Origin: Cristatella mucedo
Taxonomy: Eukaryota; Bryozoa; Phylactolaemata; Cristatellidae
DNA: 64,000 nucleotides
Direction of reading: 5' to 3'
NCBI GenBank assembly: GCA_009760855.2
Contig: WPIO01000024.1
Span: 922,501 to 986,500, forward strand
The position numbers and the translations under genes were made by a program. Shown here piece by piece: positions 1-64,000 of this stretch (position 1 is its first letter; the number at the start of each line of letters is the position of its first letter). The notes under the pieces are model-generated. The model was given only the letters and a program-made list of their open reading frames with translations, was not told the origin of the DNA and searched no databases.

Positions 1-1672
1 GAGGCGGCTGACACGAACGCAGCAGTTCAGCTCGGTGCTGAAGACTTTGGTCACGTGAGGGGCTTAGTGAGGCTCAGGCGGCGAGATCTCTGCCGACGAT
101 GCCGACGCCGATGCCCAGGTGATGGTCACCTGGCCATTGTCAGCATTTACTGAGTCGTGAAAAATCTCGAGATCAGTAGGTCTTGAAAGGAGACATCTGG
201 GTCGTACCAGGTCGTACTTAGCAGCCCAGGCGATTCATCATTGTCGCACGGCGCCGACACATTCGAGGTCATCCGAGATTAAGAACAGAAGTTGTAGCAC
301 ACTGTATTGCAAGATCCAGTGCGTCCAATTGACCACTATCGACTCTCGCTGTGTTCTGGGCAAGCCCTGGGGGGGGGCATGCCACACTGTCACGTGACAG
401 ACTTGAGAAATATGAAGCTGGCAGCCTGAGGCTTCTCTTTCGCTCGGTCCTACCTTTGCATGTCGAGACTTAAAGAGAAGTGTGTGCACAGTTTTTACCG
501 GATGGTTTGTGGCCTCAACTCGGTGCTCATAAGTGGCCACTGTTACGAGCCCGCTGTAGCAGTTTCTGCACCTATGTCCTAAATGCCGTAAGCATAGAGC
601 TCGTCAAAGCGCTAATCCTTGCCGGCGATTGATAAAAAGCAGCGACGCTGCTGCCTAGCAACAGACTTAGGTGCTGAACTTAAGGGAACATTGCCGTAAC
701 GAATAGTGTCCATTCCATAAGTAGGCAAGTCCGTTGCCATAGCGTGTTTAAGTCTATTCGACAGCAGTGAATGGTTACAGGTGAAGGCCCAGGATCAGCC
801 ACAGCGTACAAATCTCACGGTGACGAGAAAATCTCTCGACTGCGCGTGTCTCGAGTTGCAGAGTACACCTCCTGCCTTTTATATGACTTAGGCTTTTAAA
901 CCGCCTAGCCTTGGATTTTTACTTGGCCATTTCCTAATCGCTATAATTCAGGGACGGGGCGTAACATTACGGCAACCTTAGTCAGACTGATCTAGACACG
1001 CCGCCCTTTCACTTCTAAGTTAAATTTTAATTCTCAAAACTAAAACTAAAAAAAAAGTTATTCGAAGCAAGTACTTCTTATTCTCTGCGAATATCATCCT
1101 TGCGGTTGCAGTCGGTCGGGGCAGTACGCTTCTGCCATTTTCAGCCGCATCATCATCTGCATCTGTAGACCCCTTCGTAGTACCGTCTGCATTGCTGCGA
1201 ACGCGCGCATGTACCCGAAAGAAAAGCGTTCGCCGCTGTCGCTCCCGGATCTTCTTCTGTAAACAGATTTTTATTACATACACCGGTATTATATACACGT
1301 GGCATAGGAAAGCACTTTCTCCTTAGAGATCGTGTGAGATCTTACGAGCGAAGCTCTTTTGCACGAGCCTTCTAGAGTTTTCTAGAATGACAAGTGAGCT
1401 GCTTGTCACCTGCAGTCAACCAAGTACCGCTGCACTCAAGGTAGACTGGGCCTTCGGACTGGGCGTGCTCGCTGCGATCGAATGCATTTCTAAAAATATA
1501 CAAACTTTTGTGGTTGATACAGTTGAGCTGCCGATTTCTTTGTATTTACCTCGGGCTCGGGCTTCTCTTTTTCTTGTAAAGTAAAGAAGTCCACGCGTTC
1601 GACTAGGATAAATAAAGTGTCGCTACGGCTTTCATTCTTACCAATGTTCAAGAAAGAAAGAAATAGTAGCTG
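1..1672. other. No gene recognised
   Basis: No conserved protein, RNA gene or repeat identified. The ORFs are short and lack recognisable motifs. Confidence 0.5.
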
Positions 1673-1834
1673 GTTTAAAAGCCTCTTTTGTATAGCGACA
1701 GAGGAGCCTTTACGGCTATCACCACCGCTTGCAGCGGCGATAAAGAAAATCACCCACCGCAGGATTCGAACCCGCGATCACGGGATCAATGTCATGAAAA
1801 GCAACTGCCTTACCTAGTGAGCCACCGCGGCTCA
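1673..1834 (-). mobile_element. SINE-1 copy (tRNA-derived)
   Basis: On the minus strand: a tRNA-like head with an A-box-like segment (gtggctcactaggtaag) and an intact B box (gggttcgaatcctg). The family body (caagcggtggtgatagccgt) follows, then the 3' end cgctatacaaaagaggct. Five other copies in the window share the order. Confidence 0.85.
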
Positions 1835-2302
1835 ATCGGCAACATGCTCACGTTTGATTAAGCGAAATGGACTAGTCCATCCCAAATAATCTAAAGAAAG
1901 ACACAGCAACTAGTTGGGCTTGCTCTGAGAACAGCCGGCACGCAGTGCTATTCGTTCACTTCCGACCCACTTTCCACTAGAACGTGGTTCACTGCTTGTA
2001 GCACAGAATGCCTGCAGAAAAGCTTCGGCAAAGTGGACATGTCCGCGAAGCTGTGTTTTAGTCTACCAGCAGCCAGCAAAAATCAGGGCCGCACTAAAAG
2101 CGGTGGGTTTTCTATCCCTCCTTAGTCACCAGTATGATATCATCAGATCCTTATCTAAGCCTTAGTCATGAATCGTAATTGAAAGACTCGGAAACAAAAG
2201 TCAACATCAAAGCAGGGTTTCCAAGATGAGAATGTCAGGCATCGGTCACATCACGAACCCGACCAGCATTCCCAAGTGATCTAAACATTACTCGTTAATA
2301 TT

Positions 2303-3975
2303 GATAATAATAATCCATTTGTTATGGCACCTTCGGAGAACTCAATCTCTTTCTAGGCACTTTACATTTGCTGAAAAGGGAAGCGTGATGAAACGAGTAG
2401 CGGTAGCGGTAGCTCAATGAACAACCAGCGAAATATGGTTAGAGGTGACATGCACAGAGTCGGCATGCAGATATGATTAGTGAAAGTATGCAGTGTGTCA
2501 GCACGCGTAAGTACACAAAGCGAGAACAATATGGACCACGATGATGCCATAAATGATGCGGGATTTTAGTTTCGTTTTAAAATGGGGTAAAATCGAGTGA
2601 TGTCGTGACGCAATCGGAAGTGAGTTAGAGGCTTTGAGAGCATACAAATTACAGGCACGTTCTCCCAAGGATTTGATGTTTGTACGAGGTATAGGTAAAC
2701 GTTTAGTTTCCATAAAACGGTTGCTACCATGCTTAGCCTGTTGGGGAGTAAATCTGATAGGTAGGCTGGACCCAAAGAATGAAGAGACCTAAACATGAGT
2801 GACAAAACCTTGAAATCAATGCGTTGCTTGACTGTGATCCAGTGCAGATCAGCGAGAAGTGGTTGAGCTGTAGCAACTGTGAAATTCATGACAGACAGGC
2901 CCTAGCTGTAGAGTTTTGCACCAGCTGTAGCGATTGACTGCACTTGCCGGTAGGCCAGCAAACAGTGAGTTACAGAACTCGAGACGGCTTGTCGCAAATG
3001 CACGGATCAATTTAGATATGGTATCGTTATCTAAACAAGCCCGAATTTTAGCATAGTTATATAGCTGAAAGTAGGCAGGCGACTTTGGAGCTGATATGGT
3101 CGTCTAATGAAAGGTCACTTTGGAACAAGCTAGTAGAGCCGATTGTGAGCGTTTACTTTTCCAATTACTGAATCACTCTTGGTTTGCCAGTAACTAGTAA
3201 GTTGGTTTTATCCTTGTTTAATTTTGGAAAGTTTTCTGGCATTTACGAGAGGATGTCATCAATAAATGTAGCAAAGAAGTTGAGAGAATTCGACGTGCTG
3301 GAGGGCTGAGAGGGATCTAAGCTAAGGTACAAATGATTGTCATCTGCATAAAAGTGAAAGCCAATGTTATCCCTGATAATCAGGCAATCACATCGGCTAG
3401 ATGGAGAGTGTACACATTGAAAAGAACTGGACCAAACACAGAGCAACCCCTAAGGCACCCCATACTTCAGAGGTTCCTCGGATGACCTTTGTCCATTCAA
3501 TCAATACTCTGAAGTATCTCATTGAGATAAGACCTGAACCATTACAGTGCAATACCAGTGATGCACAGGCGAGATGAGAGGCACTCAAAAATGACTTTGT
3601 GATTGGTAATATCAAATGCTGCCGAAAGATCGAGCAAAACATACAGAGATGTTCTACTTAAGTCTGCATTCCTAAGTAGGCCGGTGTACACCCGAAGCAA
3701 TGCCGACTCTGTTGAGTGATTAGCTCTAAAAACAGATTGAAACTTACTAACAAGGTTTAAAGTTTCAAAATGTGTGTTCAGCTGGTTTTCGATGACTTTT
3801 TCCAGTGTCTTTCATAGGAATGGTAGAAGGGAGACTGGGAAAAGTTGCCCAATTTCTTTTGGTCTAGTGTTGCTTTCTTGAGTAATGGCCTGACTACTGC
3901 CTTTTTTAAAGGTGCCGGGACATGACCTGACGCTAATGACATATTTATGATGTTAGTAATCTGAATAATTTAGTA
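2303..3975 (-). mobile_element. LINE-A fragment, 3' half of RT to tail
   Basis: Minus strand, from an (ATT)n-type tail through the 3' UTR to RT. Readable blocks include GFHFYADD (catalytic YADD), [19 protein letters not shown] and FDITNHK in several shifted frames. Many stops and frameshifts make it a dead copy. The 5' end abuts an inverted LINE-A piece. Confidence 0.85.
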
Positions 3976-3989
3976 ATCTGAACGATGTT

Positions 3990-5275
3990 AGTAATCTGAG
4001 TGATGCTGATTTCTCCGATCTCATTTCGATTCTGTGTGCAAGAAATCGATCCTTCCTCGTTATGGGTGATTTCAACATTCACTTTGATAACTTATCTGGC
4101 GCCTTCAGCACTGATTATAGAGCATTGACTGACTCATTGTCTCTTGTGGCTCATGTGCATGGCCCTACTCACATTAAGGGCCACACACTCGACCAAATCT
4201 TCTCACACAACTGCCCTTTGTCACTACCAATTATTACCAAATCCTGCTTATCTGACCACATGCAGATCTCATCCAGTCTACAATGTGTGCCCTCCTCCTC
4301 CTCCTCCTCCTCATCCTCTTCCTCCTCCTCCTCCTCCTCCTCCTCCTCCTCATCCTCTTCCTCCTCCTCCTCCTCCTCCTCCTCCTCCTCCTCCTCCTCC
4401 TCCTCCTCCTCCTCTCCTCCTCCTCCTCTCCTCCTCCTCCTCCTCCTCCTCCTCCTCCTCCTCCTCCTCCTCCTCCTCCTCCTCCTCCTCCTCCTCCTCC
4501 TCCTCCTCCTCCTCCTCATCCTCCTCCTCCTCCTCCTCTTCTAAAATCACCTGGGAATCGCGAAGCCTCCAGACCCTTGACATCGATGCTGTCCGTGCGA
4601 GAATATCTGCCTCACCTCTGCTGCTCAGTCCTCCTTCTGACCTGTTATCATTGGCAGATTGCTACAGCACGACACTAGCTGACATGCTCGACGAGTTTGC
4701 ACCTCCGAATAGCCCCACTGTGCGCACTCGCCCAAACGGCCTATGGTTTACCACAGACATTAAACTAGCTAGGTCTACTATGCGAAAATTTGAAAAAGCA
4801 TACAAAAGATCATGACTGACTGTCCATCAACAGGCATACGAGGACTACTGTAGATCGTACCAATCAATTCTAGCAAAGGCCAGGTGTAGCTTCTATAAAA
4901 GAAAATTGTGGAATCACAGATGCACAGTTAAAAGATGCTGATGTCGACGACCAACCATCTCCTCAACCGCTCCCAGGTTAGCTCCTTAATGAATAATCCC
5001 TGTGATGATCTAGCTGATCGCTTCTCTAGCTCCTTTGTTCAGAAGATAGACAAGATCAGAAAGTCCATCCTTACGATTAAAGCTTCGTCCTGGAATCCTG
5101 TCTCTCAATTCCTTGCAGCACCTCAATGTCTATATTAAAGGAGGTCACAAGCGATTTCGTCCTGAAGTTCATATTCAAATCAACGAAGACAGCTAGTCCT
5201 TTGGACCCTATTCTCACTGTCCTGATTATACGATGCATTGATCTGTTGCTGCCATGCATTACTACTGCTACTACT
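3990..5275 (+). mobile_element. LINE-A fragment, endonuclease C-terminus to start of RT
   Basis: Encodes MGDFNIHFDN and HTLDQIFSHN with SDH, the end of an APE-type endonuclease. A (TCC)n expansion follows, then the endonuclease-RT linker (PNGLWFTTDIKLARSTMRKFEKAYK). It ends at the RT N-terminus (SPLDPILTVLIIRC), where a minus-strand LINE-A tail begins. It is broken by stops. Confidence 0.85.
4291..4542. repeat. (TCC)n microsatellite inside LINE-A coding sequence
   Basis: About 250 bp of near-pure TCC with a few interruptions (tcatcc, ctcttcc, tctcc). It translates as poly-Ser, poly-Pro or poly-Leu depending on frame. It lies between the endonuclease SDH motif and the RT linker. Confidence 0.95.
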
Positions 5276-6290
5276 ACTACTAATAATAATAATAATAATA
5301 ACACACGTGATAAAGCGCCCTCGGAGAGCTCAATCTCTTTCTAGGCGCTTTACATTTGCTGCAAAGGAAGCAAAATCAAATGGTTAGTGGTAGCATGCTT
5401 GATAAAAAGCAAGAATAACATGGTTAATGGTGACGAACACAGCATCAGCATGCAAGTGTGATTAGTGGCAGCATGCACAGTTTAAGCACGCATAAGCACA
5501 TAAAGTACAAATCACCTGGACCCTTGGCTTTTTAGATTCTGAGCTCATTTGCATTAATTAGCAAGTCGGTTACGTAGTCATTATATTTCAAGAAGTTTCT
5601 TGCCATTCAACTTCCAACCAACCAGCCGTCAAAGCAGAGAGGTACCTGCGAGATTGGGGTTGCTTGAAAGTCGGGAAAGGATCAAATTGTATGCACAGCT
5701 GCACAGCATATGCTTGCAAATGAAAGCTTAGATTGTGCCTAGAGATTACATCGGCAAGTTTGAAAGTATAAACCTGTGACAACGATTGGATCTAAAACTC
5801 TTTCCTTGGATGCGCCATACGTCAAAGGCTCACTGGATGAATGTTTTTCATCGACATCTACCTATCTACCCTGTGAATTCTCCGACTGAGAAAAACCTAG
5901 GCCATTGTAACAAAGTGCCTATGGAAGATGGGCAGGACGACAATCGCTCAAGAAGGATTTTTATATCACTAGTATCAAAAGCTATCAAGAGATCCAGCAG
6001 AGCCAAATATTCGTTAATTTAGCAGCCTCGTTGTGTATAGCGACGGAAGAGCCTTAAAGGCTGTCGCCACCGCTTGCAGTGCAGTGGCAATAAAGGATCA
6101 CCTACTGCAAGATTCGAACCCGCGACCTCGTGACCGAGGTCGTGAAGAGCAACCACCTAACTTGGTGTATCGTCATGGCTCACCGACGTAGATAGGCTTA
6201 CCTACGTCAGCATTCCTGAGTAGGTCTTCACACATTCGGAGCACTGCTGACTCGGAGGAGTGATCTGCTCAAAAACACGTTATATATATA
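5276..6290 (-). mobile_element. LINE-A fragment with nested SINE
   Basis: Minus strand: (ATT)n tail and 3' UTR, then an internally deleted RT (YTFKLADVISRHNLSFH at 5588-5782), RT core traces, and a nested SINE-1 at 6018-6183. Degenerate copy. Confidence 0.75.
6018..6183 (-). mobile_element. SINE-1 copy nested in LINE-A
   Basis: Same order as the other SINE-1 copies: B box (gggttcgaatcttg on the minus strand), then the agcggtggcgacagcc body, then the end agaggct-like gaggctgctaaat. LINE-A sequence resumes on both sides. Confidence 0.8.
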
Positions 6291-6319
6291 TGAGCTGTAG
6301 CCACGACTCAACCATTCCC

Positions 6320-6405
6320 TTTGCAGCAAATTTAAAGCACCTAGAAAGAGATTGAGCTCTCTGAGGGCACTTTATCAAGTACATTATTATTATTATCATT
6401 ATTAC
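6320..6405 (+). mobile_element. LINE-A 3' tail only
   Basis: Contains only the last ~85 bp: gcaaatttaaagcacctag, agagattgagctctctgagg, then (ATT)n. This is a solo 3' tail from extreme 5' truncation. Confidence 0.8.
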
Positions 6406-7960
6406 TCACACAAAGTAGACTCAGAGCATCTGTAAGTGGAATTCACCCTTACGCCACTAATGGCGCATGTTCCTTTACATATACACGCTATCCGAAGAGC
6501 CTTCATTGCTTCATTGCTTATCTTTCTTTTCTTTTTCCTCTTCCCACATTACGATTTATTCTACTGCGATGGCTACAGCAGCGAACCCTTTTCTGTCGTT
6601 AATGACGTCACAGCATCCACGGGAATTCCCTCGTCTTACTCTGCCTCCCGTATTTGAGCAGGTGGTAAAGGTGGTGCTAAGTTGGCCATCAATTCTCAAT
6701 GCATTGGCAGTGCAAACGCCTTTACTAGAACGAAATTCGGCATCGTTCAGGAGAAAGTTCGACGATTTGAACGCAGCTTAATTAGGCATTGTAGTGGGTT
6801 CCGGAATTTCTAATCTGGCCCTGTCTAATTTCTATGCATTCTCGTTGTTTCAAAAATTGCACCATTCACGGAAGACACCGCAACACAAGTCGTTCACGCC
6901 GTTCAACGTCTGGCTTTGAAGAATTTGTTATTAACTAATAGAATGAAGTAGCAACATCAGTACGGCATCCTTCTCCAGCAGGAACTATTGGGGCAACCTC
7001 CGGATTCCCGGAATAGGAATACCTACGCCGCAGTTTCCGACGGGCAGACGGCGTTCGACAAAGCAAAGCTTCGCAGCACGCTCCGTCGAGCGTGCTGCGA
7101 GCGATTCAGTCTGCCAGATACGCCCCGTTCTCCTGAGATCTGCTTGCCGAACGCACCGGAAGCGACGACGAGCGACCATAAAGCGGTTTATTTGTAGCCC
7201 CCGGCGAGCAGCGACAGCGCTGTCCCGCATTTCTTTGTCTAGCTCTCCATCGCCATTTTACTAAGGAGCGTCTGAGCCGCCGTCGAAATGCTCCAACACC
7301 CTGACGTCTACACCGACTCCATCTGCGCCGCTGTCATTGTCTAGTCTCGCCTTCAGCGCACACTCGCTAGATAGAGGATGTGCATAGCTGCGTTACAAGC
7401 GTGCGGCGTCCACGTCTGGACAGGACTCGGCCACAAGCGCTTGCATCGATGCATCGTCTGACGCCGACGCGCGACGATTACTAGTGACGACCGGATCTTG
7501 TAGCGCGGCTTGAGAGACTTATAGGTGGAGCACTCAGTACACGCAGGGATTTCGACAGTAGCAGGACCAGCAGCGACGTACAATGCTCACACCTTAGCAT
7601 TACGATTCCGTATCCTCAATGCACAGAAGTCTATTTTTGACAGCGCCGGAGCATTACGGGCACTAAGCAGCGGCGACATGACCTGCACCAACGGCTCCGC
7701 GGCCTAGCGCTCAGAGAAACTAAAGGAAATGTCCACTGGGCCCTTTCGATGAAATACCCACTCGGCCCACTGAGGAAACGAACTGGCTGCCCCCTCTCAT
7801 AACGCAGGCTTTTATGCGGCATCGGCCATAGATTATCGCAGTCATTTCTTAGCCATTACAATTCACGAGCCGCGAATAACTATCATTAGTCACAATCTGG
7901 CTGATTTATTTCGTGGCCGTTTTAACTGCTTCTCGTCACTGGCAGTGTGTTCATCTTGAA
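6406..7960. other. No gene recognised
   Basis: No recognisable domain in any frame. About 7000-7700 is relatively CpG-rich and could be regulatory DNA, but no motif supports a specific call. Confidence 0.4.
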
Positions 7961-7961
7961 T

Positions 7962-8748
7962 AGTGCTTCATTCAGAAGACTGCCTCTACAGCTAGCCATC
8001 ACATCCGATCCCTATCCAAGACTGGGAGCTGTCTCCCACAGTGGCTTGTAAACAATTTAACTTAGTTCTATCTCGGCTTGATTATTGTAATTCCCTTTTG
8101 GCTGGGCTGCCAAAGAAAGCTAGTATATATTATTACAGATATGCCACTACAGCGGAAAATGAATATGGCTGCAATGCTAGTCTTCAAGTCCCGGCGGTTT
8201 GAGCACGTGTCTCCTTTGCTAAAAGAGCTAGGATGGTTGCCGGTTGAGCAAAGGATGCAGAGCAAAGTTCTTACGCTGACCCACAAGGCCCGCCACGGCT
8301 TGGCTCCTTCGTACCTTGCTGAACTGCTGCATCAGTTTCAGCCTGTTCGAGCCCTCAGGTTCTGTGTGGACAATAAATTAGCTGTTCCATTCCTCCGCTT
8401 AAAGACAGTTGGCGACAGAAGCTTTAGCTCTGCAGGTCCTAGACTGTGGAACTCGCTTCCACAATTCTTACGCAACGACAACTACTCTTCTACTGCCGAC
8501 TATGGCACATCCTTTTTAGTGGTCTTGAGCTGCTACTTCCATGCTACTCACTACCTCAACTGCTCTCCTGACTCTGCTATGCTTCCCACTTTCTCTTTGT
8601 TGCGTGAGACGAAGTCTGTTGGCTACCGAATGCGTAGCGAAAGCCGCTTAGGCTGTGAGTGCGCTATACAAAACTCTCCTGCGTAGCACCCACATGGTCT
8701 TTATGACTTTGTGGAGTTACAGACGGAGATACATTACATTACATTTGA
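7962..8748 (+). mobile_element. LINE-B fragment, RT C-terminus and 3' tail
   Basis: Encodes WLPVEQRMQSKVLTLTHKA, LAPSYLAELLHQFQPVRALR and PRLWNSLPQFLRNDNYS, the typical C-terminus of CR1/L2-like ORF2. It ends in a 3' UTR and an (ACATT)n tail. The RT is truncated; the sequence upstream of 7962 is unrelated. Confidence 0.85.
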
Positions 8749-9123
8749 AAACTTCAGCTTTCGCGCAGGATAGACGCGCGTTTTTGCATCTTCGCTTATT
8801 TGGGAACCGGGTCGTTCTGGCGCGATGCTCAGGTAATTCATTTATTAAGTGCGAGTCTGCGAATATCTGCCTAAGCGCAGCTTTTCCAATTGTTTCTTTC
8901 AGACGACGCTTGAAACCTTAGAATAGTGCTCAGGTAGGGGGTCGGTGGAAACGAATGGGCCGCCCACATCCGCCGCGGATGTTGAGACTCTAAACACTTC
9001 CGTCGCGTAATTCTCTACAGCCATCCCATTTTCATCCTTAGTAGAGCTATTCAGCGTGGTCCTGCTATTCAGCGTGGTCCTGGATTGCAGCACGACGGTA
9101 GAGGTTTCTAACCGGACACCGAA

Positions 9124-10274
9124 ATGCTGTTTTTTGGTGCTCTTCAGAGCATGCGTCGTGTGGCCGCGTACAGGGTGACGCTGTCCGAAGCATGTCGTGC
9201 AGGGCAAGGGCGTTGGTACGGCCTGACCCCGGTCAGCTGCATTCGGGCTCGCCGCACCGAAGCTTTACGGGAAAATGCCGTGGGCCCCATGCGGACTTCC
9301 GATTCAGCTTCAGGCGTGCCGAGTCCAGCTGAGACTACGAGTGGAACTGTTAGCAACGCTTCAGATTTAGATATGGTGGCGTCGTCGTACAAGAGCGTAA
9401 CTTTTGAAGGTCAGACTTATCGTACGGCTAGCTTCGGCACGATCAGGCTGGACGGCGATAACGAGGCACTAGAAGTAGCCGAGCTTGCCAAAAGAGGTGG
9501 TAATGCTGAGTCCGGCCAAGCTTCGACAGCCGACAGCGAGACCGCGTCGCTCGGCGAGGCACGAGATGATCGCACAGCGTTAGCCGGCCTGCCTGGAGAT
9601 TTCTTCGGTATAGATGCCTACGTTGAGGCCGCTCGCTCTTCGGCGGCGGCGGCCAAAGCGCCATCAAACGAGCGCTTGCCTACTAGTTACTCGGAAGCCG
9701 CGAACCAGCGGAATCAAGACAAAATTAATGTGCGACACGATGTGCTCGGTAGAAGCAAGGGGAGTTCGTACATAGAAGAGCAGTATTTTCCTGAGCAGCC
9801 TTTAGCCTCGCACGCAAGTTCGCCGCCGTCGGCAGATATTCGTCAGCATTCTGTTGCCGCAGGGCTTCAGCCGAAAGGCACTGATGGACCGGCTGCTTCA
9901 TTTATCGAACAGCAATACTTTGGTGCGGAACCTTTCGAACGTGGACGAACTGATGGGGCTCTGTCGACGTCTTATGCTGGGGCATGCGATGCCAGCGGTT
10001 CAGGCACAGTTCAGCCGCTCGTCAGCAGGGACGGAGCAGAGCAGCTAAATTTCAGCAGTGCTGCTGCATCGGCTTCAGAGCAACGTGCTGCTGCATTCGA
10101 TGTGGTTCTACCAGGCGAATTCGCCAGTCCAACCGCCACCGAAAACCAAGAGAATATTATCGATGGCCTTTACTTTAAAGTCGCTACTACTACTGGCTTG
10201 CCACTTATACCTGAAGCTGTCGACTCGGAGGTCGCTGCTGCTCCAGCTCATTTCGGGTCTGATTTAAAGACTAG
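9124..10274 (+). CDS. RPUSD4: RPUSD4-like exon 1 (presequence and low-complexity N-terminal extension)
   Basis: Encodes residues 1-384 and ends in phase 2 at donor GTTAGT. It opens with a basic, presequence-like stretch. An Ala/Ser/Glu-rich region follows, with three degenerate aromatic motifs: YIEEQYF (residues 216-222), FIEQQYF (260-266) and IIDGLYF (345-351). LPG-D/E-F occurs twice. I recognise no catalytic domain here. The open frame of almost 1.2 kb is far longer than expected by chance, and every later exon continues its frame. Confidence 0.8.
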
Positions 10275-12810
10275 GTTAGTAACAGTGGGCTGTTTAAGGC
10301 AAGCTCGTTAAGCTCAATTTTGTTTTACTCTGTACGTATGCATTGCATCCCTCTAATAGCTATAGTTTGGAAACGAGTTGCTGCCTCCTTTGGCCTTGGC
10401 CTCCTTGATCTTATCAGTAGCACTGATCATCATCCCAAATCTCATGCAATGCACAATCTGGTATGATAGTTTGCTGTTGCTGTTTTTTTACCGGTTATAA
10501 TAATAATAATAATAATATTGCACTTGATAAAGCGCCCTCAGAGAACTGAATCTCTTTCTAGGCGCTTTACATTTGCTGCAAAGTGATATGCAATAGAATA
10601 GTAAGTAAAATCGTGCTTGAAAAACAAACAAAATGAATAATGTGGTTAGGGGTGACATGCACAGGGTCAGCATGCAAATGTGGTTAGTGGCAGCATGCAC
10701 AGTGTCAGCACGCATAAGCACATCAAGGACGAATCACAGGGACCCACTAAATGCTGTCCTAAATAGGTGTGTTTAAGTTTCTTTTAAATGTCCTTAACAA
10801 GTACCACGTAGTGCCGCTTGAATTTTGTATTTTCCAAAAGCATTAGCATTTGTGAGTGGATGAATGTCTTTGCAATAGCTTTAGTCTGTGGGGGTTCTTT
10901 AATGTTGTGTGTTTTTTCGTGCCAGGAAAATGCAGGTGGATAATAGCCAATTGCCAATCCGGCGTCAGTTGAGGGAGATGCAGCAAATAGGTATCGAGGC
11001 TGCTGCAGGGTCGAGATCACCTAGGACCGGCACAGGACGCGTGAAGCCTTCAGTGGCCACAGATGATGCTGTGAAACAGCCGTCAGCCAAGACTGATCGT
11101 TTTGTGACCAGCAGCAGCCTTATCGAAAGGCTGCGCCGTCTCTCCGCAGCCAGCCCCGAGGAGTATGGAAGCTATGCACCACGAGAGCATCGGCAGCCAG
11201 ACGATGGCATTGCTCCGCAACCTGAGCAAGAATTTTCAAGCAATGGGTGGGTCAGCCGGCTGTAATATTTAATGTCTCTTGACTTCATGCTACTTTCGGG
11301 TAGCCCTGTCTAATCTTCTTTTTACCATGGGCTTATTGCTTGTAGCATGCAGCGGATGGATTCACGCAAAAAACAACGTGGGAAGGCTGTGTTTGACCTT
11401 GGCGATTTCAACCAAAGAAATGATGCCACAGTTGCTTCACTAGACCACTCTCGGTCTGGGTATGTGCTTCACCCTCCTGCTGTCAACCCAGATGCATTTT
11501 CGGAAATGAATCGATCATGCTCTGCATTGTCAGGCCCATTTTGTTGTGTGATCATGCCCTTCACATGCTTATCGTTTCGCATACGTCTAGTTTGCATCAT
11601 ATTCCACTTGAATTGTCACCTCGGGGTAACCAGCAAGGGATGACTGCTTTGAGGCGACCACGAGCGATCGATCGACACCCGTCTGACGGGCAACGTGCTG
11701 CCCTCGGATTCTCAGGCAAAATGGATGCAGCCGCTTCATCTCGTCCAACCGGCAGCACTGTGGACTCGTCTTCATTCGCCTCTGATGGAAGGGCCAACTT
11801 GGCACGTGATGGCAGCGTTACAGGCAGGCTGCGAAGGCTGGCACTGGGAAGCTATGCTGACCAGAGTAAGCCTCAGATGACTTCAGCTAATGATGATCTT
11901 GGCACTCACGCTGACATTCAGGGCAATCACTTAGGGTAGGTGGATGGCTTACCCTGTCTTGCCTCCCCCACTTGCTGAGCTTTGCTTTTCTCGTTCCTGC
12001 TTTCTAATCGTTGGCTGTACATCCAGGCAGTCGGCACAGCCTGAGAGGTTGGTTGCAACAGCCGGTAGGCCTGCCACATCGAAATTGACTGCCGAGTTGA
12101 GCAGACAGTCAGTGGGCAAGAAAGCGGTGCAGCAGGCCTATGCCTCTGTGTCTGATCAAAGTGTGGTGTCGGACCTCGAGCAGCAAGAAGATGCTTTCGA
12201 CAGCACCCAACAAGAGATCGTCACCAGGGACAACACGGAGGTGGCAGACAATCCTGGCTTGCCGAGAATCAAGGCTCAGATCATAGATTGGCAGAATGAA
12301 ACAATCGACAAGGTGGTTCATCACCTGAAGACATCCGTGCTATTCCAGAATGGTAGGCTTGCCGGTGTGCGATCCTTCCCATTACTTTGCTAGTACTCTT
12401 GGTCTCACCGAAACTTACCTACCTGCCATATTTAGCTGGAGAACTGGGTCTCGGCCTGTACATGTAGGTGTGTGCATGTGATATTCTTTGAATAAATACT
12501 GTCAAAAGACTTTCTTTGTGAAGTCGAAAGCTTAATAAATTATATAACCGATGCTATTCCTTGTATCAATGAGTAAATTATCTATTTCACGTGTAAGCTT
12601 AAGCACTGCTTTTGCAAAGATTAAATATGAAGTATGCATTAATAAAAAATCACAAACCAATAGCAAGCCTCGTTGGTTGTTTTCGGATTCGTGTAAACTT
12701 AATTCCGATAAAATAGAAGCGTTTTGCAGCTATGGGCTTGTGCCGACTGAATCAGGAGGCCGAGGCAAGTGCTTATTCATTTCCGGAATGGTTGCTGTTT
12801 TGGAAATAGG

Positions 12811-12907
<97 letters not shown>

Positions 12908-15900
12908 CCTGTGCGTGTTGCTGTTTAGCACGGTGCAGTGCCGTCATGTTTGCGATGAACTATACAAAAACTGCTACCAGCAATGCCGTTCGATTCTGCA
13001 TAATTCTCTTTGGCTGTCATTCCCTAACGAACCATACTTCATTTGAGATTAGATATCCTGGAACAAAATTAGATGCCTAGCCCGAGAAGATGGCATATTG
13101 GTTGATCCATGGGTTGCTTGCCTTTTTAAATGCATAGCTGTTTGCTCTTGCTTGGTTGTTAGCTGAACATTTTCCAGTTCTGCCACTATACATTTGCTTG
13201 TGTGGTGGTTACAGACTCACAGTCAGAGGACTTGACAATCAGATGACATCCTGTTGTGTTAATGCTCTTCGATGGTGCTGAAAATAGCATTTAGATAGTG
13301 TCAGCTGTGTATCGGCTGGGCTAGAAGGATTTTGCGTTTCTCACTAACGATGGAACCCTCACCCCTCTTCTATGAAGTGTGTGTCAAAGTGTATCGACAG
13401 CTTTTTTGGCCCAATAGAAAGATGTATGTGGGCATTATGGCTGATATTGCTGTGGTGGCTATTCTAGAGTTGTTTTTATGCTTGCCACGACACAAAGATT
13501 CTGTTGTTAATAAATAGATCTTTCTATTAAAGTCTACTCTGGTTTTTATATTTTTTTCAATAGCAGTAGAACGCACCATTTGTTGTGACAAGGATATTTC
13601 TTGTGAACCTAGCGACTTTCCTGTTTTTGTAGATGACCTGCTGGCAGTCAACAAGCCCTATGGTATAGCGAGTCACGGTAAGGATTGCCTTGTCAGCATT
13701 ATGCCTAAGCTTCTGCTGCTGCCACCTATGCTGCTGCTGGCTGTATCGCCCTTGCCGGCTGCTAGCACTGCCACAGTCGCCCACCGGTTATTGATTCAAT
13801 TCAGCTGACACTTCTGTATGTGAGCTGACTTTGTAACTGCAGTGCTTTTAAGGTTCTCGAGTCTTTTTGTGCCCAAGTGCTGGTAATAGCCGTAGCTTCG
13901 TACCTATAGTCATCGTTTTTCGTGACAAAGTCGCATTGGTTGTGGCCTGTAATGTGAGTGCTTGATTTATGCATTAGCATGGTCCTTACCATGTGAGAGG
14001 CTGAGCAAGATGAATAATTTCTATTGCATTCTACCGTGCTGCTGTGTTTTTGCTGCATGCATAGAATCTCGATCCACGTTTTGCATCAGCACAGTTTTGG
14101 CTCTTCAAGAGCTGGCCCATACTTTCGTGATGTCCCGACTAAACTTCTTTAACTTGCTTCTTGCATGCCTGGTTTTAGTACAGAACTCGGCACTTGGGCA
14201 TGTATGTTGTAAACGCCATAACTGTCACACTGCACCCCTTCCTTCACACCTATTTGCAGCTGCTGCCAATCAGGTAGCATATCGGCTTCAAGCTTATGTC
14301 GATTACCTTTAGTTACCTTTATTCTCTTGCTCCGGCCTACCGATTTGAAAAATTTTCACATCAGGCCTCCTGTCGCCCACTCACTTTTCTGACTCAAAAT
14401 TTATTGGCTGTGCCCCTAACTTCAAATCCCTTGGATACCGCGTCTTCAGCTATTATGAGCCTGAAGTCTGGGACTTGCTTCCGACTGACATTGCGTCTTC
14501 TCCTGATTGGATGACTTAGAATTAGAAGCTAAAAACCTACTGGATCCTTCTCAGCATTTACTCTGCGTAATTGAGTCTCTTGCAGTGAGTTGTACCGCAC
14601 ATGGATTGAGATTCGGCTCGCTCAGGGTGCTAAGCAAAGGACAGTAATAATAATATTAGTATTATGATTAGCGAAAGAAGCCAGCCATACCTAGAAGTTC
14701 CCCTCATGCATAGCCAGTATGCAATGGCCTCCTGTTCTATGGTTTTTCCTTTTTCTTGAGCTCAGGTGGACCTGGTATCCACCATTCCATTGCTGCTTAC
14801 CTCCCACAATTGGCATCAGAGCTGAAGCATCAAGGTGATCTCCATCTCGCCCATAGGCTGGATAAGGATACGACAGGAGTTCTTCTGCTGGCAAAGTAAG
14901 CCACAAAAATATTCGTTTGTCTAATCAGCACTAACACTTCCTCATAAGTCCATCCGACCTGAGTGATTGTTATACCTGTCTCTCACAGTGTGTACCTAGT
15001 GCAATGACATTGCATGTTCGAGCCAAGCATGTTGGCCACGTGGTCTCTGTGCCTATACGATGTATCTCCCTACAAAAGGCAATCTGCTTTTCTAGGCAGA
15101 CGGGAATGAATATTTGTTGAAACTTGGGCGGTTCTCTTCCACTAATGCATCACCATCAGTACTGTAACACCACTGCAGTTGCATTAAGTCAGCTTGCGTG
15201 TCTGCTGCTTACTGCTATGCACTGTGCAGTGGGCACCCGGGTTAGTATTCAAAACGGTGTTCATTGTTTATGAAGTGCTGTTTATGAAAGGACTATTTTT
15301 GCATGCCGACTGCCCTTTCATCTCGTGCTATGTCTGTTCCGGACTCGTCGGACTGCCATGCTTGCTGGTCTTGCATTCTCGTCCGGATCAATCTGTACAA
15401 GAACCAAAATATGTATAGCAAGGTCCGGCTGCTCGATCCATATAGCTATTGTTTTGCATGCCAAATGGCTGGATCGTCGGTAGCTGCGATTACTGTGGCT
15501 TCCACATCTGACACTCAAATAAACCGAGCAGCAGTTGAGCGATCATTGCTTGGGATCATTCACATTGTGTGCTGGCAGTTGCCCTCTTTTAGGCGATTAC
15601 TTGATTAAGTCTTACTCAGCTTTGACTGGTCACGAGCTTGTACAGTGCTCCTAGGGAAGGCCTAATTGAACCAGCAGGTTCCTATTGCTTCTGCTACTGC
15701 TTGAAGCTTTGCTGTGACCTACAGCTGCCAGCTACTTGAGTGTCCAATCCAGGCACGGCAGCTGTTTGCCTGCATTCAAAGGTTAGGGAATGAGGTTAAG
15801 TTCTCAAGCTGGCTGCTAAGTGGGAGTTGAACATTTTTCTACACTCCCTTTCATCATGCTTGAGCTAATGTCAGGTCACTGATGCCCTGTTCTGTGCATC

Positions 15901-18900
15901 TGTTTCCCATCATCTCTAGTTTAGTAAATTGCCTGCCCACCACTTGGCTGTAAGTAAGCATCTCGTATATGTTGCCTTTACATGATTTTCCCAAAAAGTT
16001 TTGCAAAAACCTTTGGTCCACTTGGTCAAACCTTTAGGAGTGCATGCATGCACGGTTCACGGCACCGAGGGTAGCTGTAGTAGCAGTGGAGGACATCGCT
16101 CTGCATGTCTTGTTATTCACGTGGATGACTGAAATCACCGCATGCATGGAATCGGCCGGAAGCAGATGATCCAGAATGATCGGTGGTATCACGTGACCAC
16201 ATCATAGACAGTTCTAGACATTTCTACCGTCAGCTATCAATCCTTGTGCTTTCTGTCATTTCATCTCAACCTTTGGTAAATGACAAGCATACTGCTGGTT
16301 GGTGGCACCCATTTTTTATCGCAATGCTAATACAGCCGCCCCATATGTCTGACCAGAAACCACATCCGTATTCTTATGCAGAAAAATTAATATCCTAAAT
16401 GCTCTTGCATTGTATCACTCACTTGTAAAGTCGTGCGATCTTTAATGCACCTACAATTCCCTTTAGCAACCAAGACGATTGTAAAGAGGCACAGTCGAGC
16501 TATCGCAGTGTTAACCCTCGTCCTTACTCTTTTAGTGTTCATGGATCAGTCACGACGTTTTCTCTTTAGTCTCTAGCCGTGTACCTTCATCCTATGCAAA
16601 CACCCGCTCGTCTGGTCTTGCATAGTGTAGTGCTTTAATCTGCACCGTCATCGTTGCGTGTGCATGTGACTGTATTGCTATCGTTCGGCGTTACCTCACT
16701 GTGGCATGGCAGCTGCTGGCTGAATATGACAACCGCATAGGAGTTTGTACCCACCATCAGCAGTATCGTGGCACGTGCTGCATTTAGCTTAAAATCAACT
16801 CTTTCACACTTTACAGGACCCAGTTGGCATCAGTTGCTTTGCAGCGAATGTTTCAGCAGCGACAAGTTGTAAAGACATACTGGGCACTCACCAGGGGAGT
16901 ACCTGAGCCAAAGGAAGGCATCATAGACATACCCCTTGCCGAAGGCACCTGTGATGGACAGTACAGGGTATGTAAGCGTGTAAGCCACGTGATGGAATCG
17001 AGTCACCTGGGAATCAGGGTGCACCTGACACATGTAATATGGTTGAGTTACGATGGTCTGAGGGCGCTTTATCAAGTGCATTATTATTATTATTATTATT
17101 ATGGTGTTTGCCATGCTTTCTCTTGGCTTCTTGTGTGAATGCATGTGCTGCTGCCATATGCAGTGGAGGAGCCATTCTGGCTACGATCAAGGCTAAGGAA
17201 ATTGTGTCTTTTGTTCCACAAGTGATCGGCAGATAGGCACAGATTGAAAGAACAATGGTCTCCACAGTCGTCGCCATGGTGGCCATTTCTTACTCGACAG
17301 AAAATAAAAAATGATAATGTATTTATATTGCATTTAGAGAACTTAATCTCTTTCAAATGACTCTCTCTACACGTGCTGTAAAAGAAGCATGTCAATATCG
17401 TTGATGATTACATGCTCAGCATCAGCATGCATTAGCACACGATGATCAATTCACAAGGATACAGCAAACGCTGTGAGAAGCAAGTGCATTTTGAACATCT
17501 CTTCCAGTGCAGTCACGATCGGTGGACGTCGTGACATCAGTCGGGAGTGAGGTTAAGGCTTTGGGAGCATACGAATGAAAGGCGCGGTCTCCAAAGGATT
17601 TGCGTTTGGTTCGAGGCACAGCTACACGACTTGAGTCAGAAGAGACGTTGGTATGTGACTAGCATGATTAGGAAGTTGTTTTGATAGGTTGCATGGAGCA
17701 AGAGAATGCAGGACCTAAACGTGAGTGATAAAACCTTGAAGTCAGTCAGCTGATTTGGATTTGGAGTCACTGCTTCTGGATTTGGAGTCAGTGTTTTTTT
17801 TGAGAATGTGGTAACTATGATGCATACAACAGACTCGTCGCGCTCCCGAGTTGTGCACCAATTCCAAATGCCTTGTTGCACTGGAAAACCTGCAATGGTG
17901 ACTTACAGAGGCTGAGAAGGGACGTCACAAAGGCATTGACCAACTTGGATGGAGTACCGATGTTTAAGTAGGCCCGAATTGCATAAGTGAAAGTAATAAT
18001 AATAGTAATACATTTCAATAAGCGCCCTCAGAGAACTCTATCTCTTTCTAGGCACTTTACAATTGCTGCAAAGGAAGCACGATCAACTGTGAGTGTCATC
18101 CGAATAGAAACGAAACCCTAGATTGTGCTTGGCGATTATATGGCAAGAACAAGAGTATAATTGTAAGAAAAAAAAAAGGTTGACCAAGCCCCCAGCCTTG
18201 TGTTACAAAATTCTTTTGAGGCTTCTCGGATGACAGTTGCATACAAAAGTGTGACGTCATTGAGGTAATTCGAGCGCCTTCGAACGACACTGGCGTTTCG
18301 TGATAAGTTGTGATATGCTGAATGAACGTTCGGCCTTGGCGATCGACACTGGCAGTGTCAGAATAATTCGTACCAATTTATGCAGTAGGTCAGAGCCGGT
18401 CTTCGCTGGACCGGACTCTGCCAGCATGACTGCAAGAGCAGGAAGTGTCCCAACGGTCTTCGGTGCCGAGTCCGAATCTCTATCTCTGTTGAAGTTGGTA
18501 GGCAGCTGTCTCAGGAGGATCGTTGCTATCGTCAGCAATAGAGCCGGTGGTGCGCTGTCGTTGTGCGACCGGTGCTACTTGTTCTCTATGGAGTCACACT
18601 GACCGGGACATCCCAAAGTCGTTGGCCCTTCCGACACTGTCACCGGGTGTTAGCAAGCTGATGGGTGATGGAACGAGGTGGCATCTGGCAGTCCGACTAG
18701 ACTTGTAACCGTGCAAGCAGCTTCCCCCACCCACCCACCCATCCCCACCCCACCCCGTGCTCTGCTGGGAGACTGAAATGCAAGACTGGTGTGGTTAAAA
18801 TACACCCAGCCATAATTGGGCACCGAAGGCGGCAGCCTGTTGTGAGCCGGTTAGCAGCAGGTTAGGAGGTGGGCAAGCGTCTCACCCAGCGGCAAGCGGT

Positions 18901-21900
18901 CCTCCTGGTTTAAGTTAAAATAACCGTCGAAATCGCTGTATTGCGGACCCTATTGTGTGCCTACAATCGCTAGCGATTTTTCAGACCCTCAAGGCAATCC
19001 TCTACAGCGAAAGATGCAAGCTGCTGGTAGAGTAGCCATAGCAACAGAGCCGAGCAGTCAAAGTTAGACCTAGCTTCTTTTTAGGTGCATGTTCGGTCTC
19101 TTGCCTCTCCCAAAGGGTTGTCCCTTGCATACTTGAGCTACATGCCGAAAACTTGTGCAGTCGTTATTCAATCAGACCCAACTTTTGGTGGCCATTCTGA
19201 GGTTTATCTATTTGCTAGGAATTCTGTCTATATCTTCATCTATTTGCTAGGAAACCGTCGGCTGATAGTATTCTTGCACTTGCCTACCACCCTAGCATCC
19301 TGGTTAGTGTAGCTTTTTTGTCGGCTTACTCTCCAGTTCGTATCATTTGTCAGTGTGGTCGCTTTTAGCTCCAGTTTATTCGGTCCCAGCTGATCTTCCT
19401 GATTACATTTCCCCCTTACCGTTGCTTCAGGCACCCTAGTTAAAACCAACTGTAGCCAAATGCCGCAATCGTGGCTATCAGTGAGAACTGCTTCTTTGCA
19501 GACTGGGGGGCAGCTGCCTTCTGCCCCCTTTTTTGTTTTGCAGCTGATTATGTGTGTGAATATGTTCAGCCGAGCATGCAAGCATGCATGCGTATCTTGA
19601 GTAAAGGGTGTTCACAGAAAAGCAAGGTGCCAGCGCATGGCAAGCGGACTTGACTCGCAGACTTTTACACTGCCTCTTATGTGTGTATGTGTCTCCTCCT
19701 CTCTCCCTCCCTCCCTCTCTATCTGTCTTCATCCCTCCATATCTATTCTATGCTGAGAGCCTGTTCCATACTGTCTTCTCTCCTCACCTCCCCATCTCTT
19801 TGTCTCTCTTCTCTTGCTATATATTCATTCGTGTCTTATGTGGCATTGTAGATGAGGCTGGCACCAAACAGCTCGGGCCACATCGAAGCCGTGACAAGGT
19901 ATAAAGTCTTATCTCATCACGGATCATGTGCTCTGGTCGAAGTTGAACCCATCACCGGTAAATTGTTTACCACGTACTGTAGCTCACTTTAGTAGTCACT
20001 TTGTTGTTATGCTGACCTGCCACAGTAGCATGCGGCTTTTTTGAGTTCCATTTAACTAGTTGAATCCAAGTCTTGTCGACCTCGCATAGCTTCGATATAC
20101 ATCGCAATGCATCCCCGGATGTAAGTAACTACAATTCTAGTTTGTTGGACAGTCTTGCAATCACACTCGTGCATCTTCTGCTATTGATAGCGGCTCGCAC
20201 CACGTGATGCCCTCCACATGAGTACTTACATCCTGCCTTCAGCTCCGGGTAGTGTATCTGGGTCCTCGTGTCCCCGTGGCTTACTCAGATGCTGTGGAAA
20301 AAATTGGAAAACAGTTAGAGTTAGCCAACTGTTGGACATAGGAAGTGCAAATAGGGGTGAGACCTAGTCCACGCTTTCCCTCGACAAACCTTGTGCCGAA
20401 GTCGTCTCTGGTATTGATGATCCTGCACCACCCATTCCAAAGACAAGCTTAGCGGGTAACTGTATCAATAATGCGAGTCTTCGGGTCAGATTTCATCGTC
20501 ACTGGAAGTATACTTACCTTTATAAGAAAGCTGTAATACGACTATTCATGGCCTCCCTCCGCCACACCCGGAAAGCCTTTAGTTACCTGTCGTCCACTGA
20601 GGTATGAACTTGGCACAGGGGAGTGTCACCTGTGCTTATCCTGCTGCCAAATTTTCCTTAAGCTTGCTTACCGGCAAGTAATACCAAAAATAATAATATG
20701 TGTATTGCCCAAAGAGGGCTAAATCTCTTTCTAGATACTTCCCATGGGCCGTAAAGCATGCATTGGCAATTGGATAGTAATAGTGTGTACAATTGCAGCA
20801 AGCCTTAGCATGAAAGACGACTCACGGGACGGAGAAAATACTGCGAGAAACAGGCTGATTTTTATATATGCTTGAAATGACGTCAAGTCTCAGGATGTCG
20901 TGTCATCAGTCAATAGAATTTCTCGGCTTTGGGTTCATAGGAACTGCAGGCATGGTCTCTGAATGGTTTGAGGTTGATTGGAGGCACTGCTAATTGAGCC
21001 AAGTCTGAGAAGTGTGTGGTGTGAGAGGAGGCCTGCAGAGTAAATATTTCTTACACGAGCGCAAAGAGGAAATTTGTGAGGAAAGTTGCAGTAGTTCAGG
21101 CGGGTTTCGCACATGCATAGACTAACTTTGCTGTGATATTCTTGCCTAAGCCTGCTCAAGTACAACAGAAAGTGAATTCAGCTCCTGTCCTATTGGTCGT
21201 GTGTGGAGCTAGCCCATCGAACCGCCCACAGGCTTATGAAAATGCTTTTCAAAGCTTGACTCAACCAAATATGATGCTGTTAATGCAGAATCATTCCTGT
21301 TAATCTTGAAAAAGTTTTTCTGACAAGTTTCTCGATTAGTATGCATTAACTTGCAATTTCCTGGCCATTGTACATGCTCTTGTTCCAAAGCCACCAGCTT
21401 TTGGTGAAATCCGAGAATCACTCTTCGGTTGATTGCTTAATTAAGGATTTTCATCATTCTGTGCACGTGCTGAATGTGTCTTACAGGGGTAAAGCACCAG
21501 ATTCGTGTCCACCTATCATTTGGCTTGGAATCAACAATACTCGGGGATCACAAGTACTCTCACAAGGACAAGATGGCTCCGCAGGTAAGGGTGCATACGC
21601 CTGCCACCCCCAAAGAATGCCACTGCTTTTAGCTATAATAATAATAATAATAATTCACTTGATAAAGCGCCCTCAGAGAACTTAATCTCTCTCTGGGCGC
21701 TTTACATTTGCTGTAAAGTGAAATGCAATGGAATGGTAAGTAAAATCATGCTTGAAAAACAAACGAAATGAATAATATGGTTAGGGGTGACATGCACATG
21801 GTCAGCATGCAAATGTGGTTAGTGGCTTTGTCTGTGCATAAGGTACAATAATGGTAAACTGTAACTGTATCAATAATGCTTTAATACATTTTTATAAACT

Positions 21901-23141
21901 AAGAACACTCAACTTCTACCTGGGCATTTCACATAGTTTAGAAAAGGAAGCTCTTTACTGATTTATAATAATGTACTTGATTTGTTACTATAGCCTGTAT
22001 AAGTATAGCGAGCAAAAGTATGTGAAGAGCAACTCCCGTTGATGGATAGTTAGCATTGTGAAGAGCAGGTGGAATTTATAAACATTTTAAATGTCGTCAA
22101 ATTAAGGGATGCACGGATGTCAGTCGGTGGAATAGGTGCATAGGAACTGAATGAGAGGTCTCCTAAGGAGTTATGGTATGCTAAAGCCCGTGCTAAAAGA
22201 CTCGAGTCAAACCGGAGAGAGGGTAATGCTGAGGAGTCAGTATCTCAATCATGAAGTTGGAGCAGGAGAGTGAAGTGAAAGTGAGTGAGCAGCAGATTCT
22301 TGAAGTCGATGTGCTGCTTGATGCTTAGATAGTTCAGGTTGATAAGAAGTGGTGTAATGTAGCACACACACACACACACACACACGGGGTGTGTGTGCAC
22401 GCACGCACGTGTGGAGAGCCAGCCAAGCAATAAGCACCTGCCGAGTCCACTCTTCCGTCGTCTTACTGGTGCTGCAGAGCTTTTCTAGAGTGCATTTAGT
22501 AGAATAGATCGGGTCTATGCTCACTTCTCCTTTGTCCTTGCTGTCTTGTGCGCTTGAGCCTCAAGTCCTTGGACCAACAGCTTGTCTGCTGGCTCCAGGC
22601 ACCTACAATCGACATGTGTGCCCACCCCACCTCATCCCTTCGTTGAAGTGAGCATGTGCATTTGTTTCGCTGTTAGCTTTGGAAAGCCTGTCGCTTCCGG
22701 TAGACAGTCAATGCTTGCATGAACACGAACCGGGCGTTGTGCTAGGGATGTGCCAAGCCGAGCCCCCCCCTGGCTTGGGGGTTGCCCACTTGCCACCAGT
22801 CATCGCCTGCCACTCAGTGCCCTTTAGTTCATCGCCTCCAATCAATCAACAACTGTCGGCAGCTTGTCTTGAGGCTGATTTGCATGGTGAGCCATGGCAC
22901 CAAGTTTCCGGCTCGTTCTTGGTTTTTTCAGCGGCTGTTCCCTGACCTGCTGCACCTGCTGGGCATCACACAGCCGAAGGTGCGCTATCTGCCCATGCAC
23001 CTGCATGCCCGCTCCGTCGTCCTGCCCGAGTTCGACAATGGTCGAAACCTGTTCATTGTGGCCGCTTTGCCCAAGCATTTCCTGAAGAACATGCGCAGGC
23101 TGAAGGTTGCAAAGCCGCCATCAGCTGATGCAGAGGAGTGA
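9124..23141 (+). CDS. RPUSD4: RPUSD4-like mitochondrial RNA pseudouridine synthase, 11 coding exons
   Basis: Joined exons: 9124-10274, 10926-11246, 11346-11459, 11591-11935, 12027-12352, 13633-13677, 14766-14895, 16817-16967, 19852-19957, 21487-21584, 22932-23141. They give 2997 nt (998 aa) with no internal stop, and every intron is GT-AG. The catalytic part (about residues 753-995) matches RPUSD4 of the RluA family throughout: DDLLAVNKPYG, a GGPG turn, HRLDKDTTG with catalytic Asp800, RQVVKTYWAL, VEPITGVKHQIRVHLSFG, LGDHKYS and a C-terminal LPMHLHAR segment. Known family members isomerise uridine to pseudouridine in mitochondrial 16S rRNA and tRNA. The N-terminus (Arg-rich, few acidic residues) fits a matrix-targeting presequence. 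The start is either Met1 (9124) or Met10 (9151). About 750 residues precede the domain, against about 110 in human; that region is low in complexity and unrecognised. Introns 1, 6 and 8-10 carry LINE debris. The catalytic identity is secure; the long 5' half rests on uninterrupted phase matching. Confidence 0.9.
10497..10795 (-). mobile_element. LINE-A 3' UTR and tail in RPUSD4 intron 1
   Basis: Minus strand: (ATT)n, the conserved tail gcgcctagaaagagattcag, then the TGCATGCTG-repeat 3' UTR. It is truncated at the ORF2 end and very similar to the copy at 60053. Confidence 0.85.
10926..11246 (+). CDS. RPUSD4: RPUSD4-like exon 2 (extension)
   Basis: A symmetric phase 2-2 exon; acceptor cgtgccag, donor GTGGGT. 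Residues 384-491 are basic and Ser-rich, and include LIERLRRL followed by GSYA. A similar RLRRL/GSYA pair recurs in exon 4, so the two exons may be copies of each other. Confidence 0.75.
11346..11459 (+). CDS. RPUSD4: RPUSD4-like exon 3 (extension)
   Basis: A symmetric phase 2-2 exon of 114 nt; acceptor gcttgtag, donor GTATGT. It encodes a basic, hydrophilic segment (RMDSRKKQRGK) followed by an acidic/Asn-rich stretch. No domain is recognised. Confidence 0.7.
11591..11935 (+). CDS. RPUSD4: RPUSD4-like exon 4 (extension)
   Basis: A symmetric phase 2-2 exon. Of the nearby AGs, only the one ending at 11590 keeps the frame open; acceptors at 11633 or 11637 hit early stops. Residues 529-644 include GRLRRL (607-612) and GSYA, mirroring exon 2. 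The donor is GTAGGT. Confidence 0.65.
12027..12352 (+). CDS. RPUSD4: RPUSD4-like exon 5 (extension and pre-domain linker)
   Basis: Enters in phase 2 after atccag and leaves in phase 1 at GTAGGC. Residues 644-753 are acidic and Gln-rich. The last part (RIKAQIIDWQNETIDKVVHHL) is predicted helical, and it occupies the position of the helix that precedes the catalytic domain in human RPUSD4. Confidence 0.8.
12812..12905. repeat. (AT)n microsatellite, about 46 units
   Basis: Pure AT dinucleotide tract in RPUSD4 intron 5. Confidence 0.97.
13633..13677 (+). CDS. RPUSD4: RPUSD4-like exon 6, 45-nt exon with the NKPYG motif
   Basis: A 45-nt exon (phase 1-1) between acceptor ttttgtag and donor GTAAGG. 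It encodes DDLLAVNKPYGIASH, the first conserved motif of RluA-type synthases. It is too short for ordinary ORF finding and was identified by motif and phase. Confidence 0.93.
14090..14660 (+). mobile_element. Decayed LINE-A fragment in RPUSD4 intron 6
   Basis: Encodes traces of HTFVMSRLNFFNLLLA, LVLVQNSALG and KRHNCHTAPL, the ORF2 C-terminal region (compare [15 protein letters not shown] in better copies). The tail is lost or degenerate. Confidence 0.7.
14766..14895 (+). CDS. RPUSD4: RPUSD4-like exon 7 with catalytic HRLDKDTTG
   Basis: Acceptor gagctcag, donor GTAAGC, phase 1 to phase 2. It contains the GGPG turn and HLAHRLDKDTTGVLLLAK. The Asp of RLD (residue 800; codon 14861-14863) is the nucleophile conserved in the family. 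Confidence 0.95.
16817..16967 (+). CDS. RPUSD4: RPUSD4-like exon 8
   Basis: Phase 2 to phase 0; acceptor ctttacag, donor GTATGT. It encodes LQRMFQQRQVVKTYWAL and the following strand with IIDIPL, colinear with human RPUSD4. Confidence 0.93.
17045..17101 (+). mobile_element. LINE-A solo tail in RPUSD4 intron 8
   Basis: Only gtctgagggcgctttatcaa followed by gtgc(ATT)n remains, about 55 bp. Confidence 0.7.
17310..17990 (-). mobile_element. Decayed LINE-A fragment in RPUSD4 intron 8
   Basis: A degenerate tail (agagaacttaatctctttca), 3' UTR and ORF2 C-terminal traces on the minus strand, with many indels. Confidence 0.65.
17995..18160 (-). mobile_element. LINE-A tail joined to an internal RT piece
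   Basis: The minus-strand tail (gcctagaaagagatagagtt) is joined directly to a piece from the YADD region (cctagattgtgcttggcgat on plus), so the intervening ORF2 and 3' UTR are deleted. Confidence 0.65.
18257..18538 (-). pseudogene. hAT-family transposase C-terminal (dimerisation) relic
   Basis: The minus-strand frame reads LVRIILTLPVSIAKAERSFS followed by ISQLITKRQCRSK. This matches the hAT C-terminal dimerisation signature (LLTLPVSTASAERSFS, then LKTYLRS). Only about 90 codons remain, with no recognisable catalytic core, zinc finger or terminal inverted repeats nearby. It sits in RPUSD4 intron 8, antisense to the host gene. Confidence 0.75.
19852..19957 (+). CDS. RPUSD4: RPUSD4-like exon 9
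   Basis: Phase 0 to phase 1; acceptor cattgtag, donor GTAAAT. It encodes MRLAPNSS, then EAVTRYKVLS and ALVEVEPITG, which match the RPUSD4 strand leading into the KHQIRVH motif. Confidence 0.92.
20685..21140 (-). mobile_element. Decayed LINE-A fragment in RPUSD4 intron 9
   Basis: Minus-strand tail-like sequence (aaagagatttagccctcttt) followed by diverged 3' UTR and ORF2 end. Old copy. Confidence 0.55.
21487..21584 (+). CDS. RPUSD4: RPUSD4-like exon 10 (KHQIRVHLSFG)
   Basis: Phase 1 to phase 0; acceptor gtcttacag, donor GTAAGG. It encodes GVKHQIRVHLSFGLES and LGDHKYSHKDKMAPQ, the family's third signature block. Confidence 0.95.
21636..21830 (-). mobile_element. LINE-A 3' UTR and tail in RPUSD4 intron 10
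   Basis: A well-preserved minus-strand (ATT)n tail, conserved tail block and 3' UTR. It is truncated within the TGCATGCTG-repeat 3' UTR. Confidence 0.8.
21873..22362 (-). mobile_element. Decayed LINE-A fragment in RPUSD4 intron 10
   Basis: A diverged tail and ORF2 C-terminal traces on the minus strand (LLINLNYLSIKQHIDFKNLL, compare [16 protein letters not shown]). Confidence 0.6.
22363..22384. repeat. (CA)n microsatellite
   Basis: Eleven CA units, followed by GT-rich sequence. Confidence 0.9.
22932..23141 (+). CDS. RPUSD4: RPUSD4-like exon 11, C-terminus and stop
   Basis: Acceptor gttttttcag, phase 0, ending at TGA 23139-23141. It encodes residues 930-998, including RYLPMHLHARSVVLPEF and the LPKHFLKNMRRL tail seen at the end of RPUSD4 proteins. 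Confidence 0.93.
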   Translation, partial: RLFPDLLHLLGITQPKVRYLPMHLHARSVVLPEFDNGRNLFIVAALPKHFLKNMRRLKVAKPPSADAEE

Positions 23142-23685
23142 CTGGATGGCTGGTGGCGATTTCAACGGGAGGAGTAGTCGTGAAAATGCATCCTGACGTC
23201 TTCTGTTGTGTCACTGTTTGCCGTACAATACGGCGCCCATGAGGTGTGCTGTGCGAGCAACACAGCTGGCTGTGACCACTCCCCCCCCCCCAGTGGTGTG
23301 TCGCTGACACGTCCGGTGACAGGTGCAGCAGTCATGTGTTGTACTGCAGTGTTCTGCAACAGGAGGTGGTGGCAAGCGATCATTGGAGTGCCACAGTGCC
23401 CTCGCGCTGCCTACAGGCAGCTGGCTTCGTGGCTTGCATAGACGTGCTTAGTCGTGCACGGCATGACGACAGCTTGCTGGCTCTTGTCATTGGCATGATC
23501 AGCTGCTCATTGCGTTCAAATGTTGGGCTGCTGACCTTGTACATACGACTCAGCATTCAAGTTGGCATTGTACTCGGTAGAATTTCATGTATGAAAGATA
23601 CCACAGTTAACAAGCCTGAACTCCAATGATATGGCACAGTTCACCATGTTGAATGTCAGTCCATAACTCTGAAGGCAAATCAGTA

Positions 23686-23691
23686 ATAAAC
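23686..23691 (+). promoter_or_regulatory. Candidate polyadenylation signal AATAAA of the RPUSD4-like gene
   Basis: AATAAA lies 545 nt after the stop codon and is the first canonical hexamer I see downstream on the coding strand. It implies a 3' UTR of about 0.55-0.6 kb. LINE-A debris begins about 200 bp further on. Confidence 0.5.
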
Positions 23692-23879
23692 GGCATTATC
23701 GGATTCGAGCGATGTCAGTAGCAGGATGCAGGAGTTCATATGCAGCAGCAGTTGCAATGGACCTGTATCCGAAAGCAAATAAGCAGATGGTGTGCAGTTA
23801 TTATTTAACGCTTGTAGGCAGCTGTATGGACTCTAAGGTGGCTACACGATGGAGCCTGGCAGTGGCTACGTCAAGTCAC

Positions 23880-24960
23880 GTGAGAGGTTGTCGCGATGTT
23901 AATCACTCGAGACCAGGCCTTTTTACTGCATAGGAACAGCTGGTACGGTCTATAAAGGATATGAGGTTAGTTAGAGGCACATCTAAGTACTAAAAAATAG
24001 TTAGAGGCACATCTAAGTACTTAAGTCAGTTGTGCATGTGGTACTAGATCAGGCCTGGCTAACAAATATTTCAGATAGGTAGTTAAAGCGACACAATGAA
24101 CTACCTAGAAGCACTTGGCAGGACCGCGGGGTCAACGTGCTGCTCTATAGGTAGACAGTGCAGGTCGGAAGAGAAAGGATGCTGTGTGGCAGTTGTAGCG
24201 TTAACGACTGACACGCCTAGCTGTAGATCTGTGCGCCATCTGTTTTATTCCACTGGCAGAAAACCTTTGAGGGGAGTGTTAGAAATCTAAACGGGTTGTT
24301 GCAAATGCATGAGCTAACTTGGCTGTGTTACTCTAGTTGGTATTTGGTGAGCTAATGTTTTTCAGTGTTACATTTCGGGGTAGGCAGACTTAGCTGATGT
24401 GGTCTCCAGCGAAGATTCGCTTTTAAAAACGGGACCCTAAATTCCTCGAAAAAACTACGAATGGATTTACCGGCTGAGCCATTTTTCAGAGGTCAGGCAT
24501 TACAGCTTCTGGTGACACTTGCTCTTAACTGCTAACTTAGTCACATAGTAATGCAAAAGTCGCTATGCATGTGAATTTCGGCAATCCAAGCTGCACGGGA
24601 ATTGAGAGACTGGCGTGCTGGAAGTGAACTAAAGTTTAAAACACGTTTTAGTGAGTGTCGTTAGCATAACAACTACAGCCTAGATTTGCTCAGCGATTAA
24701 GTAGCCAGGGCGTAGAATATAAATCGCAAAAAAGAAGTGATTAGAACATGTCCTCGAAGTACCCCAAACTTCAAAGGCTCGCAGGACGGTCATTTGTCAT
24801 AAACAAGTATGCCCTGATATCTCACATTAAGATTGTACCTAAACCACATCAGTGCCTTTCCAGTAATGGCCATGGGAGATGTAAGGTGTTCAAGAAGAAT
24901 TTAATTATCACTGGCTTGAAACGCAGGCAAGTGATCCGGAACACCTAGCTTCGATACTTA
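23880..24960 (-). mobile_element. Old LINE-A relic
   Basis: Segments such as gacagtgcaggtcggaagag and gacacgcctagctgtagatc align by eye with gccagtgcaggtcggcgaga and gacaagcctagctgcggag of good minus-strand LINE-A copies, in the same order. No frame survives. Confidence 0.5.
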
Positions 24961-25252
24961 GCCCCGCGACTCCTTAAGGCTCGGCTGTGATTGAAGGTAG
25001 ACACGCTCTCAAAGACAGTTATCGCCGACACTCGCTCAAAGACAGTTATCGCCGCGTGAAAATTGTGAAAGTGTAAATTCTAGAGCCAAGCAAAAGCTAT
25101 ATGTTCATCGCGCATTAACAAAACATTGCTGCTTATTAATGCATGGTAATCTTTTTTCGGGGCATAGTGTCTTGGTGGTCGTGACGACAATGGCACCGAA
25201 CAACAGTGCAATTCTTCTTACCGATCTGAGGACTCTTCTCTTTGTAAAGTGG

Positions 25253-25955
25253 AAATAATAATAATAATGATAATAATGTACTTGATAAAGCGCCCTCAAC
25301 GAACTCAATCTCTTTCTAGGCGCTTTACATCTGCTGCAAAGGGAAATGCAATTAAATGGTAAGTAAAATCATGCTTGAAAAACAAACAAATTGAATAACA
25401 TGGTTATGGGTGACATGCACAGGGTCGGCATGCAAATGTGGTTAGTGGCAGCATGCACAGTGTCAGCACGCATAAGCACATCAAGAACGAATCACAGGGA
25501 CCCACTAAATGCTGTCCTAAATAGGTGTGTTTTTAGGTTCCTTTTAAATGTGGTCAGGTCAGGGGATGTTTTGACGCATGTCGGGAGGGAGTTCCAGGCC
25601 TTGGGAGCATATGAACTAAATGCACGGTCTCCAAAGGATTTAAGGTTTGTACGAGGTATTTGTAGACTGTTGGATTCCGAAAAGCGGGTGGTACGATGCT
25701 TGGCCTGATGGGATAGTATATCTGACAGATAGGCTGGAGTCATAGAATGAAGGGACCTAAAAGTGAGCGACAAAACCTTGAAGTCAATCCGTTGCTTGAC
25801 TGGTAGCCAGTGCAGGTCGGCGAGAAGTGGAGTAATGTGGCAACTGCGACGCTCACGACAGACAAGCCTAGCTGCGGAGTTTTGCACCAGCTGCAATTGC
25901 CCGATCGCACATGCTGGTAGGCCAGTAAGCAGTGAGTTGCAGATGTCGAGACGAG
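25253..25955 (-). mobile_element. LINE-A copy, ORF2 C-terminus to tail
   Basis: The minus-strand frame 25492-25896 encodes [39 protein letters not shown] and the [20 protein letters not shown] end, intact for 134 codons. The 3' UTR and (ATT)n tail are complete. One of the younger copies. Confidence 0.88.
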
Positions 25956-25958
25956 CTG

Positions 25959-26165
25959 ATTAGTGGCAGCATGCACAGCGTCAGCACGCATTAGCACATC
26001 AAGGACGATTCACAGGGACCCACTAAATGCTGTCCTAAATAGGTGTTTTTAAGTTCTTTTTAAAATGTGGTCAGGTGAGGGGATGTTCTGACGCAGGTCG
26101 GGAGGGAGTTCCAGGCTTTGGGAGCATACGAACTAAACGCATGGTCTCCAAAGCATTCAAATTTT
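25959..26165 (-). mobile_element. Second partial LINE-A copy, directly adjoining
   Basis: The sequence jumps from ORF2 (gtcgagacgagctgat) back to the 3' UTR (tagtggcagcatgcacagcg) and repeats to the ORF2 end. Same orientation and no intervening tail, so it is a tandem partial duplication or recombination product. Confidence 0.75.
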
Positions 26166-26169
26166 CTAA

Positions 26170-26640
26170 CCCTTCTCTGGATTTTAGTAACTATTACAGC
26201 TGGGTGTCGTCTGCATAGAAATGATTAACGTTGCCTTGACCCTGCAGGTGACGAATCAGCTAGACGATACCTGACCGCCACAAGACAGGGACTGGACGCT
26301 GTCGGACAGGCATGATTTAAAGAACTTCGAGTTTATCGGCCTGATCAATCTATCAACCTGTTGGCAAGTTCCTGCGATTGACAGTATTGCATGCTGCAGA
26401 CAAGTCGAGCAGGACCAAAGCAATGACATTGTTATCAGTCACCAACACGTGCAGTTTCTGTACAATGTCATCGCGTGAGTTTTGATTGAAATTGTCCCGA
26501 TAAGCCTGTTGATCTGGGTTTGCTAAATCCTTGGAATCCAATCCAAGCTTGTTAACCAATTTCAAGCAATCATCGTCTTGAATGGCTTGGTCACAAGCCT
26601 TGTTTGAGTGTAGCATTAGAAACCCCAGTTACGACTGATG
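26170..26640 (-). mobile_element. RT fragment of a different LINE lineage
   Basis: The minus-strand frame 26353-26616 ends VIALVLLDLSAACNTVNRRN, the RT motif A region (LDLSAAFDTVNH in active elements). The upstream part (QQAYRDNFNQNS) differs from LINE-A and LINE-B. Confidence 0.65.
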
Positions 26641-28279
26641 CAATTATGCCCATCAATGAGGACCTAGGAGAGATTAGTAGAGAGGACTGCACGTGACGAA
26701 CTCTTATGACGGCCTCCTTGATCATATATTACAAAAACCTTCCTTCCTCAATAATCCTGCTTTCAAACTGTTGTTCAAAGTTTCAAAGGCGTATGTATAA
26801 AACCGACAAAGGACTTGCACTGTACATTACATTACATTACTGTGAACGCTTTCCTATGTGTGATCAAGTTAGCTAGTGTGCGAACGACAGACTTAGGGAA
26901 CGCTTGGAAAGAATCTTCAGTCTGACTGTGTACAAGCATAGTTTATCTCGACTTTCGAGATCGGAAAAGCGTCATACCAAGGTGTGTGAAAGAAAAAAAA
27001 CACGCTACGCTCTCCAACATGTCAGCCGATATTCGTTGCCCCTTACTACTGGCTAGCTCAGGAGTGGTAACGAAAGCACACCCTCAGGTTTGTAACCGAC
27101 CGCCGGATACCTAGTCGGAGGACTCGGTCGGAAGCGACTCTTCCCTGCCCCGCCCCTACCCCCGAGGATACCCGGATATGCTGCATCGACTGCAACATCC
27201 ATCAGCAGCAGCAGCAGGGAGGGACCTTTAGCAACTGGCCGAGCAGGGCTTTCTACGTCTCGAGGCAAAGGAAACGGCCGAAAAGTTCGGGCCGGCTGCT
27301 CTCGGGGTAGATGCGGCGAGCGTTAGAAAAGGTAACTCCTCAGCAGTCAGTGAGTGCACTGCAGCTGTAAACACTGTTGGCTCGATGGTCCCAATTATAC
27401 AGCAATAGCGATTCTTATCAGCGGGAGTCGGCGAGGAAGTCGTAAAATGGGAGTAATGAAAGCACCGACTCCAGATTGCCTCGCGTTGTCGTCCTTGACG
27501 TGCAGCCTGTCAGGGGAGAGGGTTGAAGCGACAGCTCGGTGACTCGGTGGTGGAGGCCAGCTGCTGCTTCGTGTCCACCACCAAGCGTTCCCAGAGGGGA
27601 GCCTTCGCCTCAGGCCCGACGACCTCACTAAGAGTTATGACTGCTTTCGTTGAGAGAGCTCGCAGTTTACGTACGTCATGTCAGAGACAGGACCGATACT
27701 ATCTGAGCGCTGTGCCTCGCTTAAGCACTTAAGCACCAACTGTTCGCGTGCGAGAGCGAAATCAGACGGGCGCGCGTGTGAGTTCGCAAGCGCGCTCGTC
27801 TGAGCGAGCTAGCCTACGAGTGGGAGCTTGTCTGTGCATTCCTCAGCTTGCATGCATCACCACTCGTTCCCTGCCGACGAATGCAGCGTGCATCAAAATC
27901 CGCTTCCGCTTCGCATTGAGCAGTCGTCAGTGGACTGCGCCGGTGCTCATTGCCGCTCTAGAGAATCTGTCGGGAATATCCGTCTAGCATAGCGTTCTGC
28001 AACAAAGGCCGCATTTCCGTAGATCGGGCCAGTGGCTGTGTGTAATCAATTCATCAGTTGGACACTGGAGCGACGGCCCTCTAGCTATACTGTCTGCCTG
28101 GTAACCGGAGAGCTGCAGGAATGTTACGAACGGGCTGCGGCAGCCTCCTCGTTCGGAAAATCCTCATGCGCCTCAATGCTCTTTACCGCGAAACGTCCCA
28201 GCTAACGAGAGACAAATACCGACAAAGCCCCTGAACCTTGTGCATGGCTGGCAATAAATAACAGATAAATATCAGCCGA
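26641..28279. other. No gene recognised
   Basis: No conserved domain found. A short (ATTAC)n stretch at about 26824-26842 may be a LINE-B-type tail. About 27050-28000 is GC-richer with CpGs and could hold an unrecognised exon or promoter. Confidence 0.4.
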
Positions 28280-28425
28280 TTTAGCAGCCTCGTCTGTAAA
28301 GCAGCAGAAGAGCCTCGGCGGCTATCGCCACCGCTTGCAGTTGGCAATGAAGTATCGGCCGCTGCAAGATTCGAACCCGGGACCTCGGTCGTGAAGAGTG
28401 AGCACCTTACCTCCTGGGCTATCAC
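28280..28425 (-). mobile_element. SINE-1 copy
   Basis: Minus strand: B box (cgggttcgaatcttg), body (caagcggtggcgatagccgc), end gaggctgctaaatcggctg. Confidence 0.8.
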
Positions 28426-28429
28426 ATCC

Positions 28430-30344
28430 AGTGTTATCGAGTTTTAGTTACAGCTACGATGCCCGAATGTGATGCTGAGAGTGGCGGAAAGATGGCTGCG
28501 ATAAAGAGCCCCAAAGATTTAAGGCTCAAAGTCCGTATCCTCGCTCGGAGTGCTGGAGGCAGTCTGAGCCACGAGCCCTGGCGTATAAGGACTCTCACAA
28601 GGCGCGCCCAGAGCGGCCCTCGGAGGCGCCTGACCCGAGCTAAGAAAGCCAAACTCCAGCCTGGCTCAAAGCCTAGAGCTCCACTGAGGGCAACTTCTGG
28701 AGCACACCTGACTTTAGCACTATAACCTATCAACTTGTATGCCGCCCAGTAATAATCTAATAAGGTAATCGCATAACCAGTTCTGAGACGCAGTAATTCA
28801 GGAACCGACGTAATAAATATCTTGGCTGCGATAATCTGGCGAATCTAACGAAGCGTCATCACAGGATGCAGAGGTTCAAAGGTGGAGTCCGTACAGTCCT
28901 ATTGATGGTGGTTCGGTGACGCACAAAAGCGCCTAACTGATGTCGTAAAGTGGGGAAGACCTGCGACAATTAGTCTGTGCGAGTGTGTATAACTTTCTCT
29001 CCGATGTTTCTGGAAGTCACGAGTTCCACTCAATATGACAACACGACAAATCCTGTTCTATTTTCTAGCGACAAGTATGTGGCTATATAATATGTGGCTA
29101 TATAAATTGGCCGCAAGGTAAGCCAGCAAGCAAATAATACCGTGCATATCACCTAAAAATTAAATTAATCCTAAATACAAAATTATACGAATCCTAGAAA
29201 TTAAATGACGACTTACGTCCAATCATACTAGCCAACCTCAGCGCATCTTGACTCCATATAGAGTTCCGACACCATGACCAGATAAAGCTTAAATAAAGAC
29301 AGATGAGCCCGGCTCCTAGAGTTTTAATGACCCAGCAAAAGCGTACAAAAATGAGGGGATTCTGAATATTGATTAATAATTTTAGTAATGAGATCTGAGG
29401 GTTAAGGAGGTTATTAGAAGAGTTAAATACCGAGAGGCAGTAGTTCATGTGCTTATATACTGGAAATCAATATTAAACCGCTTCATTTTTCATAAAAAGT
29501 TATGCACTGTGTAACAAAAAGATTATTTTATGGCCTTATGTAAGCGAAGATCTTTTGTGCTGATCTCTGTAAACATGAAAAAAAGTTCGGCAATGACATG
29601 TCTTGCTACATCTCACTTCCTGCATCCGCAAAGATGGGGACAGGGGCAGAGAGGAAGATGCGAACGGATTGATTTCATGTACGTAGGGATCAGAAGATAT
29701 AGATAAATGTGTATTTTAATTGGAGAAACTGGCTAGAGTAAAATCATAAAACTTATGCCTGCTACGTACGTTGTCTTTATTTATGCTAGTCACATAATCT
29801 TATCTGATAGCATAACAGCTTTTTATTACAGCTTGAGTAATAGCAGCATATGAGCCCGGTGGCGGTAATCCGGGTTACCATGGTAACACTGGTGCGCTCG
29901 GACTGCAATTACTATCTGAATATTGGTCTAAATTACATGCAAACAGGCTAAAAATTTCGGGCTTTTTGAGGTCTATTCCTCAATAGAAAGAAAGCGATTT
30001 CGAAAATGATGATTTTTATCGCGAAAGTTCGCAGCGGCTGACCAGATCCAAGGCAAGAATCCAGGGCTCGATCACGAAAATTGAGCCTATTTTTTGAAAA
30101 AAAAATAGGCTCAAGATAGATAGCTGAGTTGGGACTTTTTCGGACGCCCTACAGAGCGTATCTGCAACCCCGGAGCAGCCTTCTGCACTGATGTGCTTTT
30201 TTCTGCCATGAGTCTGCGCCATTTCGGATGCCGCCGCCAACGGCTCGCCAATATTGTCAAGATCTTCGTCCTCACTATCCGCCATACTACCAAGCGAGCA
30301 CTGACGCCGTGATTCCTGACCTCCTACATTATCTTTTCGTACCA
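28430..30344. other. No gene recognised; AT-rich with a few motifs
   Basis: No domain recognised. Holds an RFX-type palindrome (29874-29887) and a 16 bp tandem duplication at about 29083-29105. A minus-strand frame at 30111-30293 contains MADSEDEDLDNIGEPLAA, an acidic start that could be an exon but has no supporting homology. Confidence 0.4.
29874..29887. promoter_or_regulatory. Perfect RFX X-box-like palindrome GTTACCATGGTAAC
   Basis: A 14 bp perfect inverted repeat matching the symmetric RFX-factor X-box (GTNRCC-N-RGYNAC type). No gene start is recognised beside it, so function is uncertain. Confidence 0.5.
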
Positions 30345-31431
30345 GCGGGTGGCAATAAAGTTCTTCGACACCATTGATCACGATGTTCGTCTTGAAAGAT
30401 TGAGAACAACGAACGGTCTGGCAGACGAAGCACTGGCGTAGTTTAATTCGTACTTGTCTGATCGTTTTCAATCCGTGTCGTGTGGAGGTCAGGTCTCACA
30501 CACGAGACGGGTCACCTGTTGATTTTCTCAAGGGTCCGTACTCGGTCCCGTGCTGTTCTCCATTTACACTCTACCTCTGGGAAAAGTTATTAAGGCTCGT
30601 GGAATAGGGTATCACTTTTATGCTGACGATACTCAGCTGTATTTGTCAATCAAATCGTCAGAATCTGCTGCAGCGACTGAGAAACTGAATGATTGCCTTG
30701 CTGATATTCGATCCTGGATGTCGGAAAACTTCATGAAACTAAATGACGATAAAACCGAACTGCTGTTCATAGAACATCCTATGTGTGTGGCTTTATTAAA
30801 AGGCTCCGGTCTTCTAATGGGTGATGCTGTTGTGCGACCATCACCACGTGCTCGAAATTTAGGTGTCGTTTTCGACAGCTGCCTCAATTTTAAAAGCTTC
30901 ATTCAGAAGACTGCTTCTACAGCTAGCCATCTCGTCCGATCCCTATCCAAGATTAGGAGCTATCTTCCACAGTGGAATGCAAAACATTTAACTAGCTCCT
31001 TAGTTGTTCTGTCTCGGCTTGATTATTGTAATTTCCTTTTGGCTGGGCTACCAAATAAAGCAACTAGGCCACAGCAGCTGACTATGAATATGGCTGCAAG
31101 GCTAGACCAAGTCCCGGAGGTTTGAGCACGTATCTCCTTTGCTAAGAGAGCTAGGATGGATGCCGATTGAGCAACGGATACAGAGTAAAGTTCTTACGCT
31201 GACCCACAAGGCCCACCGCGGCTTGGCTCCTTCGTACCTAGCTGAACTGCTGCAACAGTTTCAGCCTGTTCACGCCCTCAGGTCTTGTGTGGACAATATA
31301 TTGGCTGTTCCATTCCTCCGCTTAAATACCATTGGCGACGGAAGCTTTAGCTCTGCAGGTCCTAGACTGTGGAACTCGCTTCCACGATTCTTACGTAATG
31401 ACAACTACTCTCCTGTTGCTGACTATGGCTC
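30345..31431 (+). mobile_element. LINE-B copy, RT domain (5' part, before the inserted MITE)
   Basis: Encodes [33 protein letters not shown] and [14 protein letters not shown] (catalytic YADD). It continues with [25 protein letters not shown] and [17 protein letters not shown]. One frame is open from 30550 to 31125, then frameshifts. It is 5'-truncated inside RT. Confidence 0.9.
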
Positions 31432-31771
31432 TGATGATGTGTTTTTCCCCGATACGACACCGCAAAATTTTCGTCCAACCTCGGTTTCACCTTCGGTTGT
31501 CCAAAAATTCCCCAATATCGTATCGTGAAAAAACCCCTCATCACTAAATTACGTCATTTGTTTTACTTTCGTGAAGGTAATAATATTTCTGCTAAAATAA
31601 ATTAATTATTAAAGAACTATCAGATTAAAAAAGAAAGTAAAACAAATGAAGTAATTTAGTGATGAGGGGTTTTTTACCGATACGATATCGGGGAATTTTT
31701 GGACAACCGAAGATGAAACCGAGGTTGGACGAAAATTTCGCGGTGTCGTATCGGGGAAAAACACATCATCA
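31432..31771. mobile_element. 340 bp palindromic MITE-like (foldback) element
   Basis: Left arm 31432-31570 and right arm 31633-31771 (139 bp each) are inverted repeats with a few mismatches, separated by a 62 bp AT-rich loop. The termini read TGATGATGTGTTTTTCCCCG. It is flanked by the 5 bp duplication GGCTC (31427-31431 and 31772-31776). There is no coding capacity, so it is non-autonomous. The superfamily is not assigned. Confidence 0.9.
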
Positions 31772-31873
31772 GGCTCATCCTTTTCAGCGGTCCTCAGCTG
31801 CTACTTCCATGCTACTCACTACCTCAACTGCTCTCCTGACTCTGCTATCCTTCCCACTTTCTCTTTTCTTACC
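31772..31873 (+). mobile_element. LINE-B copy, continuation after the MITE
   Basis: Resumes ggctcatccttttcagcggt and runs through the LINE-B 3' region to ctttctctttt. Uninterrupted copies at 8508 and 34736 show the original junction. The 3' tail is missing and a SINE-1 relic follows. Confidence 0.85.
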
Positions 31874-31877
31874 GCCA

Positions 31878-32020
31878 TAGGGCTCATTTATCTAGGGACA
31901 AAGGAGCTTTAGAGGCTATCGCCCCGCTTGATGGATTACAGTTAATTGCTCGTTGCACAACTTGAACCCATGACCTGCCTGGATCGTGAAGTGCCAACAC
32001 CTTCCACTTGGGCTTAGACC
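31878..32020 (-). mobile_element. Degenerate SINE-1 copy
   Basis: Minus strand with altered B box (gggttcaagttgtg), a body trace (gcggggcgatagcctctaaa) and loss of the typical 3' end. Confidence 0.55.
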
Positions 32021-32304
32021 CACGTGAAAGAACCAAATCCCTGTCCAAGCATTTTATAATTCGCTGCAAGAGTCATTGCTTTATGCTCACCCGTCTGCTC
32101 ACAAGATGGATAGTCTCCAATCATCGCTAGCTCCTCAGCACCGCGAATCCTATTACCCAAAACTCTACGACTCAGCTTGTAAAAGTGTATGGTGAGCTAC
32201 TAGAATACGAGGCGGCGGAGAATAGGCTCCAGTGATTGGATTGGAGGACGTCTATGTAGTCGCACAGCGAGGAGTGGAGGCGCAGCGACGGCGTTGAACG
32301 ACCT

Positions 32305-32372
32305 ACTAAACAAATGTAAAGCGCCTAGAAAGAGATTGAGTTCTCTGAGGACGCTCTATCGTGTTATTTTTT
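32305..32372 (+). mobile_element. LINE-A solo tail
   Basis: caaatgtaaagcgcctagaa, agagattgagttctctgagg and acgctctatc; nothing of ORF2 remains. Confidence 0.7.
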
Positions 32373-33499
32373 GTGTTATAAATTCTTCTGTTTAGCATGC
32401 CACTTGCTGATTGCCTTGAGCGCCTCAGTTTAACAGACGAGGTTCTTCTCACGTATTTGCATAAGTCCCGACATAACCTAGCAGCTTATTTTCCTCGAGA
32501 AACACTTTAAATACATGGTCAAAATGATGGAAGACGGTGCAATTCTGCGGTACAAGATACTTAGCGTGAGCATTTGTATCCCAAAAAAATGTGTAACAAA
32601 AATAAGGTGTGACTAAACGTGTAATAAAAACAAACTGTGTGGCAAAAAGGCGGCATCTTTTTATATAAACCGTGAGAAGCTAACTGGCTTCGGACTCGCT
32701 TCGCTCAATCATAGAAGTTCCGTCACGAAAGACAACGCTGTGCCACCTTGCCGCTTGAAGGAAGTCGCCATCTTGCAACGTGACGTAAGTGCGCCATCTC
32801 GCAGAGTGACGAACTTTCTCACTTTAATCAGTAGAGATTTCCCAATTATACAACACCCATTTGTGCATCAACATGCATGGTTAACTTCACAAATCAAACA
32901 GAGGTATTGCCTTTCTGACATTAATTGTGAACAGCCTACTTTGAAAGAGATCTCGAAGGTTAGCGGCATCCAAGTACGTATCATGCTAACGACTGCTCAT
33001 GCATACACCAGCGTTCAGATGTCCGCCCTCATACATTCATGAACGAGACAGGCAGGTAGAGATTAATATATGGTTTCAGCCACCAAAATAACAAGATTTT
33101 GGTGAGATAACAGCTCATGCATATTAGTGCTCAAGCATGTCTTTGCTCATATATGTATGTATACATTAATATATCAATGTTAATATGAGTGCAAGTACAA
33201 CCGGCAATGGAATTGGAAAACAGCCAAACGAACTGACGCTCTGCCGCATTTTCTTTAGGCAGCTCTTAACGTCGGTCTCGTCCTCAAAACCAGTTGAAGC
33301 AAAACGTCACTATGGCGATCACGTGATGATCGCACTTCGAAATGTTAACCGTTCGGCCTGCACTAGCCTTCTGAACGCCAAGTCGACACGGCTGCGAGGA
33401 CTACAGTTACAGCGAGTGGGTCGACTATCCTGCGGACCGTGGCGGCCGCGACAAGCGGCCGAAAAACCCGCGAAGCTGACTAATCTGGCAGCTGGCAAA
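32373..33499. other. 3' flank and possible 3' UTR of RABGEF1
   Basis: AT-rich, with no recognised gene or repeat. The part nearest 33500 is the likely RABGEF1 3' UTR. Confidence 0.4.
32823..32828 (-). promoter_or_regulatory. Possible variant polyadenylation signal ATTAAA for RABGEF1
   Basis: On the minus strand ATTAAA lies about 670 nt beyond the stop. I saw no AATAAA between it and the stop. This is weak, single-motif evidence. Confidence 0.2.
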
Positions 33500-33964
33500 T
33501 CAGCTGACAGGCGACGCGGCTGAGGCTGGTGGCCCTTTGCTCTCAGACAGCGAGCGATCGATGCTAGCCCGCCGGCTGAACATGGCGCTTGCACCTCCGC
33601 TTGCACCTCGGTCGGCGGCGCCTCGGTCAGATGGAGCGACATTATTGCTGCCTAGTTTTGTCAACGGCGCAGCGGCTTGTGCTGCTGCGGCTGCTGCTGC
33701 TGCCCCTCGTGACGGGGGACGGAGCGCTCGAAGCGAACTGCGCAGACAGTCGGTGCGAGCGCGCAGCCGCTGCTGCCGCTGCCTCAGCTCACCCATCAGA
33801 AACGAGTTCTCGTGCACGACGCTCAGACCGTCGCAGGCAAAGGCGTCTGCTGTCAGATCGCTGACAGTAGACGCCACTCGACCTGACATATAGCTGTTGA
33901 ATTCGTGCAACGACAAATTCAACGAGTCGGCATCCAGCTTCCTGATGAATTCCGTAGCACAGCA
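33500..33964 (-). CDS. RABGEF1: RABGEF1 terminal exon
   Basis: Acceptor gtcattgcag in phase 0; stop TGA at 33502-33500. It begins CCATEFIRKLDADSLNLS and NSYMSGR, as in Rabex-5. An Arg/Gln-rich, potentially coiled segment follows, then an Ala8 run and a Ser/Ala/Gly-rich end. The last 100 residues do not align with the human C-terminus. Confidence 0.92.
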   Translation of the reverse strand, partial: CCATEFIRKLDADSLNLSLHEFNSYMSGRVASTVSDLTADAFACDGLSVVHENSFLMGELRQRQQRLRARTDCLRSSLRALRPPSRGAAAAAAAAQAAAPLTKLGSNNVAPSDRGAADRGASGGASAMFSRRASIDRSLSESKGPPASAASPVS

Positions 33965-36900
33965 CTGCAATGACAGCAGGCAGACGTTGAGCACTACTTT
34001 CGTGCATGTATAAATCCAGGATATGTCTAAGCCTCCAAAGCATCTAAGCGTTTTATTGCCTTCGTTTCCGGGTGAATGGAGCTTGAGCAGCCTCTTCAAT
34101 TGGACTTTAACACCACAAATACCATAAACCTCGTGCTAATGCAGACCATACTTATCTCGTAAAATCCATTGTTAATGAGTGGCCCAATACATGACCTTAT
34201 CATGGAGGAAGTAGTTTTTGCCTTTCAGTGATCGCGATTACTGCTTGAAAAAACCGAGTGCAAAAGGAAAACTAGAAAACGTATGAGAACTTGCATACAT
34301 ACATTAGCCAGCGGTGCCTGCCCTGCCCTGCCCTGCCCTGCCCCTCCCCTGCCTCTCCCCTACCCCTGCCCCTCCCCTGCCCCTGCCCCTGCCCTGCCCT
34401 GCCCTGCCCTGCTGGGGTCGCTGGTGCTACCCGGGCCTCCCCCGGTTCAGGAACAGGAACATAAACATATAATACAATCAAATAATCACAGGGCAAATAG
34501 CAATGGTGGATAGAACAGACCGACGGCAGTGAGAGCGAGTAACGGAGTGGAGGCAGAGAAAGGAAGGGAGTAAGACAGCGAGGACGACGCCATTTATTAC
34601 AGTTTAAGTGCTCATGAAAAGGCTAGAATACAAACCCATTACTGCGAGTTGCCATTAGGTGAATTCCAGCCCATCCTGTATGTATGGACGCATGCTTTCT
34701 TATGCAATGACAACTACTCTCCTGCTGCCGACTATGGCTCATCCTTTTCAGCGGTCCTGAGCTGCTACTTCCATGCTACTCACTACCTCAACTGCTCTCC
34801 TGACTCTGCTATGCTTCCCACTTTCTCTTTGTTGCGTGAGAGGAAGTCTGTTGGCTACCGAATGCGTACCGAAAGCCGCTTAGGCTGTGAGTGCGCTATA
34901 CAAAACTCTCCTGCGAAACACCCACATAGTCTTTATGGCTTTGTGGAGTTACAGACGGGGACACATTACGTTAAATTACGTAAGGACAAAAAGGCAGCAT
35001 GCAAATACGCATTAAATACATGAAAACACTCCAATTAAGTGTTTTTTCGTTAAGCTTTTAGAAGCCCCGCGAGTATGTGCCAGTTAAACACCGATGGGAA
35101 TTTGTGCTAAGAATGTCAAAAGTAAGGTGATGGCAGCATCTCAGTAGATGAATTGCAGGCGTCAGCGAAAGGTTCTGAGCCGTCAATCTTACGTTTGATT
35201 CAGCATGATAGATGACAGCTACCTGAGTGTAACTGCGGCGACTTCAGCAATTATAATTACACAGCGACCGGAGGCCCTGTCTGTCGTGGAACAGAACGCC
35301 GACAAATCAGAATAATTTCCCCTCGAGCGCGGGCGCCTCTGGCCGGACCGGCTTACTAGCTCCAGCTTACGGCTCTAGCCAATTGATCTGTCGAGAATAT
35401 CTTCCCTGCGTCATTCAACGCGCGGCTACAAACCCGCCGCCGCTTTACATCGCCACTTTGCGCTTTAAATTGCTCGAGCCGCATCCTGGTATACCGCTAG
35501 AATGAGCGTGCGTTTTTATAATCGCAAATGCTGGTGCCAACTGCAACCGTTACACCAGATGCGCTCGGCGACTGTGGAGCATAACGGCGGCATAAGTTGC
35601 GCGGGTCCCCGCCCCTTTTGCAAGTAGGGGTATCCCCTGCGAGCGAGCGAGCGAGCGAGCGAGCGGTCCGCCACCGCATTCTTGGTGACTCGTGAATGGC
35701 TGAGTATGTAGCTGTGGCCTTTAGCGGTGGATGCAAAGAATATCACTTCCGGCCTGACCAAATTGATAATATTAATCATTTACATAATACCCAAGAGAAC
35801 CAAAGCTCATTTCAGGCCGATAACATGTGCTGAAAAAGATGCGTGCTTTAATTTGGCTAGTATCAATATGCGCCATCCCATCATGTAAAAGTACAAAAAA
35901 AAGCGGATAGAGGAAAGGCCTTGAGGAATAGGTAACGCCGGAGAAAAAGCTTTGAGAGAAGGGTAGGTTTTTAAATCGGCAGACATTGGTAGCCCACGCT
36001 CGCTTAGAGCTATGCTCCACTTCACAGCATGACAGATGGGAGACCCTGATATGCATGATAGGTGTGGTCCGAGCTTGCTAAGACTAAACTTGCTTTCAAT
36101 ACTTTCGATTGCCTCATGTCTGAAGGAAACAAATGCTGCATGCCAATAAAGGCACGGCACCGATAGGAGAATGACGTACTAATTAGCTTAGTCCAGTCCC
36201 AACTGAAGCAAGACGCAGTAAGTCATTTACGCCGTGGCATCGATGATGTCGCATCAAAACCCTCCGCAAGCCTCATAGTAGTCGACATCACTTCACGAGC
36301 TGGTTACCCTGCCCCACCCTAAGAAGACCAAAGTTGATGACAAGCTGCGTCATTCAACTGTTAAATAATGTCATTACACTTATATTACAACCAGTAATCA
36401 CCAGGATATCATAGTGTCGACCATGCTTCTAACTCGTGGCCAAAGATTTGCCATCGTGCAGGCCTGGAAACATCCATAGCAACATGATCCCATAGTCATT
36501 CAAACCACGTCAGTCATTGTCGAGTCACACAGCTGCACACTCACAACTCACCACCTGACGCACTCACTACCTCATACAAAGTGCGCAGGACGAGGTAGTA
36601 AATAGGAATGACATCATTTGCCAGCAATGTGATGTCTATCACCTGATGCGATTCTTGTAAATTCCAGCTGCATCGCCGAAATGCAGGCTGCCTTACCAAG
36701 CTGGTAAAATAGTATCCGCGTTCGCCATTGCTCAGATAGGACGGATTAGCAAAGCGTGCCACGTAATTTATGTTGGACTGAAGTTGCGGCACGCCAGCTC
36801 TAATGACGACGTAAATAAACGCCGGGAGGAAGTCGTCTGCGCTGGATGGTCTCTCCTCGTGTACGCCCATTACCAGTCGCGATTTGTGTAGCGCCTCGAA

Positions 36901-39900
36901 GACGCGACAGCTGCAGCTCACTATGCTCTCCAGCTTGTCGATGGGCGATTTGCAGCTGCACAGCTGCCAGAGATCTGCAAGAGAAGCACCTCTCACTTGC
37001 AGCAAGCTATTTACGTCACAGCCGGCATTGTAAACAGCATCAGATGCAGCCATAGGTCACACTCTGGAGGCGCGACCTTGACAATGGCACCGGATCAGCT
37101 GCTAGGCTAAGATCAGTAGCTCACCTGCTGGTCAGTTAATATTTATGCTGCACAGCAGAGCTACTTACCCGTGGCAGGCGGTCGGCTTGTGAGTTGTTCA
37201 ACAGCAGCATGATCATTACTGCATGAGCACCCTAAATGGCTGCAGTTTGCTTTAAATGACCAGGCTCGGCCTAAGAATCTCCCTTCAACAAAATCAGTCT
37301 GTGTAATTCACGAGGTGTCTCAGAGGTCAACTGGGCCACTAAGGTTAATTAATCTAACCAATTGACATGCTTCCCTTATAGTTTATGTAAAGTGCCCGGA
37401 AAGAGCTTTAGATCTCCAATGTCGCTACGGGAACGTTCTATTACTGTTATTATTGGTATTGTAATTATTAATTGTTCTAAGATACCAAGCCTGCGTTCAT
37501 AACTGCATGTCAGGTGTCTAATATTGTGTTTACAGGACCACTGACAAGTATCGTTACACTAGCTCGCTTCGCTCTCAGCAGTCTCATGTGATATTCACTC
37601 AGTTAGCTGAAGACTAACATGGTCCTCCAAGCGCGCATGGAAAGTCGATGATGGGTTTGACGATAGACAAAAAACAATTTTTTAATGTAAAAGACCCAAA
37701 TCCCATGAAAAGCACAAAAAATAGTGCTAGAGAATAGTAGAAAGTACGCCGCTCATGCATTAAAAGCTTTTTCTACGGAAATTGTTTGACGATAATTTAA
37801 TACGATAACTATATGAGGGACGCTGTCGGCTACAATTGTGTCTCACCCAACGAACTAGTTGGCTAGTCTTCGCGGCATTGCGAAGTTATAGATATATCAT
37901 TCTGTGCATCAAAAATGCGAAAGGCTAATATCAGCGCTTAATACCATACGCACATAGAGACACGCTGGCGAACCATTCCTTGTCCAAATTCATTTACCTG
38001 CATACGCGGCCTCGAGCGACTCACGAACGCTTGCATCGCCTTCTACGATGCATGCATCCAGGTGATGTGCAGTTATCCAACGCAGCCTTCGGGTCCTAAA
38101 GCAGCACCACTACTCATTAATTATTACAAAGGGGAGGCATGGTGGCTGCATTAAAATGGTGCGACAGTACTTTGCCTCACTGCAGGAAATGAAGAAAACC
38201 ATAAGCTATTTGAGAGTGCAGAACACTCTGCAGCCTGGCGACAATACTAGGTTAGCAGATGATGCAATTCACTGACCTATAGTTACAGTTGTCAGCTGTT
38301 ATATAAAAAAACAAAAGCTAATTTAACAGCCTCTTTTTGTATAGCGACAGAAGAGCCTTTACGGCTATCACCACCACTTGCAGTGGCGATAAAGAATCAC
38401 CTACCGAAGAATTCGAACCCACGACCTCGGGGCCAAGGTCGTGAAAGGCAACCGCCTTACCTAGTGAGCCATTACGGCTCTGTTATATGTGACAAAAAAC
38501 CAGTTTACCGAGGAGGTTGCTGTCGGAATATAGGAATTACAGTACATGCTTTAGGCACGCAATCACATATCAACCAGTTGGGGCTGCGATGCAGCACGCC
38601 GAAATAGCTTCAGCTTCTGATAACATGAGTGCTTGCGATACTGACGTTCATTCTTTGACATCTAAAAGCCTCCCAAAGCTTCAATATGACAAGACATAAC
38701 TTTTGCTCATTGGAATTCTAAACTAATGAAACATTAACTATTGCCAACTAGCGAATTTTATTATCAAACCATCACAGAGCACAGATGTATCACCATAATC
38801 CGGATCAGCCCAGCCAATCACGGTCATACAACGACACAGCGAGAGCGGCCGATTTCCGCGAGATGGTACTTTTCTCTCACAAAACCGAGTTGCTGATGCG
38901 TCCATTTGCCGACTGGGCGTTGAGTAGCTGGTTCGGCGAGTCGTCAAAAAATAGGGCCAACGTGCGCAACTGAAGCATGCGAACACTGACTCGCTCGTCG
39001 TCTGGCTGAATGCACTCACTCGAGCTGTCTCTCTAGTCCCAGCCTGGGTACGATTGAGAAGCCATGACTGCTTATGGCTGCGCATCACGCAGCGACCTTG
39101 AAACCTTGAAACCATCTCCTCTCGCCGATTCACCGAGTTCAAGCACAGCGACCATTTTACACCAGACACGGCGCAGCCGCAGTAAAAAGATATCTGGCCC
39201 AGCTGCATCCGGCCCTTCATGCAGCGCTCCGAAGGCCTGCATTCAACTACCGGGGCCTCGACAGCTCTCTGTCGCGTTATTGTTCAACCAGTTTTCAGGA
39301 TGTAAGCAAGGTCGGCGAAGTTCCCGCAGACGCGATGCACGACAGATACGAGCATTTTACGGTCAGAACTCCTCCGGTGGCCCTCCGCCCCCTGGCAACC
39401 AAGGTTCGCACAACGGAAATGGAAAGAGAAACTGACAGTGCGGTTAGTCGCCTACAGTTGGCGCTTCGGTGCCCTTCTAGCGGTCGGAGTGATTTCTCCT
39501 CAGCCTACAAAGGCACTGCTGTGTGCACGAGAGGACTCATATATAAAGAGCAGCGTGCCAATTATAAGCTCCGGTAAGCTCCAGGAATCTCGAGAGCACG
39601 AGCATCAGCGAGGCAGCGATCGTGCACACTCCTACTAGACTGGCTGGACTCGCCGATCGCTGCAGAGCTGGCGAGCAACATATTACATGCAGCGATAACT
39701 CATCAGCTGCACCGAAAAGAGTAAATCATAATAATAATAATAATTTCTTATAGCCCCCTCAGAGAACTGAATCTCTCACTAGGCACTTTACAGATGCTGC
39801 ATACAAAGCATTACCAAATGTTTGGTGGTAACAACCGCAAGCAGCAGTCATAGTTTAAGCAGGTACGTGCATACGAAGGACGAATCACGAAGACCCAACA

Positions 39901-42900
39901 AATGCTGTAATAAACAAGGTCATGTAAAAGCGAGGTCATGCATGCAGCCATTTTTTGAACGAGCCATGATGGCACACTAGGTAAGGTGGTTGCTTTTCAC
40001 GACCTCGGCCCCGAGGTCGTAGGTTCGAATCCTGTTGTGGGTGATTCTGTGTTGCCGCTGCAAGCGGTGGTTATAGCCGTAAAGGCTCTTCTGTTGCTAT
40101 GCAAAAGCAGCAAATGTAAAGCGCCTAGACAGAGATTGAGTTCTCTGAGGGCGCTTTATCAAGTGCAGTTATTTTTCTTATTATTATTAAAAGAGGCTGT
40201 TAAATCAGCTAGCAAAAGTCAGGCACAAGCTAAAAGCCGTTCGACAGAGTCGATTGGTTATGTGCATGACAGGTGCACGTACATCGCCCAATATGCACCG
40301 ATCCGGTTATCAACTACGTACCTGTGCACCTGCACACCTGACCGCCAGAGGCAAGCTGCACAATCAGCTGGCTGCGGCTAACCAACACGGCCGCGTCTCA
40401 CCTGAGCAATAGGCTGAGGTCGTCTTCTCGATCCGAGCAATCGGCGGGACAGAAGACAGTTGCGTAGATCATCCGCATCACAAATCTCTCAACTTGCTCC
40501 ATGAGGGACTGCAGCAGCTCTTTGGACATGGGCGCGAATCCTGTGAGCACGAGTCACCACGCATCAGGACAGGTGCTCGATTCATTCGGCGCCAGCAAAA
40601 TCCCAGCCCGCGCGAAGGGAACACTCGCTGGTGCCAACGTATAGCCAATGACGCTAAAGATATCGGATGCTAGTTTCTCAGCTCACTCGCGTTGCCGCCT
40701 AATGGGCCCAACAGGCTCCTGGGATGCGGGTGGGACGCTGCTCACTCGCGTTCTGCTCGCAAATTGAAGCTGCACCAGCCTCTTATGGCTGTGTGCCAAG
40801 CGGCTGCATGGTAAAATGTTAGCACCGACAGATGAACCCGATTGGTTGACCAGTCACGTCCTTTCTTACCCCCTGGACCGATTCCGAGCGGGTGAGTATG
40901 GCGGCTTGTCACTCAGCATGACCCTCTTCCCTCTTAAGATATGCCACTCAGGTCATGTTCAAGTTTTGCCTCAATTCTCGGCTAAATCTCAGATGTGCTG
41001 CCACGAACCACACTTGCATGCTGACCCTGTGCATGTCACCCCTAACAATGTTATTCATGTTGTTTATCAAGCATGATATTACTCACCATTCAATCGCGTT
41101 TCCCTTTGCAGCAAATGTAAAGCGCCTAGAAAGAGATTGATTTCTCTGAGGGCGCTTTATCAATTGCATTATTATTATTATTAGGCTCTGCTAAAAGCAA
41201 CCCAGTTGCATTGGCCATGTACACAAGCACGTCAGCGCGGCATCAATGACGCTCGATGACTTATGATGACCGGCGCTGTCAGACAAACAAGAAACAGTTG
41301 CTGCTTGCTGATTTAAAAAGAAATTCACTTATCAAGTTCGGCAGGGCAGAGGCACTTACAAACGTAATAAATAGTCAAATGCGTTAAGTATTAACCAGTA
41401 CGACTGCAAAGTTTGCCGTATATAATCGCTCTTTGATTCAGGAGATTGTTGGGTTGCTCTTGAGATATATCAATAGCCAAGATGGCTTTCATGTGCATTT
41501 ACTCACGAGCTAAAGCCCACAACTAAGCCGAAGTTTTAAAGACTAAGATGGCTCCTGGAATTGGTATATTTGTTCTGTCATACGTCGAAAACCGAAGCTA
41601 CATTGATAATAATGATGGTAATGCATTTTATTCAGCATCCTCAGAGATCTCAATCTCTTTCTAAGCACTTTACATTTGCTGCAAAAGTAGGATAGATGAG
41701 ACCAAGCCTACAGGCAATTCATCGTTAGAGCGCTTGATTACCATCGGTATGCTATGCTTTCAGCAGCTTAGTCTCCGACTAACGTCACGACAGCCCCTAA
41801 CTTGACGACATTCAAAAAAGCTAAAAACGCATATATTTATTATAGCATTTTGTGGGTAAACAGTATTCGTCCTTTGTGTGCTCATGCGTGCTGACACTGT
41901 GCATGCTTCTACTAACCGCATTTGCATTCTTACCCTGTGCATGTCACCTCTAACTATGTCGCGCTTGCTGAAATTGAGCATGCTACCACTAATCATTCGA
42001 TCATGCTTCCTTTACGGCCCATGTAAAGTGCCTAAAAAGATATTTAAGTTCTCTACGGGCGCTAAACTAATGTATTGTTATTACTTATTTTATAGTGATA
42101 GATTTTATAGATATCTAAATATAGATATCAGCTCATGACGGCTGAAAAGGATTGCCACAGTCGGCAGCAGGAAAGTAAATGTAACGTAAGAATTGTGAAA
42201 GATAGTTCCACGGTCTACGATCTGCAGAGCTAAAGCTTCTATCATCAATGTACTTTAAGTGGACGAATGGAACCACTAATTTATTGTCCACAGAGGACCT
42301 GGGGGCGAGATGAGGCTGAAACTAATACAGCAGTTCAGCTAGGTATTTAAGAGCCAAGCCGTGGTGGGCCTTGTAGGTAAGCGTAAGAAGTTTAATCTAT
42401 CTCCGTCGATCAACCGGCAGCCACCAAATCTCTTTCAGCAAAGAAGATACCCTGTCAAACCTGGTTTGGTCCAGCGATTAAGGTGTCGCCCCGACCAAGG
42501 TCTGGCTGAGGTCGTTGGCTTGAGCCCCGACGCATGTGAAGAGCCTGAATAGAGATTGATTTACCTTATGGCGGTATGCAAATGAATTATTATTACTATA
42601 TTATATACTGTAAGCCTCTGTGATTTGTAAACTAGCCTTGCAGCCTCATTCATCACCAGCTGCAGTGGCCTAATGACTTTTTTCTGTAACCCAGCAATAA
42701 TCTAACCGAGACAGAACCAGGGAGCTTGTTAAATTCTTTGCAAGCTACCGTTGTAGGCATTCCTAATCTTAGATAACGATTGGTAGAGATGGCTAGATGT
42801 GGAGACAGTCTCCCTAATGAAACTTTCAAAATTTAGGCAGTTGTCAGTAGACATCTAAATTCCGAGCACATGGAGATCACCTCACGACAGTATAACCTAT

Positions 42901-45900
42901 TCGTAGAGCAAAGTGTTCTAGTACTGCCACATGCTCAGAGTTTCGTACGAGTAGCAGTTTAGTTTTATCTCGTTCAGTGTAAGGAAAATTTCTTAAATCC
43001 AAAATTTAATGTCTGCAAGGCAAGCATTCAGTTTATTAGTCGCTGCAGCAGATTCAGACAATTTAAACAAGAAGTATAGCTGACTATTGTCAGCACAAAA
43101 GTGATAGATTCCATGGTCCTCCAAATCACTTTTCCCAAACGTCCAGTATAAATTAAGAACACAGGAAAAGAACCGAGGAGTGACCCTTCGGGACTCCATA
43201 TGTGACTGGTTTGGTGAATGAGACCCAATCGCACACGACACGGATTGAACAGGATCGGACTAGTACGATTCGGAGCGCACCGGTGCCTCGTCTGCCAGGC
43301 CGATAGTTGTTCCCAATAGTTCAAGAAGGATATCGTGATCAATAGTGTCGAAGGCAGTTGGTATATCTAGAAGCGCTAGGGCACGTGATATTACCATCAT
43401 TGTTGCTGCATAGGCTGCCATTGGCTAAATGAAGGACAGCTGCTTCAGTGGAGTGCCGCCGCTGGAATCCCTATGGAAATTTTTCTAAAAATTGATTTTT
43501 TTTCAAAGTGTGCTTCAAGCTGATTGGCCACAATTTTTCCAAGAAACTTTGACAAAAGAGGAAGCAAAATAACTGGGCGACGCTTGGCAAAGACCTCTGA
43601 ATCGAATCCAGGATTTTAAGTATCGGTCTAACGATGGCCGATTCCGAGGACTTGGGTACAACCCCGTTTTCCGAGAGAAGCATTAAAAAATATCAGTTGT
43701 GGCTGGGCTAAGTATGTCTGCGAGTAAAGACCACAGAGGGGGTGGTATAGGATCTTCAGAAGACGAACCCTTTTTTGCTAGACTTTATTAACCTAGCCAC
43801 ATCGCACGCAGAAACCACGGGAAAATTACTTAAGGAAAATCGCAGGTTGCAACTCAACAATTGCTTTAGTCAGAGGGGGCCTTGTGAAGGCGCGAATATG
43901 AATATATTTGTTTCAGTGAAGAAGGCTGAAAAGGTTTTGTCTGAGCCGTTAATATCTGGGTAGTGAGACCTCTCAAAATTGACTAGCAAATCGTTTACCA
44001 TCCGATAAATCTGTTTTGAGTCCTACTCTTACCGGTCGGACTTCAGTTTTCTAGTAAAAAAAGAAGCTCTGGCGTTTTTTTAAGCTTTCGCGTGTACACT
44101 TGGAGTAAATCTTTGAAATTAGCTGTGGACGGAAGTGAAGCCTGTCAGGGTAGCGTTGGTAATAGTCAGCTGTAGGGTGCCGCAAGACTTCATTCGAAGT
44201 CACCATTCCTGAAGTCGTTGTACATTCACAGCGGTACAGACTCTGGGGAGGGTGGCTCTAAATCTAGAGCGCAAGTTACTTGTTAGGTTTGATGTTTTAC
44301 TCTAAGGTTGGCTGGTCTACCCGGCTAGTTTGAGAGTCTCAGAGGAATGCCAGAAGAGAGATCTGGCTGAAGTTGAGTTCTTTTAGCCCGGTGTTTATAT
44401 CTGCATAGTCATCCTGGCAATGGCCGCCTAAAGTATAAAAAGACGAAATCTTATGCTACGGTTGTATTATATTATGTAACCCACACTGGGCAGCTACAAA
44501 TCGAATCTTCTCAGAAGAAGGAAAGCGGATGGAGAGCTAGAGCAGTCTTCCTAGACTCGGGGACAAACTTCGAGATGAAGTCAGAAACGGGAGAGTGCAG
44601 ATAGAGAAACAGACCGGAAGAGAAGGTGGGTCGAGAGGCCAACGGAAATGCTACCGTGAGGATGGACTCTGACCTTGTCTATCTAGCTTGCAAAAGGTTA
44701 AAAGAAACAATTTTCTAAATCCGACTTCTTGATATTGGCGCTGACCCCGAAATGGTTAAATATATTCTTGGTGGCCGACGTCAGCATTTTTTTAGTGTTC
44801 ATCTGTAATTCAACTGTATAGAATGTAGTTTGGCCATTGCTAAGGTAAATGAGTTTTTTGATCAACAGCCTTGGTGTGCCAATCGACGTACAGTCAGTCG
44901 TAATTTTGCGTATTGTGTTGCATGCTAACGCTAATTAGTCCCGGCTAGCTAAACCTCTTGTGATAAAGCACGGGAAATCTGGGCAAGGCTGGGCTGGGCT
45001 GAGCATTGCCCAGATGCCAGGAGGACAAGTTTCTACACGACCATGTGGAGATAAGCAGACGTAGGCTCGAGCTCGAGGGGATAGTAAGCAATGTTGCTGC
45101 GAATAACAAAAGACTTGCGATTCGCAGACTAGTTCGATACCGAACGAGATAGACACAGTGGAGAGAAAGAAATTCGCACGTTTTCAGACGTAAACAGAGT
45201 CTCAACTGCCGAATCGCGCCTTTCTCTCCAAACTGCACTGGCTTCCTACTATGCAGTGCATCGACTTCATGCCACGTCACTCATTTTTAGATTTCTATAT
45301 TCCCGCGCTCAGCCTATCGATCTGAAATAATCACTCGGCGGAAGGTCGCAGCACCCACCCCTCTTATTCGTGTCAATTTGTTGCTCCTTTAATTAAGCTC
45401 AGATCCTTTGACGACAGCGTCTTCTGTTCCTGTTCTCTTAAATCCTGGAAATCGCTAGACTGACATGACAATAATAAAAATAAGAATAATGCGCTTGATA
45501 AAGCGCCCTCAGAGAACTTAATCTCTTTCTAGGCGCTGTACATTTGCTGCAAAGTGAAATGCAATTTAATGGTGAGTAAAATCATGCTTGAAAAACAAAC
45601 AAAATGAATAATATGGTTAGGGGTGACATGCACAGGGTCAGCATGCAAATGTGGTTAGTGGCAGGATGCACAGTGTCAGCACCCATAAGCACATCAAGGA
45701 CGAATCACAGGGACCCACTAAATGCTGTCCTAAATAGGTGTTTTTAAGTTCCTTTTAAATGTGGTCAGGTCAGTGGATGTTCTGACGCAGGTCGGGAGGG
45801 AGTTCCAGGCTTTGGGGGCATACGAACTAAATGCACGGTCTCCTAAGGATTTGAGGTACGAGGTATTCTAGACTGTTGGATTCCGAAAAGCGGTTGGTAC

Positions 45901-46581
45901 GATGCTTGGCCTGATGGGGGAGTAGATCCGAGAGATAGGCTGGAGCCATTGAATGAAGGGACCTAAAAGTGAGCGACAAAACCTTGAAGTCAATCCGTTG
46001 CTTGACTGGTAGCCAGTGCAGGTCGGCGAGAAGTGGTGTTATGTGGCAACTGCGACGCTCGTGACAGACAAGCCTAGCTCCAGAGTTTTGCACAAGCTGC
46101 AATCGCCTGATCGCACATGCTGGTAGGCCAGTAAGCAGAGAGTTGCAGAAGTCGAGATGGGATGTCACGAATGCATGGACCAACTTGGACGTGGTATCCT
46201 TATCTAAACAAGCCCGAATTTTAGCAATTTTATGAAGCTGAAAATAGGCAGATTTGACTGTGGAGCTGATATGATCGTCTAACGATAGGTTGACACCTAG
46301 ATTTCGAGCTGATATGGTGATATGATTTCTTTTGAATCTGCGTTTAAGTGCCTAAAATGAGATTTTATTTACCTTAGGGTGCTTGTTTAATTGATTATTT
46401 GAGCATTATTAACAACTAAAACCAACACTTACGTGAAAGTGGGGAGCAATAATCTACACCGCACTGGCAGGGCCCAGCGGTTAAGGTGCTCGCCCCGAAT
46501 CAAGGTCAAGGTGAATATATTTTATGACCGAGATGGTGGGCTCGAGCCCCTTGGCATATGTATAGCTCTTCAATAAAGTTT

Positions 46582-46639
<58 letters not shown>

Positions 46640-47237
46640 GGCGCTAAACAAATGAGATATATACTTTTTTTTAGCACACTGGCTACAGCTGTTCATCAGG
46701 GGCACCTACATATCGTGGATAAGTCGAAGTCCCCAGATTAGAGTACGGCTGAACGTGAGCACTTAAGGAGTCAGGCTTTCGCCGGGCCCTGACAGTCGGT
46801 GATCCAAAGACAGGAGAACAAGCTCGCAGATCGGGCACAGATCTCGCACAAATCGATTCCAGGTATGCACCTGCTGGATACTCGAAGGCCGCACCTCGCG
46901 GACGCATTCATTAAGGCATACTTCGCCTTGACATGCACTTACCGAAGCGCTGCCGGATGTCATCGGTCAGAAGCGCCTGCATGCCCTCATAGAAAGCCTG
47001 AACGCTAGCCGACCAGTCATCGACTGGCAGATTTAATGGGATCATGTCCTTGAATCGCTTCAACGCATCCAGAATCCGGCGTCGGAGGCTTGACGCTAGT
47101 CTCTGGTCGAGCGACTGCAGGCTGGTCAACAGTTCAGCGCCTGCAGTGACGGGCAGCTCGGGCTGCCTCGTGGCGGCGTCGCTTCTTGGCTCCTCGTGGA
47201 GCGCCCTCTGTAGGAGTCGCGACAGAAGAATAGGCAT
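33500..47237 (-). CDS. RABGEF1: Rab5 guanine-nucleotide exchange factor, Rabex-5 type (VPS9 domain), 5 exons
   Basis: Exons on the minus strand: 47237-46943, 40540-40402, 38095-37998, 36974-36697, 33964-33500; 1275 nt, 424 aa, all GT-AG with matching phases. Rabex-5 activates Rab5 on early endosomes by nucleotide exchange. The order matches the human protein: helical bundle (ILDALKRFKDM), VERFVMRMIYATVFCP, LRWIT, then VPS9 with SADDFLP, LQSNINYVARF, GYYFTSL and KLDADSLNLS. Asp224, Pro228, Tyr265 and Thr268 sit at the spacing of the human catalytic residues D313, P317, Y354 and T357. The C-terminus is Arg/Gln-rich then Ala/Ser-rich, and shorter than in human (491 aa). No A20 zinc finger is visible; it may lie in an unidentified upstream exon or be absent. 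Exon 1 could be internal: acceptor-like AGs end just before 47237 (tttatag) and 47207 (cctacag), both in phase 0. Confidence 0.92.
34318..34412. repeat. (CCCTG/CCCCTG)n minisatellite in a RABGEF1 intron
   Basis: A run of CCCTG and CCCCTG units with minor variation. It is transcribed as G-rich CAGGG repeats in the RABGEF1 sense strand. Confidence 0.9.
34690..34975 (+). mobile_element. LINE-B 3' end
   Basis: Starts in the last ORF2 codons (CNDNYSPAADYG), then the 3' region nearly identical to 8480-8740. The tail is degenerate (cacattacgttaaattac). It shows the empty site of the MITE at 31432. Confidence 0.85.
35640..35664. repeat. (GAGC)n microsatellite
   Basis: Six GAGC units in a RABGEF1 intron. 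Confidence 0.9.
36697..36974 (-). CDS. RABGEF1: RABGEF1 exon 4, VPS9 catalytic core
   Basis: Acceptor ttctcttgcag, donor GTAAGG, phase 1 to phase 0. It encodes KSPIDKLESIV, SSADDFLPAFIYVVIRAG, QLQSNINYVARFANPSYL and GYYFTSL. All four residues known to be needed for Rab5 exchange in Rabex-5 are present. Confidence 0.96.
37378..37460 (+). mobile_element. Degenerate LINE-A solo tail
   Basis: tatgtaaagtgcccggaaag, agctttagatctcc, then a degenerate (ATT)n end. Confidence 0.6.
37998..38095 (-). CDS. RABGEF1: RABGEF1 exon 3 (98 nt)
   Basis: Acceptor tgctttag, donor GTAAAT, phase 2 to phase 1. It encodes RRLRWITAHHLDACI then EGDASVRESLEAAYA, matching the human stretch around IRALRWVTPQML. It has no ORF-length signal of its own; motif, splice sites and phase all agree. 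Confidence 0.9.
38305..38479 (-). mobile_element. SINE-1 copy with target-site duplications
   Basis: Complete minus-strand copy: tRNA head with B box (gggttcgaattctt), body, and 3' end gaggctgttaaattagcttt plus a T-run. It is flanked by the 9 bp direct repeat CTGTTATAT (38296-38304 and 38480-38488), which defines both ends. It lies in a RABGEF1 intron. Confidence 0.88.
39728..39925 (-). mobile_element. LINE-A 3' end
   Basis: Minus-strand (ATT)n tail, a tail block (tgcctagtgagagattcagt) and a partial 3' UTR with deletions. Confidence 0.7.
39961..40218 (+). mobile_element. SINE-1 copy interrupted by a LINE-A tail
   Basis: Plus-strand head (gatggcacactaggtaaggt), B box (aggttcgaatcctg) and body to gctatgcaaaa. 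LINE-A tail and (ATT)n occupy about 40108-40188. The SINE-1 3' end aaaagaggctgttaaatcag then resumes. Confidence 0.8.
40108..40188 (+). mobile_element. LINE-A solo tail nested in SINE-1
   Basis: gcaaatgtaaagcgcctaga, cagagattgagttctctgag and ggcgctttatc plus an ATT-rich end. The flanking aaaa on both sides may be a short target duplication. Confidence 0.75.
40402..40540 (-). CDS. RABGEF1: RABGEF1 exon 2 (helical bundle/VPS9 junction)
   Basis: Acceptor gtgctcacag, donor GTGAGA, 139 nt, phase 1 to phase 2. It encodes FAPMSKELLQSLMEQVERFV and YATVFCPADCSDREDDLSLL, colinear with the human Rabex-5 segment containing YVFCPETTDDEKKDLA. Confidence 0.93.
40985..41185 (+). mobile_element. LINE-A 3' UTR and tail
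   Basis: The TGCATGCTGACCCTGTGCAT-type 3' UTR, conserved tail block and (ATT)n on the plus strand, in a RABGEF1 intron. Confidence 0.8.
41605..41720 (-). mobile_element. LINE-A 3' tail
   Basis: Minus-strand tail (gcttagaaagagattgagat) with short 3' UTR remains. Confidence 0.65.
41755..42085 (+). mobile_element. LINE-A 3' end, opposite orientation to its neighbour
   Basis: Begins at the ORF2 C-terminus (ttgacgacattcaaaaaagc), then the full 3' UTR and a degenerate tail block with ttgttattac. Confidence 0.7.
42134..44480 (-). mobile_element. LINE-B copy, decayed, with nested SINE-2
   Basis: The minus-strand frame 42993-43241 contains LFKLSESAAATNKLNACLAD, matching [19 protein letters not shown] of the 30.5 kb copy, and a mutated YADD (CADNSQLYF). 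ORF2 C-terminal traces lie at 42170-42470. The part above about 43965 is less certain. It lies in the largest RABGEF1 intron. Confidence 0.7.
42455..42597 (+). mobile_element. SINE-2 copy (tRNA-derived head, LINE-A-like tail)
   Basis: Head ggtccagcgattaaggtgtc with B-box-like ggcttgagcccc. It is followed by gaatagagattgatttacct, gcggtatgcaaatgaatt and ATT repeats, which resemble the LINE-A tail. LINE-B sequence continues on both sides. Confidence 0.7.
45470..46320 (-). mobile_element. LINE-A copy, ORF2 C-terminus to tail
   Basis: The minus-strand frame 45827-46183 encodes [40 protein letters not shown] and [15 protein letters not shown]. The 3' UTR and tail are intact. It lies in a RABGEF1 intron and is nearly identical to the 25.3 and 51.3 kb copies. 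Confidence 0.88.
46463..46582 (+). mobile_element. SINE-2 copy with CT-expanded tail
   Basis: Head gcccagcggttaaggtgctc and B box ggctcgagcccc as in 42455. After caataaagtttg the tail position is occupied by (CT)n, then ggggcgctaaacaaatgag, the end of a LINE-A-like tail. Confidence 0.65.
46583..46637. repeat. (CT)n microsatellite
   Basis: About 27 CT units, positioned where the SINE-2/LINE-A tail has ttctctgagg. Confidence 0.95.
46943..47237 (-). CDS. RABGEF1: RABGEF1 exon with start of helical bundle
   Basis: The frame is open from Met at 47237 to donor GTAAGT and leaves in phase 1. It encodes RRRILDALKRFKDMIPLNLP and VQAFYEGMQALLTDDIRQRFG, aligning with the Rabex-5 segment that carries FLKTFHKTG and AQDFYHNVAERM. 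LLQRALHEEP near the start may be the end of the ubiquitin-binding MIU helix. The true translation start is uncertain. Confidence 0.85.
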
Positions 47238-48849
47238 CTATAAAGTAAAGTCGTTTGCTGAGGAGTCGTGGGATAGCTAAAGCATTAGGAAGCAGGCTAA
47301 AAAACTTTTCATTTGTATACGATGGACTGCGAATTTGCAGATGTAATTCGATTGGGCATGCTAATTTGCAAACATAATCCGATCAAGCATGCAATCGTAG
47401 TAATAATAAGCCTTGGGTATAACAGCGAGTGAGAGAACCTATGTATCTATCCATGCTCACGTATACCGTATGTAAGACACGGATGTGGACGGTGCAGATG
47501 TGGAGAGACAGCACGAAATTATCCAATACGACTGACGCATCAGCTCAACGCCTGCACCTTCGTTATTATCAGCGCCAAGTACGGAAGCACATCCGGTCAT
47601 GCAGCATCCCCATATTTTATAATACCGGATTAGGGGATAAGTGAAGGTCTGCGCTCCGTTAGCGGGCTGCTTGTGATCAAGCAACCAGAGGGCACCACGA
47701 GGCACTATACGCTTTCTGCGATATGTCAACAGTATGCTACCAGGGGTGGGGGGTCCAGGCATGTGAGCTACATAACATGGGTCTGCTTGTGAGTTCAATA
47801 ACCTAAGGCCTTCGGCTGCACACGTGGGCAAAAAAGGGAGATAGAGAGGTGTATAGCACCAGAGGCAAATGTTTACCCGGACGAGCTAGGAGAATACAGC
47901 AGCCGCGAGCAGCAGCTGGACTAGTGCAGCATGCTCTCCGGGCATCAGATCAAACAGAAAGCAATCAACGGCTGCACACACACGATGCGATAGCACAACA
48001 GTGCGGTGATACCTACGACCAACGACCGACTATCCATGACCAATCCGAGGAGTCTGCACCGTCTGCCTGAGGCTGGCAGTTACCAGGCAGCACTGTCGGT
48101 GCAGTACAGTTGCAGCTGCGACACGCACACAAAAACTTCCGGGCAAACGAACAGAAACGGGAATTGGAGCAATCAATCACTTGAATGAAGTGGCCATGTC
48201 ACGTTCACTTCGTCCGCCGCTTTGAATCCAGGCAGCTATGCGTCAGTATACACGGCTATACACAGCTATACCTTAGTATACACAGCTAAACGCGTCAGTA
48301 AAGTACCGAGTGCGTCGTTACATGAAGTAACATATTGGCACTGAATGATGACCAGCTAGAATTAATTCTGAGGTACGTGCTAATTTTTTGAAATTGCAAT
48401 TCAGACACTCTGGTGCCATTAATCACTTACGTTAGCTGCTGTAGCCGCTTGGCAATATCTGAAGTGACCGCGGGACTGAGCGCTAGGCTATTGCACACTA
48501 GTTTGATGCTCGGCAATCAATACTACGGCAGCAAGTGCATGATAGTGGTGTGCTACACAGAGAGTTCAGCCTCGCTAAGACACCGCGGTTGATGTTCGCC
48601 ATAAAGTACGGTCTCGGGTAGACAAGTAATGGGGCTATGACTGCTACGGGTGTTGTCAGCAGCCGCGCTATGGGTTACTGACGGTTTGACTCTCTGCTTA
48701 CGAAGTCCATGACGAGAGATCTAACCACAACTAGTATGCAGAGCTACCGCTCAAAAAGACCAAAGCACTGAATACAGGACACCCTTCTTAATTCGTACTA
48801 GAACCTAAGGCTGGTGAAACCCTCGGCAATCAGCTCTTTGTCTCTGCCC
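47238..48849. other. Upstream flank or first intron of RABGEF1; no exon recognised
   Basis: I searched the minus strand for the C-x(2-4)-C-x(11)-C-x2-C A20 zinc-finger pattern expected just upstream of the helical bundle and saw none. No other domain or repeat recognised. Confidence 0.4.
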
Positions 48850-48881
48850 TCTCTCTCTCTCTCTCTCCGTCCCTCTTTATG

Positions 48882-48922
48882 TGTATATATATATATCCAG
48901 TATATATATATATATATATCCA

Positions 48923-48968
<46 letters not shown>

Positions 48969-48995
48969 AGTATATATATATATATAAATATATAT
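48882..48995. repeat. (AT)n microsatellite with periodic TATCCAGTAT interruptions
   Basis: AT tracts broken three times by the same ccag interruption, which suggests array growth by segment duplication. A (CT)n run (48850-48867) precedes it. Confidence 0.9.
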
Positions 48996-49204
48996 TTGCA
49001 TGTGTGTACATTGTGTAAGTATGTATACTATACATTAATAGATATCATATATAATAATATAATATAATATAGATATTATTGATATATAAACCTGTACAAA
49101 CGTGTATATTTACACAGCGTATATCTCCTATCTGCATACTAATCTACACACTCTCCATGTATCTATCCATCTCTCATCTGCCTCTCAACTCTTGTCTCTC
49201 GCTG

Positions 49205-50300
49205 TCTGTCTCTCGCTCTCTTTGTCTCTGTCTCTGTCTTTGTCTGTCTTTGTCTGTCTTTGTCTGTCTTTGTCCGTCTTTGTCTGTCTTTGTCTGTCTT
49301 TGTCTTTATCTGTCTGCCGGTCTGCCGGTCTTTGCCTGTCTTTGCCCGTCTGCCCGTCTTTGCCCGTCTTTGTCCGTCTTTGTTCCTCTTTGTCTGTCTT
49401 TGTCTTTGTCTGTCTTTGTCTGTCTTTGTCTGTCTTTCTGTCTTTGTCTGTCTTTGTCTGTGTCGGTCTTTGTCTGTCTTTGTCTTTGTCTGTCTGCCGG
49501 TCTGCCGGTCTTTGCCTGTCTTTGCCCGTCTGCCCGTATTTGCCCGTCTTTGTCCGTCTTTGTTCCTCTTTGTCTGTCTTTGTCTGTCTTTGTCTGTCTT
49601 TGTCTGTCTTTGTCTGTCTTTGTCTGTCTTTGTCTGTCTTTGTCTGTCTTTGTCTGTCTTTGTCCGTCTTTGTCCGTCTTTGTCCGTCTTTGTCCGTCTT
49701 TGTCCGTCTTTGTCCGTCTTTGTCTGTCTTTGTCTGTCTTTGTCTGTCTTTGTCTTTGTCTGTCTGCCGGTCTGCCGGTCTTTGCCTGTCTTTGCCCGTC
49801 TGCCCGTCTTTGCCCGTCTTTGCCCGTCTTTGCCCATCTTTGTCTGTCTTTGTCCGTCTTTGTCTGTCTTTGTCTTTGTCGGTCTTTGTCTGTCTTTGTC
49901 TGTCTTTGTCTGTCTTTGTCTGTCTTTGTCTGTCTTTGTCTGTCTTTCTGTCTTTGTCTGTCTTTGTCTGTCTTTCTGTCTTTGTCTGTCTTTGTCTGTC
50001 TTTCTGTCTTTGTCTGTCTTTGTCTGTGTCGGTCTTTGTCTGTCTTTGTCTGTCTTTGTCTGTCTTTCTGTCTTTGTCTGTCTTTGTCTGTCTTTGTCTG
50101 TCTTTGTCTTTGTCTTTGTCTTTGTCTTTGTCTTTGTCTTTGTCTTTGTGTCTTTGTCTGTGTCTTTGTGTCTTTGTGTCTTTGTCCGTCTTTGTCCGTA
50201 TTTGTCCGTCTTTATCCGTCTTTATCCGTCCTTGTCCGTCCTTGTCCGTCTTGTCCGTCTTTGTCTATCTTTGTCCGTCTTTGTCCGTCTCTGAGTGTGT
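49205..50300. repeat. TTTGTCTGTC decanucleotide minisatellite with higher-order blocks
   Basis: About 1.1 kb built from the 10-mer TTTGTCTGTC, with TTTGTCCGTC, TTTGCCCGTC and TTTGTC variants. A distinctive block with two tgccgg motifs recurs at 49311, 49491 and 49761, spaced 180 and 270 bp, multiples of 90. All frames stay open because the unit lacks stops; the long Leu/Ser/Val-rich ORFs here are not genes. Confidence 0.95.
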
Positions 50301-51270
50301 CTGTCTCTGTCACAGTGTGTCTGTCTGTTTGCTTGTATGTCTGTCTTTCTTTCTCTTATCTCTATCCCTCTTTCTCTCTCGCTCCCTCCACCTTTCTCCC
50401 ACTTAATTTTTTTAATTCATTTGAACACAAAAGTGGCCAAACCGCTTGCCAGCAACTTCCCAAGGTTTCATAGATGGACATTTCCTGAGTAAGGTCATTC
50501 TACCGCCGAAATTAAAAGAATGTCTCTAGCAATCCCAAGAGCGGTTATCGCATTTTCAGATACTACCGCAACGGCATCTCCGCGTGACGCGAGGCGACCG
50601 TCAGAAACGCTATCAACGTAAGAATGTAGTTTCGTCGTTCTGAGAAAGATTTTAGTGCGTAGGGGCGGTGGCTGAGCCAGGGGGAAGGCAGGGGGGGCAT
50701 TTGCCCTGCTCCCGCCCCTACAGAGGGGCAGCGACTTGGGCCCGCCCCTATCCATCCTACGCATTGACCGTCACACCAACTACAGTGTTTCATTAGTCGC
50801 AGGACTGGCCCCGTCTAGACGCCAATCTAGTGGGTCTTGCCCATAGATACACATAGAGATTGCGCACTTGCTCGCTCCGCCTTAATGAAAATCGCGGCTC
50901 CGCCTTTGTATGGCGGAAATAAGAGGGAGCGGCGTCGGAGGACGAAGAATGTAGACACACAGCGGATGCAGCATCCGCTGTATCTCCACCTAGAATTTTA
51001 CGAAGGCTTGCAGCCGTGTAAGCGTTTTCCATAGTACACCCAAGGCGTACTCGGCTTTATGTCTGCCTACGGTAGCCAATAAGCTCCTTCTCACGACAGT
51101 GAGAAATCAGTAAGCCGAGCCAAGTCCGGAAGGCGGTCGAGGAATTAAGTGGCATGGAAGTAGCCGCTTGGGACGGCTAGATAGGAAGTGCTTGAGTTGG
51201 CTGGCAGTAGGAGACTACGGCAGGCTGCGCGCGGTCACGTGCCTACAGAGCAATGCATCTATTACCAGTA

Positions 51271-52490
51271 TAATAATAATAATAATAATAATAATTCACT
51301 TTATAAAGCGCCTTCAGAGAACTCAATCTCTCTCTAGGCGCTCTACATTTGCTGTAAAGTGAAATGCAATTGAATGGTAAGTAAAATCATGCTTGAAAAA
51401 CAAACGAGATGAATAATATGGTTAGGGGTGACATGCACAGGGTCAGCATGCAAATGTGGTTAGTGGCAGCATGCACAGTGTCAGCACGCATAAGCACATC
51501 AAGAACGAATCACAGGGACCCACTAAATGCTGTCCTAAATAGGTGTTTTTAGGTTCCTTTTAAATTTGGTCAGGTCAGGGGATGTTTTGACGCATGTCGG
51601 GAGGGAGTTCCAGGCTGTGGGAGCATACGAGCTAAATGCACGGTCTCCAAAGGATTTAAGGTTTGTACGAGGTATTTCTAGACTGTTGGATTCCGAGAAG
51701 CGGGTGGTACGATGCTTGGCCTGATGGAGTAGTATATTTGACAGATAGGCTGGAGCCATAGAGTGAAGGGACCTAAAAGTGAGCGACAAAACCTTGAAGT
51801 CAATCCGTTGCTTGACTGGTAGCCAGTGCAGGTCGGCGAGAAGTGGAGTAATGTGGCAACTGCGACGCTCACGACAGACAAGCCTAGCTGCGGAGTTTTG
51901 CACCAGCTGCAATTGCCCGATCGCACATGCTGGTAGGCCAGTAAGCAGTGAGTTGCAGAAGTCGAGACGGGATGTCACGAATGCATGAACTAACTTTGAC
52001 GTGGTATCTTTATCTAAACAAGCCCGAATTTTAGCAATGTTATGAAGCTGAAAATAGGCGGATTTGACTGTGGAGCTGATATGGTCGTCTAACGAGAGGT
52101 CGCTTTGGAATATGACACCTAGATTCCGAGCCGATTCGACAAGGGATATGCTGGCAGAGCCAATTTTGAGAGTCAGCCTTTCCAATCTCTGGATCACACT
52201 GGGTTTGCCCATAACTAGTAAGTTAGTTTTATCATCGTTAAGTTTTAGAAAATTTGCTGCCATCCATGTGCGGATGTCATCAATGCATGCAGCTAGTGAG
52301 TTGAGAGAATTTGAGGTGCTCGAAGGCTGGGAGGGATCAAAGCAAAGGTACAACTGAGTGTCATCCGCATAGAAGTGAAAGCCTAGATTGTGCTTGGCAA
52401 TCACATCAGCAAGAGGCAGAGTATAAACCGTGAAAAGAACCGGACCTAGCACTGAGCCCTGAGGTACTCCATATTTCAGAGTATCTCACT
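51271..52490 (-). mobile_element. Best LINE-A copy: RT domain to (ATT)n tail
   Basis: The minus-strand frame 51535-52452 is open for 305 codons: [33 protein letters not shown] (catalytic YADD), [47 protein letters not shown] and the [14 protein letters not shown] end. This is the C-terminal two thirds of a CR1/L2-like ORF2, which copies its own RNA by target-primed reverse transcription. 5'-truncated within RT, so not autonomous. The intact frame and complete 3' UTR mark it as a recent insertion. Confidence 0.93.
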
Positions 52491-52519
52491 GATTCAAGAA
52501 ACCCGTAAGGACCGAACCA

Positions 52520-52605
52520 TGCCGTGCCTCCTTTACAGCATACGCAAAGTGCCTCGAAGATTTTTATTTCTCTGAAGATGCTATGCAAATTTATTAGTAT
52601 TCTTA
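52520..52605 (+). mobile_element. Degenerate LINE-A solo tail
   Basis: acagcatacgcaaagtgcct, tttatttctctgaagatgct and attagtattc; inverted relative to the adjoining LINE-A copy. Confidence 0.6.
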
Positions 52606-52649
52606 TCCTTATCAGCACTCGTTCGACCGTACAGGACATTAGTCGCCAT

Positions 52650-53560
52650 CGTCGGGCAGCCTCTGTCCTACTGCCGGAGGCGACGCACTCTCGCGGCAGC
52701 TCGCTCTGCGGCTAGCTGGCGCTAGATTAGCGTTCACCGCTTTAGCCAAACGAGAGAGAAACCCCTAAGCGGAGCAGCAGCAGCAACAGCAGCAACAGCG
52801 GCAGCATTCTGTTCCCCAGTAAGACTACAGCTACGCCTGGTCATGGCCTCATAACGATTACGTAAGCGCCGCCGTACATGAGCGCTACTAATAGCTCGTT
52901 AGCGTCGCTTTATTCCGGCTCAACAGGCGAATGAATTCCGTCAGCGAGAGCGGTACTTGTTCGCATCAGCTGCTTTCGTTGAGCGGGTGCACAGCCGAGT
53001 CTTGACTGCGTACGAGAATAAACCGCTGAGAAACGCGGGCCGCCTAGCCGCCGATGGCGATACTGCGCATGCGCAGTGAGAACGAAACCCTGGAGCGGCG
53101 CTCTCCTCGTAACGTCGAGGCAGCAGCGCAGCAGGTCGCCGCGCCAGCCGACCTACCGGTGCGAGAATCGGTGACTCTTACTCGATTCGCGCTCGGCTAC
53201 AGGCGACACTGCGTCGGTGCGGCGCGACAGCGATATCGAGGACTGACACGCGGGCGGCCGCGCTGGCCCTGGCTGCGCGGATATCTGCTGACGACGGACG
53301 TGTCACGTGATCACGCCGCTGAAACCGCATTCTTAGCGCGGAAAGCTGGCGTTTCGGCGTTTCGGCGTTGCGGGCGGCGGGCACCGAGCCAAAACGTGGC
53401 TTGGTGCACAGAGAAAGGAAGGTCTCTGCGCTGACTGACGCAGCGGCGACTGGCTGCGGTTGCATGCCCTTCGCCCGGCCCCCTCCCAAGAAAAAACCGC
53501 TCGCTCATTTGAGTCGCCCGCTGGCTGGCGCCCCCTCTCTCGCAGGCGAGAGGCAGCACT

Positions 53561-53592
<32 letters not shown>

Positions 53593-54075
53593 GTCGACCC
53601 GAATTGAGGAAGCGCGGCGCCCACCCGAGCCGATCGGTCGGTATAGCTGCCATGTTACTGTTGGCCGTCTTGGCTTTCTGACTCCCCCTTGCCCCCACCC
53701 CGTCGTGTCCCCCCCTCGAACCAGGTTACACAACTGCTTTCCAGTGGGCAGTTCTTTGACCGCACCCGCAGCGCCAGCTGACGCTGAGCGCGTCCGCCAC
53801 AGCCTCGGCGAGCCATCGCATAAGCGGAAGGGTCAGGGTCAGCCTAGGCCGTCCGACTCGCCGGCGCTCTTTCGGCATGGGTCGGATATATGCGGGCAAC
53901 GCGGCCCCATCTGGCTTCCTGCGCGGCCTGTGCCTCGGCGCAGTTTTTATTTTCGCCTAGAGCCAACCGCGTACTCGGCCGATAACAAAAAAAAGGCCTG
54001 CCGTCTGGCGGTTAGCCGCTGGCTGACTACGTCGGCGGGTCGATGCGAGCTAGCTAGCTAGGCTCGTCTGCCGTA
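52650..54075. promoter_or_regulatory. CpG-rich region, possible promoter
   Basis: GC- and CpG-rich, with (GCC)n at 53561-53592 and E-box TCACGTGA at 53303-53310. The long ORFs on both strands are compositional. It could hold the promoter and first exon of the minus-strand RABGEF1 gene, but no splice link to 47237 can be shown. Confidence 0.4.
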
Positions 54076-54077
54076 AG

Positions 54078-54660
54078 TGTCACAGTTGCCAAAGCAGCGC
54101 ACCAATTCTCGCCGACCTGCAGCGGCTCTTAATAAGGCAGCGTATCGACTTGAAGGTTCTGTCACTCACGTCCAGTTTTCATCCTTCTCTGGCTCCAGCC
54201 TACTTGTCAGAACTACTCTCCCACCAGGCACGTCATCGCTTTTCAAACTCGAATCGTCTAGCTATTTCTAGGACCAAACTCAAATCCTTTAGAGACCATG
54301 TCTCTAGTCCGTATGCTCGCAAAGCCTGGAACTCTCTCCCGACTGACGTCTCGACATCCCTTAACTTGACGACATTCAAAGAGAAGCTAAACACACCCTT
54401 AATACTCAATGGTACTTTATGGGTCCTTGTGATCTGTCCTTTGCGTGCTTACGCATGCTGACATTGCACACGTTACCTCCAACCGCATTTACAAGTTGAC
54501 ACTGTGCATGCTACCTATAGTCATACATTGTTGACACTGCGCAGGTCACCAGAAACCGTTTGATCAGCTTAATTTACAGCATATGCGAAGTGCCTAGAAA
54601 GAGATTTAAGTTCTCTGTTGGTGCTACACAAGTGTATTACTATAATTATTGTGATTATTA
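54078..54660 (+). mobile_element. Diverged LINE-A copy, ORF2 C-terminus to tail
   Basis: Encodes APAYLSELLSHQARHR, SNRLAISRTKLKSFRDHV and AWNSLPTDVSTSLNLTTFKE. A 3' UTR and degenerate tail (gcctagaaagagatttaagt) follow. Confidence 0.8.
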
Positions 54661-54989
54661 ACATTATTATGCCGAGACGCAAACATTGCTAAAGTTCGGC
54701 AAGGGTCACATCTAACGACGCCTTCGTGTCTGGGATTGTATCCGCTTCACCTTTCGTGAAAACATCGAATTTTATACGGTCACGCCCCCTGGTTAGCTTA
54801 GTCCTGGCTCGATGCCCCTTGGTCCCTGGCGGCGCACCGGTACTATTAGCCCGGCCCTCCAGGTTCGAACCAAGTCCACAGATACGCCAACGACTGGCCT
54901 CGTATTCACATTGAAGCGGCAGTACTTAGTACTTCTGACGCATTAGTCGGGCCAGAATCGGATCAAGATTTATTTGCTTCTTGACAATT

Positions 54990-55156
54990 TACTCGCGGCC
55001 CGCGCCCGACTAGAAAAGAACGGCGCGCGCCGGCATGCGTGCTGGAGCGCCCGTGTTAACGCCCGCGCTGCATTGCGCAGCGGCACTCGGCCGCCGCCGT
55101 AGACAGGCGGACAGGCGTGTCAGCTGTCGTCCACGCGCATGCGAAGACGAGCTGCT

Positions 55157-55246
<90 letters not shown>

Positions 55247-55800
55247 AGTCGTCGGTCGGCTGCCGCGAGCGCTAGTCGGCGACTCTCCGGTCCTTCGGCG
55301 GCGGCGGCGCGCTCATGCGCCGTTTACTCACTCGCACCTGCGCTCGACTTCACACCGAAGCGCGCCGACCCTTGCGCTCGCGCGCGCGCACGTTCTAGGT
55401 ACTAGCTTAATTGTGGACACTTGGCTATTGGACCGCACTCGGCGCATTCTATATTCGGGCACGGGTGCGAACCGCAAACGAGCTTCGCTGGCGGGGAAGC
55501 ATTCGTTAGCTAATTGCCAGTGGAGACACACCTCGCTTCAGTCCCGCCGCGACGGCTGCGCCCTTCCAACTAGGCGTGCGCACAAACGTCTACGAATACT
55601 TCGCTGTGCCGTAAATCCGACGAGCGAACTGCGTAGCAAGCAGCCACTCAAGCCCACCGTGCGCTTTACAGAGATGCGAAGAATGGCCGACCGTACAATG
55701 ACTTCTCTTGATTCGCTAGACAGCCGTACCTCTGTTGCGCTAATCCCATGGAGCAGGGCGGCTACCGGCGTCGTACTTAACTCACGCATCAATTAGTTAG
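54990..55800. promoter_or_regulatory. Second CpG-rich region with (GCC)n, possible promoter
   Basis: High GC and CpG with a (GCC)n tract at 55157-55246. No splice-linked coding exon identified. The 253-codon plus-strand ORF is mostly the repeat. Confidence 0.35.
55157..55246. repeat. (GCC)30 trinucleotide repeat
   Basis: A 90 bp uninterrupted GCC run within CpG-rich DNA. It would read poly-Arg, poly-Pro or poly-Ala if translated. Confidence 0.95.
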
Positions 55801-55810
55801 TCTACACTAA

Positions 55811-55812
<2 letters not shown>

Positions 55813-55864
<52 letters not shown>
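55813..55864. repeat. (GA)n microsatellite
   Basis: About 25 GA units followed by a purine-rich stretch. Confidence 0.95.
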
Positions 55865-55867
<3 letters not shown>

Positions 55868-56084
55868 AAAAAGAGAGGGACGGCTGGTGGCAGAATTTCA
55901 TCGACAGAGGCATTTGCAAGTCAAATTTTCACGACGCGTATAATCAGACTGGCCTCTCGGTGCGGCATTCGTAATCTCTGTAAATCTAGCACCGAGCTGT
56001 TCAAACTCTATTGGAAGCATGGCAACATGAACCCTCTCTGCGAGTCTCAAGTCGCCGTAATCTGTTTTGCATGGATCGGCATAT

Positions 56085-56310
56085 AGGTATGTATGCATGC
56101 ATGCTTATATGCATGTATGTATGCATGTATGTATGTATATATGCATGTTTTATATATGTATGTATGTATGTGTGCATGTATGTATGTGCATGTATTGTAT
56201 ATTGTGCATGTATGTGTGTATGTGTGTGCGTACGTACGTATGTATGTATGTACTTATGAATATATGTATGTATGTAAGTGTGCATGCGTGCATGTATGTA
56301 TACATTATGT
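56085..56310. repeat. (TATG/CATG)n tetranucleotide repeat
   Basis: Imperfect TATG, CATG and TGTG units over about 225 bp. The overlapping Tyr/Met/Cys-rich ORFs are artefacts. Confidence 0.9.
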
Positions 56311-56404
56311 ATGTATTTAGGTAGGTAGTATGCTATCATGAGACTTTAAAGTGCAAAGTAAGTTGCGAATGCATGTACCACGAGGACTGGTTCCGCTTCT
56401 TTCA

Positions 56405-57595
56405 TGGTTAGTACTCTCCCTCTCGCCGATGCGATTGCCAAGCACAATCTAGGCTTTCATTTCTATGCAGATGACCCTCACTTGTACCTTTGCTTTGATC
56501 CCTCCCACCCCTCCAGCACGTCCCTTGCTGCATGTATTGATGACATCCGCACATGGATGGCAGCAAACTTTCTTAAATTGAATGATGATAAAACAAACTT
56601 ACTAGTTGTGGGCAAACCAAATGTGATCCGAAAATTGGAAAGGCTGGCGCTCAAACTCGGCTCTGCCAGCATATCTCCTGTTGAATCTGCACGAAATCTG
56701 GGTGTCATGTTCCAAAGCGACCTTTCTTTAGACGACCACATCAGCTCCACAACCAAGACTGTCTACTTTCAGCCACATGAAGTTGCTCAAATTTGGGCTT
56801 ATTTAGACAGGGATACCACATCTAAGTCGGTACATACGGTCTTGACTTCTGTAACCCAATGCTTGTGTAATGTAATGTATCTCCGTCAGTAACTCCACAA
56901 AGTCATTAAGACCATGTGGGAATGCTTGCTGGTCTGCCTGCATGTACAATCAGGCGCTTACAGCTGCTGCGAAACTCGGCAGCTAGGCTTGTTTGTCGTG
57001 AGCGTCGCAATTGCCACATCCCACCACTTCTCGCCGACTTGCACAGGCTCTAAGTCAAGCAACGCATCGACTTCAGGGTTCTGGCACTCACTTTTAGGTC
57101 TCTTCATTCTTTGGCTTCAGCCTAACTATCAGATCTACTCCCTACTAAGCATCGTGCCACTTGCTTTTTGAAATCTAATAGTTTACCTATACCTCGTACA
57201 AACCTCAAATCTTTTGGAAACCGTGCCTTTAGTTTGTATGATCCCAAAGCCTGGAACTCACTCCAGACTTGCGTTAAGACATCTCATGACTTATCCACGT
57301 TTAAAAAGAAACTAAAAACGCACCTATTTATCGCAGCATTTAGTGGGTCTCTTTGGTTCAACCTTTGTGTGCTGATTCGTGCTGACACTGTGCGTACTGC
57401 CACTAACCATACTTGCATACTGACCCTGTACATGTCACCCCTGGCCGTGTTACTCTTGTTGTTTATCGAGCATGCTACCACTAACCATTCGATCGTGTTT
57501 CTTTTGCAGCACAGTGTAAAGCGCCCAGAATGAGATTGAGATTTCTGAGATGGCGCGTTATCGAGTGTTATTAGTGTTATTGTTGTTATTATTAT
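56405..57595 (+). mobile_element. LINE-A copy with nested LINE-B tail
   Basis: Plus strand: [20 protein letters not shown] with mutated YADD (YADDPHLYL) and [32 protein letters not shown] follows, then an interruption at 56866-56920, the ORF2 C-terminus in other frames (WNSLQTCVKTSHDLSTF), the 3' UTR and an (ATT)n tail. 5'-truncated. Confidence 0.88.
56866..56920 (-). mobile_element. 55 bp LINE-B 3' tail nested in LINE-A, with 8 bp TSD
   Basis: The minus strand reads cccacatggtctttatgact, ttgtggagttacagacggag and atacattacattaca, matching the LINE-B end at 8689-8744. It is flanked by AATGCTTG at 56858-56865 and 56921-56928. Confidence 0.9.
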
Positions 57596-57599
57596 TATG

Positions 57600-60050
57600 C
57601 GTTGCACAGATAGCTCGCGCTTCCCGCATGACGCGTCCGAGTAAAGTTCGAAGCAGTCCACATCGTCGGCCTCCGCCTCGGCAAACGCTGTGAAACCATG
57701 AACGACTGACAAGGACTGCCTCGGACACCTGGACGTCACGCGCTCCTGGTCACGCTCTGCTGAGCCGCGAGGGCGTTTCGATGGCGAGACAGCTTTACAG
57801 AGAGCGCCTTTACTCGACGCCCAAGCGAAGCTCGACGAGCGCTCCGTACGATGCCTGAAGGCATGTGTGGAATGATGTTCCGTACGATCCTTCCATACAT
57901 GCCTTCCTCCGTACGATGCAGGAAGGCATGTGCAGGCAGCCGCTTCGATGAAATGGCAATTTGGCTGCATGAAAAGCGGCGGCAGGCTGCCCTTAAGAGA
58001 GAGACGAGAAGCTTGCAGCCTCCCCCACCCACCTCCCACCCCCCCCCCGACCTTGCCCCATGCATGCATGCATCTGCACTGTGCTAATGGAGGCAATGAA
58101 GCTAACTGGAGCCAATCGATTTTAAGGCGGAGCCGGTGAGAGTCGACGCTAGGCGCAATGCCGAGCCCGAGGGCTTGCCCGGCGAGTCTGATTGCCACTT
58201 CAGCATGAAGCAGATGACGAGCCGAGACATGAGCCGAAGCGCTAGCTCACTAACAAATACTTGCGCGTATCCTTGCGCACGATTCCGACGCTCGCTGCGC
58301 TGCGTTCGTAATGACGTAACGAGTCGTGCGGCAGCCGGTTCGGACGCCGAGATGCAAACTGCTGACGCCGAGTGCTGATCCGTTTCGACACGGCGAAGTG
58401 CAAAAAGGGCCATATCATCGGCGAGCTTTAGCTTTTCGACAGGGTTGCGATTAATGGAAGCTAGGAATAAGAATCGTGGTCTTTACTATAGCATTATCTC
58501 GGTCCCACGTAGAGTCCTCTGGTAGCATTTCCTGGAACACAATGTACTGATCTGCATACGCCTTTCATTCCTCTACAAAATTTTCTGGCGATCAGTTCGT
58601 CCAAGCATTCAAGGTGGATTTATATTTTTTTCATTTCTGCAGCAACGCTGGATGCTTATTGGGTATTTCTTATTAACTTGGTTTTTTCGTAGCACCAGCT
58701 CCAGTGCTATATTGCAGATACAACCTAGGAGCTATACAGCTAAAGGAACTTTCAGTAAACGCATGAAAGTTATGACTCCATCTGCTATATTATTTGTTCT
58801 TATTCCATCAGAGTCGTGAAATTCATAAGATATGCCTGCAGAGTGCATATGAAAAGTCCAAGAATCTCAAAAAGATTTCTGCCAACGCTGCAACAATATG
58901 TCGATTTAAAGTAGGAGAGTGCTGTTGTATCAATTCGATCATTTCTACAGCGCCTCTTTCCCTCTGAGCAGCCAGCCACTGCCAAATAGCTAAGTGCACA
59001 TTTCTACGATCCCCGTCTTGATAGCATTCAGCTACTTTCCACCCGCATCTGTCACGTGACTGTCAATTTTAGGGCTCATAACTTACGGTGTTGCAAAGCA
59101 AGTAGCGTATTCCAGAGCATTTACATATACTTTGTAACATTTGGTTATCAGAAGTGAAGTGTTTACTGAGAGTTGCGCATCAATTGCTTATTTTTGAAAC
59201 CTTCGCAGTATGGTATATCCTTTTATGCTAGTTACGCTGCTTGCGATTATGTTGCTGAACATCTTACCTGACTCAGGTCTTTCAATCTTGACGAGTGTGG
59301 AGGCATGCATTGAAGCAGAGATTTGGCACGACGAGCTCTGGCTGCAAACTTCTTTAAAGCTAATAATTTTGGGGATAAATTGTACTTACACTTGTAGAAA
59401 TTTTCCGGCACTCGAACATCAATGGATGGACGAGCGAGCTGAAAAACGTACCCAATCTGGTTTTGAATTAGCGATGTTACAGCTAAATTATGTCCACACC
59501 CAAGCTCATTGCTAATGGCTGAGATAAATACGCGACGACTCAGCCACAACTTCGGAACGACTTATGAAGCAGCGTTTGTTGAGCGCCATAGTTTGCATAG
59601 AAAACTGAAGTTTACGTTACAGTCTATTGACGCTAACCTTCGCGAGGGGCGAGAACTTTCGTTCGCTAATGGCTGGGATAGAAATTGGAACTCTTTGACC
59701 ATCGATAATGTCAGGGTTCATATCTCGACGCATGACCCATTGACAATGCCATTCACTCAGGCAGCGCGAGGCTTCGCGACAGACAGTAAAAGCGCCGATT
59801 GCTTGAGGCACTATGGTGTCGGGCCGCTGGACAACTGCCGGTCGCGCTGTTCGGAGCGCTAGGTTGGTGTAGCGCGCAATGCGGGCATAACCGAGTGCTG
59901 GAGGAAGCTGAAGTATGCGGGTGAAGCGTGCGAAACGGAGCTCGGCGAGAGTGAGGTATGCGCGCACGATTCCGAAAGAGAGTCGATGCGGTGGAACGTG
60001 GTCGCCACCTCCACACCCCCCCCCCGCCCTCCCTGAGCGGTGTCCGCCAC
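57600..60050. other. No gene recognised
   Basis: 57600-58400 is moderately CpG-rich; the rest is AT-richer. No conserved domain in any frame. The 304-codon minus-strand ORF at 57284-58198 runs into antisense LINE-A and is not a gene. Confidence 0.4.
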
Positions 60051-60052
60051 GG

Positions 60053-60445
60053 TAATAATAATAATAATAATATTGCACTTGATAAAGCGCCCTCAGAGAA
60101 CTTAATCTCTTTCTAGGCGCTTTACATTTGCTGCAAAGTGATACGCAATAGAATAGTAAGTAAAATCATGCTTGAAAAACAAACAAAATGAATAACATGG
60201 TTAGGGGTTACATGCACTGGGTCAGCATGCAAATGTGGTTAGTGGCAGCATGAACAGTGTCAGCACGCATAAGCACACCAAGGACGAATCACAGGGACCC
60301 ACTAAATGCTGTCCTAAATAGGTATGTTTTTAAGTTTCTTTTAAATGTGGTCAGGTCAGGGGATGTTCTGATGCAGGTCGGGAGGGAGTTCCAGGCTGTG
60401 GGAGCATACGAGCTAAATGCACGGTCTCCAAAGGATTTAAGGTTC
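60053..60445 (-). mobile_element. LINE-A 3' end (ORF2 terminus, 3' UTR, tail)
   Basis: Minus strand with intact (ATT)n, conserved tail and full 3' UTR, ending at the ORF2 C-terminal codons. Very close to the 10497 copy. Confidence 0.88.
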
Positions 60446-62029
60446 GGTCTTCATTATCGAGGCGGCCATTCCTCGAGAAATCTGCTGAAGCCGGGGCGGG
60501 GCGTTCAGTTTCATTTCAAGTCAGGTGGCGAATGGCAGATTAGGAAATGACCCTCCCCGAATTGTTTTTTTCCAGATTTTTCCAATTTTTCCAGACAATG
60601 CACTTCTGAGTGATCCACGCCGGGGTGTCGCTGTGTATGGTTCTTGCCGCTTTAAAAACGCGATCTTAGTTGAATTGACCACACAGCGGAAGCAAAAGAA
60701 GGAAGTGACCCGGCAAACGCAAGCCTATCTGTAGGGGAGCGACAGCTTATCTGAGCAGCAGTAAGAGTGCGTTGGCGTGTTTCCTGTTTACTGCGGAAGA
60801 CGACGCCGAGGGGCATCTGAGGGAGGCTCAAGAGCCACTTCCTTGGGCGCCATGGCCTTCGGGGCAGACGACTGCGCGGGCATGCGCAGAGCTGAGCGGT
60901 GCGGCCGAAACCTGCTCTGCACTACGAATTTGGTTACAACGCTCGAAGCTCTGTCGCTCAGCAAGTTCACGGGGTGCTCGAGCCGCGCGGCTGTGCAAAA
61001 ATCGTGATGCATCAGTAGTGTGAAGACGTATTTCCAATGCTCGCAGTGGTTTCCAAATCTGGTTATCAACCTGCATAATTTTTGGTGTAAGTGCATAGTA
61101 TATTCTGTAAACGGACGTTGCTGCTGATTTTCTAGCAGGCGCTGACCAATCGGAAGAGAACTCTCGAAATTCGCGAGTATAAATGAGAATAAAAAAGTGC
61201 ACTCTCATAGATTCAATTTAGGATCGAATTAAAGCTTAACCTATTTTTAAATTACGTTCAGTTGAGTTTGAATTTAAACTTGATCTAATTTTACATTATA
61301 TTCAGTCGAGCTAAAGTACGATTCAAATATATTTTCGGTGAGTAGAGCGAGCTCACCAGCTAGGTCAGCGGACATTCAGAACCGCCTGCCAAATCAAAGG
61401 TGGAGTTTCCCGCGATTTCTCACCAGTATAGGCAATCTGGCGCTATAAAGCATATAAGTTCAAAGGATGCTTAGCTGTGAAAGCGACACATAGATTCAAA
61501 TGCCGGAGCTGAAGCTCAGAAGCCTCGTAACTGCACGCTGCAGGACTTTACAAAGCACATTATTATACAACTTGGCCTCGTGGTTCCTGCTACAGTTACC
61601 ATCAGTCTCCAGCCATAGGCTGGCGGTTGCGTGAGCCACGGCCATGAGCTGGTCACGTGAGCTAAGCGTGAGCCGCGGCCATGAGCTGGTCACGTGAACG
61701 TCCGCCGCTCACTCTGGCAGTCGGCTTGCCGTTCGTGCCACGAAGAAAAGCACACTGACAGCATGATATGCGGAAAGAGCGAGAAAAATTAAGGCGCTCT
61801 ACCAGCATGACGATTCAGGGAGTCATCGATTAGTTTTCTATTCTTCGTATTAAAAATTCGATTCGCATGGCTCTAGTCACCCGCTAGGACGGAACGTGTC
61901 GACCCCGCAGTCGTGGCCTTAAACATTCCCAAGGTTCCTCACTGACTGTGACCGCCTGACGGCGACCCACTGGATAACCTTTCGGGCTGCTTTCTCTTCC
62001 TAAGAGCAATTTAGGCAATATGACGGTCT
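60446..62029. other. Upstream flank of DNase-like gene; no gene recognised
   Basis: Short ORFs without recognisable domains. Contains the tandem E-box repeats at 61629-61697. Confidence 0.4.
61629..61697 (+). repeat. Tandem 32 bp direct repeats, each ending in an E-box TCACGTGA
   Basis: Copies 61629-61660 and 61666-61697 differ at one base and are 5 bp apart. Each ends ggtcacgtga, a palindromic CACGTG E-box in the context recognised by MiT/TFE or USF-type factors. They lie about 1.4 kb upstream of the DNase-like start. The regulatory role is inferred. Confidence 0.6.
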
Positions 62030-62532
62030 CGCGTCTACAGCGCTGAGCGGGATCCGTCTTTTCGACGCTGCCCGAGGCTTCGCTGAAGAAATGCCACCGC
62101 CGTTTTGAAATGACTCGACGCCATCTTTCCTGGGGCCCGGGAGGCAACGTGCTCTGCCTGTCGAGCTCGTCGACGGCCTTGAACCTGAGCCGGCGTCGAC
62201 AGTTCCTTTCGTTTCGTTGTCGTTTTGACACCGCCGCCGCCTGCTCTCGCGCATGAGCCACGTTGGGGTTACGGCTCCGCTTCGAGCCACGCCCACGAAA
62301 TGCTCGATTTGGATTCGCCACGTGACCGAAGCGCCCAGGCCTCGAACAAAGGCCGACGGCATCGCGGTCATCGCCGAGAGCGCATCCTTTCTCGGCTAGG
62401 CGCTGTCCTCGACTGCGACGCAGAGCGGAGCGGCCAAGCGATCGAGGCCGCATCTCAGCCACCGTCGGCGCAACGCCCGCGTCGCGGCTAGCCGTCAGAC
62501 GAATCGTAAGTCGGCAGAGGCTCGCCGCTCGT

Positions 62533-62580
62533 GCGCGAGCTCTCGCTCTCGGCGGCGCCGCCGAGAGCGAGAGCTCGCGC
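62533..62580. repeat. Perfect 48 bp palindrome (two 24 bp arms, no spacer)
   Basis: Arm 62533-62556 is the exact reverse complement of arm 62557-62580. The arms begin gcgcgagctctcgctctc and meet at ggcggc/gccgcc. It lies in the CpG island 515 bp upstream of the DNase-like start codon. Confidence 0.95.
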
Positions 62581-63094
62581 CCGATCGGGGCTCTCGAAAG
62601 GCTCAGGCGCGTTCGCACTCGCGATCGGCCGGCTCGGCGGCCGATCGCACGCTTGCTTATCTTCGACTCGCGGCTACGCGGAAAAGGGAAAGCTTCGCCG
62701 TGCGCACGCACGTCCCCGATAAGAGGCCGCCCCGCCGCCGCCGACGGCGAGCGCGTTCGCACGGCTCCGTCGGCGGCGGCAGAGCGCCGCCGAGCACTCT
62801 ACCATACGCGCTTCACAGGCACCCTCCGAGAAAGGTAGGCGGGCGAGCGCCACTTGGCAGAGCTCGTCGGCTGGCAAATGTCAGCGGCAGGCTAAGGTCG
62901 TGCCAACACGCGGCCGCCAGGTCGAGCAAAGATCGCAGCAGTCACTCGCCGCCACCCGCGCAGACGCAGCCGCAGCCGCCGCCGCCGCCTCGCGGCCCCG
63001 ACGAGCTAGTCCGCCCATTCCAAGTTAGCGAACTCGAGCGACATCTGATTTCGTTCACTTTCGTCGTTGCGTTCCAGCCGCTCGCCAACAGGCG

Positions 63095-63460
63095 ATGGCT
63101 ACCAAGATGGCCGTGGACGTGTTCTTCGCAGCCGCCGCTGTCGCCGCTCTCGTCGGCTGCGTCGCTCCACTGGACTGGGATGGAGCCCCGAAGTTTGAGC
63201 GGCCAAAGTCGCCTCTGGCCCAGTTTCCGTTTCCGGAGAGCGGAGCAGCCGCTGTCGCCTATGAAGGCAATCCGTACCAAAGCGCCGGCGGCGCAGCGAC
63301 TGCGTCGCCGGCGGCGGCGAAGACACTCGGCTCGCTGAGCGGCGCCTCCGCGCCTGCGCCTGCGCTCGCCTCGAGGCCGCTGCTCATTGGGTCGTTCAAC
63401 GCGCAGATATTCGGCCAAAAGAAGGCGTCCGACCCCGCGGTGATGGATGTCATCGCCAAG
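63095..63460 (+). CDS. DNase I-family deoxyribonuclease, first coding exon (partial gene)
   Basis: Encodes 122 aa up to donor GTGAGG at 63461 (phase 0). The start is Met1 (63095) or Met5 (63107). A hydrophobic core of about residues 6-24 (VDVFFAAAAVAALVGCV) fits a secretory signal peptide. About 60 Pro/Ala/Gly-rich residues follow, then LLIGSFNAQIFGQKKASD and VMDVIAK. This matches the first strand of DNase I enzymes, closest by eye to DNASE1L3 (ICSFNVRSFG, then AMDVIVK), including the active-site Asn of SFN. The family cuts DNA to 5'-phosphate oligonucleotides outside the cell or in lysosomes. Family members have the catalytic domain almost directly after the signal peptide, so the linker is unusual. 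Later exons lie outside the window; which subfamily member this is remains open. Confidence 0.85.
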
Positions 63461-64000
63461 GTGAGGCGCGTGGCGGCGCAGGTGCGGTGCAGCGCCGCCG
63501 GCGTACGTGCGGCACCGGCGTTCGTGCGTCCGATATTACCAGTCGCCCCTCCGATTCCGTCGAGACGCTCTCGCTCGAAAGTCACTTCCATCGGTGGGGC
63601 CAGAGGCAACACGAGACGGGCGCCGCACGCCATCGCCGGGTTCGAGTTCCCGCTCGGGCGCTCGGCTGCCTGAGGTTTTAAGCGCTCGCGCTCGAGCGAA
63701 CGGCGACGGAGTCTCTTTCCTGCGCCCGTTTCCTGCCCCGGCGAAGAAAAGGCGCGCCCCCTCTGCAAGTTCGCGGTGCGGCGGCGGCGGCGGCGCAGAC
63801 CCGATTCCGTCCGGCTTACGTCGTCCGTCTAAGCAGTTCAGCACGGTCCGCTGGTGACGTCACGTTAGGAACGCGCGCAGTGCGGGCTTACTCGCTGAAC
63901 GCGTCGTGGCGATTCCTCTGGCGGATCTTCGTCGCCAGCGTCGCCAATAGTCGTCTGGCTCACGCCCAGCAACGGTACCGCGAACTCTGCCGCTCTCCCG

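Follow-up and report, generated by a model that had tools for sequence, protein, structure and literature searches.

Introduction

Human RPUSD4 has a length of 377 residues, and enzymes of the RPUSD4 type are recognised by their action on 16S mt-rRNA and mt-tRNA-Phe. Mammalian RPUSD4 is described as a component of the mitochondrial RNA granule that binds 16S mt-rRNA and is required for the large subunit (PMC5377769), and it is credited with pseudouridine 1397 of 16S (PMC7600485). Here, an RPUSD4-type gene with a long N-terminal extension was analysed in a 64,000-nucleotide stretch of the genome of the bryozoan Cristatella mucedo (the window).

Results

Gene Model

Eleven exons on the + strand (9124-23141) were joined to a stop-free predicted protein of 998 residues, which runs from ATG 9124 to TGA 23139-23141. 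The features of the locus are as follows.

8501..10250, no strand assigned: CpG-rich stretch with an observed/expected (o/e) ratio of 0.96-1.31, extending over exon 1 and the flank 5' of it; putative promoter
9124..10274, + strand: exon 1, with start codon, basic acid-poor N-terminus and residues 1-383; open frame, splice donor
10926..11246, + strand: exon 2 of the extension, symmetric (phase 2-2); open frame, AG/GT edges
11346..11459, + strand: exon 3 of the extension, symmetric (phase 2-2); open frame, AG/GT edges, uncertain junction with exon 4
11591..11935, + strand: exon 4 of the extension, symmetric (phase 2-2); open frame, AG/GT edges
11936..12026, + strand: intron 4, 91 nt, pyrimidine fraction 0.67, with TAG 11937 and ATG 11944
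12027..12352, + strand: exon 5, end of the extension and first nine residues (744-752) of the RPUSD4 match
12353..13632, + strand: intron 5, with read-through stop 12391 and AATAAA/ATTAAA hexamers; candidate early transcript end
13633..13677, + strand: exon 6, NKPYG motif (residue 759)
14766..14895, + strand: exon 7, catalytic motif HRLDKDTTG (residue 797)
16817..16967, + strand: exon 8, catalytic domain
19852..19957, + strand: exon 9, catalytic domain
21487..21584, + strand: exon 10, GVKHQIRVH motif (residue 897)
22932..23141, + strand: exon 11, C-terminus and stop TGA

GT-AG edges were found at all ten introns, introns 1-4 were of phase 2 throughout, and extension exons 1-5 were joined in frame to exons 6-11. 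Thus, the proposal of a sequence-only reading that five upstream exons with compatible phases are spliced in frame before the synthase was confirmed in the model. Introns 1-4 (10275-12026) measured 651, 99, 131 and 91 nt, and introns 5-10 measured 1088-2884 nt. Since introns 1-4 are all of phase 2, exons 2-4 are symmetric, and each could be skipped without a change of frame. The start codon is preceded by an in-frame stop at 9109, 15 bases upstream, and four short upstream ATG frames (8703-8991) are all out of frame with it. The edges of exons 2-4 are the least certain part of the model, especially the junction between exons 3 and 4, at which a reading-frame scan showed intron 3 to be open in frame.

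Several other frames were noted in the window. A 206-residue frame just upstream of exon 1 (8066-8683, + strand) has a reverse-transcriptase-like look and is without a Pfam match. On the - strand, an open frame at 36544-37056 with a VPS9 domain (E 1.1e-21) is probably one exon of an adjacent gene, and 51538-52485 holds a reverse-transcriptase fragment (RVT_1, E 2.5e-11).

Catalytic Domain

In a PDB sequence search, residues 744-991 matched human RPUSD4 (PDB 5uba) with E 5.7e-65 and 223.8 bits, at 46% identity over 267 columns, in agreement with the earlier assignment of the catalytic domain. Among the 13 solved-structure matches, from which an RPUSD3 chain was absent, 5uba was the best by 142 bits, followed by RluC with 81.3 bits; RPUSD1 scored 40.1 bits. 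The RluA-type pseudouridine synthase domain PF00849 was found at residues 754-907 (E 4.9e-32), and TIGR00005 matched with E 9.7e-46, all seven NCBIfam matches lying below their own cut-offs. The RluA-type motifs NKPYG, HRLDKDTTG and GVKHQIRVH were intact, and HRLDKDTTG aligned with HRLDKETTG of 5uba; the aspartate of the HRLD motif has the catalytic role. An S4 domain was not matched in Pfam at E up to 10, either with the whole protein or with four pieces of the extension, and the RluC/RluD type with its N-terminal S4 domain was rejected for this gene.

The extension had been put at about 750 residues. A long region was indeed present, and its length was corrected from 752 to about 735-743 residues, since the last nine residues of exon 5 lie inside the 5uba match and the TIGR00005 match begins about 11 residues earlier.

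Only one RPUSD4-type gene was seen in the genome, which has its RPUSD1-like gene at a separate locus. The latter is represented by an exon (locus L049, C33:28300-38200) with RPUSD1 as its top PDB match (E 3.4e-26); a 975-residue frame nearby resembles a retroelement polyprotein by eye. These two synthase types, the introns and the retroelements point to an animal genome. Two RluA-type frames without interruption, 305 and 341 residues long (L003 and L005), lie among other long bacterial-looking frames on contig C3 of the assembly (1,507,939 bases), which probably derives from a bacterium associated with the host.

Coding Potential of the Extension

The extension frame contained 0 stops in 735 codons, as compared to 25, 42, 29, 23 and 26 stops in the other five frames. 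For the 383-codon open frame of exon 1, chance probabilities of 1.4e-7 to 3.0e-5 were obtained with four Markov models of order 1 or 2 of the same sequence. The period-3 signal was strong for exon 1 (13.0) and exon 5 (5.5), each value being reached by 0 of 1000 shuffles, marginal for exon 4 (2.3; 36 of 1000) and not significant for exon 2 (1.3; 236 of 1000) and exon 3 (0.95; 449 of 1000). The joined extension reached 17.1 (0 of 1000 shuffles). No prominent period-3 signal was observed in the seven of ten introns tested, three short ones having been left out (54-272 of 300 shuffles).

A codon score was trained on 264 catalytic codons, a set that includes the end of exon 5. With this score, the proposed frame ranked first among the three sense frames in all five extension exons; over six frames, it ranked first in only three of the five, with an antisense frame winning in exons 1 and 5. 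In absolute terms, the score was negative for exons 1, 2 and 4. Introns 2-4 were pyrimidine-rich (0.62, 0.61 and 0.67), and these fractions were reached by at most 0.06% of equal-length exon windows. Taken together, the period-3, codon score and intron pyrimidine results make exons 1 and 5 solid and exons 2-4 likely. It is thus highly probable that the extension encodes protein.

Composition, Predicted Structure and Homologues of the Extension

The extension has a disorder-like composition, with 99 Ala, 84 Ser, 60 Arg and 59 Gly among 735 residues, of which 81 are basic and 92 acidic. Its description as low in complexity was upheld in a mild form only, with segment entropies of 3.66-3.90 bits versus 4.07 bits for the catalytic part. 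The first 50 residues carry a net charge of +6 with three acidic residues, and +6 is reached by 3% of extension windows. No marked amphipathic helix was found at the N-terminus (helical hydrophobic moment 0.16-0.28 in 10 windows). The case for a mitochondrial import signal is, therefore, an argument from composition.

When exon 1 was modelled with AlphaFold2 without an alignment, the mean pLDDT was 46, and 291 of the 383 residues fell below 50. Low pLDDT from a single sequence is weak evidence of disorder; with this model and the composition, the extension is probably mostly disordered. In the same run, residues 20-50 or so scored 79-87 and residues 71-100 scored 69-82. In a rerun of the 93-residue piece from residue 16 to 108, the overall value was 66, the first 30 or so residues again reached 79-85, and residues 71-100 only about 61-68. 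Given the high values for residues 20-50, a small folded piece is possible.

No Pfam, NCBIfam or PDB (solved-structure) match to the extension was obtained in sequence and profile searches, and nothing was found by Foldseek with the predicted extension models at E <= 0.001. A search of the 572-Mb assembly, in which 15 candidates were scored, showed a single copy of the extension, and the two matches to it outside the window had E values of 2.2 and 5.6. Exon duplication was considered because exons 2 and 4 share RLRRL...GSYA; it was rejected as not significant, as the score was reached by 5 of 300 shuffles with 21 pairs tested. A DNA repeat comparison yielded one pair of 27 nt at 70%, between exons 1 and 5. 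The extension looks like a lineage-specific addition rather than a second fused gene.

In exon 1, the motif [FYI]I[DE]xxYF occurs three times in frame (aa 216, 260 and 345), and even one copy was found in only 3 of 20,000 shuffles of the sequence, the motif having been chosen after inspection. Across the genome, a looser pattern gave 489 matches versus 485 for the reversed control, and a tighter pattern gave 103 versus 49. Among 100 listed of these 103 matches, 13 were one identical repeated sequence and two belonged to the RPUSD4-type gene, which still leaves the tighter pattern in excess of its control. The loci inspected comprised 20 regions with 21 of the 103 matches and 20 shorter loci, one match (C23) being common to both sets. 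Two motifs in one open frame were found in 0 of these 40 loci, and a motif pair on C398 was divided between two short frames. Reading of regions L030 and L035 (minus strand) by eye revealed no recognisable mitochondrial gene, and a profile of the three copies gave three weak PDB matches, to RecU, with a best E value of 0.14. On these results, [FYI]I[DE]xxYF was rejected as a shared motif.

These data bear on the idea that the extension holds a conserved working domain, e.g., a binding platform for a 16S rRNA pseudouridylation module. The repeated pLDDT values near 80 close to the N-terminus and the three in-frame motifs would fit such a domain, but neither the family searches nor Foldseek returned a significant match, and the motif was picked post hoc and did not recur as a pair in one open frame in the 40 loci inspected. 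A conserved working domain is, accordingly, considered quite improbable.

Intron 5 and a Possible Early Transcript End

Among 61 stop-free candidate donors between 11900 and 13630, the end of exon 5 gave the best RPUSD4-residue score (14; next 4). The RPUSD4 match begins within exon 5, which places position 12352 in the enzyme itself. The spliced protein contains no Met from residue 625 to 822, and the open frame entering exon 6 from upstream has none either; a start just before 13633 would thus need an unseen spliced exon. The sequence-only reading had also allowed for the fusion of the synthase with a gene that once stood apart upstream of it. A fully separate gene is disfavoured by the sequence evidence, i.e., the lack of a family match in the searches, the single copy seen and the rank of the exon 5 donor.

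Intron 5 is AT-rich (GC 0.38) and contains a 93-base TA repeat at 12813-12905. AATAAA or ATTAAA hexamers occur in it at 12491, 12534, 12620, 12641, 13509 and 13526, i.e., six as compared to a first-order mean of 1.7. At least six were reached in 5 of 1000 simulations, a number that fell to 3 of 1000 when the TA repeat was left out. The density was 4.7 per kb in intron 5, 0-0.5 in the other nine introns (counts of 0, 0, 0, 0, 0, 1, 1, 0 and 0) and 0.76 over 23142-64000. Four of the six hexamers lie 139-289 nt past exon 5. This excess of polyadenylation-like hexamers suggests that some transcripts may end in intron 5; read-through to the in-frame stop at 12391 would then give a product of 765 residues without the enzyme.

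Exons 1-5 might, therefore, form a truncated isoform or a separate upstream gene with its poly(A) site in intron 5, and the synthase would then be started independently. This would also be in line with the shorter introns before intron 5 than from intron 5 onwards. It is at odds with the RPUSD4 match starting in exon 5, with the Met-free frame into exon 6 and with CpG o/e ratios of 0.37-0.57 in windows 13001 to 14000, and we regard it as rather unlikely. A truncated intron-5 isoform could occur alongside the long form.

The CpG o/e ratio was 0.37-0.80 over 11501-14750, except for one AT-rich window (12501, 1.32), with a window median of 0.81. Together with the CpG-rich stretch at exon 1, this pattern is the expectation for a single unit whose start lies close to exon 1, although stretches rich in CpG are common in the window. 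One of these, at 6751-7750 (o/e 1.21-1.41, GC up to 0.59), lies upstream of the repeat-like frame that precedes exon 1.

Intron 4 and a Possible Short Form of Human Length

If intron 4 is retained, the upstream frame ends at TAG 11937, and ATG 11944 opens an enzyme of 382 residues, which is near the length of human RPUSD4. This ATG is preceded by a stop at 11932 in the same frame. The locus could, thus, have two products, the long form and a 382-residue form made through retention of intron 4 or transcription starting near exon 4, and the long Met-free segment of the spliced protein (between residues 625 and 822) would agree with this. However, the 91-nt intron 4 has an AG acceptor and a pyrimidine fraction that exceeds all 1807 equal-length exon windows, one ATG in some 30 open codons could well arise by chance, ATG 11944 has a T at position -3, and the local CpG o/e ratio is 0.48-0.56. 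Two such products appear unlikely. The long form is compatible with both the hexamers of intron 5 and the ATG of intron 4.

Discussion

The best explanation, to which we give somewhat better than even confidence, is that the gene makes a single protein of about 998 residues, in which an ordinary mitochondrial RPUSD4 follows a long import and tether region that is probably disordered. In this protein, the first 30-50 residues would act as a mitochondrial import signal, and the next 700 or so, as a mostly disordered linker or tether, would be taken into the matrix. There, by analogy with mammalian RPUSD4, the enzyme would pseudouridylate 16S mt-rRNA. Relaxed growth, in this lineage, of sequence under low constraint is the most likely origin of the tether. 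The extension may have an additional role in binding or assembly; at most, the tether would help to keep the enzyme at mitochondrial RNA granules or at the large subunit during its assembly, and the [FY]IExQYF motifs might mediate this.

A more elaborate proposal is that of a matrix-facing scaffold, in which repeated [FY]IExQYF motifs for docking, together with a small N-terminal fold, would gather partners of a 16S rRNA pseudouridylation module. The way in which introns 4 and 5 are processed would then switch the product between the full enzyme, a 765-residue scaffold without the enzyme and a 382-residue enzyme without the scaffold. This proposal is considered very improbable.

If the long form of the favoured single protein is imported, a mitochondrial ribosome-assembly enzyme would have more than doubled in one lineage by means of mostly unstructured sequence, and the gene would offer a natural test of the use of a tether by RPUSD4 at RNA granules. 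If the long form is not the product, the locus would counsel caution in linking distant upstream exons to an enzyme from sequence alone.

Compared to known systems, the predicted protein belongs to the same superfamily as bacterial RluC and RluA (PDB 1xpi and 2i82; 81.3 and 80.7 bits), whereas its extension lacks an S4 or other Pfam domain. With mt-LAF3 (PDB 6yxx chain EC), a trypanosome protein that presumably functions in mitochondrial ribosome assembly, it shares an RluA-type synthase preceded by further sequence, 157 residues before the matched region in mt-LAF3; the match is far weaker (66.7 bits), and the N-terminal part of mt-LAF3 is shorter. The closest relative is human RPUSD4, with which it shares the catalytic domain (46% identical over 267 columns) and the NKPYG, HRLDK-TTG and LSFGL motifs, but about 743 residues precede the match here, as compared to about 110 in the human enzyme according to the sequence-only reading.
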